From a virus: a DNA stretch of 54,824 nucleotides. Under the pieces are notes generated by a model. It had not been told where the DNA came from. It did no database searches and worked only from the letters and a program-made list of their open reading frames with translations. Below, in pieces: positions 1-54,824 of the stretch. Position numbers and translations under genes: made by a program. The DNA lies in the IMG/VR virus record IMGVR_UViG_3300025671_000082, positions 1 to 54,824 of that record; one strand, 5' to 3'. How positions within the stretch are numbered: the stretch's first letter is position 1; each line of letters opens with the position of its first letter.

Positions 1-431
1 TTTCATAGTCCCAAAGTTTAGTACATCCTAAGCTTAAAGTCAGGTTCTATAGGATTTAGCCTGTAATGTATAATTAAAGATATATCTAAAGATATAGTTA
101 GTTTTTATGTAGTATAAAAAAAAAAAACAAAAAGAACAAACATAATAATACAAAAACAAAAGAAATAAGTTTTAAATTATACATCTTAAATTTATTCTTT
201 ATTACCCACCCCCCACAGGTACCCTCCCCAAAGATTCCTATCGGGAGTAGCCCCGTTCTATCATAAGGGTCAAGTATTTTTTTATTCTATAAAAACAAGG
301 TAGTTTTGGTACCTAGTTTTGGGGTAATTAGCCCCGCTTTTTGCAAAAAAAAAATAAAGATACACCCCCACCACCCCCCGAGAAACCCCGTTAAGGGTCT
401 CCCAGAGAGCAGCAGAGGCGTATCTAAGGTA
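1..431. other. Non-coding leader at left edge
   Basis: No convincing gene is seen here. On the minus strand the stretch holds a hairpin-prone GC segment (about 360-402), a palindrome GGGGTAATTAGCCCC (320-334), a phage promoter (261-283), a G-rich run (204-229) and long A/T tracts (110-160). An ATG on the minus strand at position 6 could be the first codon of a gene that continues past the left edge, but only two codons are visible. The stretch looks like a terminator followed by a new transcription unit. Confidence 0.6.
261..283 (-). promoter_or_regulatory. Phage RNA polymerase promoter, copy 1
   Basis: Minus strand reads A-rich then AAATACTTGACCCTTATGA, identical over 19 bases in five intergenic sites of this window. 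The core resembles SP6/T7-class promoters (compare SP6 ATTTAGGTGACACTATAGA). Transcription would run leftward off the window. No sigma70 -10 box lies 16-18 bases downstream of TTGACC, which argues against a host promoter. Confidence 0.8.
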
Positions 432-611
432 TTAAACCAAGAACCCTATTTGTCCAGCTACAGTACCTTCGTAGTAGCTATAATAGGTGTTCCAGTTTAA
501 GGTGTATTCTTGTGTGTTGTATTCAACGATCATTACATCGTTAATGTAGTCAGTATACAAACACTTGACGATAAGCTCACCGCCCCTTTTCATGTAAAAT
601 ACTTCAGACAT
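432..611 (-). CDS. Hypothetical protein, 59 aa
   Basis: Starts at ATG 611 directly after the stop of the upstream 145-residue gene and ends in TAA at 432. The product is acidic and rich in Tyr and Asn, with no recognised domain. It is the last gene of the nucleotide-metabolism operon before the non-coding left edge. Tight packing with its neighbour is the main reason to accept it. Confidence 0.6.
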   Translation of the reverse strand: MSEVFYMKRGGELIVKCLYTDYINDVMIVEYNTQEYTLNWNTYYSYYEGTVAGQIGFLV

Positions 612-1049
612 TTACTTCTTCCAATGTGAGAGACAAACAAGCTCTACTTCTTCAGGGTTAGGGAGTTTGATTACATCCTCCCAATACTCTTCTGCTACTA
701 CTACAACAGGGTAATAGCCTTCTTCAATAAACCCTACGTGGTGTACTTGTTCATACCGGTGTAGAGAGTAAGGAAGAGAGCCAATACTCCGAGTAAGGTT
801 AGCAGACTTCTGTTCAACTGGGTCTGTTACAACAAACTCTTTAGTCATGTCTTTCCAGAGGTAACGGATAAGTTCTTCTGTAAAGTCATCTACCCCATAG
901 ATAGCTACGATAGAAAGATCTTTGTAGTCTCGCTTGAACTGTTCTTTAGCTGTGTCTGGGCGAGGTTTCAACCGGATCTTCTTTGGTTTACTGTCAGTAG
1001 AACCCTTTGGACGCCCCGGTTTACGTTTAGTTTCGTTCTGTTCAGTCAT
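612..1049 (-). CDS. Hypothetical protein with AT-hook-like N-terminus, 145 aa
   Basis: The first 35 residues are basic and contain KRKPGRPKG, a match to the AT-hook core (GRP flanked by basic residues), which binds the minor groove of AT-rich DNA. The remainder is a mixed, mildly acidic globular region that I do not recognise. It overlaps the 3' end of the glutaredoxin gene by 8 bases, so the two are translationally coupled. A DNA-binding role is inferred from the hook alone. Confidence 0.7.
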   Translation of the reverse strand: MTEQNETKRKPGRPKGSTDSKPKKIRLKPRPDTAKEQFKRDYKDLSIVAIYGVDDFTEELIRYLWKDMTKEFVVTDPVEQKSANLTRSIGSLPYSLHRYEQVHHVGFIEEGYYPVVVVAEEYWEDVIKLPNPEEVELVCLSHWKK

Positions 1050-1272
1050 CCAGCTCTTCCTTCAGTCCTGTATAACCACCGGGGATAAGTTTAAGAACTT
1101 GAGGTACGGTTTTAACTTTCATGTCATCTACCAAAAAGTGTTTCCATACAGAGTCTAAGATACAATCCCCAGAGGTGATGTCTACATAAACATACTCTAG
1201 TTCTTTTGAGTCCAACAGTTCTTTTGCCTTATCACAATAAGGACAGTTCTGCCGACCAATAACGAGATACAT
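1042..1272 (-). CDS. Glutaredoxin-like protein, 76 aa
   Basis: Short thioredoxin-fold reductase. Residues 10-13 are CPYC, the classic glutaredoxin redox pair, and a TVP segment near residue 56 supplies the cis-proline loop that contacts glutathione. Length is close to T4 NrdC and other phage glutaredoxins. It probably recycles the C-terminal cysteine pair of the ribonucleotide reductase encoded at 4603-6576 in the same operon. Its start codon overlaps the stop of the gene before it (TAATG). Confidence 0.88.
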   Translation of the reverse strand: MYLVIGRQNCPYCDKAKELLDSKELEYVYVDITSGDCILDSVWKHFLVDDMKVKTVPQVLKLIPGGYTGLKEELDD

Positions 1273-1442
1273 TATTCTTCTTCCTCTTCAGCTATTGTGA
1301 GAGCAGTTTCAACCCCTGCGCAAAACACCTCGAACAGCATGTCGTTAATAGAGCCTTCAGGGTCAAGCTCATAGTCTTTAAGGAACTCTTCGAATTGCTC
1401 TTCCAGAAATTCCAGTCCTACTTCGATACTTTCTTCTTTCAT
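1272..1442 (-). CDS. Small acidic protein, 56 aa
   Basis: Begins at ATG 1442 and ends at TAA 1272, overlapping both neighbours (ATGA upstream, TAATG downstream). The product is strongly acidic, about one third Glu/Asp, and ends in a run of Glu. No domain is recognised. The coupled overlaps support translation. Acidic small proteins of this kind in phages are sometimes inhibitors of host DNA-binding proteins, but nothing here shows that directly. Confidence 0.65.
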   Translation of the reverse strand: MKEESIEVGLEFLEEQFEEFLKDYELDPEGSINDMLFEVFCAGVETALTIAEEEEE

Positions 1443-1642
1443 TTCTTATCTCCCTTCAGTTCTGCGAGGGTGGTACGAGCGATTTCCTCATACCGTAGAT
1501 ACCAACCTGCCCTCCACTTGTAGATTTCTGGTTTTGTCCAATCAACGTCAGGTCCAGTTTTAGATCGCGCTATTTCTTTCAGCGCAGTCAGAGCCTTCGT
1601 CAGTTTGGCTTCCAGTTCTTCTATGTGGTCAGCTGCACTCAT
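1439..1642 (-). CDS. Hypothetical protein, 67 aa, shares tail with neighbour
   Basis: Predicted helical N-terminus (IEELEAKLTKALTALKEI), then a Trp-rich segment and the ending RTTLAELKGDKK. The same ending, differing in the last residue, closes the next gene upstream (1639-1914). This suggests a partial tandem duplication or shuffling of 3' ends. Function unknown. Overlaps both neighbours by 4 bases. Confidence 0.7.
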   Translation of the reverse strand: MSAADHIEELEAKLTKALTALKEIARSKTGPDVDWTKPEIYKWRAGWYLRYEEIARTTLAELKGDKK

Positions 1643-1914
1643 TCTTTGTCCCCCTTCAGTTCTGCGAGGGTGGTGCGGGTCATTTGCATGGTGCAGGATG
1701 AAACGGGTGGGTTAGCCTCTGAGCAGTCTCCGTGACAATATGGACAGCCCGATGATTGCCAATCTTCAATACACGCCACCGCGTTAGCCAGCTTGGCTTC
1801 CAGTTCTTTGTAAAGGTCTTCGCGGACGTATCCTATGTCGCAGCTGTATTGTTTTTCGCATTCAGAAAACCGAATATCGGGGTCCATCCAAATCCGTTCA
1901 GGTGCGTCATTCAT
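1639..1914 (-). CDS. Hypothetical protein, 91 aa, Cys-rich
   Basis: Opens with a segment (APERIWMDPDIRF then YVREDLYKELEAKL) typical of variable small proteins in phage accessory regions, where an 'ERIW...YVRxDL' unit precedes a short coiled coil. Later residues carry CPYCHGDC, which could bind zinc or be redox active. It ends RTTLAELKGDKE, like its downstream neighbour. Function unknown. Confidence 0.7.
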   Translation of the reverse strand: MNDAPERIWMDPDIRFSECEKQYSCDIGYVREDLYKELEAKLANAVACIEDWQSSGCPYCHGDCSEANPPVSSCTMQMTRTTLAELKGDKE

Positions 1915-2603
1915 TCCTTATCTCCTTCCAGATAGGTCATTCTTTCAAGTACACCGATAGGGTCCACGGCGTTCCAAAACGTGTCAGCATCAGCAGCAGC
2001 ATCAGCAGCAGCATAAGCAGTAGCATAAGCAGCATAAGCAGCAGCATAAGCAGCATTAGCAGCATCAGCATTAGCATTAGCAGCATAAGCAGCATCAGCA
2101 GCATTAGCATTAGCATCAGCATTAGCAGCATCAGCAGCAGCAGTAGCAGCATAAGCAGCAGCAGGAGCACTAGCAGCACGAACAGCGCAACGGGTCGCCT
2201 CGCTTGTCTTTAGGCGACACATATTACTCCACTCTACGCCGAATCCTCTTTCATCAGCCAGCGGCTGTATTTGCGGAAGCACAGTAGACCACATCCAGTC
2301 CATTAGGACCGCCAGACGCTCTTTCTCTTTGGCTCGGCCTGTCCCTGCCATTTCTGGTAAAAGGCGTTTATAGCGGGCGCTGTTGCGCATCTCGCCGGGC
2401 ATGGCATCCTGCAAGGTGATTGTTGCCTTACCGAGAACTTTGCTCATGCAATCTGGGATTTCGTCGGTTAGTTCGCCGCTGATTGCTAGGTTGATCGCAG
2501 CAATGGAGCAGGCGCTTTCTTCCGTTCCAAGACCTAATGGCAAGGTGTGGTTGGCAAGATAGTCTTCCAGTTTCACACGCTGTTCTGTGGTGAATGTAGT
2601 CAT
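1911..2603 (-). CDS. Protein with Ala-Asp/Asn/Tyr repeat domain, 230 aa
   Basis: The first ~140 residues form an ordinary globular region. Residues ~145-210 are almost only Ala alternating with Asp, Asn and Tyr (AADAANADAN-type), encoded by GCN plus GAT/AAT/TAT codons. The last residues are LEGDKE, echoing the ends of the two downstream genes. I chose ATG 2603 rather than 2609 because it overlaps the preceding TAA and sits 8 bases from a GAGGAG ribosome site. Function unknown; alanine-repeat tracts like this occur in several phages. Confidence 0.8.
   Translation of the reverse strand: MTTFTTEQRVKLEDYLANHTLPLGLGTEESACSIAAINLAISGELTDEIPDCMSKVLGKATITLQDAMPGEMRNSARYKRLLPEMAGTGRAKEKERLAVLMDWMWSTVLPQIQPLADERGFGVEWSNMCRLKTSEATRCAVRAASAPAAAYAATAAADAANADANANAADAAYAANANADAANAAYAAAYAAYATAYAAADAAADADTFWNAVDPIGVLERMTYLEGDKE
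1985..2175 (-). repeat. Low-complexity trinucleotide-phased repeat
   Basis: About 190 bases built from units of AGC/AGCA with CAT, TAA or TTA on the plus strand. On the minus strand they read as in-frame GCT-GAT, GCT-AAT and GCT-TAT codon pairs. This is the DNA basis of the alanine-rich tract of the 1911-2603 gene. Such tracts can expand and contract by slippage in units of three or six bases without loss of frame. Confidence 0.9.
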
Positions 2604-2788
2604 TAACATAACTCCTCATAGATAGTTATTCCGATGTGACAGTAGCCTGTCTCCTGCTTTACCTCAATGTGTTCTTCAGGCAGAAGGCCTTCCAGAACCC
2701 TAGCAAGACGCTGAAGAGAGTCCTTTGCGTCCTCTGGAAAGGTTATGGTGTACATAGTGTCTTTCGAGTCTACGTCACGTCTACTCAT
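2603..2788 (-). CDS. Hypothetical protein, 61 aa
   Basis: Compact sequence with a mix of strand and helix (MYTITFPEDAKDSLQRLARVL). No recognised domain. Its stop overlaps the start of the alanine-repeat gene (TAATG) and its start overlaps the 2781-2981 gene. The true start could be the internal Met at residue 12. Confidence 0.6.
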   Translation of the reverse strand: MSRRDVDSKDTMYTITFPEDAKDSLQRLARVLEGLLPEEHIEVKQETGYCHIGITIYEELC

Positions 2789-2981
2789 TAGTCAACTCCT
2801 TCCAAAAGACTTTCCACCTAGGTATGTCATGCCAATCGTAGCAGAGGGGGTGGTGCCTAGGGCCTCCACGCCACATATCCTTCGGTCCGCAGAGTTGGAC
2901 TCTACCTTCGTCGTCCATCAGTGCGGTCTTGTTACCATACGGAAAGTCTATTTCTGGTCCGGTAAAAACGACAGTTTTCAT
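2781..2981 (-). CDS. Hypothetical protein, 66 aa
   Basis: I use ATG 2981 rather than the in-frame ATG 2999, because 2981 overlaps the ThyX stop as ATGA and lies 10 bases after a GGAGG site. The product has many Trp, Gly and His residues (MWRGGPRHHPLCYDWHD). It matches no family I know. Translationally coupled to thyX. Confidence 0.65.
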   Translation of the reverse strand: MKTVVFTGPEIDFPYGNKTALMDDEGRVQLCGPKDMWRGGPRHHPLCYDWHDIPRWKVFWKELTNE

Positions 2982-3748
2982 GCTGTAAGTGCCTCCCATG
3001 ATACAGGGTATAACGGTTGGATAATCTCAACGATCTGTTTAGCCAAGTCTTGTGTCTCCTTCTGTGCATGACTGTCACTACGTTGGATATACATATTAGC
3101 CCAAGCATACAAGTTGCCCGTAGCGATCACCTCAGTGTACATGGACTGTGGTAGTACCATACGTGCTTGTTCTGGTGCTACTCCTCCGTCAATCATACGA
3201 TTGTACAAGGTGATAGACCTTTTCATTTCAATGCCGTACAAATACTCTGGGGATTTCCTGTTTGTAAAGTCTCCGAGGTTGGTTACAGCCTCATCAGACT
3301 TCTTACGCCATAACTCAGGCACATAGAACTCAGGCTCACTATCAAACTCCATCTCGCTAAAATCAATGTCCTTTGTTTGTAACATAATCTGACGAGCTAC
3401 AAAGATAGGCATCTTGAGGTGCAACGTGATAGCTGTATGAGCGAAGGGCGACCAATGGCTAGGTATCTTACGGATGTGGGTTAGTAGTCCCTCTAAGTCT
3501 TCCTCAGTATCAAGGCCAGTGACATAACCCAACCCGGCGTTGCCAACCTTATGACGCACATTAGCCCAATCACCAGACGTACAACCACGAGCAAGGAACT
3601 GGATTAGGATTTGGTCTTTCTTGGATAGTACCTTTTCCTCCCCTGTGTGTATACGGGGTAGCCACTCACTACGTTTATCGAAGCTAACCTTGGCTGCATT
3701 GACTACAGACAGGTCAGTTCCCATATGGTCGATGTATGTTGCTTTCAT
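2978..3748 (-). CDS. thyX: Flavin-dependent thymidylate synthase (ThyX), 256 aa
   Basis: Converts dUMP to dTMP using FAD, NADPH and methylene-tetrahydrofolate. The N-terminal core (SPFAHTAITLHLKMPIFVARQ, cut here by the family's signature helix) and the C-terminal segment ARMVLPQSMYTE...NLYAW...HAQKE match the family well, including the conserved Arg-HAQ region. Odd feature: the usual RHRxxSxNExSxRY signature is degenerate. Residues 119-140 read RQIMLQT then KDIDFSEMEFDSE, so the RHR triplet is replaced by Leu-Gln-Thr and the NE/RY residues are not in place. Either the enzyme uses altered contacts or it has lost activity. It follows the reductase in the dTTP supply operon. Confidence 0.85.
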   Translation of the reverse strand: MKATYIDHMGTDLSVVNAAKVSFDKRSEWLPRIHTGEEKVLSKKDQILIQFLARGCTSGDWANVRHKVGNAGLGYVTGLDTEEDLEGLLTHIRKIPSHWSPFAHTAITLHLKMPIFVARQIMLQTKDIDFSEMEFDSEPEFYVPELWRKKSDEAVTNLGDFTNRKSPEYLYGIEMKRSITLYNRMIDGGVAPEQARMVLPQSMYTEVIATGNLYAWANMYIQRSDSHAQKETQDLAKQIVEIIQPLYPVSWEALTA

Positions 3749-3836
3749 TCTACAGTTTTCCTAGTTTAGTTTGGGTTAACGAGCAGTTTCATCACTTGCT
3801 CAGGTGGGTTCCTTCTACGGTGATTCGTAGGCTATG

Positions 3837-3910
3837 TCAAGTCAACAATCTCACAACTATCCCCAGAGCAGGTCATAGTCTGGATACCAGAAGTATTGTC
3901 CTCAAGTTTA
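3837..3910 (-). pseudogene. Orphan copy of ribonucleotide reductase C-terminal end
   Basis: In one frame this stretch encodes EDNTSGIQTMTCSGDSC followed by EIVDLT and a stop. That is nearly identical to the true reductase C-terminus, which has DNTSGMQTMACSGDSC and the same last six residues. No start codon precedes it. It lies downstream of the 3948-4592 gene, so that gene is flanked by two copies of the reductase 3' end. The likeliest reading is a scar of insertion of the 214-residue gene by recombination at the reductase tail. Confidence 0.85.
3837..3910 (-). repeat. Direct repeat, downstream copy
   Basis: About 74 bases, roughly 85 percent identical by eye to 4608-4681. Both copies have the same orientation and flank a single gene. 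The conserved part includes the coding sequence of the redox-active cysteine pair. Confidence 0.85.
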
Positions 3911-3947
3911 ACCCAACACTCTTTTACTTTAGGGTGTGGAACTGTAT

Positions 3948-4592
3948 TTAATAAGCACCTATGATTTGCTCCTGTGTTGGACATTGGTCTACGAAGATAC
4001 CTGAGAAGTGGTGTTTCTCACGCAGGTTCCTGAAGTCTTTTGTGTTCTTGACTGCGAAGAAACGACAGGCTGAAGTACGGAAGACCATCCAACGATAGAA
4101 CTCCTTACCGTAACCCCAGTCTTGGAACAGGAAAGCCATGCGAATGTTAAGCTCTGACATAGCTCGACCGTAGGTCTCAGGAGAGGCAACGACAGGGAAG
4201 GAACCTGTGTGCGGTCCATGAAACCATGCCTCACCTTCTACGATAACCTTGTTATGGTTGGACGCTGCGATAAAGGCGCAGGCTGAGATACAGAGGCGTT
4301 GCTCTGGGATAATCATAGGTAGGTTAGCCTCCCGTACTAGCCGAGCAATAGCCAAGGCAGGTTGTACGTAGCCTCCCGGTCCCCAGATGGAGATGGAGAG
4401 CACATCCTCTGTCTTAAGAGCTTCATTAATCTCCCTCCATTGGTCCCATGTTGTAGGGCCGTTGATCTGTAGCTGATTAGACTCCTTCTCGTATACCACT
4501 CTGGCATATGCAGTATCAGCAAAGATTGCTGCAAGCATCAAGGCGATAACCAGTATATAGAACATCCAATATTTTTGCCAAAGGTCTTTCAT
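3948..4592 (-). CDS. Membrane-anchored ClpP/SDH-like serine protease-fold protein, 214 aa
   Basis: Residues ~10-30 are a hydrophobic signal anchor (WMFYILVIALMLAAIF), so the rest should be periplasmic. The body resembles the COG3904/SDH group of ClpP-crotonase fold proteins: a Gly-rich oxyanion loop (IWGPGGYVQPALAIARLV), then CISACAFIAAS with the presumed nucleophile Ser in SAC, then FHGPH as a candidate histidine. Substrate unknown. It sits between the reductase and ThyX, is flanked by two copies of the reductase tail, and so looks inserted. A good GGAGA site precedes ATG 4592. Fold assignment is moderately sure; activity is inferred. Confidence 0.65.
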   Translation of the reverse strand: MKDLWQKYWMFYILVIALMLAAIFADTAYARVVYEKESNQLQINGPTTWDQWREINEALKTEDVLSISIWGPGGYVQPALAIARLVREANLPMIIPEQRLCISACAFIAASNHNKVIVEGEAWFHGPHTGSFPVVASPETYGRAMSELNIRMAFLFQDWGYGKEFYRWMVFRTSACRFFAVKNTKDFRNLREKHHFSGIFVDQCPTQEQIIGAY

Positions 4593-4602
4593 TATTTTCT
4601 CC

Positions 4603-6576
4603 TTATGTCAAGTCTACAATTTCACAACTATCCCCAGAGCAGGCCATAGTCTGCATACCAGAGGTGTTGTCTTCCTGTTCATACTCCGAAAGTTTAGACC
4701 AGTCAATAGACTTAGGCATAACCTCAAGCAAGTCCTTGTAGGCGGGGGTTACAAGTTTTTCTGTGTAATCATCATACACCCCTTCTGTCTCCCCTGTCTC
4801 CTGATAAGGTGCCTGCTGGTATGTACCACCGTCATACGGCAGAAACGATACACCAGACATCTCATCAAAGTGCTCATAGACGAAAGCACCTACTTCCATC
4901 CACTCGTCATCTTTTACGGACACAGTGATAGAAGGCTTGTGCTCACACCAGTGACGCTGATAGATCAACCAAGTCTTCAGTTGCTCCATAGCAGACACAT
5001 CATTACGAACCACTGCATTATCAGGTGACTTCACAGGGAAGCTGAACACTGTGGTAGTATCTGGCTTCATAACACAAGGCTCATTAGGGATACCTTGGTC
5101 CTTCATGAACTGTGTCAAAGGGTCTTTATTGTCTCCTCTTACTGTCCGAATATAATAGGGAGAATGACGGGTATGAATACCGCTGGCACTGTCCACAAGC
5201 TGGCTAACAGTACCAGAAGGCTTAACGCAAGTGATAGCCGCAGAAACAGGGATATCAAGACGATCAGACCACTCAGCATTAGTAGCGACAGCAATACCTC
5301 GAAGATGCTCAAGGGTCTTCTCCAATCCTTCGTTTGCTGAAGTCATCAGCGGGTTGTCCATAATACCTGTCAGGCTGACACCCAACAAGCGTTCTTCCTC
5401 AGTATTACGTTGCCATACCTTACGCAGATACGGGAAGTGTGTGTATGTACTTTGGATAGTACCAAGGATGGTAGCAAGGCGAACCTTACGCTCCAAGTCC
5501 TCAATGGTATCTGTTGCTCGTACAACAACCTCGGTCAAGTTGCAGAACTGATATGGCCGCAGGATAATCTCTGAGCAAGGGTTTGTTCCAAACTCAAAGT
5601 TAGGGTCACGACGTCCATTCTTCTCTGCCTGCTTCTTGCTGGCCTGACGGTTGAACACACCACGTTCACCTGACTTACTCTCTACAAGGGCAAGCCACTC
5701 ACGCATGAAGGTCTCCATGTCAGGCTTCTCCGTGTAGCTTACAGAGTTGTTAGCCAAGGCACGTTGTCCTTGGTTTTCCCACCACTGTCCTGACTTAGCA
5801 TGACGCATACGATCATCAGACAAGTTACTAAGGCTAATCATAGCAGAGCGGCGTACACCACCTACAACTACAACTTCACCAATCTTACACATGATGTCGT
5901 GGCACTCAATTGAGGACAACTTACGACCAGTAGCACCTTTGAACTTCTCTACAGTAAACTGGAACAGATCAACCAGAGGAGCAGGGCCAGACGCACGACC
6001 CCCGAAGGTTTTGAGTTTAGCGCCAGCAGGGCGAATCTTGGACACGTCCCACTTAGGGATTTCACCAGCCCACAGAAGAGACAGCAGTTGCCGGTAAGCC
6101 TTAGTCCAACCTTCCTTGCTGTCCTTAACAACAATAGTCGTGTCGCTCATAAACAGCAGGTCAGGAATTTCAGGCAACTTGCTGATGAACTGACGCTCAA
6201 CAGAGAACCCTACACCAGTACCACACAACAAGATGAACATAGCCTCATCAAAGGACTTGGGGTCATCTACTGGCAAGTACGAACAGTTGTACATACAGGT
6301 GTTGTCACGGTCTGCTGCCTTGCCCGCTGTCATCAAGGACCGCATAGAGGGCATAACCTCAAGGTCAAGGATGGCAGTTTTGAGTTCGTATGATACTCCT
6401 TGCATATCACTGTCTCTGCCATTCAGAGGCTTTAGCTTGTTATTTACTACATTGTCGATATACCGATCAACAGTCTCAGCGAAGGTCTCACGTCGCCCCT
6501 TGTCTTCAAGCCACTTGGCATAACGACTAAGCGCAATGAAAGATTGATAGTCAGTTGGTAGAATGTTGTTTGTCAT
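4603..6576 (-). CDS. nrdJ: Class II adenosylcobalamin-dependent ribonucleotide reductase, 657 aa
   Basis: Monomeric RTPR-type reductase, like that of Lactobacillus leichmannii. It makes deoxynucleotides using a cobalamin-derived radical. NPCSEI at 332-337 places the thiyl-radical Cys334 and Glu336. Cys345 lies 11 residues on, as in the RTPR pair 408/419, and a Cys near 94-98 would be its redox partner. The tail CSGDSC (Cys646/Cys651) is the re-reducing pair, a likely partner of the glutaredoxin encoded downstream. Residues 115-130 (LLCGTGVGFSVERQF) and the KPSGTVSQL segment are also typical. The B12 need must be met by the host. Confidence 0.93.
   Translation of the reverse strand: MTNNILPTDYQSFIALSRYAKWLEDKGRRETFAETVDRYIDNVVNNKLKPLNGRDSDMQGVSYELKTAILDLEVMPSMRSLMTAGKAADRDNTCMYNCSYLPVDDPKSFDEAMFILLCGTGVGFSVERQFISKLPEIPDLLFMSDTTIVVKDSKEGWTKAYRQLLSLLWAGEIPKWDVSKIRPAGAKLKTFGGRASGPAPLVDLFQFTVEKFKGATGRKLSSIECHDIMCKIGEVVVVGGVRRSAMISLSNLSDDRMRHAKSGQWWENQGQRALANNSVSYTEKPDMETFMREWLALVESKSGERGVFNRQASKKQAEKNGRRDPNFEFGTNPCSEIILRPYQFCNLTEVVVRATDTIEDLERKVRLATILGTIQSTYTHFPYLRKVWQRNTEEERLLGVSLTGIMDNPLMTSANEGLEKTLEHLRGIAVATNAEWSDRLDIPVSAAITCVKPSGTVSQLVDSASGIHTRHSPYYIRTVRGDNKDPLTQFMKDQGIPNEPCVMKPDTTTVFSFPVKSPDNAVVRNDVSAMEQLKTWLIYQRHWCEHKPSITVSVKDDEWMEVGAFVYEHFDEMSGVSFLPYDGGTYQQAPYQETGETEGVYDDYTEKLVTPAYKDLLEVMPKSIDWSKLSEYEQEDNTSGMQTMACSGDSCEIVDLT
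4608..4681 (-). repeat. Direct repeat, upstream copy (within nrdJ 3' end)
   Basis: The functional copy of the repeat described at 3837-3910. It encodes the last ~24 residues of the reductase. The two repeats are about 770 bases apart, start to start, and bracket the 3948-4592 gene. Confidence 0.85.
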
Positions 6577-6703
6577 TTGGTTTCCAGTCCTCGCTCATCT
6601 TTGTCTTCTTTAAGCCATACCATACGGTCAATGTCTGAACGGCTAATGCTACAAAGCCCGTACAAACCACTAAAATTCTAAGTATTTTACCTGTCGCTTC
6701 CAC
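6551..6703 (-). CDS. Small single-span membrane protein, 50 aa, GTG start
   Basis: GTG 6703 directly follows the TAA of the preceding gene, and the frame runs 50 codons to TGA 6551, overlapping the start of the reductase by 26 bases. Residues ~7-30 are hydrophobic (ILRILVVCTGFVALAVQTL), then a basic tail. One membrane span with a cytoplasmic tail is likely. It is a plausible spacer gene in the operon; function unknown. Confidence 0.5.
   Translation of the reverse strand: MEATGKILRILVVCTGFVALAVQTLTVWYGLKKTKMSEDWKPNDKQHSTN
6574..6615 (-). repeat. Gene-junction repeat, copy near nrdJ start
   Basis: About 42 bases, around 85 percent identical by eye to 26235-26276. Each copy ends at the ATG of a different gene. 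The sequence is read in different frames in the two places, so the nucleotide sequence (translation start region) is shared rather than a protein motif. Confidence 0.7.
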
Positions 6704-6958
6704 TTAATTATCCGCCTCTACAGGCGTTTCGGGTGTTTCAAGTTCTTCTTTATCTTCCAAAGGCGAACCGATGTTTTGGCCGGTCTTAATCAATACCCAA
6801 GCCCAAAGCATAAAGTCTTTTTCTTCTTGATTAAACTTATTCAAGTCTTCAAGAAATTTGACACAGTGTTCTGGCGTTTTGATTGCCCCATGCATGAAAA
6901 AATTTGCGTAATGCCAAGCCTTCTGGAACTTTGCAGGGATGTCGTTAATAGAATACAT
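6704..6958 (-). CDS. Hypothetical protein, 84 aa
   Basis: Helical, Trp- and Phe-rich N-terminal two thirds (FQKAWHYANFFMHGAIKTPE), then an acidic tail with Glu-Thr-Pro repeats. No family recognised. It lies between the 75-residue gene and a small membrane protein in the replication operon. Confidence 0.65.
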   Translation of the reverse strand: MYSINDIPAKFQKAWHYANFFMHGAIKTPEHCVKFLEDLNKFNQEEKDFMLWAWVLIKTGQNIGSPLEDKEELETPETPVEADN

Positions 6959-6967
6959 CTTATTCTC

Positions 6968-7195
6968 CTAGTTTAGTTTTAAGTTTGTGATTGATTTAGA
7001 AAGCACGCTGTTAGCATACTCGTAAATTTGTTTTGCTCCTTCTTCTTCTTCTGGTTCGTCTAACGCGTCCATATATTCAGTTATAGACTCTCGCACAAAT
7101 GCTGCGATAGCAGGAGATACATTATTTAGATTAGGTCTTCCATCTAACGCTAAGTTTAGAGCTATACTAAGTAGAAGGTAGTCTTTTTCGTCCAT
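6968..7195 (-). CDS. Hypothetical acidic protein, 75 aa
   Basis: Predicted all-helical small acidic protein with a DEPEEEEGAKQIYEYA stretch. It sits directly after the primase-helicase gene, one base apart, so it is probably co-translated. Function unknown. Confidence 0.65.
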   Translation of the reverse strand: MDEKDYLLLSIALNLALDGRPNLNNVSPAIAAFVRESITEYMDALDEPEEEEGAKQIYEYANSVLSKSITNLKLN

Positions 7196-7196
7196 T

Positions 7197-8861
7197 TTAT
7201 ACCCTTTGAAATTGACCTGAGCCTTGGTGTTCTGCTACTTCTTCGAAGTCTGCTCCTTGTGTGAGTCTTCCAGTAGAAAAGTTATATAGCAATGCTCCGG
7301 ATGGACCTGTAAGACCAGTATAACGGCATTTGAGGACTTTTGTTTTAATCGTGTTTCTTTCAAGTTCATCGGCGCTACCTACGTTACGAGCAAAGGCAAT
7401 GATGTCCATGCTAATCTGTTTAATAGAACCAGAACCACGAATATCGTCCATAGAAGGAAGTTTACCTTCTTCGAAGGATTTACCTTTGTTATCAGTCTTG
7501 CGAAGATGGCTGATAAGGCCAATCCATACGTTATGCTTCTTAACTAACCGAAGCAGGTCGTTCATAATTTTATCAATTGCTTCGTTTCCTGTAAGCCCTT
7601 CTGTTCCTTCCGAGGCTAGAATTGTGATGTGGTCCACAAAAAGATACTTAGCACCGCTGAGACACATGTACTCAAGGAAGTCCATAATAGAACCATCAGA
7701 GATTGAGCCTTGGTGGTCCAATACGAGAACGCGATCGTCTCCAAATACTTTTTCATAACCTTCCTTAAGCTCATTAAGTGGTATTTCCTCTGCTGCTGGA
7801 TTTCTGTTTAAAGCCATACCACTCATTTTACGAGCAGTCTCGGCAGGAGATTCTTCAAGAGATACGATACCGATTTTGTCTTCAGTAGCCTCTAGCAAGT
7901 GAACAGCAATCTCACGTAGTAGTGTAGATTTACCTGAGCCTGTGCCAGAGGTCCAAAGCGTAATTTCACCGAATCGCATACCCTTAAGCTTGTCATTTAG
8001 CCCTCCCATGAAGTCAGGGTAAGGGATAGACTCTAGCTCGTTGTAAGACTCAAGTTGAGACCACAAGTCTTCTTTAGTAAGAATACCGGCAGGAGTGTAC
8101 TCGACCGAGTCATAAATGGTACTAAGAAGCTTGTCAGGCTCTTTAATCCAAAGGTCGGATGCGTCTTTCTCTGCCGACTTGGCCACCTTAACTTTGTCAT
8201 AGCCAATAATACGAGCTGCTTCTTTTGTAGCTTTACGGCCAGCATCGTCATTATCAAACCAAAGGATAACCTCATCAAAGTTTCGAACCCAGTCTCGCTC
8301 TTCAACTAAGTCTTTAACTGAAGAAGCAGAACGAAGAGATACGACAGGATAGAAGGTTTTATAGCGTTTGAACCATGCGGATTGTACCGCCATAGCATCT
8401 AGTTCACCTTCTGTAATAACCAGCCGCTTACCGCCGTTGAAGAGGTTTTGACCGAACAAACCACCTCGGACTTTGCCAACAGAGGTAAAGTCTTTAGGTA
8501 GCTTTCTAATCTTATACCCTACCAGATTATCTTCTTTGTAGTAAGGGTAGTAATGACTATCGATGTTTCCATCCATGTCGTAAGACACCCTAACACCGTA
8601 GTGTTGAGATACTTGTTTAAAAATATTTCTTTCTTTAAACCCTCGACTAGCGAAGTCTTCTTGTATTTCTTGTAGGCTTGGGCCATAAGAAACAGGTTCA
8701 AAGTCTGTGTTGTTATTGTTTGCCAAAGAAATTCTTTCTTTTGGAGCTTGAGTTGACTTGCGACAGCTAAAGCAGAAAGATGAACCGTCTTCATAAATCT
8801 GACGAGCGTCTGAACTACCACAACTATCGCAAGGTTGATTCTTCGTAACAATGCGGCCCAA
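7197..8861 (-). CDS. T7-like primase-helicase, 554 aa
   Basis: Bifunctional replisome protein equivalent to T7 gp4. The N-terminal zinc finger has Cys11, Cys14, Cys30 and Cys33 around SSDARQIYEDGSSFC. The Toprim primase core shows LVITEGELDAMA and WFDNDDAGRKA. The RecA-like hexameric helicase begins near residue 280, with Walker A GTGSGKST near 305-312 and a FVDHITIL-type Walker B region later. Length is close to T7 gp4 (566 residues). It unwinds DNA 5'-3' and primes lagging-strand synthesis, working with the polymerase and SSB encoded upstream. Confidence 0.93.
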   Translation of the reverse strand: MGRIVTKNQPCDSCGSSDARQIYEDGSSFCFSCRKSTQAPKERISLANNNNTDFEPVSYGPSLQEIQEDFASRGFKERNIFKQVSQHYGVRVSYDMDGNIDSHYYPYYKEDNLVGYKIRKLPKDFTSVGKVRGGLFGQNLFNGGKRLVITEGELDAMAVQSAWFKRYKTFYPVVSLRSASSVKDLVEERDWVRNFDEVILWFDNDDAGRKATKEAARIIGYDKVKVAKSAEKDASDLWIKEPDKLLSTIYDSVEYTPAGILTKEDLWSQLESYNELESIPYPDFMGGLNDKLKGMRFGEITLWTSGTGSGKSTLLREIAVHLLEATEDKIGIVSLEESPAETARKMSGMALNRNPAAEEIPLNELKEGYEKVFGDDRVLVLDHQGSISDGSIMDFLEYMCLSGAKYLFVDHITILASEGTEGLTGNEAIDKIMNDLLRLVKKHNVWIGLISHLRKTDNKGKSFEEGKLPSMDDIRGSGSIKQISMDIIAFARNVGSADELERNTIKTKVLKCRYTGLTGPSGALLYNFSTGRLTQGADFEEVAEHQGSGQFQRV

Positions 8862-8864
8862 AGG

Positions 8865-9050
8865 TTACTCCTTTTGAGATTTTATCGAAAAAACAATATC
8901 CGCTAGTTCTCGAAATAGCAGGAACAGCGTAATACCAACCAACATGTTAAAATTAACAATTTCTAGAAAACCAAGCAAACCCATAACTAGGGCGCTTAGC
9001 CCAGCTAAATAAATTACTATCGCCGACATAAGCTTTGTAGTCATTTTCAT
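8865..9050 (-). CDS. Small membrane protein with two spans, 61 aa
   Basis: Two hydrophobic segments (about residues 8-30 and 35-52) separated by a short loop, with a basic C-terminus (SIKSQKE). No family recognised. It lies between the GIY-YIG nuclease gene and the primase-helicase gene with only 2-3 bases on each side, so it is part of the same operon. Confidence 0.65.
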   Translation of the reverse strand: MKMTTKLMSAIVIYLAGLSALVMGLLGFLEIVNFNMLVGITLFLLFRELADIVFSIKSQKE

Positions 9051-9052
9051 AG

Positions 9053-9553
9053 CTAATACCTCTTTTTAATTGCTTTGATATATTTCTTAGTAGTTTCTGT
9101 AATAGCTTCTTTAGGTATAAACCTAACCTGACCGATAACTCGATTATAAAACCTAGGCGTTTTTCCGTCAGGTAGTCGTTCAGTTAAACACTCTGAAACC
9201 ATTTGGGAGTAAGCTTCTGAGTAGTAAAGCCCTCCTTTTGTTTTATAAACATCCACGATTTCAAAGTTAAAAGAATCGTAGCCTAGGGTTTTAATATCGC
9301 TTTGAAGGTGAGTAGATGATCCTATATAAGTTCGCCAAAGGCTTTCTTTTCCATGACCTTTGGCACTTGCTTTTTTACCTACACGCCAGAACTGCTTTTT
9401 ACCCCAGTAAAACTGATTGCTAGATTTATTTTGAATACAATACAAGAAACCAAATGCTTCAGAAGGATTGACTTTGACTTTAGAAGTCCAATGCCCCATT
9501 TCATTCTTTAATAGCGGCTTCGTATACTTCCCTTTTGATTCGGAAGTGATCAT
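9053..9553 (-). CDS. Seg-like GIY-YIG endonuclease, ~166 aa
   Basis: The core matches the phage Seg/GIY-YIG pattern: GFLYCIQNKSSNQFYWGKKQF (here slightly diverged at YWG) followed by WRTYIGSSTHLQSDIKTLG and FEIVDVYKTKGGLYYSEAY. Such free-standing nucleases cut intron-less or variant phage DNA and drive their own spread. I use ATG 9553 because of the GGAGA site 8 bases upstream; it overlaps the exonuclease gene by 53 bases. ATG 9499 is the alternative. The insertion next to the exonuclease gene suggests that gene as target. Confidence 0.75.
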   Translation of the reverse strand: MITSESKGKYTKPLLKNEMGHWTSKVKVNPSEAFGFLYCIQNKSSNQFYWGKKQFWRVGKKASAKGHGKESLWRTYIGSSTHLQSDIKTLGYDSFNFEIVDVYKTKGGLYYSEAYSQMVSECLTERLPDGKTPRFYNRVIGQVRFIPKEAITETTKKYIKAIKKRY

Positions 9554-10223
9554 TAAATTTTCTCCAAATATGGATAAGACGCCCGTTAGCAAGAAGGTAA
9601 GAATAACCTTCATCCCCGTGAGCGTTGTGATACGCTTTACATACAGCGTTGCGCAGCTCTTCGTGAGTGCCAGCGTCAGCTAAAAGTTTTTCAGCCTTTT
9701 TCGGACCTACTCTCCTTAGCCCCGGTATGTTATCAACACTATCACCTGTTAAAATTTGTTGCCAGTAGAAACGATTAGCGTATTTTTCGGTGATTTGATA
9801 GATTTGTTTAGTCCGAGGATTATAGTGAGTTCCTGGAATACAATCCAAATCTTTATCTACAGACACAACAACACGGTTGATACCTGCATTATCACACTCT
9901 AAAGACCATATACGGACAAGATCGTCAGCTTCACAGTTGTTAGTTTCCTCACAACCTTCAAGTTGAGCAGCCCAAGTTTTTAGATTACCAAACCAATCAG
10001 GTCTGTTGTCTTTGGCTTTCTTCCTGTTTGCTTTATAGTCAGGAAACAAGTCTACTCGAAAGTTATCAGGACCGCCAATAGCCATAACATAGTTAGTAGT
10101 AAACAAGCTATTTAAAACACCATCAAGAAGATCTTTAAACTTAGATTTTCCTTCTTCTAGTGTTTCGCTATTCCATATAGACATGTATAATAATACATCA
10201 CCATCAATGATAGCTATAGTCAT
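9501..10223 (-). CDS. FEN-family 5'-3' exonuclease, 240 aa
   Basis: Structure-specific 5' nuclease, counterpart of T7 gp6 and the polymerase I 5' nuclease domain. It removes RNA primers and degrades host DNA. Visible metal-binding motifs are DGDVLLY at the N-terminus, YKANRKKAK, CEADDLVRIW, VDKDLDCIPG and the helix-hairpin-helix GDSVDNIPGLRRVGPKKA. Length fits phage members. It is the first gene after a phage promoter (10264-10286), with an AAAGGAG site before ATG 10223. Confidence 0.9.
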   Translation of the reverse strand: MTIAIIDGDVLLYMSIWNSETLEEGKSKFKDLLDGVLNSLFTTNYVMAIGGPDNFRVDLFPDYKANRKKAKDNRPDWFGNLKTWAAQLEGCEETNNCEADDLVRIWSLECDNAGINRVVVSVDKDLDCIPGTHYNPRTKQIYQITEKYANRFYWQQILTGDSVDNIPGLRRVGPKKAEKLLADAGTHEELRNAVCKAYHNAHGDEGYSYLLANGRLIHIWRKFNDHFRIKREVYEAAIKE

Positions 10224-10263
10224 AGTAATACTCCTTTAGTTAACCCTCCGATGGGGCCTCTGG

Positions 10264-10286
10264 TCATAAGGGTCAAGTATTTTTTT
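10264..10286 (-). promoter_or_regulatory. Phage RNA polymerase promoter, copy 2
   Basis: Same 19-base core AAATACTTGACCCTTATGA preceded by A-rich sequence. It lies in the 66-base gap between the dCMP deaminase stop and the exonuclease start, so it drives exonuclease, primase-helicase and the nucleotide-metabolism genes. Downstream sequence AGAGGCCCC could be the start of the transcript. Confidence 0.85.
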
Positions 10287-10289
10287 CCT

Positions 10290-10694
10290 TTAAATTTGAT
10301 CTACTTGTACCTCTAATTGCTCTAAAAGTTTTAGACCTTTTACGTTTTTATACTCTTTATCGTAGACCACGCGAGAGAACCCAGACTGTACAAGAAGACG
10401 ACTACACTTAATACAAGGCGCAGTAGTGCAGTACAAAGTAGCTCCGTCGCTACTATTACCCTGTCTTGAAAGTTTAGAGATGAGATTTTCTTCTGCGTGG
10501 AGGACACAATCCTTAGTTCTTCCTGTAGCCGCGTCGATGTCTTCATTTGTATACCACCCTGTTGGTGTTCCATTGATTCCAATTCCGATTACATTACTAT
10601 TTTTAACAGCGATAGCCCCAACCTTCAGCTTGTTTGCTTTAGATTGTTTAGCAGCAGCATGAGCTATCTCCATAAACATTTGATCCCAAACCAT
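10290..10694 (-). CDS. dCMP deaminase, 134 aa
   Basis: Zinc-dependent cytidine/deoxycytidylate deaminase. HAEENLI supplies the zinc His and catalytic Glu; APCIKC supplies the two zinc Cys. It makes dUMP for ThyX, linking the two genes in one pathway. Length is normal for the family. Followed immediately by the phage promoter that drives the exonuclease gene. Confidence 0.92.
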   Translation of the reverse strand: MVWDQMFMEIAHAAAKQSKANKLKVGAIAVKNSNVIGIGINGTPTGWYTNEDIDAATGRTKDCVLHAEENLISKLSRQGNSSDGATLYCTTAPCIKCSRLLVQSGFSRVVYDKEYKNVKGLKLLEQLEVQVDQI

Positions 10695-10695
10695 A

Positions 10696-10965
10696 TTATC
10701 CTTTCCCGTTTAAAGCCCGATGCTCTAACTTGGCTATGTTTCGTTTCATAAGTTTCTCCAAGGAACAACCTTCTCCCAAAGCCATACTAGTTATATACCA
10801 CAGGCAATCGGCAAGTTCATCTAACATTGCTTCAGTGTCTCCTGCTTCTTCTGATGCTTTTACTTCCTTAGCTTCCTCCATTAGACCATTTGCAAGATTA
10901 TTACTATGCCGATGGCTAGTTTCATGGAAGTCTGAAACGAGAAACTCATAGTTTTCTTTACGCAT
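10696..10965 (-). CDS. MazG-like nucleotide pyrophosphohydrolase, 89 aa
   Basis: All-alpha NTP-PPase fold. EEAKEV and DELADCLW give the metal-binding ExxE and ExxD pairs, with a conserved Trp. Small single-domain MazG proteins in phages hydrolyse dNTPs or other nucleotides. Start ATG 10965 has an AAGGGG site 7 bases upstream and overlaps the previous gene. Ends one base before the dCMP deaminase gene. Confidence 0.82.
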   Translation of the reverse strand: MRKENYEFLVSDFHETSHRHSNNLANGLMEEAKEVKASEEAGDTEAMLDELADCLWYITSMALGEGCSLEKLMKRNIAKLEHRALNGKG

Positions 10966-11176
10966 AGTAAACCCCTTCTGGTTTGTTCATTGCATCAAGG
11001 ATGTTTTTGAATTGTTGAGCCGACATTATGATTAAGTCGTAACTGTTCCGAGTTTCGCTAAACTGACGAATAACCACAGAAGCATCGTCTATCATGACCT
11101 CTACATCACCTAACGAACCGCTTTGGTCTAACGTTGTGATAACGGTATCCTCGTCAAAGTGCTCTATTGTGTACAT
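10958..11176 (-). CDS. Hypothetical protein, 72 aa
   Basis: I chose ATG 11176, which overlaps the upstream stop as TAATG and follows a GGAAG site. The upstream in-frame ATG 11218 would overlap the neighbour by 43 bases. The product looks like a small mixed alpha/beta protein (MYTIEHFDEDTVITTLDQS...). No family recognised. Confidence 0.6.
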   Translation of the reverse strand: MYTIEHFDEDTVITTLDQSGSLGDVEVMIDDASVVIRQFSETRNSYDLIIMSAQQFKNILDAMNKPEGVYYA

Positions 11177-11382
11177 TACCACTTCCTTACTTTCCAATAA
11201 GCCCAGCAACGCATACAATGGTTTGCTCCAAAGATCACATCGATAACTTTGCTTAGGTTGAGTTTTCCTTGGCGTTTAGATTCATGCTGACGGGCCGAGA
11301 AAGTTTGACCAATCTCGCCCCCCAACAAAACATTAAACAACATTGAGCTGGCTATTCCGACTTTAAATAAATACTGTTTCAT
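11176..11382 (-). CDS. Hypothetical protein with hydrophobic N-terminus, 68 aa
   Basis: Residues 3-22 are hydrophobic (QYLFKVGIASSMLFNVLLGG), fitting a signal peptide or membrane anchor, followed by a basic region and a CMRCWAYW segment at the C-terminus. No family recognised. Overlaps both neighbours by short coupled junctions. Confidence 0.55.
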   Translation of the reverse strand: MKQYLFKVGIASSMLFNVLLGGEIGQTFSARQHESKRQGKLNLSKVIDVIFGANHCMRCWAYWKVRKW

Positions 11383-11672
11383 TGGTTTAATTCGTCTTGA
11401 ATTCCTTCTTCGTAGCCTGCCTCGTATCCGTCATTGTAGCCTTGCTCATACTCTGTTTCATTAGCGTTGTCATAACCTTGCTCATAACCCTCGTCATAAG
11501 CAGCTTCATACTCCGAAGTGTACTTTGACTCTGCTGCTTCAATTACATCAGCTTCGAGGTTTTCAATAAGGTCTACCAAGTCGTTTGTAACATAGATACC
11601 TTTAAATTTAAGTTCGTCGAAGAATTTGTCAAAGCGTCCACCGATTATTTCACATACAGGTGTCGTAATCAT
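11379..11672 (-). CDS. Acidic Tyr-Gly-Glu repeat protein, 97 aa
   Basis: The C-terminal half has repeats of the form YEQGYD / YNDGYEAGYEEG, about six short units rich in Tyr, Glu and Gly. The first half is globular. I chose ATG 11672 because of the AAAGGGA site 10 bases upstream. 'Y-x-x-G-Y' repeats occur in phage small proteins of unknown role. Confidence 0.65.
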   Translation of the reverse strand: MITTPVCEIIGGRFDKFFDELKFKGIYVTNDLVDLIENLEADVIEAAESKYTSEYEAAYDEGYEQGYDNANETEYEQGYNDGYEAGYEEGIQDELNQ

Positions 11673-11958
11673 AGTAGTATTTCCCTTTTTTGTTGAAGTA
11701 TCTTTCATAGATGTTCACAAGCCCCGCTTTATCAGGGTGTTTTCGAACCCACATACCTGTTGCGGGTTCAAAGTTCTTTTTAAAGAAGTTGTCAAGCTTC
11801 TTGTTACCAGTGCTTATACTGGTGTCAACTAGCTCTGACAGACTGTCAAACTCCGCATCAGACATTATGCTATCGTTTCTATACTCATAGGCATAAGCAG
11901 CAACAGCTAGTCTAATACGGAGCCTTATTTGCTCGTTAACGAACACAGGTGTAGACAC
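11650..11958 (-). CDS. LigA adenylation-domain Ia-like protein, 102 aa
   Basis: Residues ~17-42 (AVAAYAYEYRNDSIMSDAEFDSL) match the N-terminal Ia helix pair of NAD-dependent DNA ligases, where 'Y-Y...P-x-x-D-x-E-Y-D-x-L' grips nicotinamide. The nucleotidyltransferase and OB domains are absent, so it cannot be a ligase by itself. It may bind NAD or be a domesticated fragment. Confidence in the similarity is moderate, in function low. Confidence 0.5.
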   Translation of the reverse strand: MSTPVFVNEQIRLRIRLAVAAYAYEYRNDSIMSDAEFDSLSELVDTSISTGNKKLDNFFKKNFEPATGMWVRKHPDKAGLVNIYERYFNKKGKYYYDYDTCM

Positions 11959-12355
11959 GGTTGTCTAAGACTGTATAACTGTCTAACCCCAGCCAACTGA
12001 TACAACTAGTTACATCAGTCCAAGTACCTAGATACTCAGCAGTACCATCCAAGTATTTTAGAGTGCCTTGGTAAGCACTAGAACGGGGGGTACGTGGATT
12101 GAGAATAAGAACACAGCCTTGATCGTCTACGTAACCGCTTTCTGCAACAAACTCGTAGTAATCATTGTAACACATCATGTAACATTGTTCAAGTACTCCT
12201 TCAAAACTACCAATCCCAATTTTTGGGGTATAGCGAAGCTTTCCAAGAGCACGCTGTGTATCGAGGAACCTAGTGAACTTTGCAACAGTGTGAAGGTCTT
12301 TGTCGTTATCAATTGCAAAGATAACGTGGTTGTTGATAAGCTTAGTGAACGGCAT
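11936..12355 (-). CDS. Hypothetical protein, 139 aa
   Basis: Globular mixed sequence with several Cys, Tyr and Trp residues. No family recognised. Overlaps the polymerase gene by 14 bases and the LigA-like gene by 23 bases, so it is firmly embedded in the replication operon. Confidence 0.65.
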   Translation of the reverse strand: MPFTKLINNHVIFAIDNDKDLHTVAKFTRFLDTQRALGKLRYTPKIGIGSFEGVLEQCYMMCYNDYYEFVAESGYVDDQGCVLILNPRTPRSSAYQGTLKYLDGTAEYLGTWTDVTSCISWLGLDSYTVLDNRVYTCVR

Positions 12356-14138
12356 AGTAGTCTTCTCCTATTTTACAATCACCGCAGGTCATGATATTTA
12401 CACCTAGTTGTTTAGGTGCTTCTTCAAAACAGCGCATGATGATTTCTTTTGTTTGTTCAGCTTGTTCTTCTTTTACTTCATAGGTTACTTCGTCGTGGTA
12501 GAACAAGAGGATAGAAGCGTCTAGTCCTGCTTTCTTGAGTTCTTCTTCGATCATAATGATAGTATACTTCATAACCACGGCTTCAGCACCTTGGATAAGG
12601 TAGTTGAGAGCCTTATGCGCAGATTCAGTATAAATTGGTCTATCATCTAAACCAAGAATATAACCTTGATTATCAACAATGGTCTGTACCTTGCTGATCA
12701 ATGCCTTCAACTGAGGCATAGCATCTAGGAACTGTTTCTTCTTTTTGTTACCTTCTTTCTCGTTTACTCCAAGAATTTGACCAAGCTTTTTACCACCAGC
12801 TCCATACAAGAAAGCAAAGATAAACGGTTTAGCAGTGGCACGAGAACAACCTAGAATATCTGCGTTCTTTTGGTGAATATCCCCTTCCAAGATAGTGTGA
12901 GTAAACTCTGGGTCTTTAAGATAGTGAGCCAACAGACGTAGCTGACAAGCAGCAGAGTCAGCCGAAACTAGTTTGTAACCATTTCTAGAAATAAACAGTT
13001 TACGGATTTCTGGACCTAATACAGCTTTACCACTAGGTAGGTTAGCGATAATCTTATGAGTCTGTCGGTAGGTAGGTGTGCCGATGTTAAATACATCACC
13101 GTGCAGTCGTGAGTCTTTATCTACGTGTTCGAACCAACCTTTGATGATAGAGCCTCTAGACCGTAGAGTATAGTACTCCATAAGAGCCTGACCTGTCTTT
13201 CCAAGTTTTTCCAGAGAGCTATCTGAAAGCTTTGGGGATACCTTAACAAACTGGCCGTTGATTTTCTTCCAGTTCCACTCGTCAGGTTTCCAGTCAAGCT
13301 TATACAAGTGCCGCTTAACAGTATCAGTGTTACCCACATCACCTTGTATAAACTCAACTCGGCTAAACGGACCCCAGACGGGGCAATCCTCAACTGTACA
13401 CTTATCGTCAAGCTCAAACCACTTACTCATCCAAGCAACAGGCTTCCCTGCTTTTGTAAACTTAGGTGACTTCGGTTCACTGTCTACTGCCTTTACTCTT
13501 GCAGAAAGATTCGGATTGATAAAGCCTTCGATAGCCTTCATTTTGTTTTCAACTGTTTTAAGAAGTTCTTCTGCTTCTTTAACGTTGAACAACCAGCCAT
13601 TACGGTTTTGCTTTACCATGATATGATCCATTTGCATCTCAGACCGCAAAGCCCGTAGAATATTTTTTGAACCACTCATTTCAACGAAGTTCTTTACTTC
13701 TTGCATAAGATGATTGTAAACACGAGTACCCAGCCGGACGTCTTGCTTCATGTATTCAAACATCTCTTCGTTGAACTCATCCCAACCCCCGTTGTAGTCG
13801 CCTTTCTGATCTCCGAAAGCTTCACCCCACTGTTTTAGAGAGTGACCAAAGCCAAATCGCCGATAGTTAAGCATTTGGGACATAACTTTAGTACACTGTA
13901 CTGTTGCTTTAGGTTTCCACGTACCCCCAGAGAGGATACGCAGTGCTTCAATATCGTAACCAAAAGCATTATGAGCAATGATTACTTTAGCGGAGTCAAG
14001 AAGGTCCAAGAACTCTTGTAACTGATTTGGCCTGAACCAATACTCTTCTCCGGTGTCTACATCCTTAGCGCCACCACAGTGGAACTTAGATACAGTCGTT
14101 AAGAGGCCATTTGCCTCAATGTCGAATACTAACTTCAT
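12342..14138 (-). CDS. Family A DNA polymerase, 598 aa
   Basis: T7-type replicative polymerase with a 3'-5' exonuclease domain (FDIEANG, IIAHNAFGYDIEAL, YMKQDVRLG) and a polymerase domain. Motif A is VSADSAACQLRLLAH with metal-binding Asp394. Motif B is ATAKPFIFAFLYGAG. Motif C is YHDEV. Two residues stand out: the motif A Glu (T7 Glu480, E. coli Glu710) is Gln399, and the position equal to E. coli Phe762/T7 Tyr526 is Phe. It is about 100 residues shorter than T7 gp5. Replicates the genome with the primase-helicase and SSB. Confidence 0.93.
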   Translation of the reverse strand: MKLVFDIEANGLLTTVSKFHCGGAKDVDTGEEYWFRPNQLQEFLDLLDSAKVIIAHNAFGYDIEALRILSGGTWKPKATVQCTKVMSQMLNYRRFGFGHSLKQWGEAFGDQKGDYNGGWDEFNEEMFEYMKQDVRLGTRVYNHLMQEVKNFVEMSGSKNILRALRSEMQMDHIMVKQNRNGWLFNVKEAEELLKTVENKMKAIEGFINPNLSARVKAVDSEPKSPKFTKAGKPVAWMSKWFELDDKCTVEDCPVWGPFSRVEFIQGDVGNTDTVKRHLYKLDWKPDEWNWKKINGQFVKVSPKLSDSSLEKLGKTGQALMEYYTLRSRGSIIKGWFEHVDKDSRLHGDVFNIGTPTYRQTHKIIANLPSGKAVLGPEIRKLFISRNGYKLVSADSAACQLRLLAHYLKDPEFTHTILEGDIHQKNADILGCSRATAKPFIFAFLYGAGGKKLGQILGVNEKEGNKKKKQFLDAMPQLKALISKVQTIVDNQGYILGLDDRPIYTESAHKALNYLIQGAEAVVMKYTIIMIEEELKKAGLDASILLFYHDEVTYEVKEEQAEQTKEIIMRCFEEAPKQLGVNIMTCGDCKIGEDYYAVH

Positions 14139-14168
14139 AAGGTCTCCTAGCTTGTTAGTGATTATTGT

Positions 14169-14336
14169 TTAGTCGCCGTACATATCCGACAACATTACAC
14201 GAGCTTCCGCATCTTTATAAAGCTCATAGGCTTCATTAGCCTTATACACGCAAGTATGGATAGTCCATCCGTCGTGTAAAGTCTGATACAGTTTTGCCAT
14301 AGCTCGGATTTGGCGTAGTCTAGTGTCGATTTTCAT
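14169..14336 (-). CDS. Hypothetical protein, 55 aa
   Basis: ATG 14336 to TAA 14169. Basic N-terminus (MKIDTRLRQIRAMAKL) followed by an acidic helical part (YKANEAYELYKDAEARVML). It overlaps the preceding small gene by 17 bases. No family recognised; accepted because it fills the gap upstream of the polymerase in a tightly packed operon. Confidence 0.55.
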   Translation of the reverse strand: MKIDTRLRQIRAMAKLYQTLHDGWTIHTCVYKANEAYELYKDAEARVMLSDMYGD

Positions 14337-14487
14337 AGTCTTTAATTACCCACTCCAGAAGGGCTTTGGCCTCTACAAGATGATCAAATGCAGCATCAAG
14401 GTCATTAGACTCAAGCTTATGAGTTTCATGTAAGTAATGCTGCGCAGCTTCGACCATGCTTAACGATGTCTTTATGTCTTTTAGCAT
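14320..14487 (-). CDS. Hypothetical helical protein, 55 aa
   Basis: ATG 14487 to TAG 14320. Predicted two-helix protein (MLKDIKTSLSMVEAAQHYL / LDAAFDHLVEAKALLEWVI). Start overlaps the DUF3310 gene stop. No family recognised. Confidence 0.55.
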   Translation of the reverse strand: MLKDIKTSLSMVEAAQHYLHETHKLESNDLDAAFDHLVEAKALLEWVIKDYENRH

Positions 14488-14924
14488 TAAGAACGCCCTT
14501 TAATTGTGTTTACGAGATACTTGGCATACCACTCAATCTTTTTGGCATCTTGCAAGTCTGCATCTTTCTTACCCAGTCGGCAAGCATACCTGAAGATTTG
14601 ACCAAGCGCATGTGCTTCGACCCCTGTGTGATGGGCCAAAATGTATTCCATCAGATCCATGTATTCAAGACCTTCTGGGAACTTTTCATAGGCTTCTGGT
14701 GGGATCATTTTGTAGTGAGCAGGATTAATGATAGCATCTTGTTGTTCATCGTTCATGTCGCCAAAGTCACCATGAAAGTCTACTTCTGATGCTTTTACTT
14801 TCTTAACTTCTTGATCCCCGATCCAGGTTATACCGTTAACAACGCCAGTGGCATCAGTACGAAACTCAAGTGGTGTTTCTACCGGCTCCACAATTTCCAT
14901 ACCGTCATGTTCTTGTTCGATCAT
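14487..14924 (-). CDS. DUF3310 protein, T7 gp1.7-like nucleotide kinase, 145 aa
   Basis: Residues ~65-140 carry INPAHYKMIPPEA, FPEGLEYMDLMEYIL and FRYACRLGKKDA...DAKKIEWYAKYL, the DUF3310 signature. T7 gp1.7 with this domain phosphorylates dGMP and dTMP. I chose ATG 14924 because it overlaps the upstream stop (ATGA). The upstream ATG 14993 would run through another gene. Fits with the dNTP supply genes. Confidence 0.85.
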   Translation of the reverse strand: MIEQEHDGMEIVEPVETPLEFRTDATGVVNGITWIGDQEVKKVKASEVDFHGDFGDMNDEQQDAIINPAHYKMIPPEAYEKFPEGLEYMDLMEYILAHHTGVEAHALGQIFRYACRLGKKDADLQDAKKIEWYAKYLVNTIKGRS

Positions 14925-15502
14925 TTCCACTTTCTTCTCCTGTTCGTCAAAACAACGCTCTTCTTCCTTTTTTTTGTAACCCTGCCCTCCCAACTGTCAA
15001 GGCTGAGGTCACACCTGAGTTCGGCTAGAGGTATTTCTCCGTCCTTACAGTAGGCCAGAATGTAGCCATCGGTTGCTACGTTTTGAAAATCTCCTTCATC
15101 ATACTCCCAATTTAGAGAGTCGATAGCAAATTGAAAGGTGTAGGGACCGCGCATTCTCACCTCATCATCATTGTAGACCACGTAGTAATGATAGTTGCGG
15201 TCTTCAGTGGGTAGTTTATCCTTGTGCTTTTCTTCTTCTTCTGCTTTCAGGCGTTTAATCACTCGATTTTCCTCTTTTTTGTTGAAGTAGCCAGTGTCTT
15301 TAAAGAAATCTTTAACTTCTTCTCGTGTGTAGAGCCATACCGTATCTCTGTTAGGTCTCTCTATCTCCATAAACGGTTCTATACGGGTCTTTGTGTGAGG
15401 GTGAGTCAGGTGGTTATTCCAGCAAAAAAGAGCTGCTTTGTAATCTGTGGTGATGAGTTCGGGCTGGGAAAAATACACCCAAACCTTATAGATTGTTTCC
15501 AT
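14921..15502 (-). CDS. Hypothetical protein, 193 aa
   Basis: Charged protein with a Tyr/Trp-rich N-terminus and a central basic helix (RVIKRLKAEEEEKHKDK). The C-terminus is strongly basic (RKKSVVLTNRRRKWK), which could bind nucleic acid. No family recognised. Confidence 0.65.
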   Translation of the reverse strand: METIYKVWVYFSQPELITTDYKAALFCWNNHLTHPHTKTRIEPFMEIERPNRDTVWLYTREEVKDFFKDTGYFNKKEENRVIKRLKAEEEEKHKDKLPTEDRNYHYYVVYNDDEVRMRGPYTFQFAIDSLNWEYDEGDFQNVATDGYILAYCKDGEIPLAELRCDLSLDSWEGRVTKKRKKSVVLTNRRRKWK

Positions 15503-15686
15503 AGTTCTCTTCTGCTTTCAGCTTTTGAATGTGTCGTTTCAGGTCAGCTTTGTTGTCAAAGCCATACATTTGTGCGGCAAGTTGTTCTGCTTCATAGCGG
15601 GAATAACATGCCTCGTACTCAAGGATAGCACAACGTTCTTCGTACATATCCTCCAGTAGTTCCCACTCAGCAATCCGGTAGTTCAC
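15486..15686 (-). CDS. Hypothetical helical protein, 66 aa
   Basis: Predicted all-helical and acidic N-terminal part (EWELLEDMYEERCAILEYEA) and basic C-terminal helix (ADLKRHIQKLKAEE). Overlaps both neighbours. No family recognised. Confidence 0.6.
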   Translation of the reverse strand: MNYRIAEWELLEDMYEERCAILEYEACYSRYEAEQLAAQMYGFDNKADLKRHIQKLKAEENYGNNL

Positions 15687-16074
15687 GTTTGTTTACCTCT
15701 CCGTTTATCGTGTAAGCTTTGATTTCGGGCGTTCCTTTAAGACTCATTTTAAGTACTGTGTAGAGAGCCTCAGAGGCAGGCGCTTTGGTAGCCTTGACGT
15801 AGAAACTACCCCCAAGGTATGGGTTGTAGGAAACGTCCAGAGAGGGGCCACTCTCTGCCCCTACGCTGTCTACCGTTTCACCCACTACAAACGCATGTAC
15901 ATTCTTACACTGCTCTTTCAGAACTTTTTGACGACCAGCCTCACGAACAACAAACTTCGAATTCTTCAAGATGACGTGATCAGTGTGCTTGATTACTTTA
16001 CCGTAGTCCTCTTTGTTTCGAGATTGCAAAGAAAACGTCTTTTTGTGAAGATTATAGTAGACAGCAACTTTCAT
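15667..16074 (-). CDS. Conserved phage protein of unknown function, 135 aa
   Basis: Start ATG 16074 follows a strong AAAGGAGG site by 5 bases. The N-terminal pattern MKVAVYYNLHKKTFSLQ and KNVHAFVVGE recall a small protein I have seen in several T7-like and T4-like marine phages, of unknown role. The rest is beta-rich. Not assigned a function. Confidence 0.7.
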   Translation of the reverse strand: MKVAVYYNLHKKTFSLQSRNKEDYGKVIKHTDHVILKNSKFVVREAGRQKVLKEQCKNVHAFVVGETVDSVGAESGPSLDVSYNPYLGGSFYVKATKAPASEALYTVLKMSLKGTPEIKAYTINGEVNKRELPDC

Positions 16075-16075
16075 T

Positions 16076-16462
16076 TTAACCTCCTTTTGCAATATTCCAG
16101 TTATACTTATCCAGACCACCGGGATTAGCTTCTTCTCGTAGCCTTCCCTCCCAATAGTAAGCTTGTTCTTTAGTAAGACCTGTCATTACCTCTTTAACAT
16201 CCCAACCATATTTAGCCATTTGATTATGGACGTGTCGAGTTTTACGTACATAACGATCATCTAAACCTTCAATAATCTCATACTCATAACGTTTACGAAC
16301 CCCTTCAATATTTAGCTTAGAAACGCCAATATAGCCTTGGTGTATCCCACGATGTTTTCCCGGACAGAAAATATGATAAACCATATAACTACCGGGGTCG
16401 CGCCCTTTACGAACTCCAGGATTTTCCTTATATACTTTAGTCATATTACCAGTCATTTTCAT
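16076..16462 (-). CDS. GIY-YIG family endonuclease, 128 aa
   Basis: Residues ~27-60 read YMVYHIFCPGKHRGIHQGYIGVSK, with VYHIF and GYIGVSK as the GIY and YIG strands, followed by KTRHVHNQMAKYGWDVKEV and the Glu-containing YYWEGRLR helix. Single-domain homing-type nuclease or repair nuclease. It follows the deoxyribosyltransferase-like gene with a TGATG overlap. One of four nuclease genes of this kind in the window. Confidence 0.72.
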   Translation of the reverse strand: MKMTGNMTKVYKENPGVRKGRDPGSYMVYHIFCPGKHRGIHQGYIGVSKLNIEGVRKRYEYEIIEGLDDRYVRKTRHVHNQMAKYGWDVKEVMTGLTKEQAYYWEGRLREEANPGGLDKYNWNIAKGG

Positions 16463-16899
16463 CAGTAATATTCCTTTACTGCTTCAACTGCGTCTTCAAG
16501 TGTGTAGTGTTTTTCAGTAGCCATTGACTCTAAGAAAGGATGAACAAGGTCACCTTCATTTGCCCACAGGATAATGATCTTATTCTTCATGTGAGCAAAC
16601 ATTAGTTCCATTGCTGTTCCTGTACCTCGACCAGAGTCTCGCCTAACATCCGCAAGTACTACACGGGATTGGGCAATATCGTGCAAGTCTTGTTTAAAGA
16701 TGCGTTTACAGACGTTCATAGTCTTAGTAACATCTTGCAGGTTTTCACTTAGCTGGTCGTGGAAGCTTACACGGCGGGTAGGGTCGAGGACATTAATACC
16801 TGCATAAGCAAGATCAATTCCCGCTGATTCTCGCCAACTTGTCATGTGTTCTCGGGAACAGTCTTCCATTGGACCGGCAAGATATACATGGTCTTTCAT
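16462..16899 (-). CDS. Nucleoside 2-deoxyribosyltransferase-like protein, 145 aa
   Basis: N-terminal VYLAGPMED and later GINVLDPTRR, SRVVLADVRRDSGRGTGTAMELMFAH match the Rossmann-like nucleoside 2-deoxyribosyltransferase fold. The Glu in TAMELMFAH is the presumed nucleophile, and the Gly-rich GRGTGT loop binds the base or phosphate. Family members swap bases or hydrolyse deoxynucleotides. Consistent with nucleotide salvage or modified-base metabolism. Confidence 0.8.
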   Translation of the reverse strand: MKDHVYLAGPMEDCSREHMTSWRESAGIDLAYAGINVLDPTRRVSFHDQLSENLQDVTKTMNVCKRIFKQDLHDIAQSRVVLADVRRDSGRGTGTAMELMFAHMKNKIIILWANEGDLVHPFLESMATEKHYTLEDAVEAVKEYY

Positions 16900-17178
16900 T
16901 TACTTCTCCTGATGTAGTTTATTTATGTGGTCGATGAAGCAGCCAATAATCACGAGATCCCTTTCACGACTGTCTCCTTTTTTAACAAAGTTAAACAGGA
17001 TATCTATAGGAAAACTTGAGTAGTCTCCCATTTCACCGTATCTTAGGCAGTACTCGTAACCTTTATAGTTGTCATGGAAGAAGTACAAGTCATACTTTTT
17101 CCCGTCGATTTCGACAGTACCATAGAATTCTTCTTCTGTATGCCTACAGTCGTTTGGGAATGCGCGATTAGTACACAT
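16900..17178 (-). CDS. Hypothetical protein, 92 aa
   Basis: Small beta-rich protein with an early Cys-His pair (CRHTEEEF) and many aromatic residues (YDLYFFHDNYKGYEY). No family recognised. Start overlaps the stop of the preceding gene (TAATG) and ends next to the deoxyribosyltransferase-like gene. Confidence 0.6.
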   Translation of the reverse strand: MCTNRAFPNDCRHTEEEFYGTVEIDGKKYDLYFFHDNYKGYEYCLRYGEMGDYSSFPIDILFNFVKKGDSRERDLVIIGCFIDHINKLHQEK

Positions 17179-17339
17179 TAAGATTTTTCCTCGTTTGTGA
17201 TTTTAGCAGCCAAGTTCCAAGCCATGATTGCAGCAGTTGTTGCCATAGCTTTTTCAGACCCATTAAGGTTGTCAAGCCAAGTTTGGAGTTCTTCCCAAGA
17301 CTCAGGTGTATGGAAAAACCCCACTTCTTGTATTTTCAT
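17178..17339 (-). CDS. Hypothetical protein, 53 aa
   Basis: ATG 17339 to TAA 17178, with an AGGAGA site upstream. N-terminal part contains two Trp (ESWEELQTWLDNL), then an Ala-rich helix (AMATTAAIMAWNLAAKI). No family recognised. First gene after the SSB terminator. Confidence 0.6.
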   Translation of the reverse strand: MKIQEVGFFHTPESWEELQTWLDNLNGSEKAMATTAAIMAWNLAAKITNEEKS

Positions 17340-17357
17340 TTTAGTCTCCTAACTGAT

Positions 17358-17385
17358 AAAAAAGGCCACCCCCGCAGGGATGACC
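17358..17385 (-). terminator. Intrinsic terminator after SSB gene
   Basis: Minus strand GGTCATCCC-TGCG-GGGGTGGCC, a 9-bp stem with two G-U pairs, followed by six T. It lies 22 bases past the SSB stop and should cut most SSB transcripts while letting some through to the downstream operon. The stem is nearly the same as the hairpin at 29339-29360. Confidence 0.85.
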
Positions 17386-17406
17386 GATTGTTTCGATTCT
17401 TATTGT

Positions 17407-17943
17407 TTAGAAGTCAAGATCGTCCAAGTTGTCTTCGAACATGTCTTCATCAACTTCTTGGTTGTCTGCGACTTTGTTTACCTTGTATTCAGTAGGGGTA
17501 AATCCACCTTGTTTTGGTGCAGGCTTGTACTCATTAAGGGTGGTGATTTGGACACCCATCAGCATAGAAGCAACACCATCACTTCCGTTAACACTGTAAG
17601 AATACTGGAACACAGAAAGGTTAGCAATAGAACCATTGCCGATAGTAGAAGGGTCAACAGGCGACAGATCACCAGCAACAACATTTACAGGTGCCATGTC
17701 AGAGCCATCACGCTTCTTGGACTTCTTCTTCAAGTTAGCGCGATAGAATACACCTTCATCATTTTCATCTGGTGTTACTTTGAGGTTGTTTTCTTTCCAG
17801 TACTTGGCTACTGCTTTATCCTTTGTACGGATTTGAACTTCCCAAGTAGGGTTCTCTTTGTTGAAACGAGCATTAGGATACTGAGGATCCAGTTTAGCAA
17901 AGTACAGTTCAACGTCGTTCAGGATGATTGTGTTATTAGCCAT
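17407..17943 (-). CDS. Single-stranded DNA-binding protein, T7 gp2.5-like, 178 aa
   Basis: OB-fold type protein with a basic middle (RANLKKKSKKRDG) and a C-terminal acidic tail ending in EDNLDDLDF, whose final Phe is the hallmark of T7 gp2.5-type tails that contact polymerase and primase-helicase. Length is close to T7 gp2.5 (232) and other marine phage SSBs. It has its own phage promoter just upstream and a terminator just downstream, which fits a high-dose protein. Confidence 0.85.
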   Translation of the reverse strand: MANNTIILNDVELYFAKLDPQYPNARFNKENPTWEVQIRTKDKAVAKYWKENNLKVTPDENDEGVFYRANLKKKSKKRDGSDMAPVNVVAGDLSPVDPSTIGNGSIANLSVFQYSYSVNGSDGVASMLMGVQITTLNEYKPAPKQGGFTPTEYKVNKVADNQEVDEDMFEDNLDDLDF

Positions 17944-18005
17944 GATATTTCTTCCTTATGGGATATAAATTGAGATTTGTATTGTGTAGTTTTAGACCTC
18001 TGTGG

Positions 18006-18027
18006 TCATAAGGGTCAAGTATTTTTT
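18006..18027 (-). promoter_or_regulatory. Phage RNA polymerase promoter, copy 3
   Basis: Core AAATACTTGACCCTTATGA between the 62-residue gene and the SSB gene. It gives a short, strong SSB transcript that ends at the terminator at 17358-17385. Confidence 0.85.
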
Positions 18028-18037
18028 GCCCTTATTT

Positions 18038-18226
18038 TTATACGATAAACCAACTACGGTTTAGGTCTTCAGTGTAGAGTTCTGCGTAGAACTCAAATTC
18101 AGAGTCGCCGGGATTAACCAGCACCTCAAGATACTCTTCCTCTGGACCAATAGCTTGGACATAGCAGGGTGCTCTTTCTCCTTCAAACTCTACCATGATT
18201 GTGCTTCCGATCTTAGGCAAAAGCAT
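18038..18226 (-). CDS. Hypothetical protein, 62 aa
   Basis: Beta-rich small acidic protein (GSTIMVEFEGERAPCYVQAIG) that looks like an SH3-like or small barrel fold. It overlaps the 3' end of the RNA polymerase gene by 14 bases and is co-transcribed with it. Function unknown. Confidence 0.6.
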   Translation of the reverse strand: MLLPKIGSTIMVEFEGERAPCYVQAIGPEEEYLEVLVNPGDSEFEFYAELYTEDLNRSWFIV

Positions 18227-20402
18227 AGTCAGACTCCTTTACAGCGTTTAAGTCTAGATTACCCTTTTCAGGGATTAGGTGGATAGCATCCATCTGCACC
18301 AAGATATGATACAAAGGATCCATCTCGTACAACTCTACAAACTTTTGACGGACGTGATTAAACATGTGTCCCATGTTACCAGCATGGCAACCAAAGGAGT
18401 CATGTACAACAGTCACTTCGTAGTCTGCATCATGTACAACCATAGTCAAATGCACAGCATCTAAACTATGAACAATATTTGGGGAAGCGCCTGTCTTTTG
18501 TTTAGTCTTTTTAAGTGTCGCTTCTTTCCATACTTGTATGTTAAGCTTAAGTATGTCATCCCCATAATAAAGCTGAACACGCTTCTTTTCAGGGTCTCTG
18601 TAAGAGTGTACAAAAGGAAACCCTGTTACAATTTGCTTATAGGTAATAGGCTTGTCTTTTTCATTCTCTTGTACAGCAAGCTGCTCAAACATACTAAGCA
18701 TTTTAGCGGGGCCGGGAAGCTTTTCATAGCACAAGGAATGGACAACACGACCTAACTTGTAGCCCCAAGAGTCATGCATGTCCCGGTGGTATTCCGATAG
18801 GTCACGAGTATCGTCAATGATTTGTTGACCCATACCTCGCTCAGTACCTCCGTAAGCTAGTGTCATAACATTTCGTTTGAGTGTTTTACGCCAGACCTTA
18901 CGGTCAGTAATCTTAGACCAATAGATAGGCATTGAGTCTTGAATATACTGATAGTTGTGGTTTTTAAACTTCCCAAACTTTTGCCAAGCAAGCCTGTTCT
19001 TTTCTGTCTTAGGTTGATACTTCTGCAAGTCTTCTAAGGTGCTTTGCCACTCTTCAAAGAACTTATCAAACTTGTCTTTGTCTGATTTCTTTACTGTTCC
19101 AAGCAACTCCTTTATTTTTGCTATTGTGTGGTCTGCAATAAACATATAAACATCACCGGGTAGGTCTTGAGGAACAAGATTAACCAAGGGAGCAATCTCT
19201 TCGTCTTTAGACATTGCTACTAGGTGTTGTACTCCGTTGTTTGACCCATCAATGTAAATAGGTAAGCATGAGGGGAAATCTTCTGTTGGCAAGCCATCAC
19301 CATGCCAGTTTGATAGCATAGAGAACTCGTAACAAGCCGCAAGAAAACATAACGGTTTATCAGCATCCATCCAAGCGTTATTACCAACAGGATCATCAAC
19401 ATAAAGCAAGATGTCGTCCATGTTGTCTTGAACCCACTGGACACGATCATCAAGAGAGACCTTATCGTTACCCCACATATTAGCCGTATGAACAGAAAGC
19501 CAGTATAACCCCTCTTCCCCTAGGGGTACTGGTGTGTCTAACAGCAGCAAACCTTTTGCGTTATCTGAAGACTGCTCATGAAGAAATGCTGTATTAGGGT
19601 AGATACGACCTCGGAAATCAACGTTGTAAAGGTGGTAGAAAGTGTTGTCTAAGTTTCTTTCTGCCAGAGCTTCAATGGCGTTGAGTTCAATTAGCAAAGA
19701 AGCTTTCTTTTCTTTGTCAATTTCTTTTGAATACTTGAAGGGTGTTTTTTTTAGGTTGCGTGTTTTCTTGAACACATCAAATACGAAAGAGTTAATACGC
19801 CAGCCGGTTTGTCCCAGCTTGTTTAACGTATCGATAAGATAAGACATGTCATTATTCTTTACCTGTTTAATCGCATTCTCGTGAGCGTGTTTGATTAGAC
19901 TAACCCCAGTTTGCTTGTGTAGAAACTTATTGTACTCCCAAGGTTCAGGAGCAGAGATAAGAGGAAACAAATCAACGTTCCCTTTGTCTACTAGATGCAT
20001 CATTTCTTGAATAGCATCCATGTTGCGGACTTGAATGTAGTAAGTAGGGTGTTTGTCGCGTTTCCCCTTTGAATTCTTCCTGTGTTCTCCTTTGTAAGAT
20101 AATATGTTCGTTTCGAAGTAAGAGATCAATATAAACCAACCGATGTGGCAAGCAGTAACAGCGTCTTCTGTCAGTTTTTCCCGACGCATAACTGCTGAAC
20201 CCATGCCTTTAACAAGGTTCGATAGGGTTGATTGTCTCTCAATTGCTTGCAGAACATGACCGTAAGTCATTTCTATTAAGTAAGTCGGATCTAGTTCTGC
20301 AACTTGATAAGCTTTGTTTCTTTTGTCAACAGAGCCAGTTTTACTTATCATTGATTGTTGTCTGAAGTTTAAGTCTTCAGCAAGTAGCTCTATAACATTC
20401 AT
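18213..20402 (-). CDS. T7-like single-subunit RNA polymerase, ~729 aa
   Basis: DNA-dependent RNA polymerase for the phage middle and late promoters. It has the DFRGR motif near residue 263, motif A IYIDGSNNGVQH near 384, motif B KTLKRNVMTLAYGGTERG near 510, and motif C TVVHDSFGCHAG near 667, all with catalytic residues intact. I use ATG 20402 (AAAGGA site 12 bases upstream) over the in-frame ATG 20444. It is shorter than T7 polymerase (883), mainly at the N-terminus. It presumably recognises the five AAATACTTGACCCTTATGA sites. A second polymerase of this family is encoded at 38439-43952. Confidence 0.93.
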   Translation of the reverse strand: MNVIELLAEDLNFRQQSMISKTGSVDKRNKAYQVAELDPTYLIEMTYGHVLQAIERQSTLSNLVKGMGSAVMRREKLTEDAVTACHIGWFILISYFETNILSYKGEHRKNSKGKRDKHPTYYIQVRNMDAIQEMMHLVDKGNVDLFPLISAPEPWEYNKFLHKQTGVSLIKHAHENAIKQVKNNDMSYLIDTLNKLGQTGWRINSFVFDVFKKTRNLKKTPFKYSKEIDKEKKASLLIELNAIEALAERNLDNTFYHLYNVDFRGRIYPNTAFLHEQSSDNAKGLLLLDTPVPLGEEGLYWLSVHTANMWGNDKVSLDDRVQWVQDNMDDILLYVDDPVGNNAWMDADKPLCFLAACYEFSMLSNWHGDGLPTEDFPSCLPIYIDGSNNGVQHLVAMSKDEEIAPLVNLVPQDLPGDVYMFIADHTIAKIKELLGTVKKSDKDKFDKFFEEWQSTLEDLQKYQPKTEKNRLAWQKFGKFKNHNYQYIQDSMPIYWSKITDRKVWRKTLKRNVMTLAYGGTERGMGQQIIDDTRDLSEYHRDMHDSWGYKLGRVVHSLCYEKLPGPAKMLSMFEQLAVQENEKDKPITYKQIVTGFPFVHSYRDPEKKRVQLYYGDDILKLNIQVWKEATLKKTKQKTGASPNIVHSLDAVHLTMVVHDADYEVTVVHDSFGCHAGNMGHMFNHVRQKFVELYEMDPLYHILVQMDAIHLIPEKGNLDLNAVKESDYAFA

Positions 20403-20464
20403 GCAATGGTTATTCCTTTTGTTGTGGACTAGGTGAGTTTTCACTCCACTTTGTTTAGGACTGT

Positions 20465-20535
20465 ATAACCGTATTTTAGTCGTCTAGTTTGCCTGAAACA
20501 CCAAGACACACTACAATTACGAAAAATGCGGTTAT
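20465..20535. repeat. Inverted repeat in RNA polymerase leader
   Basis: Two 13-base arms, ATAACCGTATTTT at 20465-20477 and its near-perfect complement AAAATGCGGTTAT at 20523-20535 (one mismatch), separated by 45 bases. They lie in the 216-base gap between a double-HTH protein gene and the polymerase gene. This could be a paired operator or a large RNA hairpin in the polymerase leader. No clear -10 or -35 hexamers were found between the arms. Confidence 0.6.
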
Positions 20536-20581
20536 CATACTTTAAATTGCTTTCTTAAAAAAAAATTAGTTGATTAAAGGT

Positions 20582-20611
20582 GCCCCGCCACCCCCGAAGG
20601 GGCAGCAGGGC
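20582..20611 (-). terminator. UUCG-capped terminator hairpin
   Basis: Minus strand GCCCTGCTGCCCC-TTCG-GGGGTGGCGGGGC: 13 bp stem with four G-U pairs and a UUCG tetraloop, then a delayed T-rich tract (nine T) about 15 bases on. On the plus strand the stem is followed by TTTTGGTTTATTTT, so it may act in both directions. It separates the early operon from the RNA polymerase unit. Confidence 0.75.
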
Positions 20612-20618
20612 TTTTGGT

Positions 20619-21002
20619 TTATTTTACACGGTTGAAGTAGGCGCTAGTCATGTCGTAGACTTTTACCCAGTTGTAAATTGAACCAACTGAACAACCAAAG
20701 ATGTCTGCTGCCATACGTGGGTTGAACTTAACTGCGACCTTACACGCAGCCATACGTTCAGCATCGGTAAAACCGCCGTAGTAACCGATTTTGTTTGCAC
20801 AAGCAGCTTCTACTTTTTGGATAGAACGCCACACAGTAGACCCCGATACCCCGTAGAGAGCACCCAACTGTTTATAAGGCATGAGGTTTATTTTGCGGAT
20901 TGCAATTGCCTCTTTAATTTGAGCGTCGGTCAGAGCGTTCAACTTGTTACCCCAGCCGGTCAAGTTAGGTGTCTTGCGGGTGTTTTTCATAGCTTTAGTC
21001 AT
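20619..21002 (-). CDS. Double helix-turn-helix DNA-binding protein, 127 aa
   Basis: Two HTH-like segments: residues ~40-60 (MPYKQLGALYGVSGSTVWRSI) and ~95-115 (RMAADIFGCSVGSIYNWV). Both have the shape of Hin/resolvase or phage regulator recognition helices. Start ATG 21002 follows GGAGATTAAT. It lies next to the leader of the RNA polymerase gene, which carries a 13-base inverted repeat, so it is a candidate regulator of that gene. Binding target is inferred. Confidence 0.72.
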   Translation of the reverse strand: MTKAMKNTRKTPNLTGWGNKLNALTDAQIKEAIAIRKINLMPYKQLGALYGVSGSTVWRSIQKVEAACANKIGYYGGFTDAERMAACKVAVKFNPRMAADIFGCSVGSIYNWVKVYDMTSAYFNRVK

Positions 21003-21018
21003 ATTAATCTCCATTCTT

Positions 21019-21282
21019 TTATAGGGTTAGTTGTCCGTAGTAGTTAGGGGCGATACCAGATTCTTCCCCGTAGTCAACGACTACAAAGAGTTCACCGTCA
21101 TAACAGATATCAGCCCAGATAACGGGTAGAGGTTGTTCAGGGTGACACCAGTAGTAGGTACCGTTTTCTTGCCCGTTATAGACAAAGCCGTCAAGGTCTA
21201 CTGGTTCAGGTAGCTTGTCCTCATGTTTTGCAAGGATCTGACCTGCTATGTTGAAGATGTTAAACATTACGTAGTCGCTCAC
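21019..21282 (-). CDS. Hypothetical protein, 87 aa, GTG start
   Basis: GTG 21282 overlaps the preceding stop as GTGA; ATG 21267 is the alternative. Acidic, beta-rich product with several Tyr and Trp residues (NGQENGTYYWCHPEQPLP). No family recognised. Confidence 0.6.
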   Translation of the reverse strand: MSDYVMFNIFNIAGQILAKHEDKLPEPVDLDGFVYNGQENGTYYWCHPEQPLPVIWADICYDGELFVVVDYGEESGIAPNYYGQLTL

Positions 21283-21611
21283 GCAACTTCACCGAGACAG
21301 TTCTCAAGAACAGTGTTGTAAACTTGTTCAGGAGTTGCTTCGGGATTTTGATAAATAACAGAAGCAAGCTGAATAAACAGATCTACAAAGCGCGACTCTG
21401 ATGATTCATAGATAGCTTGGAAGACCGCCATAGGGTGTGTTCCATTATCACGAGCTTCTGCAGTAGACTCAGAAACATCACCGATGTAGTAGCATTCTTC
21501 AACTGTACGTACTTCTTGGGCAGAAGTTTTTTCACCGATAGTAGTCCACATTGAGATTGTCAGAGAAGCGATCAGAGCAAAGGCGGTGATAGATTTAAAG
21601 ATAGTTGTCAT
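21279..21611 (-). CDS. Secreted protein with signal peptide, 110 aa
   Basis: Start ATG 21611 follows AAAGGA. Residues 1-30 form a signal peptide (TTIFKSITAFALIASLTISM) with a likely cleavage site after TSA. The mature part has two Cys that could pair in the periplasm (EECYYIG and ENCLGEV). No family recognised; its shape recalls bacterial exported proteins, possibly captured from a host. Confidence 0.65.
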   Translation of the reverse strand: MTTIFKSITAFALIASLTISMWTTIGEKTSAQEVRTVEECYYIGDVSESTAEARDNGTHPMAVFQAIYESSESRFVDLFIQLASVIYQNPEATPEQVYNTVLENCLGEVA

Positions 21612-21627
21612 GCCGTGTTCCTTTCTA

Positions 21628-21840
21628 TTACAGGCAGTTTTCTTTGAAAGCTTTAAAGTCAGCTTTCTCTTTTCGTTTTTCCTCAGTATCTCCAATTACA
21701 AGGAGAATTACCCATACAAGCAAAGGAGAAACAATAAGCCCAAACACAGCCCAACCAAAACCGTTCCGACCACGATTCTTTGCCATTTTGTAGGAAATGA
21801 TAGTAAAGATGATAATGAAGATTACGAGGTAGATATCCAT
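21628..21840 (-). CDS. Small membrane protein, 70 aa
   Basis: Two hydrophobic spans (YLVIFIIIFTIISYKM and FGWAVFGLIVSPLLVWVILLV) joined by a basic loop (KNRGRNG), then a charged C-terminus. The layout resembles small host integral membrane proteins with an 'R-G-x-N-x-F-G-W' loop. It is directly downstream of an early promoter (21873-21900). Confidence 0.65.
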   Translation of the reverse strand: MDIYLVIFIIIFTIISYKMAKNRGRNGFGWAVFGLIVSPLLVWVILLVIGDTEEKRKEKADFKAFKENCL

Positions 21841-21872
21841 CGTTGGTTTTCCTTTTTCGGTTTAAGTTTTCT

Positions 21873-21900
21873 ATTATAGAGGGGAATACTGCCCCAGTTT
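21873..21900 (-). promoter_or_regulatory. Early promoter family, copy 4
   Basis: Minus strand AAAACTGGGG, 13 bases, TATAAT. Shares TGGGG and CTCTATAAT with three other sites at 28-29 kb. The GGGG and CCCC blocks form a small dyad. TATAAT is a perfect host -10, but the -35 position reads AAAACT rather than TTGACA. It lies 33 bases before the membrane-protein gene. Confidence 0.75.
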
Positions 21901-21909
21901 TATGGAGTT

Positions 21910-22176
21910 TTAGTTTTTCTCCATTGGGTCGTGTGTAGGTAGATCAAAGTCGAGTGTATTAAACACTGCATCATCATCTTCAGGAATTAGCCCTAGATCA
22001 ACCGCACCTGATGTTACTGCTAGGAGCGGAGAGTGGTCCCCATAGATTGGATGCTCATAAAATACAAACCCGTATTCCCGGTGTATCTCTGTAGCATTCT
22101 GATCAATTAACCAACGACGATTATGAGAGGTTTTTACCCAGTGATCGAAGTCACAGTCTTTTCCATAAGGGTTCAT
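21910..22176 (-). CDS. Hypothetical acidic protein, 88 aa
   Basis: His- and Tyr-rich N-terminal half (EIHREYGFVFYEHPIYGDH) and an acidic tail. No family recognised. It precedes the early promoter at 21873-21900. Confidence 0.6.
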   Translation of the reverse strand: MNPYGKDCDFDHWVKTSHNRRWLIDQNATEIHREYGFVFYEHPIYGDHSPLLAVTSGAVDLGLIPEDDDAVFNTLDFDLPTHDPMEKN

Positions 22177-22179
22177 TTT

Positions 22180-22458
22180 TCAGTCCCAGAGGTTTGTGAG
22201 GTTTTCAGCAACAAAGTACAAAGCTTCTTTTGCAAGTGCTACTTTGTGGTCTTCAAGTTTGTCTGATATAGTGTATTCAAGAAGGTTACTACCGTGAATA
22301 AGTAGTTCTTCCTGCCATACATGTACATTTGGGTATTCATACGGATAAGAGTTTATGTTCTTTGACCACTCTACCATACGCTCACCAAGCCATTGACAAA
22401 GAGATATGTCGAGATTAACGCAGTCTTTACCAAGTTCTGTTTTGTAGAAGTCCTTCAT
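22180..22458 (-). CDS. Hypothetical protein, 92 aa
   Basis: Helical, Trp- and Tyr-rich protein. No family recognised. Its start shares a base with the stop of the gene before it, in the closely packed early operon. Confidence 0.6.
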   Translation of the reverse strand: MKDFYKTELGKDCVNLDISLCQWLGERMVEWSKNINSYPYEYPNVHVWQEELLIHGSNLLEYTISDKLEDHKVALAKEALYFVAENLTNLWD

Positions 22459-22658
22459 TATTCAATCCATCCTTTGTTTTTCAAGAGAGTGGGTTGTTCG
22501 CTTATAAGTTCACAAAACGATTCCCAAATTTTTCGTCGATTTCCTTCTGCTAAAGGTAGACCGTAAGGTGCCCCAATTATAGTCAACTTAACTTCTTGCC
22601 GAGGAAAACCGTGCTCTTCTGCGAGGTAGTCGTAGATGTTTTTTACAGGTTCATTCAT
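22458..22658 (-). CDS. Hypothetical protein, 66 aa
   Basis: ATG 22658 chosen because it overlaps the end of the preceding gene by a few bases; an ATG at 22730 would add a basic segment that is read in another frame by that gene. Product contains NIYDYLAEEHGFPRQEVKLTI. No family recognised. Confidence 0.6.
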   Translation of the reverse strand: MNEPVKNIYDYLAEEHGFPRQEVKLTIIGAPYGLPLAEGNRRKIWESFCELISEQPTLLKNKGWIE

Positions 22659-22839
22659 CTTTGTATTTCTCCTCAATCTTCGCCATTTCCTCGTAGTAAG
22701 CAGTCTTGGCAGTTGCCACAGCCTCTTCATAAACAGGCCAATCAGACTTTATAGTCTCTTTATAAGCAGCCCAAGCAGATGCTTCGATCTCTTTGTAAGC
22801 AGCCAAGGCAGCATCAAGTTCTTCTTCCTTACTGATCAT
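22651..22839 (-). CDS. Helical Ala/Glu/Tyr-rich protein, 62 aa
   Basis: Predicted one long helix with repeats of the type AAYKEIEASAWAAYKETI, strongly charged, with Ala and aromatic residues spaced by 7-8. Probably a coiled coil. No family recognised. Confidence 0.6.
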   Translation of the reverse strand: MISKEEELDAALAAYKEIEASAWAAYKETIKSDWPVYEEAVATAKTAYYEEMAKIEEKYKDE

Positions 22840-22972
22840 TTTTGTGTTTCCTCTTCCTGTAAAGCTTCTGCTTTGTTTTCTTAGAAGTCACCACCCTAGG
22901 TCTGAACTCAGGTGACTGCCAAAGTTCTTTCGCAAGGTGGTTTCTTGGTTTGATCTTTTTCGCCTTTCCCAT
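22829..22972 (-). CDS. Conserved small basic phage protein, 47 aa
   Basis: ATG 22972 to TAA 22829. Sequence features NHLAKELWQSPEFRPRVV and KQKLYRKRKHKND recall a ~50-residue basic protein found in many T7-like marine phages (pattern N-x-x-A-K...F-R-x-R-V-V...Y-x-R-K-x-K-H). Function unknown; high charge suggests nucleic acid or ribosome binding. Confidence 0.7.
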   Translation of the reverse strand: MGKAKKIKPRNHLAKELWQSPEFRPRVVTSKKTKQKLYRKRKHKNDQ

Positions 22973-23012
22973 GTTTAAACCTCGTAAGTAGGTGGTTAAG
23001 TTTAGCTCTGTA

Positions 23013-23279
23013 TCAATCCACTACTTGTATAACTTCTGCGTTTTCCCACACGCTAAGTTCTTCCTTCAGTTCCTCAACACGGTATGAATAGGGTGGTCCT
23101 ATCTCCAATGCTCTCTCCAAGTAATGACTGCTATACCGTATTCTTTCACGTATTTTCTTCTCCGCCGCCTCTCTAGACCGGAAGATACTGTAGTGGCGAG
23201 GGTTCTCCACAAACGTATCAGAACGGACGTAGCCAAGACCCCCGGACATAATCACCCATACGCTAAGTTGTTCGATCAT
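23013..23279 (-). CDS. Hypothetical protein, 88 aa
   Basis: N-terminal hydrophobic beta segment (QLSVWVIMSGGLGYVRSD) followed by a basic helix (REAAEKKIRERIRYSSHYLE) and an acidic C-terminal helix. No family recognised. Confidence 0.6.
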   Translation of the reverse strand: MIEQLSVWVIMSGGLGYVRSDTFVENPRHYSIFRSREAAEKKIRERIRYSSHYLERALEIGPPYSYRVEELKEELSVWENAEVIQVVD

Positions 23280-23466
23280 TGTTTAGCTCCTTCTTGATTA
23301 CTTTTACTGACCCAATCATATCTCCCAGATCGCCAAAGTCGCCTAGTTGCAGGTCGTCACCAAACAGCATCCTATTGAACCAATCGATGCTTTCCTCATC
23401 GTTACCGTGAATAAGATCAGCATCATAAGTCAGATCGATTACTAACCGGATTGTCTTGTCACTCAT
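23263..23466 (-). CDS. Hypothetical acidic protein, 67 aa
   Basis: Starts with a beta strand (KTIRLVIDLTYDADLI) and continues with an acidic Asp/Gly-rich part (GDDLQLGDFGDLGD). No family recognised. A 14-codon frame (23470-23514) starting with a TGATG overlap sits between it and the next upstream gene and may help re-initiation. Confidence 0.6.
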   Translation of the reverse strand: MSDKTIRLVIDLTYDADLIHGNDEESIDWFNRMLFGDDLQLGDFGDLGDMIGSVKVIKKELNNDRTT

Positions 23467-23513
23467 TTCCTACCTCTTAACTCCAAAGAAGGTGTTTTCT
23501 TCAATCTTCTGCA

Positions 23514-24065
23514 TCAGTCGTCGTCCTTCGTGCCATCAAGGTAGAACCAGTAGTTGCGTTCCAGAAAAGTAGTGTGAAAGCGATAGTTAATTTCCTCTGG
23601 GTCTATATCCCCAAGAACTTCAAACGTCCAACCCTCGCCCAGAGAGAAGTGCCAATCACAGGAACCGTCTGAATAGGGGATGCGCTCACACTCCAGCTTG
23701 AGCAACCCCTCTAACGTAGTTGGTACAGTGACAGGTAGTTCGTTTATCCACATGTCCTCTAGCTTTTGTAGCTTTTCCAAGAAGAGGGGGAGGAGTTCTG
23801 CTTCATCAGCATAGCCAGCCAGCTTCTCCTCCAAGGTTTCTTCTTTCCCTTCTTCTTTAGCAGGGAACGTGAAGATATACACTTCCGTAAGTTCGTTGTT
23901 TGGTCCTTGAGGCCGCTTTGCGAATTGTACCTCCGAAACTCCTGCGTAAGACCCTTCAACCCCCATTCCGTAGGTGGCTTGCAATCCTGCAAAAAGGACT
24001 TCTTTGAGACGCTCTGGAGTAAAGGTGAGATAGAACGGTGGCAGAATTGAGTTGTTCTGTGTCAT
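23514..24065 (-). CDS. Hypothetical protein, 183 aa
   Basis: I chose ATG 24065 over ATG 24137, because the longer form would contain the small membrane peptide gene in another frame. Acidic protein with helical segments (TPERLKEVLFAGLQ and LPLFLEKLQKLEDMWI). It is one of the largest early proteins; no family recognised. Confidence 0.65.
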   Translation of the reverse strand: MTQNNSILPPFYLTFTPERLKEVLFAGLQATYGMGVEGSYAGVSEVQFAKRPQGPNNELTEVYIFTFPAKEEGKEETLEEKLAGYADEAELLPLFLEKLQKLEDMWINELPVTVPTTLEGLLKLECERIPYSDGSCDWHFSLGEGWTFEVLGDIDPEEINYRFHTTFLERNYWFYLDGTKDDD

Positions 24066-24070
24066 TTCTG

Positions 24071-24151
24071 TTAGTTTCCCGATACAAGAGTTATAGCAAC
24101 CATAGTCGCAGTTACAGCTAAAAGGAACAGGAGCCATTCAGCTTTGTTCAT
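24071..24151 (-). CDS. 26-residue membrane peptide
   Basis: ATG 24151 overlaps the preceding stop as ATGA and the frame ends at TAA 24071. Nearly the whole peptide is one membrane span (WLLFLLAVTATMVAITLV). Single-span peptides of this size are common in early phage regions. Function unknown. Confidence 0.5.
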   Translation of the reverse strand: MNKAEWLLFLLAVTATMVAITLVSGN

Positions 24152-24384
24152 AGGTCGTTTAGTCCTTGATGTTCGTTTTTGTAAACCTCGTGGTCGAGTT
24201 CTTCGTAGGCTTTTTCGATTGCCAGCTTGAGTTGCAAAAGCTGATTACGACGTAACACCGTAGTACTATAATTATCGTATTCAGTAACACAAATCTGGAA
24301 AAAGGGTTCACCAGAGGATCGAAACACAGCGATTTTACAACCTTTAGTTTCTATTATTTCTTCGTGGAACACGGGTTCTTTCAT
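24148..24384 (-). CDS. Hypothetical protein, 78 aa
   Basis: Beta strands in the first half (GCKIAVFRSSGEPFFQICVTEYD) and a helix in the second (LLQLKLAIEKAYEELDHEV). A small alpha/beta protein; no family recognised. Confidence 0.6.
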   Translation of the reverse strand: MKEPVFHEEIIETKGCKIAVFRSSGEPFFQICVTEYDNYSTTVLRRNQLLQLKLAIEKAYEELDHEVYKNEHQGLNDL

Positions 24385-24403
24385 TCCTTACTCCTTTGTT
24401 GTT

Positions 24404-24712
24404 TTAGTAACCACAGGCTTCTATGATTGACTTAGACGCTGAGTCCGCAGCAAAGACAGCCGTATTAGCTTCCTCTTCAGATAGGGTCAATCGGAACAAA
24501 CCTTTATCTGTGAACCACATTACAGCTTCTACTGTGATTGTGTAGTTGATTTGACTCGCCCAGACACGGTACAAGTTATGTTCACCGTCATCGTATAGCG
24601 CTGTGCCATCAGGGAAGCAGAAGATAACGTCAGAGGCGCTAGTAGCGTTGTGCGGTACTGCCGCGAAAAGGTAAGGGTTTTCGTAGCGTTCAGGTACTCG
24701 ATTAATGTTCAT
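24404..24712 (-). CDS. Hypothetical protein, 102 aa
   Basis: ATG 24712 overlaps the stop of the GxV-repeat gene (ATGA) and follows GGAGATACAA. Globular mixed protein (DVIFCFPDGTALYDDGEHNLYRV, length 23, shown only in part: FCFPDGTALYDDGEH). No family recognised. Confidence 0.6.
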   Translation of the reverse strand: MNINRVPERYENPYLFAAVPHNATSASDVIFCFPDGTALYDDGEHNLYRVWASQINYTITVEAVMWFTDKGLFRLTLSEEEANTAVFAADSASKSIIEACGY

Positions 24713-24984
24713 TTGTATCTCCATAAGTAGGTGTTTTGCCCGAGCAGGCCCCAGACCTTGCCCCAGATATTACCCCCGACATTGCCGTAGACATCGCCCT
24801 CGACATTACCCACGACATCGCCGTAGACATCGCCGCCGACATCACCCCAGACACTGCCATCGACACTACCTAAGACATCTCTGATGTGCAGATTGCCATC
24901 ATCATCCTCAATGAACGTGATTAGTTTTGCGAGTTGATCCAGTTGGGATTGGCTCAGGTTGGTTTCGAGTTTTTGTTCAGTCAT
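24709..24984 (-). CDS. VxGxV-repeat beta-solenoid-like protein B, 91 aa
   Basis: Same layout as its upstream neighbour: a start MTEQKLETNLSQSQLDQLAK, a bridge with IEDDDGNLHIRDV, then about 12 repeats of the four-residue form V-x-G-(D/N/S). The tetrad suggests a parallel beta-solenoid or beta-helix. Start ATG 24984 follows AAGGAGAAACAAA. Clearly a tandem duplicate of the 25028-25357 gene. Function unknown. Confidence 0.75.
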   Translation of the reverse strand: MTEQKLETNLSQSQLDQLAKLITFIEDDDGNLHIRDVLGSVDGSVWGDVGGDVYGDVVGNVEGDVYGNVGGNIWGKVWGLLGQNTYLWRYK

Positions 24985-25027
24985 TTTGTTTCTCCTTGAT
25001 TTCTTTCTTACATTCCTCAAGGTCGTC

Positions 25028-25357
25028 CTATTCGGACTCTTTGGCATTGCTTAAGACACTGCCCTCGACGCTGCCCCGGACACTGCCTAAGACACTGCCC
25101 CAGACACTGCCCCAGACACTGCCTTTGACATTGCCTCTGACATTGCCTCTGACATTGCCTCTGACATCGCCCACGACATCACCTAAGACACTGCCATCGA
25201 CACTGCCCTCGACATTGCCTCTGACATCGCCAAAGACATCACCTTGGACATCATCGATATACAGCTTGCCATCCTCGTCTTCGACAAAGGTGATGAGTTC
25301 CGCAATTTGATCCAGTTGGTCTTGCGTCATATTTGTTTTTAGTTTTTGTTCAGTCAT
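25028..25357 (-). CDS. VxGxV-repeat beta-solenoid-like protein A, 109 aa
   Basis: N-terminal helix MTEQKLKTNMTQDQLDQIAE, then FVEDEDGKLYIDDV and about 17 repeats of V-x-G-(D/N/S/K), encoded by 12-base units. The repeat number differs from the downstream paralogue, consistent with expansion by slippage. Beta-solenoids of this sort can act as DNA mimics, as in MfpA-like proteins, or as structural scaffolds, but the pentapeptide rule is not met here. Function unknown. Confidence 0.75.
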   Translation of the reverse strand: MTEQKLKTNMTQDQLDQIAELITFVEDEDGKLYIDDVQGDVFGDVRGNVEGSVDGSVLGDVVGDVRGNVRGNVRGNVKGSVWGSVWGSVLGSVRGSVEGSVLSNAKESE

Positions 25358-25415
25358 TTTGGTTCCTTTCGTTTTTGTCTAAACCAGTGACTTACGTCGT
25401 CACAAGGATCGTCGG

Positions 25416-25646
25416 TTAGTCCCATTCTTCTACTTCACCCGCATAATACAACAACTCTTTCTCTAGTTGCTTATTACGCTTTATGCAATTTACATCTATT
25501 TTGTGGCCAAAGATTTCTAATTCAATTATTTCGATTTCTTTTGGCTCAAACCAACGAGGACTACCGGGAACCCCATAACTACAGAGTTCCAAGTAGCACT
25601 CGTAAGTTACAGTGAGGTCTTCAAAGTACTTACGACCAACTGCCAT
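25416..25646 (-). CDS. Hypothetical protein, 76 aa
   Basis: ATG 25646 overlaps the upstream TAA and follows AAGGAGAAGAG. Product has a beta/helix mix (MAVGRKYFEDLTVTYEC and ELEIFGHKIDVNCIKR). No family recognised. Confidence 0.6.
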   Translation of the reverse strand: MAVGRKYFEDLTVTYECYLELCSYGVPGSPRWFEPKEIEIIELEIFGHKIDVNCIKRNKQLEKELLYYAGEVEEWD

Positions 25647-25780
25647 TACTCTTCTCCTTCTTTTACGTCCTCGTAGGTGTGACCCCACTTAGCATCTATT
25701 TCTTTTACTAGTTCCTTGAAAGAAACTTTCTTTAGGTATTCAGGGGATTTACGCTGTTTTGCTTTACTTTCGATTTTCAT
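25646..25780 (-). CDS. Hypothetical protein, 44 aa
   Basis: ATG 25780 to TAA 25646. Basic N-terminus (MKIESKAKQRKSPEYLKKV) and acidic C-terminus (KEGEE). The product is small and probably folds only with a partner. Overlaps both neighbours. Confidence 0.55.
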   Translation of the reverse strand: MKIESKAKQRKSPEYLKKVSFKELVKEIDAKWGHTYEDVKEGEE

Positions 25781-26040
25781 TTAACATCTCCATCTATACT
25801 CGCGAAGCTTGTTGTCATCTGGTTATTCCTCGTTGGGGTGGTTGTTTTAAATCGAGTAACACGCCACCAAGACGGCTGACCTTTATCGTTATGCACCAGT
25901 ACCATAGGAGCGCCAAAACAGCCTTTCGGCCACTCTGTACCGTTGTTAGGGTCAAACTCTAAAACAGTGTAGGTTTTCCCTATTGTTATATTTATGAAGA
26001 AGTCGCGGCTTGAAAATATCAACTTGTCCCCTTGTTTCAT
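25777..26040 (-). CDS. Hypothetical protein, 87 aa
   Basis: Beta-rich sequence (GDKLIFSSRDFFINITIGKTY) resembling small SH3-like early proteins, with a later VLVHNDKGQPSWWRVTRF segment. It shares the 'GKxYTV' pattern with the next gene downstream (26037-26237, GEKYTVYTN), so the two may be distant paralogues. Confidence 0.6.
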   Translation of the reverse strand: MKQGDKLIFSSRDFFINITIGKTYTVLEFDPNNGTEWPKGCFGAPMVLVHNDKGQPSWWRVTRFKTTTPTRNNQMTTSFASIDGDVK

Positions 26041-26237
26041 TCCTTGTCTCCTTTGTATTTTTTAAACTTTGAAACCGTTGAGCGGATATCATCGAAAAAA
26101 CCGTCAGAGGCTTTTACAAACTCAGAGAAAGGTTTGGCAGGGTTTGTATACACAGTGTACTTTTCACCAACCTTGTACCAGCTTGTTCCGGCGTGGACGC
26201 AAGTCACTTTCTTAGATGTTTCGGTGTAGTTGTTCAT
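26037..26237 (-). CDS. Hypothetical protein, 66 aa
   Basis: Small protein with CVHAGTSWYKVGEKYTVYTN, a barrel-like pattern also seen in the 25777-26040 product. Its translation start region (26235-26276) is nearly the same as that of the ribonucleotide reductase. It ends KGDKE, like several genes at 1.4-2.6 kb. Confidence 0.6.
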   Translation of the reverse strand: MNNYTETSKKVTCVHAGTSWYKVGEKYTVYTNPAKPFSEFVKASDGFFDDIRSTVSKFKKYKGDKE

Positions 26238-26467
26238 TTGGTTTCCAACCCATGCTCATCTTTGTCTTCTTTTAGCTTACCAAGCATCATTTCTGATACC
26301 GCAAGTTCGAAGTCCAAGACTTGTTCATATAGCTCTGGGTTATGTACTTCTAACGCAATCAAGACAGAAGAAAGAGTTCCTCTCAACTGTCCAACTTCTT
26401 TACAGTAGTCCCCTTCGGCGATTTCTTTGATACCTTCAAGAAGTTCGTTTCGTTTGATCTGAGTCAT
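26234..26467 (-). CDS. Hypothetical helical protein, 77 aa
   Basis: Predicted helical, acidic protein (LLEGIKEIAEGDYCKEVGQL and LYEQVLDFELAVSEMML). No family recognised. Its 3' end contains the gene-junction repeat shared with 6574-6615. Confidence 0.6.
   Translation of the reverse strand: MTQIKRNELLEGIKEIAEGDYCKEVGQLRGTLSSVLIALEVHNPELYEQVLDFELAVSEMMLGKLKEDKDEHGLETK
26235..26276 (-). repeat. Gene-junction repeat, early-region copy
   Basis: Counterpart of 6574-6615. The two copies differ at about six of 42 positions and each ends exactly at a start codon. Confidence 0.7.
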
Positions 26468-26721
26468 GCGTTTTCCTTTCTTTTATTTGGCTTTTTCTTT
26501 GAATTTGTTTTTGACAAGAAGCCAATAACATCATAAGAGAAAAACCCAATTATAGTCAATACGTGCATTTCATGAAGTGGCGATTGAAAGAACAGTGAGT
26601 AAAACATCGCTAGAGTTCCAAGAATAGGAAACTGTTTAACGAACCATTCTTTCTTGGTTACTGCATAAAACACAACAGTTAAAAACAGCCGGTAGCTAAC
26701 ACCAATTAGAAACAAATCCAT
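26464..26721 (-). CDS. Membrane protein, 85 aa
   Basis: Hydrophobic segments around residues 3-20 (LFLIGVSYRLFLTVVFYA), 32-46 and 54-68, then a basic C-terminal tail (KTNSKKKPNKRKENA). Probably three short spans with the tail in the cytoplasm. Function unknown. Confidence 0.6.
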   Translation of the reverse strand: MDLFLIGVSYRLFLTVVFYAVTKKEWFVKQFPILGTLAMFYSLFFQSPLHEMHVLTIIGFFSYDVIGFLSKTNSKKKPNKRKENA

Positions 26722-26759
26722 TGGATTTTCCTTTTATGATGGGAGAAAGCCCGTACAAA

Positions 26760-27053
26760 TCAAGCGAAATGTACGGTAGCTTCCTCAACAAAGCAGGATG
26801 CTCTGTTTTCAAAGTATTCACGGGGAAGTACCCATTCAGCAAACGTGCCGTGGATAGCGTCTCCTTCACATACACCACGGTATGCGTTAAAGTGAGGGGG
26901 TAATTCGTCCATCACAATCTCTATGACAGCGCCTTTAGAGTATTTGGCGGCGTTGTCGTAAGAGTCAGTCCAGTGAGAGAAGTCACGGGTCTGAATGTCG
27001 TTTGCCAGCTCGTTTGCTTCACGAGGGCAGGTGCCACGGAAAAACTTGTACAT
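26760..27053 (-). CDS. Possible small ADP-ribosyltransferase-like protein, 97 aa
   Basis: The order of motifs recalls the R-S-E class of ADP-ribosyltransferases: FFRGTCP (Arg followed by Gly), FSHWTDSYDNAAKYSKG (the strand before the NAD helix), and AEWVLPREYF (Glu after an acidic-hydrophobic strand). At 97 residues it is shorter than T4 ModA (200) or Alt, so it may be only a fold relative. Early position fits modification of host RNA polymerase or ribosome proteins. Tentative. Confidence 0.4.
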   Translation of the reverse strand: MYKFFRGTCPREANELANDIQTRDFSHWTDSYDNAAKYSKGAVIEIVMDELPPHFNAYRGVCEGDAIHGTFAEWVLPREYFENRASCFVEEATVHFA

Positions 27054-27073
27054 GGTAGTCTCCTTTCTTTGCG

Positions 27074-27238
27074 TTATATTTCTACTGTGCGGATAAAACC
27101 GCTGCCGTTATCGGCTATACACTCGATAGCGTCTTCGTACGCTCTGTATGTATCGACGACGTAGACTTCACCGTCTTCCTCGTCGTGATCAAATACGAGG
27201 TAAAATTTAACGGCCTTTACTTCTTCCATATTAGGCAT
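27074..27238 (-). CDS. Hypothetical protein, 54 aa
   Basis: ATG 27238 (or 27229) to TAA 27074. Acidic protein (FYLVFDHDEEDGEVYVVDTY) with likely beta hairpin then helix. No family recognised. Confidence 0.55.
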   Translation of the reverse strand: MPNMEEVKAVKFYLVFDHDEEDGEVYVVDTYRAYEDAIECIADNGSGFIRTVEI

Positions 27239-27308
27239 GGTAGTACTCTCGCTTAGTATAGTTGAGGTTCAGTGTGAGCAGTTTTACACCATGCTCAGGG
27301 TGTGAGTA

Positions 27309-27572
27309 TTAGATGCAGCCTTTTTCGACTAACACCTCATACTCGTTGGGTCTTTTAACCTGTAACCCTACAGGCCATAACGATGGATGCATCGTGCCAA
27401 GGTGGTACTCACTACCACTCTTAGTACGAACTTTACGATCGTTATGAACAGCTACGATGCGAGTGGTTATCCACTCTACACCATTGAGTTTCCCTCTCAG
27501 GACAACTCCCCCACCGCTGAGTGGAGAGAATTTATAGTCTTCGATGACTCGCATGACAGCTTCCTTTCGCAT
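27309..27572 (-). CDS. Hypothetical protein with duplicated start region, 87 aa
   Basis: Two in-frame starts, ATG 27572 and ATG 27554, each preceded by the same GAAAGGAAGCTGTC leader, because an 18-base unit is repeated in tandem. The product is beta-rich (VVLRGKLNGVEWITTRIVAV) and may bind nucleic acid like other small barrel proteins. No family recognised. Confidence 0.6.
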   Translation of the reverse strand: MRKEAVMRVIEDYKFSPLSGGGVVLRGKLNGVEWITTRIVAVHNDRKVRTKSGSEYHLGTMHPSLWPVGLQVKRPNEYEVLVEKGCI

Positions 27573-27585
27573 GACAGCTTCCTTT
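27550..27585 (-). repeat. Tandem 18-base repeat of ribosome site and ATG
   Basis: Two exact copies of an 18-base unit (plus strand CGCATGACAGCTTCCTTT). Each copy holds an AAGGA ribosome site and an ATG. The length is a multiple of three, so both starts are in the same frame. Confidence 0.95.
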
Positions 27586-27586
27586 C

Positions 27587-27880
27587 TTATTCGACTAGTT
27601 TTCTTGCGAGGAACTTAGCGTAGTCTCGCATTGCTTCTTCAGCGACTTCGATGGGTACGCAAGCGGCTATACCGTGTCCATCACAATATCCCAGCAAAAA
27701 ACCCTCAAGAAAAGGGTGATCTCCTGTATAGATTTCTACCTGTCCTTCACCGCAACAGTGTTCCTTACTGTTCTGGATAGAGACCTTTACACCTAAACCT
27801 ACAGGGTATGCGTGAAGGAGAGATAGGCTCCCGTTGGATTGATAGGGTGGTGTTTTGAGGTGTTCTTTAACTGTCAGCAT
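27587..27880 (-). CDS. Hypothetical protein, 97 aa
   Basis: ATG 27880 is chosen. The frame stays open further upstream but would then run through a terminator and the 27957-28289 gene. Product has several Cys and Gly (HCCGEGQVEIYTGDHPFLEG and LLGYCDGHGIAACVP). No family recognised. Confidence 0.6.
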   Translation of the reverse strand: MLTVKEHLKTPPYQSNGSLSLLHAYPVGLGVKVSIQNSKEHCCGEGQVEIYTGDHPFLEGFLLGYCDGHGIAACVPIEVAEEAMRDYAKFLARKLVE

Positions 27881-27929
27881 TTGCTTTTGTTCCCATTCTG
27901 TGCAGAAAAAAAAAGTAGAAAGGTTAAGA

Positions 27930-27951
27930 GGGGCCAGCCAAAGCCAGCCCC
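27930..27951 (-). terminator. Terminator after 27957-28289 gene
   Basis: Minus strand GGGGCTGGC-TTTG-GCTGGCCCC, 9 bp with two G-U pairs, followed by TCTT and later a run of ten T. It lies 5 bases after the stop of the GC-rich early gene. Confidence 0.75.
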
Positions 27952-27956
27952 TTTTG

Positions 27957-28289
27957 TTAGTCCTCCGCAGGGCCGAAGAGATCGGCTGCATATGCTGCCG
28001 CCTCCTGCCAAGCCTCATCCGACTCCTCCCCGAAAAAAGGATCGCATAAACGCTCACCGACCTCAAGAGCAAACTCCCGCTCGTGTGCGCACGGGACCGC
28101 TTCGAGCAGAGCCAGCCACAGGACTTCCTTGTCGTGCCGAGCATCCCAAGCCCCTGCGCGGGCCATGGCAAGCTCATGCTTCAGAGATAGCACCTCTTCC
28201 TCGGTGTAGGTAGAGTTGACAACCTCCAGCGCTTCGGAACGCCAAGTGGAACCTGTGAGGCAGTTCCAAACCTTTGCAAAGATTGACAT
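27957..28289 (-). CDS. GC-rich early gene, acidic helical protein, 110 aa
   Basis: Helical, Ala/Glu-rich protein (EEVLSLKHELAMARAGAWDA and CDPFFGEESDEAWQEAAAYA) starting at ATG 28289 after AAGGAGG. The gene has markedly more G and C than its neighbours and flanks of its own: an early promoter upstream and a terminator downstream. It therefore looks like an independent 'moron'-type cassette. No family recognised. Confidence 0.65.
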   Translation of the reverse strand: MSIFAKVWNCLTGSTWRSEALEVVNSTYTEEEVLSLKHELAMARAGAWDARHDKEVLWLALLEAVPCAHEREFALEVGERLCDPFFGEESDEAWQEAAAYAADLFGPAED

Positions 28290-28336
28290 GATGTCCTCCT
28301 TTTCTCTGCGTTAATACGTTCTAATTTGATTCTATC

Positions 28337-28366
28337 ATTATAGAGGGTAGAAAAACCCCAGTTTTT
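28337..28366 (-). promoter_or_regulatory. Early promoter family, copy 1
   Basis: Minus strand AAAACTGGGG, 13 bases, TATAAT, located 48 bases before the 27957-28289 gene. Shares the TGGGG/CTCTATAAT layout with the sites at 21873, 28846 and 29290. Directly preceded by the inverted repeat at 28366-28388. Confidence 0.78.
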
Positions 28367-28388
28367 ATTGTACAAAGCCCGTACAATA
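28366..28388. repeat. Palindrome TATTGTAC-N7-GTACAATA
   Basis: Perfect 8-base arms around AAAGCCC, immediately upstream of an early promoter, so a candidate operator or hairpin. Parts of it (AAAGCCCGTACAA) recur near 6655 and 26745, and AAAGCCCGTATAAT near 29325. Confidence 0.7.
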
Positions 28389-28394
28389 ATTTTT

Positions 28395-28425
28395 CCGAGA
28401 GGCCACTGGTATAGCAGCCCCTCGG
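28395..28425. terminator. Hairpin terminator after exported-protein gene
   Basis: Twelve-bp stem CCGAGGGGCTGC / GTGGCCTCTCGG on the minus strand with a 7-base loop. On the plus strand it is followed by ATTTTATTTT; on the minus strand it lacks a T-run. It lies 9 bases after the 28434-28820 gene. Confidence 0.55.
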
Positions 28426-28433
28426 ATTTTATT

Positions 28434-28820
28434 TTAGTCCATGAATACGCCGACCGCACAGCCGCCGTAATACCCAACAGTCGCCAGCATGGGTCCAGTT
28501 ATTACAGTAGACCACCCAACTGAGCTTGCAGTGGCCCCCGTAATAAATGGCGCAGACAGCGCACCAGACCAGCCGACAGTAGAACCTGCGGCAACGCCGG
28601 GGCCTACGATCGGAGAAGCGGCAACTACGCCAATACCGATCAAAATTGATCCGGCGATACCGGCACCAATACCAATTGCGGCGTCTGTATTAGAGCATTC
28701 CGCAGTCTGTTCGAGACTATTTGTCTCCAAGTAATACTGGTTATTTTCCAGTCGATTGTCTGCGATTGCAGGTGTTGCCATTGCGATTACCAGTGCGGTA
28801 GCTGCGATTGAGGCTTTCAT
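28434..28820 (-). CDS. Exported glycine-rich protein, 128 aa
   Basis: ATG 28820 follows AAGGAGAATCTTC. A signal peptide (MKASIAATALVIAMATPAIA) ends in AIA, a good cleavage site. The mature part has a glycine-zipper-like hydrophobic region (AAIGIGAGIAGSILIGIGVV) and later Gly/Ala/Thr-rich stretches, with two Cys. It may insert in the envelope. The gene is GC-richer than most neighbours and has its own promoter and hairpin, suggesting a transferred cassette. Confidence 0.65.
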   Translation of the reverse strand: MKASIAATALVIAMATPAIADNRLENNQYYLETNSLEQTAECSNTDAAIGIGAGIAGSILIGIGVVAASPIVGPGVAAGSTVGWSGALSAPFITGATASSVGWSTVITGPMLATVGYYGGCAVGVFMD

Positions 28821-28845
28821 GAAGATTCTCCTTCTTGGTTTCTTC

Positions 28846-28876
28846 ATTATAGAGGGCCAAATTTCCCCACTTTTTT
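28846..28876 (-). promoter_or_regulatory. Early promoter family, copy 2
   Basis: Minus strand AAAAGTGGGG, 13 bases, TATAAT, 26 bases before ATG 28820. Same layout as the other three copies. Confidence 0.78.
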
Positions 28877-28955
28877 TGGTCAAATTTATCAATTTTTAGT
28901 ATAAAATACTCCCAAATTTGGTAAAAAAGCCACCTCAAATAGAGATGGCTGTAGT

Positions 28956-29261
28956 TTATTTTTTACGCTTCCACGTAGATCTGTTTTTATTATTTTTTGA
29001 TCGATTAGAGGGTTTCAAATTGGATGGACGATTATCAGACCGTTTCTTGTTTTTATGGTCTATTTCTCGTTTACCCATAGGTTTTCCGGTAGACATTTCT
29101 TTAATTATACGGTGGACATACACCGCTTTTCCGTCAATACGAACAGTTTTGTAACCATCACCGTGGTTAGTTCCTGCCTCAGATCCAGCGGCTTTTCGGC
29201 CACGAGATTCTTTCCAGAAAAGTTTGCCTCCTTTTCGAGTAAACAATTTATTCCATTTTTG
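28956..29261 (-). CDS. HNH endonuclease (HNH_3/AP2 type), 101 aa
   Basis: C-terminal half reads VYVHRIIKEMSTGKP...EIDHKNKKRSDNRPSNL, the HNH_3 pattern (His-Arg, Asp-His, Asn-Arg, Asn-Leu). The N-terminal 35 residues resemble the short DNA-contact segment of AP2/HNH homing proteins. The tail is strongly basic. ATG 29261 follows AAAGGATTCCATA. It is a free-standing homing-type nuclease at the start of the early region. Confidence 0.8.
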   Translation of the reverse strand, partial: QKWNKLFTRKGGKLFWKESRGRKAAGSEAGTNHGDGYKTVRIDGKAVYVHRIIKEMSTGKPMGKREIDHKNKKRSDNRPSNLKPSNRSKNNKNRSTWKRKK

Positions 29262-29289
29262 CATTATGGAATCCTTTCGTACTTTCTTC

Positions 29290-29318
29290 ATTATAGAGGC
29301 CAAATTTCCCCAATTTTT
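29290..29318 (-). promoter_or_regulatory. Early promoter family, copy 3
   Basis: Minus strand AAAATTGGGG, 12 bases, TATAAT, 29 bases before the HNH gene. It marks the start of the early region just after the end of the late structural operon. Confidence 0.78.
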
Positions 29319-29338
29319 ATGTATTATACGGGCTTTGT

Positions 29339-29360
29339 GGCCACCCCCGAAGGGATGACC
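29339..29360 (-). terminator. Hairpin at end of late operon
   Basis: Minus strand GGTCATCCC-TTCG-GGGGTGGCC, the same stem as the SSB terminator but with a UUCG loop and no T-run. It follows the tape measure stop by 8 bases and probably ends or slows late transcripts before the early promoters. Confidence 0.6.
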
Positions 29361-29368
29361 TGTGTTTG

Positions 29369-32300
29369 TTAACGAGATTTAAAGTTCTGTTCTCGATTTT
29401 GATTGTTTACACCAGCAGTAATTTGTGGCATCATCTTGACAATCTCTTGACGAGTTTGCCGCGTTACATCACCAGACACATTGATATTGAACACTTGTTG
29501 TTGTTGTTGTTGGTTCATAGCCTGACGAGCAACATCGTTCTTAGACAGCACTACTTCCCCCGGCATAAGCATAGCAGGGACAGAGTCTTTACCTGCTTGG
29601 GAGTAGGGTGTGCTTGGCACAATACCGCCTTGGGAGAACGCGAAAATCTTACCAAGGAAACCAATAGCAGTGGAAAGGAAGCCACCGCCACCTCCACCAC
29701 CACCAGCAAAGAGCTGAGTGATGTTGCTGAACAAGTCGCCAAAGAAACCAGAGAGTGTTTCCCCAAAGCCTTTGAGACTGGAGAAAATACCTTCAAAGAT
29801 ACCTCCTTCACCGTCAGTGCCTTGAAGCAAGCCAGCAAGATCAGCACCAAGTCCCTCTTGGTCTTGGAAGATCTTAGACAGGAAACCACCTTCAGCTGTT
29901 GCCTTTTCAAACAGGCTGTTAGTGAAACCGTCCACGAACTGGTCTATAATGGAACTGGTAAACTCATCAGCCAGAGCCGGGAGGATTTTACTAAAATCAC
30001 CTGTCTTCAGTGCGTCTTTGAAGCTGGAAGCAAAGACATTAGCGAAATTTTCCGCTGCTTGCTTACCAGAGCGTGTAGCACCGTCCGAGCCGTCTTCTGA
30101 GCCTGAATTACGCTTGCGTGCAGCTTCTTCTATACCTTCTGGATCTTTAGTACCACTTTCAACTGCAAGTTCAGCGGCTCTTAAGTTATAACGCTCTCGG
30201 GCTTTTCTAAGCTCAAGAAGAACATCTCCGGCCAAATGCCAGTTGTCAGCTTTAGTTTGTGCTTCGTATTCGGCTTCTAAAGCTTCAACATTTCGTTTTA
30301 AGGTTGCCAGACCACCGTCACCAAACTTTTGAGGCATAATACCGGCGTTGATTCTAGCCATAAAGCCAGCGCCGAACTTCCGTACAGCAGAGGCTTTCAT
30401 TACAAACTCACCATCAGAGAGCATCGCAGGGATACTGTCTGAAGTGGCTGTACCGGGGCCACTTACATAGCCTCCTGTTGCGAAGCCTTTACGGCTTTTT
30501 ACCCGATTGGCCGAACTGCCTTGATCAGTGTTGACCACAGACTTAACCGCTTCCGCAACCCCAGACAAGAAGTCTTTCACCTGGTTGAACTTTTCTTCAA
30601 GGTAATCAAAGAAAACGATAAAAGGGGCCTTGATAGCGTCAACAACAAGCTGGGCAGCTTCTCCAACTTCACTCTTCATATCCGTTATAGCATCAGCAAT
30701 TGTGTAGCTATCTGAGCCTGCTGCCTTAAGAAGCTTACCAAGAGTCTTTAAAGGTGCAAGAGCGATACGAATAAGCCCATCAAAAGCACCTGCCATGTCT
30801 TTAGCGAGTTGACTGTCAATACCAAAGTATTCAAGAACTTTTTGTGCAATTCCTGAAACCCAACCGCCAACAAGTTCGTCTAAATCCCAATTCTCAATAG
30901 CCAATACTGCAGCAAGAGCTGCGATAATAGCCGCACCAACAGGGTTTAAGATCACAGGAGCGAGGGTAGTAATAGCAAATTTAGCCACATTACCAAACAA
31001 TCCAGATAAAAGCTTTTTAACAAATTTAAGAACAATTGCGGGATTAATTATAAAAGCACCAATAGCGAGACCAACAGCGGTGGCTAAATTTGAAGAAAAA
31101 CCTTCTTCAAACTCGGTACCAAACAAACCTTCAAGAAGACCTGTGCCTATAGCATTTGCTATGTTGCCTAGGCCGCTAAGTATATCACCTATTATATCTC
31201 CTTCGCCTTCGGAAAGAAATTTACCTAAGGCTTCACCAAAACCACTTGCGGTGTCTCTGACTGCTGCAAGGAAGGCTTCATCGTCCCCAAGGTTAGCGGC
31301 AGCAAGCAAGAATGCTCCGATAATACCACCTCTAATTGCTATTCCTCGGAGAGGCTTGTTAAGAGCTAAAGCAAGGGCAGTAGTAATCGAAGCCGAAATA
31401 ATATTTGCGTTACCTTCAAAGAAGCCTGTAATAGTATCTTTAATTTCAGTTAGGCTTTCTGTAATATCCCCGATTAGCAACTTTACACCAACAAAGATCG
31501 GAGTGCTTTTGGTTGCTTCTGTAACGTTATTGATTGTTTCTCTAAGTTTCTCAATCAAAACAGATTGAGTATCATCAGGCGTAGCAGTATCAGGAGCCTC
31601 AAGAGGTGTAAGTGCCTCAGTACCTTGCCCAAAAGACATTACCTTTTGGAAGAAACCGTTAAAAGCCACCTCCATACGTCGCAAAACAACACCAAACTGG
31701 GTCTCTACTGTTTTAATACCTGCGGGTGTGTCTATCTCTTTAGTTGTTAGAAAGCCATAAAACTCACCCCACCGGGTTTCCATTTCAACTACAACTTTAT
31801 CCCAAGTTTCACCAACTGTACGAAGCGCCCTACCGAAGTTAGTTTCAACTTCTTCAGGCCCACCGGGGGTTTGAACAGTTTTAGTTGTTAAGTAAGAAGT
31901 AAAATTAGACCAAGCCTCTCGCATACGTGAAAGAGCATCATTAAAGTTTTGTGGAAGGCTATCGAAAGTAACTTCGTCAAAGCTCAAGTTATTTACATAA
32001 TTGACAAGATCAGACCATTTCTTTGTAGCACCATTATAAAGGTTCTGGAATAGAGCTATAAGGGCTTCTTTCCAATTATTTATAACTTCTGCAACACTAT
32101 TAAGAAACCCTTTCCACACTTCAGTATTACCGATAGCTGGTTTTCCGTCTTTTTCGCGGCTGGGGTCAAAGATTGCTGGCCAAAAACTGTTCCCACTGAC
32201 AGCTCGCCATAACTCATAAAAATAAGATATGATAGTCCCAACAAAAGTACTAACAGTTTGGATAGCAGCACCAAGATTAGTAAACAAACCTTTAGACAGG

Positions 32301-33382
32301 TCTATAGCCTCTGGTATAATAGTTTCAAGAGAGAAATCCGAAAAGACTTCGCTTATAGTTCCCTTAACTTCTTCTACTTTCGTTTTTATTTTTTCTTTTA
32401 GCCCTTCTAGCGAAGCTATAAAAGTTTCTGCTAACTGGGTTCCATCAATGCTTCCTGAAAACAAATTTCCCAAAGCGTCTTTAACGTCTTCGGTAAAGGC
32501 AATAACTCTAACTTTTCCAATTAACAGTCGAGAACCAAGCACAAATGCCCAATCACCAATGTTCTCACCAAAGAATCTAACTGCATTTGTAGCAGCGATA
32601 ATTACTGATTTGATCTTTTCCGAGACACCGACTACCTTGTCTAACTCAGCTACAGCACGAGTAAATTCGTTGCCAAAGACAGTACCAAGCCCTGCCACGG
32701 TCGCATTAAGCGTCCCAAATTCGGTTTCAATTTCTGCTGCACCTGAAAGAATAGCGTCAAAGACTGCTTCTGCTTCAAGCTTACCTTCTTTCGCTTTTTC
32801 ACGGAGTTTTCCAAAAGGAATCCCCATACCATCAGCGATAGCCTGAGCAAGCCTTGGCATTTGTTCAAGCACAGAGTTTAGTTCTTCGCCCCTAAGTTGT
32901 CCTGAAGCCAGACCCTGACCAAGCTGAATAATAGCATTCTTTGCAGACTCAGCCGACGCACCAGAAATAGTAGCTGCCTTCTGAACAGCCTCTGTAACAA
33001 CTAGAAGCTCTTGAACAGACCTGCCTGATCCTTGCAAAGATAGACCAAAGCGGTTAAATGTTTCGGCTGCTGTTCCAACATCACCCCTTGAACGAGCAGC
33101 AACATCAAACAACTTCTTTAGTACGACTTGGGTTTGTTTTGCATCTTTAGTAACAAGATTTACCCTGTTACTCAAGTTAGTCATAGAGTCAGCTGCGCGA
33201 GTAATCCCTTTTACAAGAGTTGCACTACCAATAGCTGCAGTAATCCCGATAGCAAGCTTTTGAAAAGTTCGTGTTACATTTTTAGCCTGTTTATCAAGGC
33301 TATCCATAGATAAATTAAGTTTACGTAGCTCGTTTTGAGCTTGCCGAGCATCTGCGCGGACTTTGATATTGACACCTGTCAT
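29369..33382 (-). CDS. Tail tape measure protein, 1337 aa
   Basis: Sets tail length and is a channel component. The N-terminal ~200 residues match the tape-measure domain (AADSMTNLSNRVNLVTKDAK, LNSVLEQMPRLAQAIADGMG). The centre has many hydrophobic segments and a Gly/Ala-rich membrane-like stretch at ~690-850. The C-terminus (QVFNINVSGDVTRQTRQEIV) resembles the end of lambda-group tape measures. At roughly 0.15 nm per residue it predicts a tail near 200 nm. Translation starts after a terminator hairpin, which may lower its dose. Confidence 0.93.
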   Translation of the reverse strand: MTGVNIKVRADARQAQNELRKLNLSMDSLDKQAKNVTRTFQKLAIGITAAIGSATLVKGITRAADSMTNLSNRVNLVTKDAKQTQVVLKKLFDVAARSRGDVGTAAETFNRFGLSLQGSGRSVQELLVVTEAVQKAATISGASAESAKNAIIQLGQGLASGQLRGEELNSVLEQMPRLAQAIADGMGIPFGKLREKAKEGKLEAEAVFDAILSGAAEIETEFGTLNATVAGLGTVFGNEFTRAVAELDKVVGVSEKIKSVIIAATNAVRFFGENIGDWAFVLGSRLLIGKVRVIAFTEDVKDALGNLFSGSIDGTQLAETFIASLEGLKEKIKTKVEEVKGTISEVFSDFSLETIIPEAIDLSKGLFTNLGAAIQTVSTFVGTIISYFYELWRAVSGNSFWPAIFDPSREKDGKPAIGNTEVWKGFLNSVAEVINNWKEALIALFQNLYNGATKKWSDLVNYVNNLSFDEVTFDSLPQNFNDALSRMREAWSNFTSYLTTKTVQTPGGPEEVETNFGRALRTVGETWDKVVVEMETRWGEFYGFLTTKEIDTPAGIKTVETQFGVVLRRMEVAFNGFFQKVMSFGQGTEALTPLEAPDTATPDDTQSVLIEKLRETINNVTEATKSTPIFVGVKLLIGDITESLTEIKDTITGFFEGNANIISASITTALALALNKPLRGIAIRGGIIGAFLLAAANLGDDEAFLAAVRDTASGFGEALGKFLSEGEGDIIGDILSGLGNIANAIGTGLLEGLFGTEFEEGFSSNLATAVGLAIGAFIINPAIVLKFVKKLLSGLFGNVAKFAITTLAPVILNPVGAAIIAALAAVLAIENWDLDELVGGWVSGIAQKVLEYFGIDSQLAKDMAGAFDGLIRIALAPLKTLGKLLKAAGSDSYTIADAITDMKSEVGEAAQLVVDAIKAPFIVFFDYLEEKFNQVKDFLSGVAEAVKSVVNTDQGSSANRVKSRKGFATGGYVSGPGTATSDSIPAMLSDGEFVMKASAVRKFGAGFMARINAGIMPQKFGDGGLATLKRNVEALEAEYEAQTKADNWHLAGDVLLELRKARERYNLRAAELAVESGTKDPEGIEEAARKRNSGSEDGSDGATRSGKQAAENFANVFASSFKDALKTGDFSKILPALADEFTSSIIDQFVDGFTNSLFEKATAEGGFLSKIFQDQEGLGADLAGLLQGTDGEGGIFEGIFSSLKGFGETLSGFFGDLFSNITQLFAGGGGGGGGFLSTAIGFLGKIFAFSQGGIVPSTPYSQAGKDSVPAMLMPGEVVLSKNDVARQAMNQQQQQQVFNINVSGDVTRQTRQEIVKMMPQITAGVNNQNREQNFKSR

Positions 33383-33393
33383 TTGTTTTCCTC

Positions 33394-33449
33394 TAAATAA
33401 AAAAGCCCCTAATGATAGAACCCGTATATCGGGAACACCATCAGGGGCT
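33394..33449 (-). terminator. Strong terminator before tape measure gene
   Basis: Minus strand stem AGCCCCTGATG / TCATTAGGGGCT with an inner CCCG-ATATA-CGGG hairpin, followed by TTTTTTATTT. It lies between the HK97-gp10-like gene and the tape measure gene. Partial termination here would make tape measure scarcer than the tube protein, as its copy number requires. Confidence 0.85.
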
Positions 33450-33458
33450 AATATCGTA

Positions 33459-33791
33459 TTAGATAGGGGTCACTAGACCAATTGTTGATAGTACTTGTTC
33501 GATAAAGTACTGCGGGGCTTGTTTCGAATGCCCATTGTTTAGATGTGAGATATGATCTACAGGGTTTAAGATTGAACCGCTAAGATACTGACCTCGTCTA
33601 GTTTTAATAACTAGGCTTCGCCATCCACTACGTGCTTCACCTGTATCAACAGGAGTCACTATCTTAAGTTGTGTTACGGCGTAATTAATACGCTCTTCAA
33701 TTTCAGCGTTAGCAAGGTCGAGTACTTCTTCCTCTATACGCCGCATTTCTTCTTCAAAGTTTACTATTTCTAAAGAGACAATTCCGCTCAT
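33459..33791 (-). CDS. HK97 gp10-like tail completion protein, 110 aa
   Basis: TPVDTGEARSGWRSLVI and NNGHSKQAPQYFIEQVL match the HK97 gp10/minor tail family, which closes the head-tail joint or tail end. ATG 33791 overlaps the preceding stop (ATGA). Position here, after the tail chaperones, is slightly unusual but its motif is clear. Confidence 0.75.
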   Translation of the reverse strand: MSGIVSLEIVNFEEEMRRIEEEVLDLANAEIEERINYAVTQLKIVTPVDTGEARSGWRSLVIKTRRGQYLSGSILNPVDHISHLNNGHSKQAPQYFIEQVLSTIGLVTPI

Positions 33792-34129
33792 TTGTTTTCT
33801 ACCCAAAATGGAGTCCAGTCAGACCCCTCTCTTTTGGCAGAGGCCATCATCATGTCTAAGAACTTACCTTTAGGTAGGCTCTTAGTGTCGGCTGGAATAT
33901 TTTCTTTAAGTTGCTTAAGTGAGGCAAACACATCTTCAGGTCTGCCTTTGTAGCCTTGTGCTTGGAGTAGCAGGAAGGTTCTTTGGTCTTCCCGCCACCC
34001 TACAGGTCTTTTACGAAAGTAGTCGCCCCACTTCATAAGCTCTTCCTGTGGCATTTCGGTTAACAACTTGTACACCGGGATACCCAAACAAAAAGCTATT
34101 TCATAAAGCGTCTCTTCAGAACCGCTTAG
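33788..34129 (-). CDS. Tail assembly chaperone T frame (GT product, -1 frameshift)
   Basis: Open frame starting at the frameshift site rather than at an ATG. After slippage it reads LSGSEETLYEIAFCLGIPVY and then a helical part (QEELMKWGDYFRKRPVGW). In siphoviruses the G and GT proteins hold the tape measure before tube polymerisation. The GT fusion would be about 212 residues. A TTG at 34087 could also start it separately, but frameshift is the better explanation. Confidence 0.8.
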   Translation of the reverse strand, partial: LSGSEETLYEIAFCLGIPVYKLLTEMPQEELMKWGDYFRKRPVGWREDQRTFLLLQAQGYKGRPEDVFASLKQLKENIPADTKSLPKGKFLDMMMASAKREGSDWTPFWVENK

Positions 34130-34425
34130 TTTCCCTCAGAGGCCCCCAAACCAGACACGCGCATAACGTGGCTCGAAAGTTCGGTAAGTTCACTCAGAGG
34201 GAACGAGTCGAAGTCTTCTTCGGTCAGGTCTTCTGCACCTATGACTGCGACCTTAATGATATCACAAAGGAGTTTCAACTGAGCTTTGTCGCTTTTAGAC
34301 TTTTCAGACGCCTTAATGACTTTCTGAAGTTCCATGATTTTACCAACGGTCAGTTTACGTACTTCTACTTCGTCGCCCATGAAAGGGACTTTTTCTGTCA
34401 ATTCTTTGTTAATGAGATGTTTCAT
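34126..34425 (-). CDS. Tail assembly chaperone G, 99 aa
   Basis: Helical acidic protein (VRKLTVGKIMELQKVIKASE) of the size and position of lambda gpG relatives, between the tail tube gene and the tape measure. It ends with the codons GAG GGA AAC then TAA, so the stop follows directly on a GGGAAAC slippery heptamer. Confidence 0.8.
   Translation of the reverse strand: MKHLINKELTEKVPFMGDEVEVRKLTVGKIMELQKVIKASEKSKSDKAQLKLLCDIIKVAVIGAEDLTEEDFDSFPLSELTELSSHVMRVSGLGASEGN
34129..34135 (-). promoter_or_regulatory. Programmed -1 frameshift slippery site GGGAAAC
   Basis: Canonical X-XXY-YYZ heptamer in the G frame (G GGA AAC) immediately before the TAA. The -1 frame is open from here through the T region. 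The position matches the G/GT frameshift conserved in lambda-type phages. Confidence 0.85.
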
Positions 34426-34441
34426 TTCTTTTTCTTTCTTA

Positions 34442-34678
34442 TTAATCTAGTTTATCTTTTTCTGAAAAGAGATTAGGGTTGTTTGATTGAAAGTCATCCA
34501 GCATTTTTCGCACCATATGTAGCACGGAAAGGGTCTCCATAATTTCACGACCCATTTCAGACTCATTATCAAAGTCTTGGAATCTCTCAAATGATTTTCG
34601 AATACTAATATCTACGCTTCTGCGCATATGACGGAAAGTCGTGCGCATAACATAGGATTTGCTAAAGGGTTTATCCAT
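34442..34678 (-). CDS. Hypothetical protein, 78 aa
   Basis: Basic N-terminal half with many Arg and Met (MRTTFRHMRRSVDISIRKSF) and acidic C-terminus. It lies between the tail tube and chaperone genes; likely a tail accessory protein. No family recognised. Confidence 0.6.
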   Translation of the reverse strand: MDKPFSKSYVMRTTFRHMRRSVDISIRKSFERFQDFDNESEMGREIMETLSVLHMVRKMLDDFQSNNPNLFSEKDKLD

Positions 34679-34699
34679 GTCATATATCTCTGGTCAAGC

Positions 34700-34725
34700 A
34701 AGAAGGGGCCATTAAGCCCCTCCTT
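34700..34725 (-). terminator. Hairpin after tail tube gene
   Basis: Minus strand AAGGAGGGGC-TTAATG-GCCCCTTCTT, 10-bp stem with one G-U pair, 9 bases after the tail tube stop. Only a weak T-rich stretch follows (TTCTTGCTT). It may stabilise or partly end the highly expressed capsid-tube transcript. Confidence 0.6.
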
Positions 34726-34734
34726 TAAAAAAAC

Positions 34735-35274
34735 TTACGATGCTGCGATAGTTGCAGGACCGAAGAAGTCAGACTGAGTAGACAGGGTAACGGTTGCTGT
34801 CGTAGCGTCTGTCAAAGCAGCGTTGACAAGGATAGCTTCGATTTTACCTGTGAAATAGAACTCTGTGTTATCAACAGCCAGAGTTGTGTCAGCACCTTCG
34901 TTTTCTGTGACTGCGCTTGCGCACATCATAAAGCGGAAAACACACTGTTGACCGATCAGGTTGTGGAAGGTTTCCATGTCGCCAGCATTGTAGTTAACAG
35001 TAACTTCAAGGCTAGGAGCATCAGCTTGACCTTGAACCTGCGAGGAGGTCTTTTGACCATAGACAGGAACGTTAACGATGTTTGCCGGTGTACCAACAGC
35101 GGGGAATTCCCGCACAGAAGGCATACGCTTAACGTCTGCGTCTACAGTACCGGGAGTGCTGCCAACAAACAGAGCCGCGCATTCAGCAGCTGTGTCTGTT
35201 CCGGCAGGGATCGTGCCTGTAAAGATGTCAAGGTATGTAAAGATACCTGCACCCAAAGATGAAATGTGAGCCAT
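34735..35274 (-). CDS. Major tail (tube) protein, 179 aa
   Basis: Beta-rich protein with an N-terminal GAGIFTYLDIFTGTIPAGTD and a central QGQADAPSLEVTVNYNAGD, typical of siphovirus tube subunits. Length and position between the tail terminator and the tail chaperones support this. ATG 35274 follows the 5-base gap after the tail terminator gene. Confidence 0.82.
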   Translation of the reverse strand: MAHISSLGAGIFTYLDIFTGTIPAGTDTAAECAALFVGSTPGTVDADVKRMPSVREFPAVGTPANIVNVPVYGQKTSSQVQGQADAPSLEVTVNYNAGDMETFHNLIGQQCVFRFMMCASAVTENEGADTTLAVDNTEFYFTGKIEAILVNAALTDATTATVTLSTQSDFFGPATIAAS

Positions 35275-35279
35275 TTTAT

Positions 35280-35681
35280 TTATTCTCCGAATTTAGTAAA
35301 TGGAATTATATAGGATGCACTGTAGAGTGCTTTGTTTTGGGGGTCTAGCCCTTCTACGTTTAAATAGGATGTCTTAAGCCTTGTACCGTTAGGTAATGTT
35401 TTATTCTCAAGCAAGGTGTCAAGTATGTCGGAAATAACCATTACGCGACTTTGACCTTCACCTGCTTTAACAAAAATTTTAACTGCTACTAAGCCATTTG
35501 TTTGTTTCTCTACACCATAAGCAAGGTAAAAGCCATCAGACGGCATAACCTTTACTAGAACATACTCATCGTTACTACCAATAGTACCTAAGTAGTTATC
35601 AGGTACAGTTTTGATGTTATGAGTAGTCCAGCTAGAAGAACCAAAGACTGTTTCAATATCTCTAAGTATCGTGTCATACAT
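35280..35681 (-). CDS. Tail terminator protein, 133 aa
   Basis: Shape of lambda gpU/HK97 tail terminators: alternating strands with TILRDIETVFGSSSWTTHNIK and ISDILDTLLENKTLPNGTRL. Order capsid, head completion, head closure, terminator, tube supports it. Confidence 0.7.
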   Translation of the reverse strand: MYDTILRDIETVFGSSSWTTHNIKTVPDNYLGTIGSNDEYVLVKVMPSDGFYLAYGVEKQTNGLVAVKIFVKAGEGQSRVMVISDILDTLLENKTLPNGTRLKTSYLNVEGLDPQNKALYSASYIIPFTKFGE

Positions 35682-36019
35682 TATACTTGCTCCCGTGTTA
35701 ACGACAGGGTAATAACAAACCCATCGTCTACGTGATCAGTAATTTTGTATACAGTGCTACCAACAGTTAAAGTATCATATCCATCAACAGACGTATTAGA
35801 CTTCATAAGAGCAGTACTTTGAAAAGCACCATCAGAAGGTTTGTTTGTTGTTTCTATAAAAACTTTAACAGTTTTGGAAGAAGTTCCTCCTACGGTTTTA
35901 CCTGTAGCAAAATCGTAGGAAGATACTGTCTTATTAGAGATAGTTGCTGAAACAGCCAAATCACCGATTGCTGCAAAAGCTTTATCCACAGCAGCGTTAA
36001 TTTTAGCTTTAAGGGACAT
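35681..36019 (-). CDS. Head closure/head-tail joining protein, 112 aa
   Basis: Small beta-barrel-like protein (VSSYDFATGKTVGGTSSKTVK and GYDTLTVGSTVYKITDHVDD) of the size and position of head closure proteins such as SPP1 gp16 or HK97-type stoppers. Overlaps neighbours by single bases. Confidence 0.65.
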   Translation of the reverse strand: MSLKAKINAAVDKAFAAIGDLAVSATISNKTVSSYDFATGKTVGGTSSKTVKVFIETTNKPSDGAFQSTALMKSNTSVDGYDTLTVGSTVYKITDHVDDGFVITLSLTREQV

Positions 36020-36525
36020 TAATTAGCCCTCCACCACATACCGCCAACACCTGTTGCACCCTTGCGAACAAGCGGTCGGATAGGTTTAAGAGCAGTAGAT
36101 GGTTTCATAGGAACTCGTGTTGTGTCACCATTGCTATCTGAGAGACTGATAGACCCTACAGAGATAGACTCAAAGGTCTGAGTCTGCCCCATAAGGACGT
36201 CTTCATTGTCTACCAGATGCAAAGCTTGTTCGTATATAGCAGTCTTAACACGACTCGGTACTTCGGTTTCAGCTATAGTCACTTGAAGACCCAAACGGTC
36301 ATCATAGTAAATAGCGTTCTTCCGAGGCCAAGCCAAGGCTTGAGAGGAACTAACAGCAGAACCAATCCAAGCATTATCATCAATCAGCGAAGTAGCTGTG
36401 ACAAGAGCTTGTTCTTTGAGTTCGTCTTCAGCGGCAACCCAGTTGGCACTATCGATACGAGTCTCAAAGTATGTATCAGCGTCTGCTATCGAAACGTAGC
36501 TGTTTGTATTGAGTACAAGTGCCAT
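36019..36525 (-). CDS. Head completion adaptor protein, 168 aa
   Basis: N-terminal part (SIADADTYFETRIDSANWVA and LVTATSLIDDNAWIGSAV) matches the DnaT-like adaptor family found next to capsid genes in many siphoviruses. The adaptor binds the portal ring. Confidence 0.72.
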   Translation of the reverse strand: MALVLNTNSYVSIADADTYFETRIDSANWVAAEDELKEQALVTATSLIDDNAWIGSAVSSSQALAWPRKNAIYYDDRLGLQVTIAETEVPSRVKTAIYEQALHLVDNEDVLMGQTQTFESISVGSISLSDSNGDTTRVPMKPSTALKPIRPLVRKGATGVGGMWWRAN

Positions 36526-36545
36526 TAGTTCACTCTCCTAGTCTA

Positions 36546-37646
36546 TTAAGCGTGGAAGATCGGCAGGATGCCCAAGTTCAGTGCGTCCATTTTACGAGCA
36601 TACGAAGCGGCAGCACCAAAGGCAGCGTCTGTAGCGAAGGCAGTAGTTGCGCCAGCCCAGTCGTAACCCATCGGGTGCATCGCATAACCCCAGCGATACC
36701 AAACGTTGGTTGAGCCACCACCAGCGTAGGAAGCAGCGTTACGGTCAACTTCAACCGGCGTCGGAACAGGCATAGCTGCGGAAGCAACGGAACCCGGCTT
36801 GATGATGAAGGTCGTCTTGGTGGACTGAGCGTTAACTTCAGCTTCAGCCGACAGGTTGCCTTGGTTAGCACGAGTCATAATCAGACGGAACTTACCACCG
36901 AAGATGGTCGTGAATTCGATGTTGCCTTCAGTGACGGTTGTTTCGTCAACGAGGTTGGCAGCACGCATTTCAGCCATAACTTCAGGCGAAGTCACCATGT
37001 ACATGAAGTCCGGTTCATAGTCCTTGAAAGCTGCTCCGATGGAACGGAACAGGCGCTCACCACGAGCAGCACCAATAGCGGAGCTATCGAACAGTTTACG
37101 AGCATCGCCAGCGCCAGTAGCGGCTGCGCCGTGCAGGCCAGCAGCGTTAACGTCAACGAATGCGCCAACACCTGCTGTATCTGCGTTGGTGTCGAAGTCG
37201 ATCATACCGGAAGTCGTGCCGAGGCTAACTTCGTGAGCAGCAACACCTTTGAGAACTGCCAGCAGAGCGTCATGTTCGTCCTGTGCGCGAACTTCAGCGA
37301 AGTCACGGGCGATCTTTGCCAGACCGTCCTGCTTGGAGACAACTTCCTGCATGTTAACTTGTTCTGCACCGAAAGTACGAACAGTCTTAACAAAGTCAGC
37401 AACGTCTGTGCTGATGCCGGTGTAGGTTCCGTCTGTAGCGGACGACAGCGAAGCAACGTTCACAGTGGCCGACAGAGGCTTGTACCAGCGGAACTGACCG
37501 ATGAAGGATTCTCCCGACAGGTCAATGCGCTGATCAGCAGCAACAATACCTGTGCCGTTCAGCTTCTTAGCTGTGGTGTAGGCTTCGTCCGAGTAAGCGG
37601 AGATGGCCAGAGCAATGTTCTGGAAATCAGTGTTAGAAATAGGCAT
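36546..37646 (-). CDS. Major capsid protein, 366 aa
   Basis: HK97-fold-like capsid candidate: helical N-terminal segment, VRTFGAEQVNMQEVVSKQDG in the spine helix region, and MTRANQGNLSAEAEVNAQ in the E-loop/P-domain region. Its position directly after the scaffold gene, its length and its GC-rich high-expression codon use are the main evidence. The gene is more GC-rich than most of the genome. Confidence 0.85.
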   Translation of the reverse strand: MPISNTDFQNIALAISAYSDEAYTTAKKLNGTGIVAADQRIDLSGESFIGQFRWYKPLSATVNVASLSSATDGTYTGISTDVADFVKTVRTFGAEQVNMQEVVSKQDGLAKIARDFAEVRAQDEHDALLAVLKGVAAHEVSLGTTSGMIDFDTNADTAGVGAFVDVNAAGLHGAAATGAGDARKLFDSSAIGAARGERLFRSIGAAFKDYEPDFMYMVTSPEVMAEMRAANLVDETTVTEGNIEFTTIFGGKFRLIMTRANQGNLSAEAEVNAQSTKTTFIIKPGSVASAAMPVPTPVEVDRNAASYAGGGSTNVWYRWGYAMHPMGYDWAGATTAFATDAAFGAAASYARKMDALNLGILPIFHA

Positions 37647-37673
37647 TTTATTAGTCCTTTAGAATGCTATAAA

Positions 37674-38348
37674 TTATAGGTTAAAGTTACCTAGTTTACC
37701 TTTCGCGGCAAGAGCTAGAATTTCTTGAGTTGTTAGTTCACCAATAGGTTTGGTGACATCAGTGGAAGGCGCTCCAGCCGGATTGCCTGTTCCTGCACCA
37801 GTGTTAGACTTAACACGGAACAGGAATGAGTTGTCTTCGGATTTAGCATAAGCTTCTACATAATCACGAATATTTGAACCTGTAGAGTGAACCCATTGAC
37901 CTTCTTCGTTTTGAACCAGTTGTTCAACAATTTCACGACGAGCCATGTCGCGTGATTTATCGTTGCGGAAATCCATACCAGCGAGTGCATCATTCAATAC
38001 ACTGTCTCGCTTAAGCTGCGTGGTTTCTTTTGCGTAAACTTCTAGTTTAGCTTTAGCTTCGGCAAGTTCCAGTTCAAGAGCTTCTTGAATTTTACCTTCT
38101 TCTTTCATACGGGCAATGGCTTCTTCTTTTTGTTTTGATTCCATTTCCGCTTTAAGCTTCAGGGCTTCATCCCGCTCTTTAGACATGCGGTCCATGTTTG
38201 CTTTCATCTTAGCCAGTCGTTCTTGAACGATAGCTTCAATGTCGTTTTCAGGGGTTTCTGGAGTTTCCTGAACTTCAGGAGTTTCTACAGTTTCTTCTAC
38301 AACAGTTTCTTCTGTTGTGTTTACTTCGTTCTGATTATCTTCAGTCAT
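37674..38348 (-). CDS. Capsid scaffold protein, 224 aa
   Basis: Acidic N-terminal tail (many Glu/Thr/Val), then a long coiled coil at ~50-115 (MSKERDEALKLKAEMESKQK), then a C-terminal region that probably contacts the capsid. No protease motif is seen, so this is a scaffold. ATG 38348 follows AAAGGAAATAAC. Confidence 0.8.
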   Translation of the reverse strand: MTEDNQNEVNTTEETVVEETVETPEVQETPETPENDIEAIVQERLAKMKANMDRMSKERDEALKLKAEMESKQKEEAIARMKEEGKIQEALELELAEAKAKLEVYAKETTQLKRDSVLNDALAGMDFRNDKSRDMARREIVEQLVQNEEGQWVHSTGSNIRDYVEAYAKSEDNSFLFRVKSNTGAGTGNPAGAPSTDVTKPIGELTTQEILALAAKGKLGNFNL

Positions 38349-38438
38349 GTTATTTCCTTTCAAGCACAGCTTGGGTTATATGTGTAAGTTTGAGTCACAG
38401 ACTCTATTAATTAGTTGAAGGCGTAAATATTACAAATA

Positions 38439-39459
38439 TTATGGCCCAATTCCATAGAAATCAAATCCCGGTTTTATCGGTTCAATGATTTCTTGATAAG
38501 TAAGTGCGTCAGGTCCAGACTGTAGCAGCCCATCTCGTTTAGCACGTTCTAAGTATTTTCGGTAAGTCTTTCTAGACAAACCCTGACGTCTCATTTCTTT
38601 GAGAGTTTTGTCAATAGTGCCTGACTTCAGTGCATCTGCATACAACTGGCGTAAAGCAAATTTCGCAGGAACTGCGTCACCTAAGTTTGTAAAGAACGCG
38701 TCGTGGATAGTACCCGTATCGATATTGTTCTCTCTTCCCCAAAGGTGAAATCTTCGGACAAGCACAGCGTCATTACTGTGGTTACCGTTAACACCAAGAC
38801 CAATAGCAGCGTCCTGTATTGATTGCTCAGACAGAAGTTTACCGTCTTTTGCAGGTGCTTCATATATATTGAACACTTTCTGCCCAGTGACAGGATCAGT
38901 GAAATCAATCCTTACTTGTTCCTTTGTACGATAGCGTTGCATCATTGTTTTACCATCGAAAGTTACCCAAGGAATATCTGTTGTCTGTGCTTCACGAGCA
39001 AAATCTTTTGCAATGTCTTTCCAGAACTTGATAAACTTACCAGTAACAGGAACCTCTGTTTCAAGATGACCAGACATAATTGATGAAATCTTATCGAATA
39101 GCCGAGTACCTACAAGGTCTCCGGTTTCATCTCTAAGCTTAAACAAAAATGTATGCATCTCTTCAGAGTTTTTAATTCCATCTCTGAACTCACCTTTAGC
39201 GGTTTCATACAGAGACTCTGTGATAGGTTTGCCTGACTTAGAGGCTAGTACCACATCTTTCTTAATGTCGCGTAATTCGTCAATACGTGTCCAATTTTTT
39301 CTGTCCATTTCAAAGCTAATCTTAGCATCAATAGCCTTCTTAAACTTTTCAACTTCTTTAGATGAGATAGAGACTTTACCTTTTTTAGCAAGCACCTTTG
39401 CAAAAGCGTCCGCAATATTTTTAGCTTTGGTAGCCGATCCGGCCCCATAGAATGTTACC
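38439..39459 (-). CDS. MuF-RNA polymerase fusion, exon 2 (polymerase C-terminus)
   Basis: Second part of the split gene that begins at 43952. It encodes the end of motif B (VTFYGAGSATKAKNIADAFA) and the rest of a single-subunit RNA polymerase, with motif C near residue 1437 of the spliced protein (TGTIHDAFFTN). It would lack a proper start if it stood alone: the first in-frame ATG would remove motif B. The frame is open up to the intron end, and exon lengths 3551+1021 give a total of 4572 bases, divisible by three. Confidence 0.88.
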
Positions 39460-40401
39460 CAAATTATTCAGCAAGGTAGTCACTCCTTGCCCGTGTAAAA
39501 GGCTCTACCGGAAGAAAACCAACGTTTAATTGTTCTATGAGAAACGTTATGAGCCTTAGCAGCATTGCGTAAAGAATGATATGTTTTGCCATCTACCGAT
39601 ACTTTTTTTGCGCGATGATGAGATTTGGACATTCTTTTCGACTGTGCCTTTTTAGCTTCTTCGGACCAAACGCCCTTAGCAGGTTGTTTACCTTTTGATC
39701 CAATTCTACGGTAGTAAGAACGTACCGCTTCTGTTTGTTTTCTCATTTGGTCTTCTGTGTTTTTCCGTCCTGACAAATGTTCTTTTGAAAATTTAGAATA
39801 TTCTTCTCTCAACCTTTTGAATTGAGTCGAACCTATTAGCTTATCTTTACCACAGTTCATAAATCTGAACGCATAGGTCATTTCAAAGTTATTATGTATT
39901 TTCCAAAGCAAAAAGTGAGCAAGGTAATGTTCTCTTGCTGTCAGGTAAGTGATGTTATCACTCTCATCAGAGCCGCCCATAGATTTAGGAATAATGTGAT
40001 GACCTTCTGTGTAAATATCAGAGGGTTTCACATTACGTCCGTATTTTCGTATGAGTTCATCGTAATGGTATTGGTAGTTCATTTATTTTCCTTTTTTTTC
40101 ACTGCTATATGTTTCCATATAGTTTAGACTATATCATCACTTGACTTGTTTCAGCTTACCCATAAATACTGCCCAAGCAGGATTAGAGTAATACCTCTTC
40201 CATTGTGTTAAAGTTTTAACAATGAATGGCCTTTCAGCCCATAGTACAAGTGCTCTGCGCTTCCATCTGACATTTAGATGTACTCCCTTCGGATAGTCGT
40301 TGAACGTTCCCCTTGTGGGGCTTCGCTGCTGATTGCCTACGTCATTACACGTTTAGGTTTTCCAGCAATTCACAGAGTTTAAAGAACACAGATTTAAGTT
40401 T
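39460..40401 (-). other. Group I intron (IA-like) with HNH homing endonuclease
   Basis: 942 bases. Minus-strand core elements are P (AATTGCTGGAAA, 40359-40370), Q (AATCAGCAGCG, 40324-40334), R with GACTAT (40293-40298) and S with ATAGTC (40127-40132); R and S form P7. P1 pairs the exon end AGAACAT with GTGTTCT (40383-40389), ending in the diagnostic U-G at the 5' splice site. The last intron base is G (39460). The endonuclease gene lies in the region after P7/S, as in many phage introns. Confidence 0.9.
39480..40082 (-). CDS. Intron-encoded HNH homing endonuclease, 200 aa
   Basis: HNH motif HHIIPKSMGGSDESDNITYL followed by a second His (REHYLAHFLLWKI). The C-terminal ~45 residues (VSVDGKTYHSLRNAAKAHNV and SHRTIKRWFSSGRAF) form an intron-endonuclease repeat / NUMOD-like helix-turn-helix for target recognition. 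It should cut intronless alleles of the MuF-polymerase gene near motif B and so spread the intron. Confidence 0.9.
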   Translation of the reverse strand: MNYQYHYDELIRKYGRNVKPSDIYTEGHHIIPKSMGGSDESDNITYLTAREHYLAHFLLWKIHNNFEMTYAFRFMNCGKDKLIGSTQFKRLREEYSKFSKEHLSGRKNTEDQMRKQTEAVRSYYRRIGSKGKQPAKGVWSEEAKKAQSKRMSKSHHRAKKVSVDGKTYHSLRNAAKAHNVSHRTIKRWFSSGRAFYTGKE

Positions 40402-43400
40402 ATGTTCTGGTTTTTAGCAGCTTTCATTAAGTCAGACCAATCAAGGTCTAATTCAGCAAGTTCAGGTATTGCCAAGAACTCAGGGTCGTTGACAGTGCGT
40501 TTAGCAATTTCGTCGTACAGACGCTGTTTCTTATCGGTTTGAACAACGTTAGAGAGGTTAGCAGCCGCTCTATCTTTTGTGGAAAGAGCAATAATCTGCG
40601 CACCAGAAGAACTAGCGTCGTTTTCAATCATCATCTTGGTCTTGTACTTAGCAAGCTTTCTGATATCTGCTGAATTAAACTGCCGTTTATCTGTTGGCAT
40701 CTTACCATCCATGTGACGGTATATACGAGTGTATTCTAGAGCCAAACGAGATACTTTGCCGATGTGTTCATCATCAAGACCCATTTGATGGGTTTTCTCA
40801 ATGAACTTACGAACCTGACCTGCTCTTTGGGAAGGCTTGTCTAGCATATAGCTACCAAGCTCTAGTAAGTCATCTTCTACAGCTTTAAATGCTTTTAACC
40901 TACCTTGCACTGTAAGAACATCTAGTGGGTTCCCGACAGCGGCACCTATTTGAGTCATAAGCTCTTCTACTGCGTCTGGTGTCATAGAAACACCTTTTGC
41001 CGTATTTAAGAACGGACGCACGGTTTCACCCTTAGTTGGAGTTAAAAGACCACGGTGATAAACACGACCTCGGAAGTCAATAGAGGCGTCTACCGAGAAG
41101 GCTTGATTACGCTGTCTATGGAATTTAGCTGTTGCAAGAACACCTCTTCCATCATTACCACGAGCATCGATAAACAGTTTCTTCCACTCGTTCTTTTCAA
41201 GCAACGCAGCATCACCTGATCGTTTAGCTTTAAAGTAGATTACTTCTTCGGCAAAGTCAAAGAAATCAGGGTCTACTTGGTACTTCACTGAGTTAGCGTG
41301 ATTAAGCATTTTAGCTATATCACGATCAATCTGCTTTGGATCATAGTCAGCAAAGACGTTTTCAGATACGACAGGTTGAGAGGTTTTACGATTACGAGCA
41401 TCAAAGTAAACTTTTTCTCCCGCCTTAGCGTAAAGCTGATCACGTCTATGGTATACCCCAAACCGCCTTGCAGCACGAGTCTTAGCATTAGCAATTTGTA
41501 GTTGTCTTAAATCACCATCAACAATTTGAATTTGTTTAAACACAGAAACACCGCGTAAAGACTTATCGCGAGAAGCTAAACCTGTAGCCAAGTCAATAGG
41601 AGAGCTTGTGCCACTATCACGAAAAACATCAGTACGGATTATCCCTTGGCGCTCAAGATTTGCAAGTATTCTGGACCCATCCTTATGAAACTCTTTTAGT
41701 GTTTTAGATCTAAAAGGATTTAAACTACCAAGCTCATCATCAAACAGCTGACCAATCTTAATAGCAAGCTGATCGTAGTCTGCACCGTCTGCAGCGGCAA
41801 TCATTTCCATAGACTTAGACAAGGCTTTAATGGTTTTGTCGTTTATGGTTTTAATAGCCTTTTCTCGGTAAAAATTAGTAACCCTTTCTCGGTAAAAATT
41901 AAATAAAAAATCTAGAGCAATCGCGTCAAAATCTGCGATGCTGGGTACGTCAGAAGCAGAAAGTTTTTCTGAAAGTGTTTCTATAATAGATTCAAGGGTT
42001 GTTTCATCCAAAAACTCACCGTCTAAAATTTTACGGGTATTACCTCGGAGTTTAGAAATTTGTTGAGTGATCCAAGAGTCGCTTGGAAGTTTTTCTTTGT
42101 TTAGCTTTTTCCATAGTTTATAACCGGGAAGTTTTTCAAGAAGAAACTTCTTAGCATTAAACTTCGGATAACGCCTAATGATAGGCTGTGTGTAAGCAGC
42201 GATAGGGGCCTTGCGATTGTAGAAGGCTCTACGAGCTAAGTTAGCACCTTGTTTTTCAGGCCAACGAGCAATGTAGCGGTTATCTTTGATTTGAGAGTCA
42301 ACTAACTTAGAGATTGTAAACTTTTTACCGAGAATGTCAACCTCTGGATCGTCTTTTAAACGACTGTTAAGCGTACCAAACATCCTACCTCGCTCAACAG
42401 CGCGGTTAAACAGTGTAGTACCTTGGTCCTGAACAGCATTCAAAGTAAACTTACGGAATACAGAAACAGGGGTCCCCCAGACTTCTCCGGTTTTGTTAGC
42501 CCGAGAAAAAGTTTGACGAAGAACATCAACAACAACTGATCGTTGGTTTACAGAAAGAGACCTGTCTAAACTATTTACAAAATCTCGTATATAGTCTTGT
42601 TGTTTAGTTGTTAGAGCATACTGTTCAAAAGAAAGCTTCTCAAGCCTCTCCGCTAGAAACTCTGGATCAGGAGGTTGTAAATGCTTGTAAGGCCCATCCC
42701 CATAGTCTGTCCCATCGGCGCTAAAGGCAGCACCCTTGCGATCGTTTTTGAAATAGCGCCTTGAACCTTGTTTTTGAGACAAAGAGTTTCCCTTGTAATC
42801 GACAAGGGACAAAGCTTGTGCGTTTTCACCAGCATCATTTTTAAAGAAATCCTTTAGTGCTTCGGTATTAGCCTTAGAACTCATAAGTTCATCTGGGGTG
42901 TTAAACCTAAGCGTACCTGTGTATTCATTGGTTGTAGTAGGGCGTCTAACTGTTCTATTAGCACGACGCATTAGTCCTCGAATACTCAAAGCCTTACCTT
43001 CAGGAGAAACAAACTCTTCAGCCTTCAGTCGTCCTTTTTGAAACAACGAGGCTTGACGCTCACCACCTAGTAGTTTAGTTTGAACTTCAGTTGTTTGACG
43101 CCTTAGCCATTCTCCATAGGTCTTAATCTTTGAAGGTTGACCATCCAGGTCTGCGGAATGAACTTTGTTTAGTTTCCTTGGTTTAATTTTATCTGAGGTC
43201 ACGCCTTCCAGAGCTTCTTTAGACTTTACTACCGGAACAAGAGTTGATCGACAGTTAAAGTGAAGCGGCGGTTGGAAACGGTTATCATCAACATCATAAA
43301 CCTTACCATTGTGATGAGTACAGATAGGGCTGGTACGGCTATCAAGAATAGCAGTAAACATGTAGCCTTCAAACAATTCTTTGTTTTGTTGTACAACATC

Positions 43401-43952
43401 ATTCAAAGCTTGAGTTTGAGCCGCTGTAATAGAAGTTCTTGTTAGTGTCTTGGCTTGATGCTCTGTAATCTTAGTTGTTTTCAGAACATCATTAATAATT
43501 TCGTTGTTAGCTTTCCCCGCAGCAAGTCCAGCTTTAACTTTAGATTGTATGCGGACTAGTTCTCCAGAAGAGATATTGCTAACGTTTCTAGTAATAGATT
43601 TAGCACCCTTAATGTTTGGGCCAGTAATCTCTTTCACAAGATCAGCAGTCTTAGGTTTTTGTGTACGATAAAACCCTTTCACTTCCGCGTGAAGGTTATT
43701 ATAGTGAAAACTCTTATTTGCCTTTGTAAATTGAGTAACAGAGCCTACAATAGACTTGTTAATTTCTTTAGCAAAACGGTTAACTTCAGGTTTCACATCG
43801 CTCCGAATGTTCTTCTTTAAAACTTCTGCTAAGTTTTTACGATGTGTTCTTAGTATTTCACGTTGTGCTTTTTGTTGACCATTCTCGTAGAGTCGAACAT
43901 CAGTGCTGTGATCTACGATCCTGTCAAAAATCTTTTCGTTAATTGTAGACAT
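40402..43952 (-). CDS. MuF head protein fused to single-subunit RNA polymerase, exon 1
   Basis: Residues ~1-240 are a MuF/SPP1-gp7 domain: TRTSITAAQTQALNDV then DSRTSPICTHHNGKVYDVDD and PPLHFNCRS with CxxH...C. After a long middle region the polymerase begins: thumb/N-terminal region KMLNHANSVKYQVDPDFFDF, DFRGR near residue 957, motif A ENDASSSGAQIIALSTKDRA with Asp near 1112, and motif B Lys at 1180. Translation without splicing would stop 15 codons into the intron. Spliced length 1523 residues. It is a candidate virion polymerase. Its order relative to portal and scaffold is normal for MuF proteins. Confidence 0.88.
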
Positions 43953-44012
43953 AATTACTCCAGTACTACTACTTCGTGGATAGGCAGTTTTTAGACTTAC
44001 CTAGGTCTCTAT

Positions 44013-44087
44013 TGGTGCTGAAACTCAGATTTGAACTGAGAACCTACGCTTTACAAGAGCGTTGCTCTGCCGTTGAGCTATTTCAGC
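44013..44087 (-). tRNA. tRNA-Thr (anticodon UGU)
   Basis: Full cloverleaf on the minus strand: acceptor GCTGAAA/TTTCAGC, D arm GCTC/GAGC, anticodon stem ACGCT/AGCGT with loop CTTGTAA (anticodon TGT), T arm CTCAG/CTGAG with TTCAAAT, and encoded ACCA end. It starts right after the portal stop codon, so it must be processed from the head-gene transcript. It reads ACA codons. Confidence 0.95.
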
Positions 44088-45659
44088 TTATTCTTCCTCT
44101 AATTGAATCTCTTCATCCGGTGTTTTATTTGTTAACGGATCAGTTTGAATCTCTTCAACCGCTTCTTCGTCGTTGTAATCAGCCGGAAGGAAGTCATTGT
44201 ACTTGGCAATATTAATCCAAGTGCTACGAGAGATAATACCACTCTGATACCATTCACTGACAAGGCGCATTGCACCTTCACCGCCAACAATAGGAGAGAA
44301 GTCAGAGGATAGTTGGAAGTTAATGTCATTACCTGTATATTCGGTGCCATACTTCCAATTCAGCATGAAGGCAATAACTTCTTGCATTGTGCTTGAGATT
44401 TTAGCGTTCATGGTCCCAAGTTGAGCAGTTTGAGAAGCATTACGGATTTCAAGAGCAACACCAGAAGCTGCTTGTTCGGGAGAGAGCATACGAATTCCCA
44501 TCTTTGCCATTTCAGAAACAGTAGCTTCAATAGCTCGATCCATGTCACTCAAAGCACTTGTAGGTGTTTCAAGGACAGTAATAGACTCATCTTTACGGAC
44601 ACGTAGCCAAGTACCAAGACCTGCATTCACGAGTTCTTCAAACTCTTCGTCAGTCATGTCAGACTGCACCACAGGGGTATAGGTCGCAGCACCGTATAAC
44701 AGGTGGTTACGGCGAGATACTTTGTTGTACAGAGCTACCTCTCTGTCAATCAGAGGCATAAGTACTGGTTCAATTGGCTCTAGTTGTCCGTTAAGCGGAA
44801 ACGCCGGGATACGATCCAAACGCTGACCAAACTTCATAGGATAAACAGTGTCGTATTTTTGGAAACCACCATCAGCAGAATCTATGTATTCTTGAGTGAT
44901 TACACCATTCAAAGCTTCTACTTCGTGAGAACCATGAGCTTTCTTATAGTAATCAAGTACCAAAAAACCCTGCTCATCAAGATAGTGATCACAAACAGTA
45001 TCAACATAGTCTGGATGCCAAGGGTTGTTTGAATCATACTCTTCCATAATGTAACGAGTAACCATACGGGTAAGAGTCTTAGCGCGAGTAATCGGATGAG
45101 TCTTTACTTGAACATTAATAACGTTTTCAGCCTTAATCAAAACAGGGTAAGGTGAAATTTTCATACGCTCTTCCGGCATCATTGATTCTAGTTCAGCATC
45201 AGGCACAACAGGGTGATCAATGTAAACCCAAGCACGAGAAGTTTGAAGTTCTTCCCAGATAGCAGCATCTAAGAAATTAAACAAGGATGCACCATCAAGG
45301 GTAAAGTCTTTTGTGATCCAATCATAAGCTTGTACTTGCTCAAGCTCTTCAGGTAACTTAAGTTGTGAAGGCTTACGAAGCAAAGCACTAATTAGCACAC
45401 GAGCATACTGTGTTGTAAGCCCCGGTAGCTCTGCTTCTGACTTGTAGAAGTCATACTGGTTTTGAGTCATGCTAGGTGAAAAAGGCAGTAGCAAGTTATT
45501 GTAATCAACCTCTATGAATTCATCATGTGCTTTAGCATGAGCTTCACCTTGAAGCACAGCACGGGCTTTTTTCCACAAAGGCTTAAGAGACATATAAGAA
45601 GCACTAGGTGTTTCTGGTCCTCTTTTAATAGTATTAGCAGCTGTCTTAACGAGCGCCAT
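44088..45659 (-). CDS. Portal protein, 523 aa (DUF4055-like)
   Basis: Dodecameric DNA gate at the capsid vertex. Size, the position before the MuF gene, and segments such as EDLSFLNFLDAAIWEEL-type helices, the FPLNGQLEPIEPVLMPLIDR stretch and the VALEIRNASQTAQLGTMNAK region fit DUF4055 portals. The C-terminus is acidic. Preceded by phage promoter copy 4 and a ~110-base AT-rich leader. Confidence 0.82.
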   Translation of the reverse strand: MALVKTAANTIKRGPETPSASYMSLKPLWKKARAVLQGEAHAKAHDEFIEVDYNNLLLPFSPSMTQNQYDFYKSEAELPGLTTQYARVLISALLRKPSQLKLPEELEQVQAYDWITKDFTLDGASLFNFLDAAIWEELQTSRAWVYIDHPVVPDAELESMMPEERMKISPYPVLIKAENVINVQVKTHPITRAKTLTRMVTRYIMEEYDSNNPWHPDYVDTVCDHYLDEQGFLVLDYYKKAHGSHEVEALNGVITQEYIDSADGGFQKYDTVYPMKFGQRLDRIPAFPLNGQLEPIEPVLMPLIDREVALYNKVSRRNHLLYGAATYTPVVQSDMTDEEFEELVNAGLGTWLRVRKDESITVLETPTSALSDMDRAIEATVSEMAKMGIRMLSPEQAASGVALEIRNASQTAQLGTMNAKISSTMQEVIAFMLNWKYGTEYTGNDINFQLSSDFSPIVGGEGAMRLVSEWYQSGIISRSTWINIAKYNDFLPADYNDEEAVEEIQTDPLTNKTPDEEIQLEEE

Positions 45660-45719
45660 ATTGATACCTCATTATTTTGTAATCAGGCATAATGCCTTTA
45701 TGTTGTAGTTGTTAATAGA

Positions 45720-45780
45720 TTATATTAAAAGATACATAAGAACTAATAGTATCTTTAGTTATATCTTTAAATATAATCTT
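45720..45780 (-). repeat. AT-rich leader repeat of portal operon
   Basis: Minus strand has TTTAAAGATATAACTAAAGA followed by TTAGTTCTTATGTATC. Positions 72-118 carry a similar sequence (AATTAAAGATATATCTAAAG...TTATGTAG) on the plus strand, so the two are inverted relative to each other. Contains direct TAAAGATA repeats. Confidence 0.6.
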
Positions 45781-45793
45781 AAGGGGGCCTCCC

Positions 45794-45815
45794 TCATAAG
45801 GGTCAAGTATTTTTT
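45794..45815 (-). promoter_or_regulatory. Phage RNA polymerase promoter, copy 4
   Basis: Core AAATACTTGACCCTTATGA, followed by GGGAGGCCCCC and the AT-rich leader, then the portal gene. It drives the head-tail operon. Confidence 0.85.
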
Positions 45816-45822
45816 ACTCTTT

Positions 45823-45861
45823 AAAAACAAAGGAGACCTACCGGGTAATTCCCAGCAGGTC
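45823..45861 (-). terminator. Terminator between promoters 5 and 4
   Basis: Minus strand GACCTGCTGGG-AATTA-CCCGGTAGGTC: 11-bp stem with two G-U pairs, then TCCTTTGTTTTT. It lies between two tandem phage promoters, so the transcript from promoter 5 would be only about 70-80 bases unless read through. Confidence 0.8.
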
Positions 45862-45905
45862 GTCCTTCTGGAGGACTGTCAGATCTATAAATCTGTCCTC
45901 TTGTA

Positions 45906-45924
45906 TCATAAGGGTCAAGTATTT
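45906..45924 (-). promoter_or_regulatory. Phage RNA polymerase promoter, copy 5
   Basis: Same core, with AATA instead of AAAAA just before it. It lies 1-20 bases past the endolysin stop. Downstream sequence folds into small hairpins (CAGAT-ATCTG, GTCCT-AGGAC) and a terminator, so it may produce a short RNA. Confidence 0.8.
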
Positions 45925-45925
45925 A

Positions 45926-46432
45926 TTATTTCGGAATTTCGAAGTGAGGTCCGTCAATAAAAGGACGCCGCCCTTGTGATTTTCTTAATGAAACGTAGGC
46001 TTCGTGTGCAGCCTTAGCGTCGTTGTCATTCAAGTAGTGAGTCCAAGCACCGCCCCAACGAATTGTAACATTTAGTTCTCGAGCAGCTTCTGCAAAGGCT
46101 TGAGCAATAGTAATGTACTTATCTAAGTCCCAAGTAATACGAGAACCTTCGTAAGCAACAACATCTACTGCCATACCGTCTTGGTGACGAGAGTGTTTAA
46201 TCTGTGACTTACCTTGAACCCGTAGCTGGTTTTGTTCATGCTGAGTCCGAAGACCGCATGTAACACCAAAGTCTACAGGAGAAAGCTGAAGTGCCCGACG
46301 AGTAACTTTTTCGAGTTCAAGATTAATACCTTCAATCTTAGACTCAGAACGTTTTCCAAAGCGCCAGTTGTAGGTTTTCTTTTCAACTGGTTTTTCAAAC
46401 ATACTAGTCATTTTCATTCTAGTAAATTCCAT
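45926..46432 (-). CDS. Endolysin, M15-type L-alanyl-D-glutamate peptidase, 168 aa
   Basis: SRHQDGMAVD (81-90; zinc ligands His83 and Asp90) and the terminal DGPHFEIPK (His163) are the VanY/CwlK/T5-Lys motif set. It cuts the peptide of peptidoglycan. ATG 46432 overlaps the holin gene stop (TAATG) and follows GGGGG. No signal peptide, so it depends on the holin. Confidence 0.9.
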   Translation of the reverse strand: MEFTRMKMTSMFEKPVEKKTYNWRFGKRSESKIEGINLELEKVTRRALQLSPVDFGVTCGLRTQHEQNQLRVQGKSQIKHSRHQDGMAVDVVAYEGSRITWDLDKYITIAQAFAEAARELNVTIRWGGAWTHYLNDNDAKAAHEAYVSLRKSQGRRPFIDGPHFEIPK

Positions 46433-46836
46433 TACTTTTTACCCCCATTGCTACTCCATTTATCAACCATCTTTTCACCTGAACGACCAACAACGTAACC
46501 ACCAACACCAATAGTTAGCAACTGCCACAGTTCTTGCGGGAGGTCTAGAGTAATGACTTCAGGGTAAAAGATACCGATAATTGGAAAGAGCAAATAGTTG
46601 CAAGCAATAATAAGAACAACGACCATCATAAGCAACGGTCGCCAAGCAGAAACAATCCAGTTTTCAGACTTGGCTTCAGCCATAACAATCTGACCTCGGA
46701 TTTTTTCCAAAGAGTCAGTGTGTTCCAATAGTGCCATTTTTACTTCTGCATCAAGTTCAGCGGGGTTTTTATCAGGCACCAACTTAGAAATAAGCTGAGT
46801 CAAAATTGGTGCAAGAACCGGCAATAGGTTCAACAT
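46432..46836 (-). CDS. Holin, GTA-type three-span, 134 aa
   Basis: Short N-terminal hydrophobic helix, a charged linker, then two membrane spans (SAWRPLLMMVVVLIIACNYL and LWQLLTIGVGGYVVGRSGEK) with the PLLMMVVV...YVVGRS pattern of the GTA/phage 3TM holin family. Ends in basic KWSSNGGKK. Coupled to the endolysin gene. Confidence 0.85.
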   Translation of the reverse strand: MLNLLPVLAPILTQLISKLVPDKNPAELDAEVKMALLEHTDSLEKIRGQIVMAEAKSENWIVSAWRPLLMMVVVLIIACNYLLFPIIGIFYPEVITLDLPQELWQLLTIGVGGYVVGRSGEKMVDKWSSNGGKK

Positions 46837-46852
46837 AAATATTTCCTTTCGA

Positions 46853-47227
46853 TTATTCTGGTTTTTGTGGCCAAATAACAGGTTGTGTAATATCTTCTAT
46901 TGTAGAAGGTAGGTTTCTTAACAACTCCCTATACTCTGCCCAAAGTTCTGTATTATAAGGGCTGTCGGGGAATTGAGTAAAGTCGCAAGCAGAAAGTCGT
47001 CTGTTGCGCTCTATTCGTAGCTTGTTCCAAAGCTCTTCCTCATCAACAGGAGGTGTGTAGGGGTGAATTTCTCCACCCACTACTTTTGTTAACCCTACCA
47101 TCTTAGGAGAAAAAGACTCAGGGGCTTCAATGTAACCGTAACCTTCTCTTTTTCTGCCTTCAATATTATTCGTTGTAATTAGCTCACATGTTATACCTGT
47201 GTCAACTTCATATCCGATATAATTCAT
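46853..47227 (-). CDS. Tail fibre assembly chaperone-like protein, 124 aa
   Basis: C-terminal NKLRIERNRRLSACDFTQFP and WAEYRELLRNLPSTIEDI match the conserved part of tail fibre assembly proteins (R-x-x-R-N-x-x-L-x-x-x-D...W-x-x-Y-R-x-x-L-R). Position just after the tip protein supports it. Confidence 0.78.
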   Translation of the reverse strand: MNYIGYEVDTGITCELITTNNIEGRKREGYGYIEAPESFSPKMVGLTKVVGGEIHPYTPPVDEEELWNKLRIERNRRLSACDFTQFPDSPYNTELWAEYRELLRNLPSTIEDITQPVIWPQKPE

Positions 47228-50200
47228 TTACTTAAACCTTATAAATAGGATTAGATCATTTTTTACAGTAGTACCTGATCCAGTTTTATTCGAGTAAAAG
47301 GTTCTACTCACCCCGTTGTTAACCGTAGTGTTCGCAACAAGCGTACCTTTTATCCCTGCACTACTGGAGTCAGGAGACAAGTCGGGCCGAGTAACATCTA
47401 CTGAATCAAGACTAGTAGTATTCTTTAAAAGTTCAATACCAACCGTCGCAGAACCCGGACCTGTAGTAGAAATATTGTATGAACAGAAAACAAGAATTTC
47501 AGCTTGCACCCCACTGTTGTTAGTAAAAGCAATAGATTTGTCAGCAGTACCTCCAACAGAGCTTTCAACAACAGAAACCGCAAACCCTGCAATCTGAGCA
47601 GTATCTACCGCTAAGTTACCGATTTTAGCATTAGTGATTGCAGCGTCAGCAATATTAGCTGTATCAACTTCAATCGTACCAAGGTCAGCAGAAATTGCAG
47701 AAAGATCAGTTACGCTAATTTTGTCTGCTGTAACTGCATTCGCTTGAATTTTGTCTGATCTAACGGCATCTGTATCAATCTTACCTGCAGTAATTGCGCC
47801 TGCTAAAATTTTGTTTGACACAATAGCATTTGAAGCAATAGAGTTTGTAGTAACCGCTCCAGCGTCGATCTTATCTGTTGTAATAGCATTTGCGGCAATT
47901 TTGTCAGCTTCAACTGCTCCGGCAGCCAGCTTACCTGCTGTAATTGCACCGGTGTCAATCTCAGTAGCAGTGACCGCCCCTGCTGCAATCTTGGCTGTTG
48001 TAATAGCCCCCGCAGTAATCTCAGCAGCAGTAACCGCTCCAGCGTCGATCTTATCTGTTGTAATAGCGTCTGCTGCAATTTTATTTGTTGTAATAGCGCC
48101 CGCTGCTAGCTTACCTGTTGTAATAGCCCCCGCTGCTAACTTTGCAGTTGTAATAGCACCCGATGCAATAGAACCCGCCTCAATAGCATTTGCAGCCACC
48201 TTATCTGCTGTAACAGCATCAGCATCAAGTTTGGCAGTTGTAACCGCTCCTGCTGCAATAGAACCTGCTTCAATAGCGTTAGCTGCTACTTTATCGGCTG
48301 TAACTGCGTCTGTATCGATTTTAGCTGCTGTAACTGCACCTGCTGCGATAGAACCTGCCTCAATTGCATTAGCTGCTACTTTATCCGCCGTAACAGCATC
48401 AGCATCAAGTTTGGCAGTTGTAACTGCGCCTGCTGCAATTTTTCCTGCTGTAATTGCATTTGCATTTACTTTATTAGCAGTAACAGCATTTGTTGCTATA
48501 GTACTTGCAGTAACCGCTCCTGCGGATATTTTAGCAGTTGTAATTGCGGAATCACTAATTTTAGTTTCTGTGATTGCATCTAGCCCTATAAGGTCTTCAG
48601 TTATTGCTTCATTTGCAATCTTAGCAGTTGTAACTGCACCTGCCCCTATTTTCCCAGAGTCTACCGCTCCCGTTGCAATTTTAGCGTTAGTAACCGCATT
48701 TGCCGCAATCTGACCTGCGTCTACTGCTCCAGTGGCGATCTTAGCATTAGTAACCGCATCCGCCGCAATCTGATCAGCATCCACTGCATCAACTGCAATT
48801 TTAGCATTGGTGACCGCCGATGCTCCGATCTCAGTAGCAGTAACCGCGCCCGCTGCAATCTTAGCAGACGTAACAGCGTCAACCCCAAGCTCTGTGCTTG
48901 TAATTGCTTCTACAGCAATCTTAGCAGTTGTAACTGCATTATTACCGATCTTAGCTGCTGTAACCGCTGATGCTGCAATAGCATCTGAGTCAATACTACC
49001 ATCTTCAATTCCAGTATAAAGCTCGTTTGTCCAAGCGGTTCCTGTCCAACGATACAACATATTGTCAGCAAGATTGAATACAATCTGATTGTCAAAGTCC
49101 CCGCTTGCGGGGAGCGAGTTAACAGAGTCCAATCCAGCTGTGTCTAATATGTCTTGAACGTTTTCATCGAAAGACCCTGAAGCAATCAAGGTAGTAGTAC
49201 CATTAACAGGTCCAACCCAACTTGAGGTGTTTCCAGAAAAGTCAACAGCCCTTGCCCAGAAATACAAAGTTTGCTCATTAGCAAGGTTAGGTCTAATAAA
49301 CTGACCTCGCTCACCGAACCCTGCTTGTGTAGAGTTAGCAAATACGTTTGTAGAACCTTCGTTGACTTCAATATAGGCTAAGTCTTTGTCTGCTGGGGCA
49401 GTGTAGGTTAGTTTTAGAAGCTGGTAGGCTTCTTCTACTGCCAACCCGGTGGGGGCATTTGGAGCAGTATCTTTACCAACGTTAGAATCAGTTGTTGAAA
49501 CAAAGTCACTAAGAATACCTGTAGCAGTACGAGAGCGAACTCGTATATCATAGGTGACGTTTGGAACAATGTTTACAATCTCAAAGTTTTCATTTTGAGT
49601 GACTGCGGAGAAGTAAGTTGAATCTGTTGACTGCTTCCACTGAACTTCATAGTCACGTACCTTAGAGTCGTCTGCGTTATCCCAATCAACTTGGAAAGAG
49701 TTAAATACACTCCCATCACCGCTGACAAAAGTACCAGAGGTTACTGACAAGTTTTCTGGAGGATCTAAGTCAAACTCAAAAGCAGGAGGGCTTACATAAG
49801 CAATGTCATCGTTAACCGACCAAGCTAGGGTATTAACATCGAAATAAATACCAGTAACTTCCACAGTAAAGTTTGACATAACTTTAATGCTAGTTACACG
49901 GAATATCTCGTTTGTCAAGTTTTGTTGAGGTAAAGTAACCTTAAAGAAGTCACCCGGCTCTAAAGACAAACCCTTTTTATTTACCGTAAGAGAAATATTA
50001 AAGGTAGAGCGAGATTCTCGAACAAGCTGCTCTGCACGAGCTTGGGCATGATAAGGGTCAGTGATACCATCTAAAGATACGTTAGCGACAAAAGGTCTAT
50101 TGTTGTCTTCTGTTAGATAAGCGGAATGCGCTGCGCTGTCTGTCACAGGCCAAGTTACCGAGTCTTCGGCAAAGTCTTCATGCTCATTAGCAAACCGTAT

Positions 50201-51382
50201 TGTTGCCTGATTCAAGCGTTCTTCAGCAGAAGGCCAAGACAAAGTCACTTCTTCTCGGATAATGCTATCTTCATCAAACTCGTGGTCAGAATGAACAAGA
50301 GCGTTTAGCGCGGCTTGGTCAGCAGGATACTCCAAGAGAAGCTTATAATGACCTTCACTGGTCCAAGTTAACTCTGCTAAACCCATTGTGTTGAGTATTA
50401 GCTGTATGTTGTCACGAATTTTTGCAGAAGTATCTAGGACAATATTACACTCATACAAAGGAATATTCCGAGTAGGTGCGGTAGTGTCCGAATAGCTACC
50501 TACCTCGTTTTCTTCGTCAGTCCAAATCCACTCTTTATATGTGCTTTCACCAATCTTATACAAGAAAGCATCATCACCGATAGTAGGTAAGTTACCAACG
50601 GTTGCGTACTCTTTAACAGGTTTTACACCATGAACTCTGCCGCCAACTAGCCGACCAGAAGAAACTACAGTATCGCAAATGTTTGCTGCGTGTTTAAAAC
50701 TAGCCAGATCAACTTCACCGGTAGTAATACCAAGCCCATAGTCTGCATCTAAAAGATAGTCCAATAAGCAGTAAGCAGGGTTATTACTATAAGTGTAAGA
50801 TGTAGACAAAACATTAGACGCGCTAATCGTTCTAACTTTACGACCTTTTACAAAAGAGGTTACAGCAGGAATGCCTGAGTATTGAGGCTTATCCCGTTTA
50901 AGTCTGAAGACAGAAGTTAAGTTTGTACAGTTAGAGAAAGTTGCAGTTGTAGGAATTCCGTTAGCAGTGCCTAAAGCATTTGCAGAATCTGGAGCACCTA
51001 CTAGAAAGTTGTGATTAAAATCTTTGTCTTGATAGTCTTTATTATTCACATTAACATAAAGAACTTCTTCAATCTCTTTTTGAGCCAAAACAGATTGAAC
51101 TAACAAAAACTCATTCTTTGTTCCTGTAGCACCAGCAGTTAAGTTCTTTGTAAAGGTACCTGTGCTATGAACGTAGTCTCTCATTGTCTTGTGTTTAACT
51201 TCAATACCACCTAAGGCAGCACGACCGTAAACTACTGGAACACTCTCTGCCTGCCCACGGATTGGGAAAACGGAGCCTCTACGCTTGTCTGCTTCAGCCT
51301 CTTGAGCACGTTTCATCTTGTTGTAAGACATGCTCTGGTAGACCGTAGAGATAAGCGTGAAAATAATTGTTTCAATACCCAT
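47228..51382 (-). CDS. Tail tip / receptor-binding protein with repeat tail, 1384 aa
   Basis: J-like central tail protein. The N-terminal ~550 residues hold hub domains (GQAESVPVVYGRAALGGIEV, later YECNIVLDTSAKIRDNIQLI). A fibronectin type III domain follows (PPENLSVTSGTFV and VNIVPNVTYDIRVRSRTATG). Residues ~800-1270 are ~40 repeats of the form AVTTAKIAxDA, then a beta-rich C-terminal domain that probably binds the receptor. ATG 51382 overlaps the upstream stop (TAATG) with GGGGGAAACTG before it. Confidence 0.85.
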   Translation of the reverse strand: MGIETIIFTLISTVYQSMSYNKMKRAQEAEADKRRGSVFPIRGQAESVPVVYGRAALGGIEVKHKTMRDYVHSTGTFTKNLTAGATGTKNEFLLVQSVLAQKEIEEVLYVNVNNKDYQDKDFNHNFLVGAPDSANALGTANGIPTTATFSNCTNLTSVFRLKRDKPQYSGIPAVTSFVKGRKVRTISASNVLSTSYTYSNNPAYCLLDYLLDADYGLGITTGEVDLASFKHAANICDTVVSSGRLVGGRVHGVKPVKEYATVGNLPTIGDDAFLYKIGESTYKEWIWTDEENEVGSYSDTTAPTRNIPLYECNIVLDTSAKIRDNIQLILNTMGLAELTWTSEGHYKLLLEYPADQAALNALVHSDHEFDEDSIIREEVTLSWPSAEERLNQATIRFANEHEDFAEDSVTWPVTDSAAHSAYLTEDNNRPFVANVSLDGITDPYHAQARAEQLVRESRSTFNISLTVNKKGLSLEPGDFFKVTLPQQNLTNEIFRVTSIKVMSNFTVEVTGIYFDVNTLAWSVNDDIAYVSPPAFEFDLDPPENLSVTSGTFVSGDGSVFNSFQVDWDNADDSKVRDYEVQWKQSTDSTYFSAVTQNENFEIVNIVPNVTYDIRVRSRTATGILSDFVSTTDSNVGKDTAPNAPTGLAVEEAYQLLKLTYTAPADKDLAYIEVNEGSTNVFANSTQAGFGERGQFIRPNLANEQTLYFWARAVDFSGNTSSWVGPVNGTTTLIASGSFDENVQDILDTAGLDSVNSLPASGDFDNQIVFNLADNMLYRWTGTAWTNELYTGIEDGSIDSDAIAASAVTAAKIGNNAVTTAKIAVEAITSTELGVDAVTSAKIAAGAVTATEIGASAVTNAKIAVDAVDADQIAADAVTNAKIATGAVDAGQIAANAVTNAKIATGAVDSGKIGAGAVTTAKIANEAITEDLIGLDAITETKISDSAITTAKISAGAVTASTIATNAVTANKVNANAITAGKIAAGAVTTAKLDADAVTADKVAANAIEAGSIAAGAVTAAKIDTDAVTADKVAANAIEAGSIAAGAVTTAKLDADAVTADKVAANAIEAGSIASGAITTAKLAAGAITTGKLAAGAITTNKIAADAITTDKIDAGAVTAAEITAGAITTAKIAAGAVTATEIDTGAITAGKLAAGAVEADKIAANAITTDKIDAGAVTTNSIASNAIVSNKILAGAITAGKIDTDAVRSDKIQANAVTADKISVTDLSAISADLGTIEVDTANIADAAITNAKIGNLAVDTAQIAGFAVSVVESSVGGTADKSIAFTNNSGVQAEILVFCSYNISTTGPGSATVGIELLKNTTSLDSVDVTRPDLSPDSSSAGIKGTLVANTTVNNGVSRTFYSNKTGSGTTVKNDLILFIRFK
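47590..48990 (-). repeat. AVTTAKI-type repeat region in tip gene
   Basis: About 1.4 kb of repeats with a 10-11 codon period, such as AGAVTTAKIAADAI and ANAIEAGSIAAGAV. Larger blocks are themselves repeated (for example 48170-48250 and 48350-48430 are nearly the same), showing recent internal duplication. Protein side: probable trimeric shaft. Confidence 0.9.
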
Positions 51383-51942
51383 TACAGTTTCCCCCACCTA
51401 AGTTCAATTTCATTGTTGTCAAAGACTTCATCAAAGGATGTATCGGTCGAACTCACGTTATCCATACCTGCTTTTGAAGTCATAAATGAATTAACTGCAT
51501 CCAAATCAGATAGCGGGGAAGTACCCTCTATTACAACCCTCTTTTCACCAAAGTCATTGTTTATTGTCGGACGATCTACAGTTCCACGATAAATATAAAC
51601 CAAATCAGAGGTTGTAGTATTAGGTGTGCCATCTGCTTGAATGAATCCAGCACGAACCTCTACAGCTTTGCCGACAACATTAGAGCGAATTTCCGCTAAG
51701 AAGTTATTAGACAAATCCGAAATGACAATACGATACGCTTCTCGGTCTAGCACACTAGAAAAATCAGGGGAGTCTACTTCAAATAGACCTCCATCAGAAA
51801 TATAAGTATTACTAGCTACTGTTAAGTCTGTGCTGTAGGATGTAAACCTGTACGTGTTATTAAAATACAAATCAACAAGGAAAAAGAATTCCAAGTTATC
51901 TGAATTCAAAATTGTTTGAACATTACTACTAAAACTTCTCAT
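51382..51942 (-). CDS. DUF2163-like tail tip protein, 186 aa
   Basis: N-terminal half (LEFFFLVDLYFNNTYRFTSY) and NTYISDGGLFEVDSPDFSSV fit the DUF2163/gp13-GTA hub family, and YIYRGTVDRPTINNDFGEKR is typical of the second half. Overlaps the next gene by one base. Confidence 0.65.
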   Translation of the reverse strand: MRSFSSNVQTILNSDNLEFFFLVDLYFNNTYRFTSYSTDLTVASNTYISDGGLFEVDSPDFSSVLDREAYRIVISDLSNNFLAEIRSNVVGKAVEVRAGFIQADGTPNTTTSDLVYIYRGTVDRPTINNDFGEKRVVIEGTSPLSDLDAVNSFMTSKAGMDNVSSTDTSFDEVFDNNEIELRWGKL

Positions 51943-52547
51943 CAGATCGCCTCAATTAGTACAATAAGACCTTCGTTAGAAAGAATACCATCTGTGTATT
52001 GAATACCCCTAACACCATTCAGATCACGGTAGTAAGTCATAACACAGTCGTCTCCCGTTTCTAAATTAGTTCCTGCGGGAACGTCTTGTCGCAAAGAAGG
52101 GAAGATAGCTAAGTTAGCCACTGTACCGGCTGCAAGAGAAAACTCTTGAGTTGTGATATAAACCTTATCGTGGTTAGAAAATTTAATAAAGGCTCCTTTA
52201 GGTATAATACCTGAAGAAGTGCTCCTGTCAATAGGTATAGCAGAAGTCCCTTTGGTTGTTGTTGAATCAACATGGGGTGTTCCTGAAGCAGTAGTGTTTT
52301 CTGCTACATTTCGTAGTTGTGGCATAATCATTGTTGCCGTAGAAGTAATACCGCTAGTAAGGTTAGCGATAATAGCGTCTGTGCTATCTGTTGTACGGAG
52401 CGTATTAAACGATAGCTCCCATCGTTGTGCGTTTTGAGTTGCACGTTGTTTCTTCAACGACACTGTATCCGAGTCGTAAATAGGTTCATTGGATATAAAA
52501 TTCACTGGTGCAAGAATTTGAGCACCTTCAAAGTAATAAACTGCCAT
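51942..52547 (-). CDS. Distal tail-like protein, 201 aa
   Basis: Pattern QRWELSFNTLRTTDSTDAII and GIQYTDGILSNEGLIVLIEA is typical of small tail-tip proteins in siphoviruses encoded before the DUF2163 gene. Likely a distal tail/DUF2460-position protein. AGGAGTTAACT precedes ATG 52547. Confidence 0.55.
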   Translation of the reverse strand: MAVYYFEGAQILAPVNFISNEPIYDSDTVSLKKQRATQNAQRWELSFNTLRTTDSTDAIIANLTSGITSTATMIMPQLRNVAENTTASGTPHVDSTTTKGTSAIPIDRSTSSGIIPKGAFIKFSNHDKVYITTQEFSLAAGTVANLAIFPSLRQDVPAGTNLETGDDCVMTYYRDLNGVRGIQYTDGILSNEGLIVLIEAI

Positions 52548-52549
52548 AG

Positions 52550-52993
52550 TTAACTCCTAATTGGCCGAGCTAAAAGATCACATGTTTCTTTCACTTTTAG
52601 CCTGCGTTTTTGTTTGATTCCAGAGTTATCTTCTGCTGGAGAATACCAGTGAGTGAACTCTGCGACCATTGCTGTTCCTTGTTCAAAAGCAATATCACCA
52701 AGCGTAGGTCTCTCGCCTGTGATTACCTTATACCCACATGTTTGGGCCAATTTGGGGAGAGTCATTTTATTCTTATACAGTTTAACTAAAAACTGTTTTG
52801 AAGTCTTCCACTCAAAGTCTATAAACTTGTAAGCTTCAGAGTATTTAGCTCTTAGATGTGAGTCATAAACCATAAGAAAAGCTATGCAGTCGTTGAAACC
52901 TCTTTTATAGTCCCCTGCAAACTTTGCGCGTTCATTTATCTCTTCTTTAGCCTTTATAAAAGCGTATGTTCGCTCATCTTCTGTAAATTCCAT
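52550..52993 (-). CDS. NlpC/P60-like tail peptidase-related protein, 147 aa
   Basis: RGFNDCIAFLMVYDSHLRAK has the Asp-Cys of tail-associated NlpC/P60 or DUF6950 proteins, with ERPTLGDIAFEQGTAMV and AEFTHWYSP supplying a possible His (HWY). In GTA/lambda-like clusters a cysteine peptidase sits at this spot and helps tail-tip entry. Catalytic capacity is not certain. Confidence 0.6.
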   Translation of the reverse strand: MEFTEDERTYAFIKAKEEINERAKFAGDYKRGFNDCIAFLMVYDSHLRAKYSEAYKFIDFEWKTSKQFLVKLYKNKMTLPKLAQTCGYKVITGERPTLGDIAFEQGTAMVAEFTHWYSPAEDNSGIKQKRRLKVKETCDLLARPIRS

Positions 52994-53016
52994 AATACTG
53001 TCTCTCTGTGATAGGT

Positions 53017-53077
53017 AGGAGCAACGCTAAGCTTGTCAGATGGGGGTTACCATCCAATCACACCTAACGCTGCTCCT
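53017..53077 (-). ncRNA. Long stem-loop between PhoH and tail genes
   Basis: Arms AGGAGCAGCGTTAGG and CTTAGCGTTGCTCCT pair for 15 bp with three G-U pairs. The 31-base loop folds again (GATGG/CCATC). No T-run follows on the minus strand, so it is not a normal terminator. It lies 10 bases after the PhoH stop and could be a processing site or 3' stability element. Confidence 0.6.
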
Positions 53078-53086
53078 GTGATATAC

Positions 53087-53776
53087 TCAGAGCCTCTCTT
53101 GTAGGAACATCTTTACGAGGTCCGCTACAATGTCGCTCCTTACAATATCATCAACTCCAAACTCTACAACCGGCATCTCAATACCGTTCTTACGAACCAA
53201 GTAGCAGAAGTCAGTAAGGTCTTTACCATTCTTGACATCTGACTGAGCAGGGTCTCCCATTAGGATGAGTTTTGTATTCTCACCAATACGGGTAGTAATT
53301 GCTTTTAGTTCATCTAATGAAAGGTTTTGCGCTTCATCAACTAGAACCAGCGCATCTTCGTAAGACCGGCCACGGATTGTTTCAATCGGTTGTATTTCAA
53401 TTTGCTCCTTATTAAGCATATACTCAAACTTACCTTTCCCGAAAGCCTTGCTTAGTACTTCAAGCATAGGCATTAGCCAAGGTGTCATTTTCTCTTTAAT
53501 GTCGCCGGGGAAATGACCAAGGGATTTCCCTGTTGGAACATTAGCTCTTGTCAAAACGATTTTCTTATATCCTCCTTTAAGAAATAGCTGTGCGGCAGTA
53601 CCGGCAGAACAGTAAGTTTTACCAGTACCGGCACAACCAATCGTTATCGTAATAGGATAAGCTTTAATAGCACGTATCAAGTTATCTTGCTTTTCATTTT
53701 TAGGGATGATGTTAAAAGAATAAATTATATGAATGTGCTCATCACGCTTTTGATTACGATATTTTCTTTTTGACAT
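53087..53776 (-). CDS. phoH: PhoH-like ATPase, 229 aa
   Basis: P-loop NTPase with Walker A GCAGTGKT (47-54) and Walker B LVDEAQNLS, followed by TRIGENTKLILMGDPAQSDV, all typical of PhoH. Very common in marine phages. RNA helicase or RNA-metabolism roles have been proposed for the family. Confidence 0.93.
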   Translation of the reverse strand: MSKRKYRNQKRDEHIHIIYSFNIIPKNEKQDNLIRAIKAYPITITIGCAGTGKTYCSAGTAAQLFLKGGYKKIVLTRANVPTGKSLGHFPGDIKEKMTPWLMPMLEVLSKAFGKGKFEYMLNKEQIEIQPIETIRGRSYEDALVLVDEAQNLSLDELKAITTRIGENTKLILMGDPAQSDVKNGKDLTDFCYLVRKNGIEMPVVEFGVDDIVRSDIVADLVKMFLQERL

Positions 53777-53871
53777 AAAGATTCCTCTTTATTAGAGTTT
53801 AAAGGTTATTGTTTATAGTCTTAGAGGCTAAAGCCGAACATAAGTCACCGAACCAGCTATTGTTTCCGCCT

Positions 53872-54824
53872 TCATTCGGTATCTAAATCGTTTTCTTCAA
53901 CAGCAGGCTTTTCTGGTTCAGTAATGACGCGCCCCGTTGCATCAGTCCACGCGGTGTCAATCATATGTTGGTCATGACGCTCGCCAATGACCATCCATGA
54001 CACAGTGTCAGTGCAAGCTGCGTCCTGCGCTTCGATTGTCAGGAGGTTTCCCGACACGCTGCCGCGAACAGCAGTCCAGCCCTGCTCGTTGGTTGTGAAG
54101 CACTGCACACTGCCGTTCAAAGCAGTAAAAGTGCCTTCGGTCATGCGGCCTGCTGTATCCAGATTAACGGTCGCTGTGCCATCCACCAGCGCCACGCGGC
54201 CCCGGTAGATGTTGTCGGCCTGCGGCCCCTCAATAAAGCTGTGAACGAGGTGATGCGTGTCTGGTTTCAGCGGGTGGTCGATCTTGAACGAACCAGAGCC
54301 TTTGGATAGTGCGCCGGTAACATCCAAGTCGCCCGAACTATTAAGTGTTGCGATGGTGCTGTTTCCAGTCGTCTGGAAATATATGTCACCCTTGGACTGA
54401 AGGAACAGCCGGTCGAGGTTTTCGCTGTGGCGAATACTTGCAGCAGTAGTGTCTGTCTGCGAACCAAGGTAAAGCCGAACAACACCGGTGGCATCAGCGG
54501 CCAAAAGGCTCATGCCCACATTGTTGATGTCCTTAGAAACGACAAGCTCGTCGGCGTTACCATCCGCGTCTGCACCTCCGCCGATTTTTATCTTGTTACT
54601 GACCGCAGCGTTGCCCGTCACATCCAACGCCTCTGCTGGGCTAGACGTAGCAATGCCCAAGTTGCCGCTGCTGTCGATGCGCATACGCTCAACACCGCCA
54701 ATAACCCACGCCTGATCCTCGGAACTGTTGGATTGATGTAACCACGTAGGATTGGCAGTGGTTGCGTCGTCAGGATAAATTCGATAGTTTCCGCCGCCAC
54801 TAGATACTGCGTTGAAGTTGAAAT
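53872..54824 (-). CDS. Tail fibre/spike protein, 5' end missing
   Basis: The frame is open to the right edge, so the N-terminus lies outside. Visible part: GGGNYRIYPDDATTANPTWL, VERMRIDSSGNLGIATSSPA and DVTGALSKGSGSFKIDHPLK, typical of phage fibre C-terminal regions with IDSSGNLGI repeats. The C-terminal ~150 residues (HHLVHSFIEGPQADNIYRGR) resemble a fibre tip or chaperone region. It is clearly GC-richer than the rest of the window, a sign of recent exchange. Confidence 0.8.
   Translation of the reverse strand, partial: FNFNAVSSGGGNYRIYPDDATTANPTWLHQSNSSEDQAWVIGGVERMRIDSSGNLGIATSSPAEALDVTGNAAVSNKIKIGGGADADGNADELVVSKDINNVGMSLLAADATGVVRLYLGSQTDTTAASIRHSENLDRLFLQSKGDIYFQTTGNSTIATLNSSGDLDVTGALSKGSGSFKIDHPLKPDTHHLVHSFIEGPQADNIYRGRVALVDGTATVNLDTAGRMTEGTFTALNGSVQCFTTNEQGWTAVRGSVSGNLLTIEAQDAACTDTVSWMVIGERHDQHMIDTAWTDATGRVITEPEKPAVEENDLDTE

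Follow-up and report, generated by a model that had tools for sequence, protein, structure and literature searches.

Virion RNA polymerases (vRNAPs) allow a phage to begin transcription without the host enzyme. The vRNAP of phage N4, a podovirus, is a protein of about 3500 aa that lacks a MuF domain, and this enzyme (gp50, Schitoviridae) has the single-subunit RNAP fold. According to the part of Iyer et al. 2017 (PMC5512222) available to us, N4-like vRNAPs are restricted to the N4-like phages, and by that account single-subunit vRNAPs have until now been confined to N4-like podoviruses. The same part of that source gives RNase, 2H, RelA/SpoT, PRTase and kinase domains as fusion partners of the MuF head protein, with RNAP not among them. 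A different arrangement is seen in P23-45, where a virion RNAP of the two-barrel (cell-type) kind is fused to the tail tape measure protein and accompanied by a second, non-virion RNAP and two promoter classes (Chaban et al. 2024, PMC10770324).

The gene described here lies in a 54,824-nt viral sequence, the whole of which was analysed and is referred to as the window, and encodes a MuF head domain and a single-subunit RNAP in one protein (MuF-RNAP). It shares the single-subunit fold with N4 gp50, and by analogy we propose that it may also share what is known for N4, namely packaging, ejection, early transcription and hand-over to a second phage RNAP. Its apparent likeness to P23-45 lies in organization: an RNAP fused to a siphovirus virion protein, a second RNAP, and two promoter classes of which the putative virion one is AT-rich. 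The P23-45 enzymes, however, are two-barrel and borne on the tail tape measure, whereas the fold here is of the unrelated T7 type and the partner is a head protein. The protein also recalls the MuF polyvalent and effector fusions in the available part of PMC5512222, in which MuF is paired with an enzyme presumed to travel into the host cell. The same fused protein, intronless, is present in the cultured roseophages DSS3_VP1 and DSS3_PM1 (Naomviridae), where it is annotated merely as 'minor head protein-like'. The annotation of EBPR siphovirus 1 likewise overlooks the fusion. In the literature on MuF and virion RNAPs we found no description of such a fusion, Iyer et al. 2017 being the only relevant paper; the DSS3_VP1 genome paper may mention one.

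A group I intron interrupts the MuF-RNAP gene

The gene comprises two exons separated by an intron within polymerase motif B:

40402..43952, minus strand: exon 1 of the MuF-RNAP gene, encoding residues 1-1183 and two bases of codon 1184
39460..40401, minus strand: group I intron of 942 nt, interrupting polymerase motif B (Rfam RF00028, 103 bits, E 1e-25)
39480..40082, minus strand: homing endonuclease ORF within the intron, HNH/NUMOD-type, 200 aa (weak Pfam matches: HNH 5e-4, NUMOD1 5e-3)
38439..39459, minus strand: exon 2 of the MuF-RNAP gene, encoding the remainder of motif B, the specificity region, motif C and the C-terminus

Joining the exons yields an ORF of 4572 nt that encodes 1523 aa with no internal stops, the splice dividing the Met1184 codon of motif B (AT|G). 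At the 5' splice site the P1 helix AGAACAU/GUGUUCU closes with the usual U.G pair, and the terminal base of the intron is G; together with the covariance model score (103 bits) and exact excision in a second contig, these features identify a group I intron. That second contig (L007, from IMG/VR) matches the window at 99.98 % identity over 10.4 kb, lacks exactly positions 39460-40401 and encodes a 1523-aa protein 100 % identical to the spliced window product, bearing out the initial annotation, which had described a single protein of this length after intron removal. A further IMG/VR contig (L008; 99.99 % identity over 12.4 kb) ends 2 nt beyond the same junction, and the junction at 40402/39459 is thus proven independently by both contigs, which derive from spliced RNA or else from an allele that lacks the intron. 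A 5' splice site with P1 around 40459, as placed by the Rfam alignment, was rejected, since the U.G pair at 40402 restores motif B and L007 confirms it.

Introns at this motif were also found in relatives. EBPR siphovirus 1 carries one 3 nt downstream of the window site with an HNH ORF, its score of 40.5 bits lying under the Rfam gathering score of 50, whilst contigs L217 and L218 carry an ORF-less group I intron of 277 nt (103 bits) at the same site as that of the window. Removal of each of these introns restores the same reading frame.

The spliced protein joins a MuF domain to a complete single-subunit RNAP

The domain and motif positions are as follows, those from the DxxGR motif onwards being placed by motif reading and MAFFT alignment:

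43239..43550, minus strand: MuF (SPP1 gp7-like) head domain, residues 135-238 (Pfam PF04233, E 1.1e-17)
41064..41078, minus strand: DxxGR motif (DFRGR, residues 959-963)
40617..40619, minus strand: motif A catalytic Asp1112
40413..40415, minus strand: motif B Lys1180
39447-39449, minus strand: motif B Tyr1188, in exon 2
38700..38705, minus strand: motif C His1436-Asp1437

The Phage_Mu_F match scored 65.3 bits against a curated cut-off of 29.6, and residues 1-377 matched PHROG 241 (head morphogenesis, E 4e-57). Residues 1097-1476 matched RNA_pol with an E-value of 2.5e-9, above the Pfam cut-off, and the presence of both matches in one protein upholds the reading of an N-terminal MuF part followed by a C-terminal single-subunit RNAP. 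In one MAFFT alignment with T7, T7-like and N4-like enzymes, D959-R963, D1112, K1180, Y1188 and H1436-D1437 shared columns with the known catalytic motifs, the T7 counterparts of which we take to be D421-R425, D537, K631/Y639 and H811-D812. Met1184 of motif B and an HSND motif are also present in the spliced protein. All catalytic residues are therefore in place, as previously annotated, with the earlier motif positions correct to within 2 residues.

An AlphaFold (AF2) model of residues 330-1523, built from a 40-sequence alignment, reached a pLDDT of 77 and a pTM of 0.72. Foldseek matched it with a probability of 1.00 to human mitochondrial RNAP (POLRMT, 8e-19), T7 RNAP (5e-18) and yeast Rpo41 (2e-16). 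Against a viral library the top match was a 1463-aa model, equal in length to the DSS3_VP1 protein; T7-like RNAPs came next, followed by N4-like virion RNAPs with weaker E-values. The predicted model supports a T7/mitochondrial (right-hand) polymerase fold for the C-terminal part, so the T7-family fold on which the initial annotation depended was recovered. For residues 1-420 no significant PDB match to a solved MuF-like fold was obtained, and the N-terminal half is assigned as MuF on the profile matches above.

The fusion is widespread and under purifying selection

Of the known phages searched by tblastn, only DSS3_VP1, DSS3_PM1 and EBPR siphovirus 1 contained full-length homologues, the fused protein being 41.5 % identical to that of the window in the DSS3 phages and about 31 % in EBPR siphovirus 1. 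A profile-based scan of IMG/VR confirmed at least 486 relatives. We examined 82 loci, comprising the best 80 of these at least 486 relatives and two distant MAG loci. MuF and RNAP shared one ORF in 52 of the approximately 53 loci in which the ORF was uncut at its 5' end, with fused ORF lengths of 1428-1603 aa; the sole exception (L074) had an ORF of 850 aa. Motifs A, B and C were intact in all 82 loci and invariant in the alignment. The DxxGR motif was intact within the DSS3-like majority, and in the EBPR/MAG branch A or V takes the place of its glycine.

Estimates of dN/dS were about 0.03-0.12 in the RNAP part and 0.03-0.17 in the MuF part, and both halves are under purifying selection. No second MuF match was found in the 54,824-nt window, and the fusion carries the only one. 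Because almost all uncut relatives encode both parts in one ORF, both halves are constrained and the window holds no other MuF copy, the fusion cannot be a chance event peculiar to a single genome.

Two relatives of MuF-RNAP, 34-35 % identical, were found in a single bacterial MAG on Gammaproteobacteria contigs (L097 and L098), one of which (L098) has DHRVR in place of DxxGR. These are probably phage contigs binned with the bacterial MAG.

The polymerase half appears to form a third single-subunit lineage

An unrooted tree built on 411 trimmed columns showed three separate groups, MuF-RNAPs, T7-like RNAPs and N4 vRNAPs, with long deep branches, identities of about 14-21 % between MuF-RNAPs and the other groups, and an uncertain deep order. 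The N4 vRNAPs grouped separately (100/100), the MuF-RNAPs were set across a long branch from the T7-like group (100/100), and the phage's own second RNAP grouped with the T7-like enzymes (97.9/98). Given this last placement, an origin of the polymerase half by duplication of the phage's own T7-like RNAP is unsupported. Profile comparison (hhalign) gave MuF-RNAP a 92 % probability of matching T7 versus 0.2 % for N4 vRNAP.

MuF-RNAP and T7-like enzymes are alike in catalytic motifs and fold (Foldseek E 5e-18 to T7 RNAP), but MuF-RNAP is only about 21 % identical to them over trimmed core columns, belongs to a distinct lineage and is fused to a head protein; the spacing from motif B to motif C is also greater, at 249 versus 173 residues in T7-like enzymes. 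N4-like enzymes mostly have T or S for the D of DxxGR, the T not being universal among the four N4-like sequences used, and FDG in motif C, whereas MuF-RNAP has D and HDAFF. MuF-RNAPs and N4 vRNAPs have in common an E at the second position ahead of the motif A Asp, as well as a YGxG sequence in motif B. Membership of the N4 type was rejected on the hhalign probability, the separate clade, and the D and HDAFF residues. These comparisons point to the polymerase half as a third single-subunit RNAP lineage, apart from both T7-like enzymes and N4 vRNAPs. The description of the C-terminal part as a complete second T7-like RNA polymerase therefore stands as regards a complete single-subunit enzyme, and falls as regards a copy of the T7-like enzyme, which the tree places in a separate lineage.

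Gene neighbourhood and two promoter-like families

MuF-RNAP lies directly downstream of the portal gene in the head operon, and a separate RNAP gene is present elsewhere in the window:

44088..45659, minus strand: portal protein, upstream neighbour (PHROG 145, E 1e-51)
37674..38363, minus strand: scaffold protein, downstream neighbour (PHROG 206, E 2e-11)
36546..37646, minus strand: major capsid protein (PHROG 247, E 2e-24)
18213..20444, minus strand: separate T7-like RNA polymerase of 743 aa, the proposed non-virion RNAP (Pfam RNA_pol, E 1.6e-79)

The order portal, tRNA, MuF-RNAP, scaffold, major capsid is identical in DSS3_VP1. The tRNA is a single tRNA-Thr(tgt) gene (window 44013-44087), and its DSS3_VP1 equivalent is a tRNA-Asn. 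The separate T7-like RNAP, whose presence had already been noted and proved real, is 47 % identical to its DSS3_VP1 counterpart. In some relatives (contigs L136, L171 and L159) the T7-like RNAP gene is split by an insertion of ~700 nt. The L136 insertion (L136:5114-5298; 3300031392_000003) lies inside DFR|GR, is a group I intron scoring 53 bits and contains an HNH/NUMOD-like ORF. In this phage group introns have entered both RNAP genes at catalytic motifs.

Two families of promoter-like sites, designated P_A and P_B, were identified:

45794..45810, minus strand: P_A site ATACTTGACCCTTATGA, upstream of the portal/MuF-RNAP operon
45906..45922, minus strand: P_A site, tandem, upstream of portal
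18006..18022, minus strand: P_A site, just beyond the T7-like RNAP gene
10264..10280, minus strand: P_A site, ahead of the replication exonuclease gene
261..277, minus strand: P_A site, at the end of the record
29290..29312, minus strand: P_B early promoter-like site 1, closely following the tape measure gene
28846..28869, minus strand: P_B early promoter-like site 2, from motif search
28337..28360, minus strand: P_B early promoter-like site 3, from motif search
21873..21896, minus strand: P_B early promoter-like site 4 (TCTATAATAG), ahead of the T7-like RNAP gene

The P_A sequence ATACTTGACCCTTATGA occurs in five exact copies, all on the minus strand, with 0.20 expected even when three mismatches are allowed. 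It stands ahead of middle and late genes and appears to resemble the T7 promoter in shape. P_B, of the form TGGGG-N10/11-TCTATAATGA (also written TGGGG-N10/11-TCTATAAT), occurs four times versus 0.01 expected; it is AT-rich and within the window is confined to 21.9-29.3 kb, the early region between the tape measure and T7-like RNAP genes. Alignment of 26 sites gave the P_B consensus AAAAAgTGAGAAAA-N5-GCATCTATAATGAta, with fixed blocks over about 30 bp. DSS3_VP1 has 13 sites of its own P_A type outside the early region and two perfect-family P_B sites inside it, at 35812 and 36259 of MN602266, with one further TCTATAATGA at 67796 that has a poor upstream match.

A stricter family P_B pattern run against all IMG/VR returned 78 stretches. 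In the 25 contigs tested, P_B sites were one-stranded within each contig, with no matches to the reversed pattern. MuF-RNAP was present in 11 of these contigs and the T7-like RNAP in 21, and none had neither; in all 21 contigs with a T7-like RNAP, a P_B site lay upstream of that gene on the same strand. P_B contains a perfect TATAAT, which is -10-like, whilst a -35 box at sigma-70 spacing was absent from all four window sites and a sigma-70 scan called none of them. Conserved blocks without a -35 box are as expected for a phage RNAP promoter, as far as the site sequences indicate. A hairpin promoter like that of N4 was also considered for P_B and rejected, the GGGG/CCCC complementarity being unconserved.

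A proposed two-polymerase cascade and its alternatives

The early region carries P_B alone, and therefore a reader other than the T7-like RNAP must act first; MuF-RNAP is the natural candidate. In the cascade that we infer, encompassing packaging, ejection, enzymatic activity and the pairing of enzyme with promoter, MuF-RNAP would be made late from the portal-MuF-scaffold-capsid operon, whose P_A promoters would be read by the T7-like RNAP, and the MuF half would place it in the head near the portal. At the next infection it would exit the head with the DNA and transcribe the early genes from P_B. The T7-like RNAP gene in the early region would then be expressed, and its product would take over at P_A for replication and late genes. 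We assign a probability of roughly 0.74 to MuF-RNAP being a virion RNAP that acts in this way. Counting against the cascade is the size of MuF-RNAP, which at about 170 kDa must pass the siphovirus tail. Because neither a T7-like RNAP nor P_B was found in the partial sequence of EBPR siphovirus 1, which does carry MuF-RNAP, the two-RNAP cascade should not be taken as family-wide.

The strongest alternative, which we nevertheless regard as unlikely, keeps MuF-RNAP as a virion protein and has the host RNAP read P_B, with the ejected enzyme pulling in DNA, priming replication or backing up early transcription. Many phages start transcription with the host RNAP and transcription-coupled DNA entry is known for T7, and the perfect TATAAT of P_B would suit this arrangement. 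The four window sites have no -35 match, however, and the conserved P_B blocks, which span about 30 bp, fall at positions where sigma-70 has no base contacts; the motif also persists between phages with only about 42 % protein identity.

Less probable still is that the RNAP half works solely in the producing cell, in late transcription or coupled to packaging at the portal, and is either not ejected or cleaved off before packaging. Some phages do process their MuF proteins, and the P_A sites upstream of portal predict late synthesis, after that of the T7-like RNAP, as this explanation would have it. Yet neither the window nor DSS3_VP1 showed a protease gene in the interval from portal to capsid, the phage already has a late RNAP, and a covalent link to the sole MuF copy would be a costly way to a cytoplasmic enzyme.

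We consider it very improbable that the polymerase half is inactive and merely structural: the replaced DxxGR glycine in one branch would fit such decay, but motifs A, B and C are intact at every locus examined and dN/dS of the RNAP part is equal to or below that of the MuF half. An artefact of assembly or wrong intron removal, to which the two ORFs and intron of the window itself might point, is already refuted by the near-identical intronless contigs and the intronless isolates DSS3_VP1 and DSS3_PM1, which encode the fusion as one ORF, and by the two further group I introns at the same motif that splice to the same frame.

Returning to the virion RNAP cascade, we lean towards a broader reading, in which these phages would represent a third independent route to a particle-carried RNAP: a separate single-subunit lineage on the portal-proximal MuF protein, with its own early promoter (AAAAAGTGAGAAAA-N5-GCATCTATAATGA) and hand-over to a T7-like RNAP, in a widespread family of marine siphoviruses that could do largely without host RNAP. 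A polymerase covalently attached to a common head protein, in a large family of marine siphoviruses, would mean that head-carried polymerases arose more than once, and MuF-RNAP would give a reason for the two RNAPs of these phages. The question is testable in an existing laboratory phage, DSS3_VP1 on Ruegeria pomeroyi. The P_B motif can be used to search metagenomes for family members, and fusion to MuF points to a way of loading enzymes into phage heads.

DNA chemistry and other features of the window

The DSS3 phages carry dU-DNA (PMC12697855). The window encodes ThyX (2978-3748), and its phage, unlike these dU-DNA relatives, probably uses thymine. On the evidence of this gene, dU-DNA was discarded as a family-wide reason for a vRNAP. 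A 76-nt direct repeat, 88 % identical between its copies (3833-3908 and 4604-4679), lies partly beside and partly within the class II ribonucleotide reductase gene, and an ORF at 9053-9613 encoding a SegE-like GIY-YIG endonuclease overlaps the 5'-3' exonuclease gene. Adjacent early ORFs at 24732-25365 consist largely of 12-nt tandem repeats (GACATTGCC...), with a duplicated block at 24754-24992 and 25127-25365. The tail protein gene at 47697-48995 contains more than 30 tandem 30-nt repeats, and the same kind of repeat is present in the host specificity J gene of DSS3_VP1.

Follow-up and report, generated by a model that had tools for sequence, protein, structure and literature searches.

A group I intron with an HNH endonuclease frame in the motif B codons of a phage head protein and T7-like polymerase gene

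We analysed a stretch of viral DNA of 54,824 nt (IMG/VR record IMGVR_UViG_3300025671_000082, hereafter the window) and found a group I intron with an intact HNH endonuclease frame in the codons for catalytic motif B of a gene that joins a MuF head domain to a T7-like RNA polymerase. Our preferred reading, in which we have high confidence, is that this is a mobile intron that would splice itself out of the polymerase transcript and home through its endonuclease, and that the interrupted polymerase is probably packaged. At the level of sequence this reading is supported by the ribozyme core, the P1 helix, the final G, the intact endonuclease frame and an exact empty site. The preliminary description of this DNA had proposed the intron, its coordinates and its splice junction, all of which were borne out. 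It did not mention the endonuclease frame, the N-terminal MuF domain or the existence of uninterrupted copies, one of which is 99.98% identical to the window.

Intron boundaries and the uninterrupted copy

The intron lies on the minus strand between a 3551-nt exon 1 and a 1021-nt exon 2 that includes the stop codon (Table 1). The two exons sum to 4572 nt, and translation after removal of the intron gave 1523 codons with a single terminal stop. The insertion point falls within the codon of Met1184 (AT|G), and joining the exons rebuilt motif B as KNQN|MVTFYG, as had been predicted. In the unspliced transcript the reading frame continues for 16 extra codons to a stop at 40353, and the listed exon 2 frame begins at 39395, past motif B. 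Active polymerase very likely depends on self-splicing, because a product that ends at this stop would lack most of motif B and the whole of motif C.

In the proposed mechanism, the precursor RNA would fold and guanosine would attack after the U of ...AACAU, as expected from the intron family. The exons would then be joined from ...CAGAACAT to GGTAACATTC..., and only the spliced mRNA would yield active polymerase, which would be packaged in the head.

Table 1. Positions in the window of the exons, the intron, its structural elements and the encoded domains
Feature	Position	Strand	Remarks
Exon 1	40402..43952	-	MuF head domain and N-terminal two thirds of the polymerase part, to ...KNQN plus two bases of the Met1184 codon
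MuF / SPP1 gp7 minor head protein domain	43239..43550	-	residues 135-238
RNA_pol domain, exon 1 portion	40402..40664	-	from residue 1097
Group I intron	39460..40401	-	942 nt; Rfam match, absence from L002, covariation
P1, exon strand	40402..40408	-	AGAACAU; U.G at the 5' splice site
P1, intron guide strand	40383..40389	-	GUGUUCU
P3, 5' strand	40371..40377	-	CUCUGUG; partner 40253-40259
P4-P5 region	40327..40367	-	P and Q elements
P7, 5' strand	40293..40298	-	GACUAU; R element
P3, 3' strand	40253..40259	-	CGCAGAG
P7, 3' strand	40127..40132	-	AUAGUC; S element
P9 hairpin	40105..40122	-	CUAUAUG-GAAA-CAUAUAG
HNH homing endonuclease ORF	39480..40082	-	200 aa; between P9 and the 3' splice site
Last intron base	39460..39460	-	G
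Exon 2	38439..39459	-	remaining motif B, motif C, stop codon
RNA_pol domain, exon 2 portion	38583..39459	-	to residue 1476; includes motif C HD1437

A natural sequence nearly identical to the window, but without these 942 nt, fixed the intron boundaries to the base, within the active-site region of the polymerase. This sequence (L002, IMGVR_UViG_3300006392_000154, 10,448 nt) aligned to the window end to end over 10.4 kb. Positions 39460-40401 were missing from it to the base, and the remaining differences were a mismatch and a single-base indel, each close to a contig end. Its translation is the 1523-residue protein, and it was the sole viral contig that matched a 29-mer across the spliced junction. 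A second sequence (L003, dataset 3300006403) was identical to the window over 7018 nt and started precisely at the first base of exon 2 (window position 39459). An assembly branch would be expected at this edge if joined and unjoined molecules coexisted.

We take the datasets of these two sequences (3300006392 and 3300006403) to be Delaware Bay metatranscriptomes, and L002 is most likely spliced metatranscriptome RNA. The dataset numbers had no match in the literature searched, and the metatranscriptome status of both sequences is presumed. Both sequences could instead come from genomic DNA of an intron-free allele of this phage, one population having acquired or lost the intron very recently. 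Intron-minus genomes are common, with motif B uninterrupted in 95 of 102 relatives. We regard this alternative as unlikely, though it carries some weight. Homing usually leaves co-converted differences around its target, whereas the flanks here, identical across 10.4 kb, show none close to it, and the edge of L003 falls exactly at exon 2 in a second dataset. The dataset numbering appears to be that of RNA samples, and a neighbouring dataset number, 3300006372, includes an RNA-phage contig. The last point is suggestive only: a scan for an RNA-phage replicase motif matched at least 120 contigs, and among those listed one came from 3300006372 and none from 3300006392 or 3300006403. Even as DNA from an intron-minus allele, the two sequences would leave the element a group I intron with the same boundaries.

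No viral contig contained an exact match to patterns taken from the 5' splice site or from the intron core; this says little, because the window's own record may have been left out of the scans. L062 and L061, when compared, did not turn out to be a further pair of spliced and unspliced sequences. We continue to favour spliced RNA as the origin of L002.

Ribozyme core and intron-encoded endonuclease

A covariance-model search with Rfam RF00028 returned 103.1 bits against a cut-off of 50 (E 1.1e-25), with the match over 40459-40105. The P, Q, R and S elements named in the preliminary description were located in the intron core, the first two in the P4-P5 region and the others as the strands of P7. 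The P1 helix was likewise recovered with its seven pairs and U.G end, and the final base of the intron is the expected G. A seven-pair P1 with U.G arose in 520 of 100,000 shuffles of the first 60 intron bases. P10 was weak by inspection (at most two pairs). Group IA, the subgroup named in the preliminary description, would be distinguished by P7.1/P7.2 and particular core bases; the fold and the alignment contained a P7.2-like hairpin, which leaves IA a candidate subgroup.

Covariation was measured in an alignment of six introns (the window, L021, EBPR siphovirus 1 (L067), L191, L056 and the terminase intron of DSS3_VP1) against a structure written from the window helices. The results showed pairing in 86.6% of 268 cells and both-sided change in 24 of 46 pairs, and none of 500 shuffles equalled the observed values for percentage of paired cells, both-sided changes or covariation. 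For further pair types the count was unremarkable, as 69 of the 500 shuffles matched it. Because the structure was drawn from one of the six sequences, the test somewhat favours it. The core helices P3, P4, P5, P6, P7 and P9 were conserved, with P7 nearly invariant. P1 was paired in just 57% of cells; its strands vary with the insertion site and aligned poorly. The Rfam score and the covariation both uphold the assignment to group I, and the window intron would be predicted to self-splice in a guanosine-dependent manner.

The endonuclease ORF is intact over 200 codons and matched phrog_655 with an E of 2.9e-39; against the Pfam HNH profile it reached 20.6 bits, just under the cut-off of 21.4. 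Its relatives within other introns were 66% (L191), 42% (L021), 38% (L056, residues 1-119) and 27% (EBPR siphovirus 1) identical to it. In L192, which holds a further relative of the endonuclease, no group I intron match reached the gathering score. The endonuclease would be translated from the precursor RNA and would then probably cut or nick intronless motif B copies in co-infecting relatives, so that the intron spreads or the rival is penalised.

Phage genes in pieces that result from endonuclease insertions are known, and on that model the element would be a decayed intron or a free-standing endonuclease insertion that does not splice and leaves the polymerase gene in pieces or dead. We consider this very improbable, since the core, P1 and final G are intact, the endonuclease is intact, both exons retain family-invariant residues in frame, and L002 provides an exact empty site.

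Related insertions in phage genes

A search of IMG/VR with exon 2 returned 64 loci, and an alignment search returned at least 537 relatives, of which the best 80 of 537 were examined; L191 was added via its endonuclease. After removal of nine loci that repeated a contig, 102 distinct contigs were checked. The search for intronless relatives, which had been proposed beforehand, found motif B uninterrupted in 95 of them (L002 included) and interrupted in two (L021 and L191), while in five it lay beyond reach (L003, L054, L055, L058 and L204). Motif C was uninterrupted in 98 and interrupted in one (L056), and three contigs ended earlier (L063-L065). The single relative found in bacterial genome contigs (L243), on a short contig of a Gammaproteobacteria MAG, has an uninterrupted motif B.

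The introns of L021 and EBPR siphovirus 1 lie three bases beyond the window site, within the codon of Val1185, and their removal gives NMVAFYG and NMVTFYG, respectively. That of L191 follows Gly1189, 16 bases from the window site, and its removal restores VKFYG|AGEAT. The L056 intron (L056:1753-2623, with an HNH gene) lies between ...ATCCACGAT and GCATTTTTT (IHD|AFF), directly after the codon of the catalytic Asp of motif C in a related polymerase. Its P1, read by eye, has seven pairs (CCACGAU/GUCGUGG) with a U.G end. The view that such elements prefer conserved sites agrees with these insertions, three at motif B (L021, EBPR siphovirus 1 and L191) and one at motif C (L056). Because the insertion points are neighbouring and the endonucleases related, the same intron lineage or close kin appears to have entered the catalytic codons several times, or to have shifted between neighbouring points. 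With related introns at most 16 bases apart in motif B and one at motif C, homing and rivalry during co-infection become testable. A junction some bases away in the window itself, for example after ATGGT as used by the introns of L021 and EBPR siphovirus 1, has almost no probability, as the window intron stands directly 3' of ...GAACAT, GGTAACATTC comes right after its final G, and L002 carries the ...GAACAT / GGTAACATTC join.

A close parallel in an annotated genome was EBPR siphovirus 1 (JF412302; L067:10388-11237), where the group I match scored 40.5 bits, below the cut-off, with an E of 3.1e-08 for 2901 bases searched. As in the window, a group I intron that harbours an HNH gene splits motif B of a homologous head-polymerase gene. 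Apart from the shifted insertion point, it differs in being annotated as three genes, and gp47, the HNH gene gp48 and gp49 together look like one polymerase gene split by an intron. Group I introns also interrupted the terminase large-subunit gene in DSS3_VP1 (L066:564-780) and in two related phages, L241 and L242, and in the last two an HNH-like ORF was present near the intron.

It is well established that essential phage genes can harbour group I introns that encode HNH endonucleases (PMC8541194, PMC11620839). In Shewanella phage KASIA, a siphovirus, introns interrupt the TerL and DNA polymerase genes and exact exon joining was established by cDNA (PMC8541194). The window and KASIA share group I introns with HNH genes, but the host genes differ, and in KASIA the RNA polymerase gene is not the interrupted one (PMC8541194). 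In PhiPA3, the group I intron gp210 encodes an HNH endonuclease and lies next to conserved aspartates in a gene for a multisubunit virion polymerase; its endonuclease introduces nicks into the corresponding gene of a competing phage that lacks the intron (PMC11620839). The window is similar in that a group I intron and an HNH gene lie close to the catalytic residues encoded by a phage RNA polymerase gene. However, PhiPA3 is a jumbo phage with a multisubunit enzyme, while the window polymerase is a single T7-like chain joined to a head protein, and the endonuclease activity demonstrated for PhiPA3 is a prediction for the window.

The interrupted head and polymerase protein

The MuF domain of the protein matched PF04233 with 65.4 bits and the SPP1 gp7 model TIGR01641 with 72.5 bits. 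Further along, motifs were found in T7 order: DFRGRVY (DxxGR) at 959, D1112 (motif A), K1180-Y1188 (motif B) and HD1437 (motif C). The RNA_pol profile passed its cut-off of 22 in the spliced protein (36.9 bits), compared with 17.1 and 18.0 bits for the separate exons. The motif B assignment is based on the Pfam span, on K1180, Y1188 and G1189 being invariant in the family, and on equal spacing in the second polymerase of this phage; in PDB sequence searches, the alignments to T7 did not extend to single residues of motif B. The eight-residue spacing from Lys to Tyr that had been claimed was confirmed for K1180 and Y1188 and is the same in the second polymerase (K523, Y531). The T7 counterparts are presumably Lys631 and Tyr639.

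For the L002 protein, residues 451-1523 were modelled (mean pLDDT 61.6), and the model matched T7 RNAP with a Z of 22.1 and an rmsd of 3.7 over 511 residues; Z was 15.7 for N4 RNAPII and 15.1 for N4 mini-vRNAP. The polymerase part reached only 21.1 bits against phrog_2166. Its profile comparison with the second polymerase was weak (probability 2.2%), though DxxGR and motif A run in order.

In this siphovirus-like marine phage, the gene follows those for the portal (44088-45659) and a tRNA and precedes those for the scaffold (37674-38363) and the major capsid protein (36546-37646). Given the fusion to MuF and the neighbourhood of head genes, it is plausible that the polymerase is packaged in the virion. 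The preliminary description had called it a virion-type polymerase. The fold and motifs sustain the T7-like polymerase; the tie to the virion is a prediction, and the fold is nearer to T7 RNAP than to N4 mini-vRNAP. Like the N4 virion RNA polymerase, the window protein is single-chain, has the T7 fold and is tied to a virion protein, which here is a MuF domain.

The 'minor head protein-like protein' of DSS3_VP1 and DSS3_PM1 (Naomviridae) is a homologue of the spliced window protein, with identities of 39.6% for exon 1 and 48% for exon 2. The DSS3_VP1 protein has 1463 residues, and its gene follows a portal gene and a tRNA, as in the window. In contrast to the window, the gene is uninterrupted at the site in both phages, and DSS3_VP1 has its group I intron in the terminase gene instead.

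We regard the polymerase fusion and its repeated targeting as more interesting than the intron as such. A widespread group of tailed phages (at least 537 related loci) would carry a head protein with its own RNA polymerase, although the annotation in isolates names just the head protein. Packaging would make it a virion polymerase in phages other than N4 and the jumbo phages. In searches of the open-access literature we found no description of the window intron or of a fusion of MuF with a T7-like polymerase. A broader proposal is that head-fused polymerases of a large group of marine phages are a preferred target of homing introns, through pairing with the most conserved bases at motifs B and C, that L002 and L003 catch the splicing, and that splicing gates the packageable polymerase. 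We put this forward tentatively, as a conjecture with perhaps a modest chance of being right as a whole.

The tRNA between the portal and head-polymerase genes is a tRNA-Thr (TGT; 44013-44087, minus strand), and DSS3_VP1 has a tRNA-Asn at this place. The second polymerase of the phage is a more typical single-subunit RNA polymerase (18213-20444, minus strand; phrog_414, 448 bits), and DSS3_VP1 likewise has a separate 'RNA polymerase' gene. Genes for ThyX (2978-3748) and ribonucleotide reductase (4603-6576) were found on the minus strand, and the presence of ThyX points to dTMP synthesis by this phage, in contrast to its relatives with dU-DNA.
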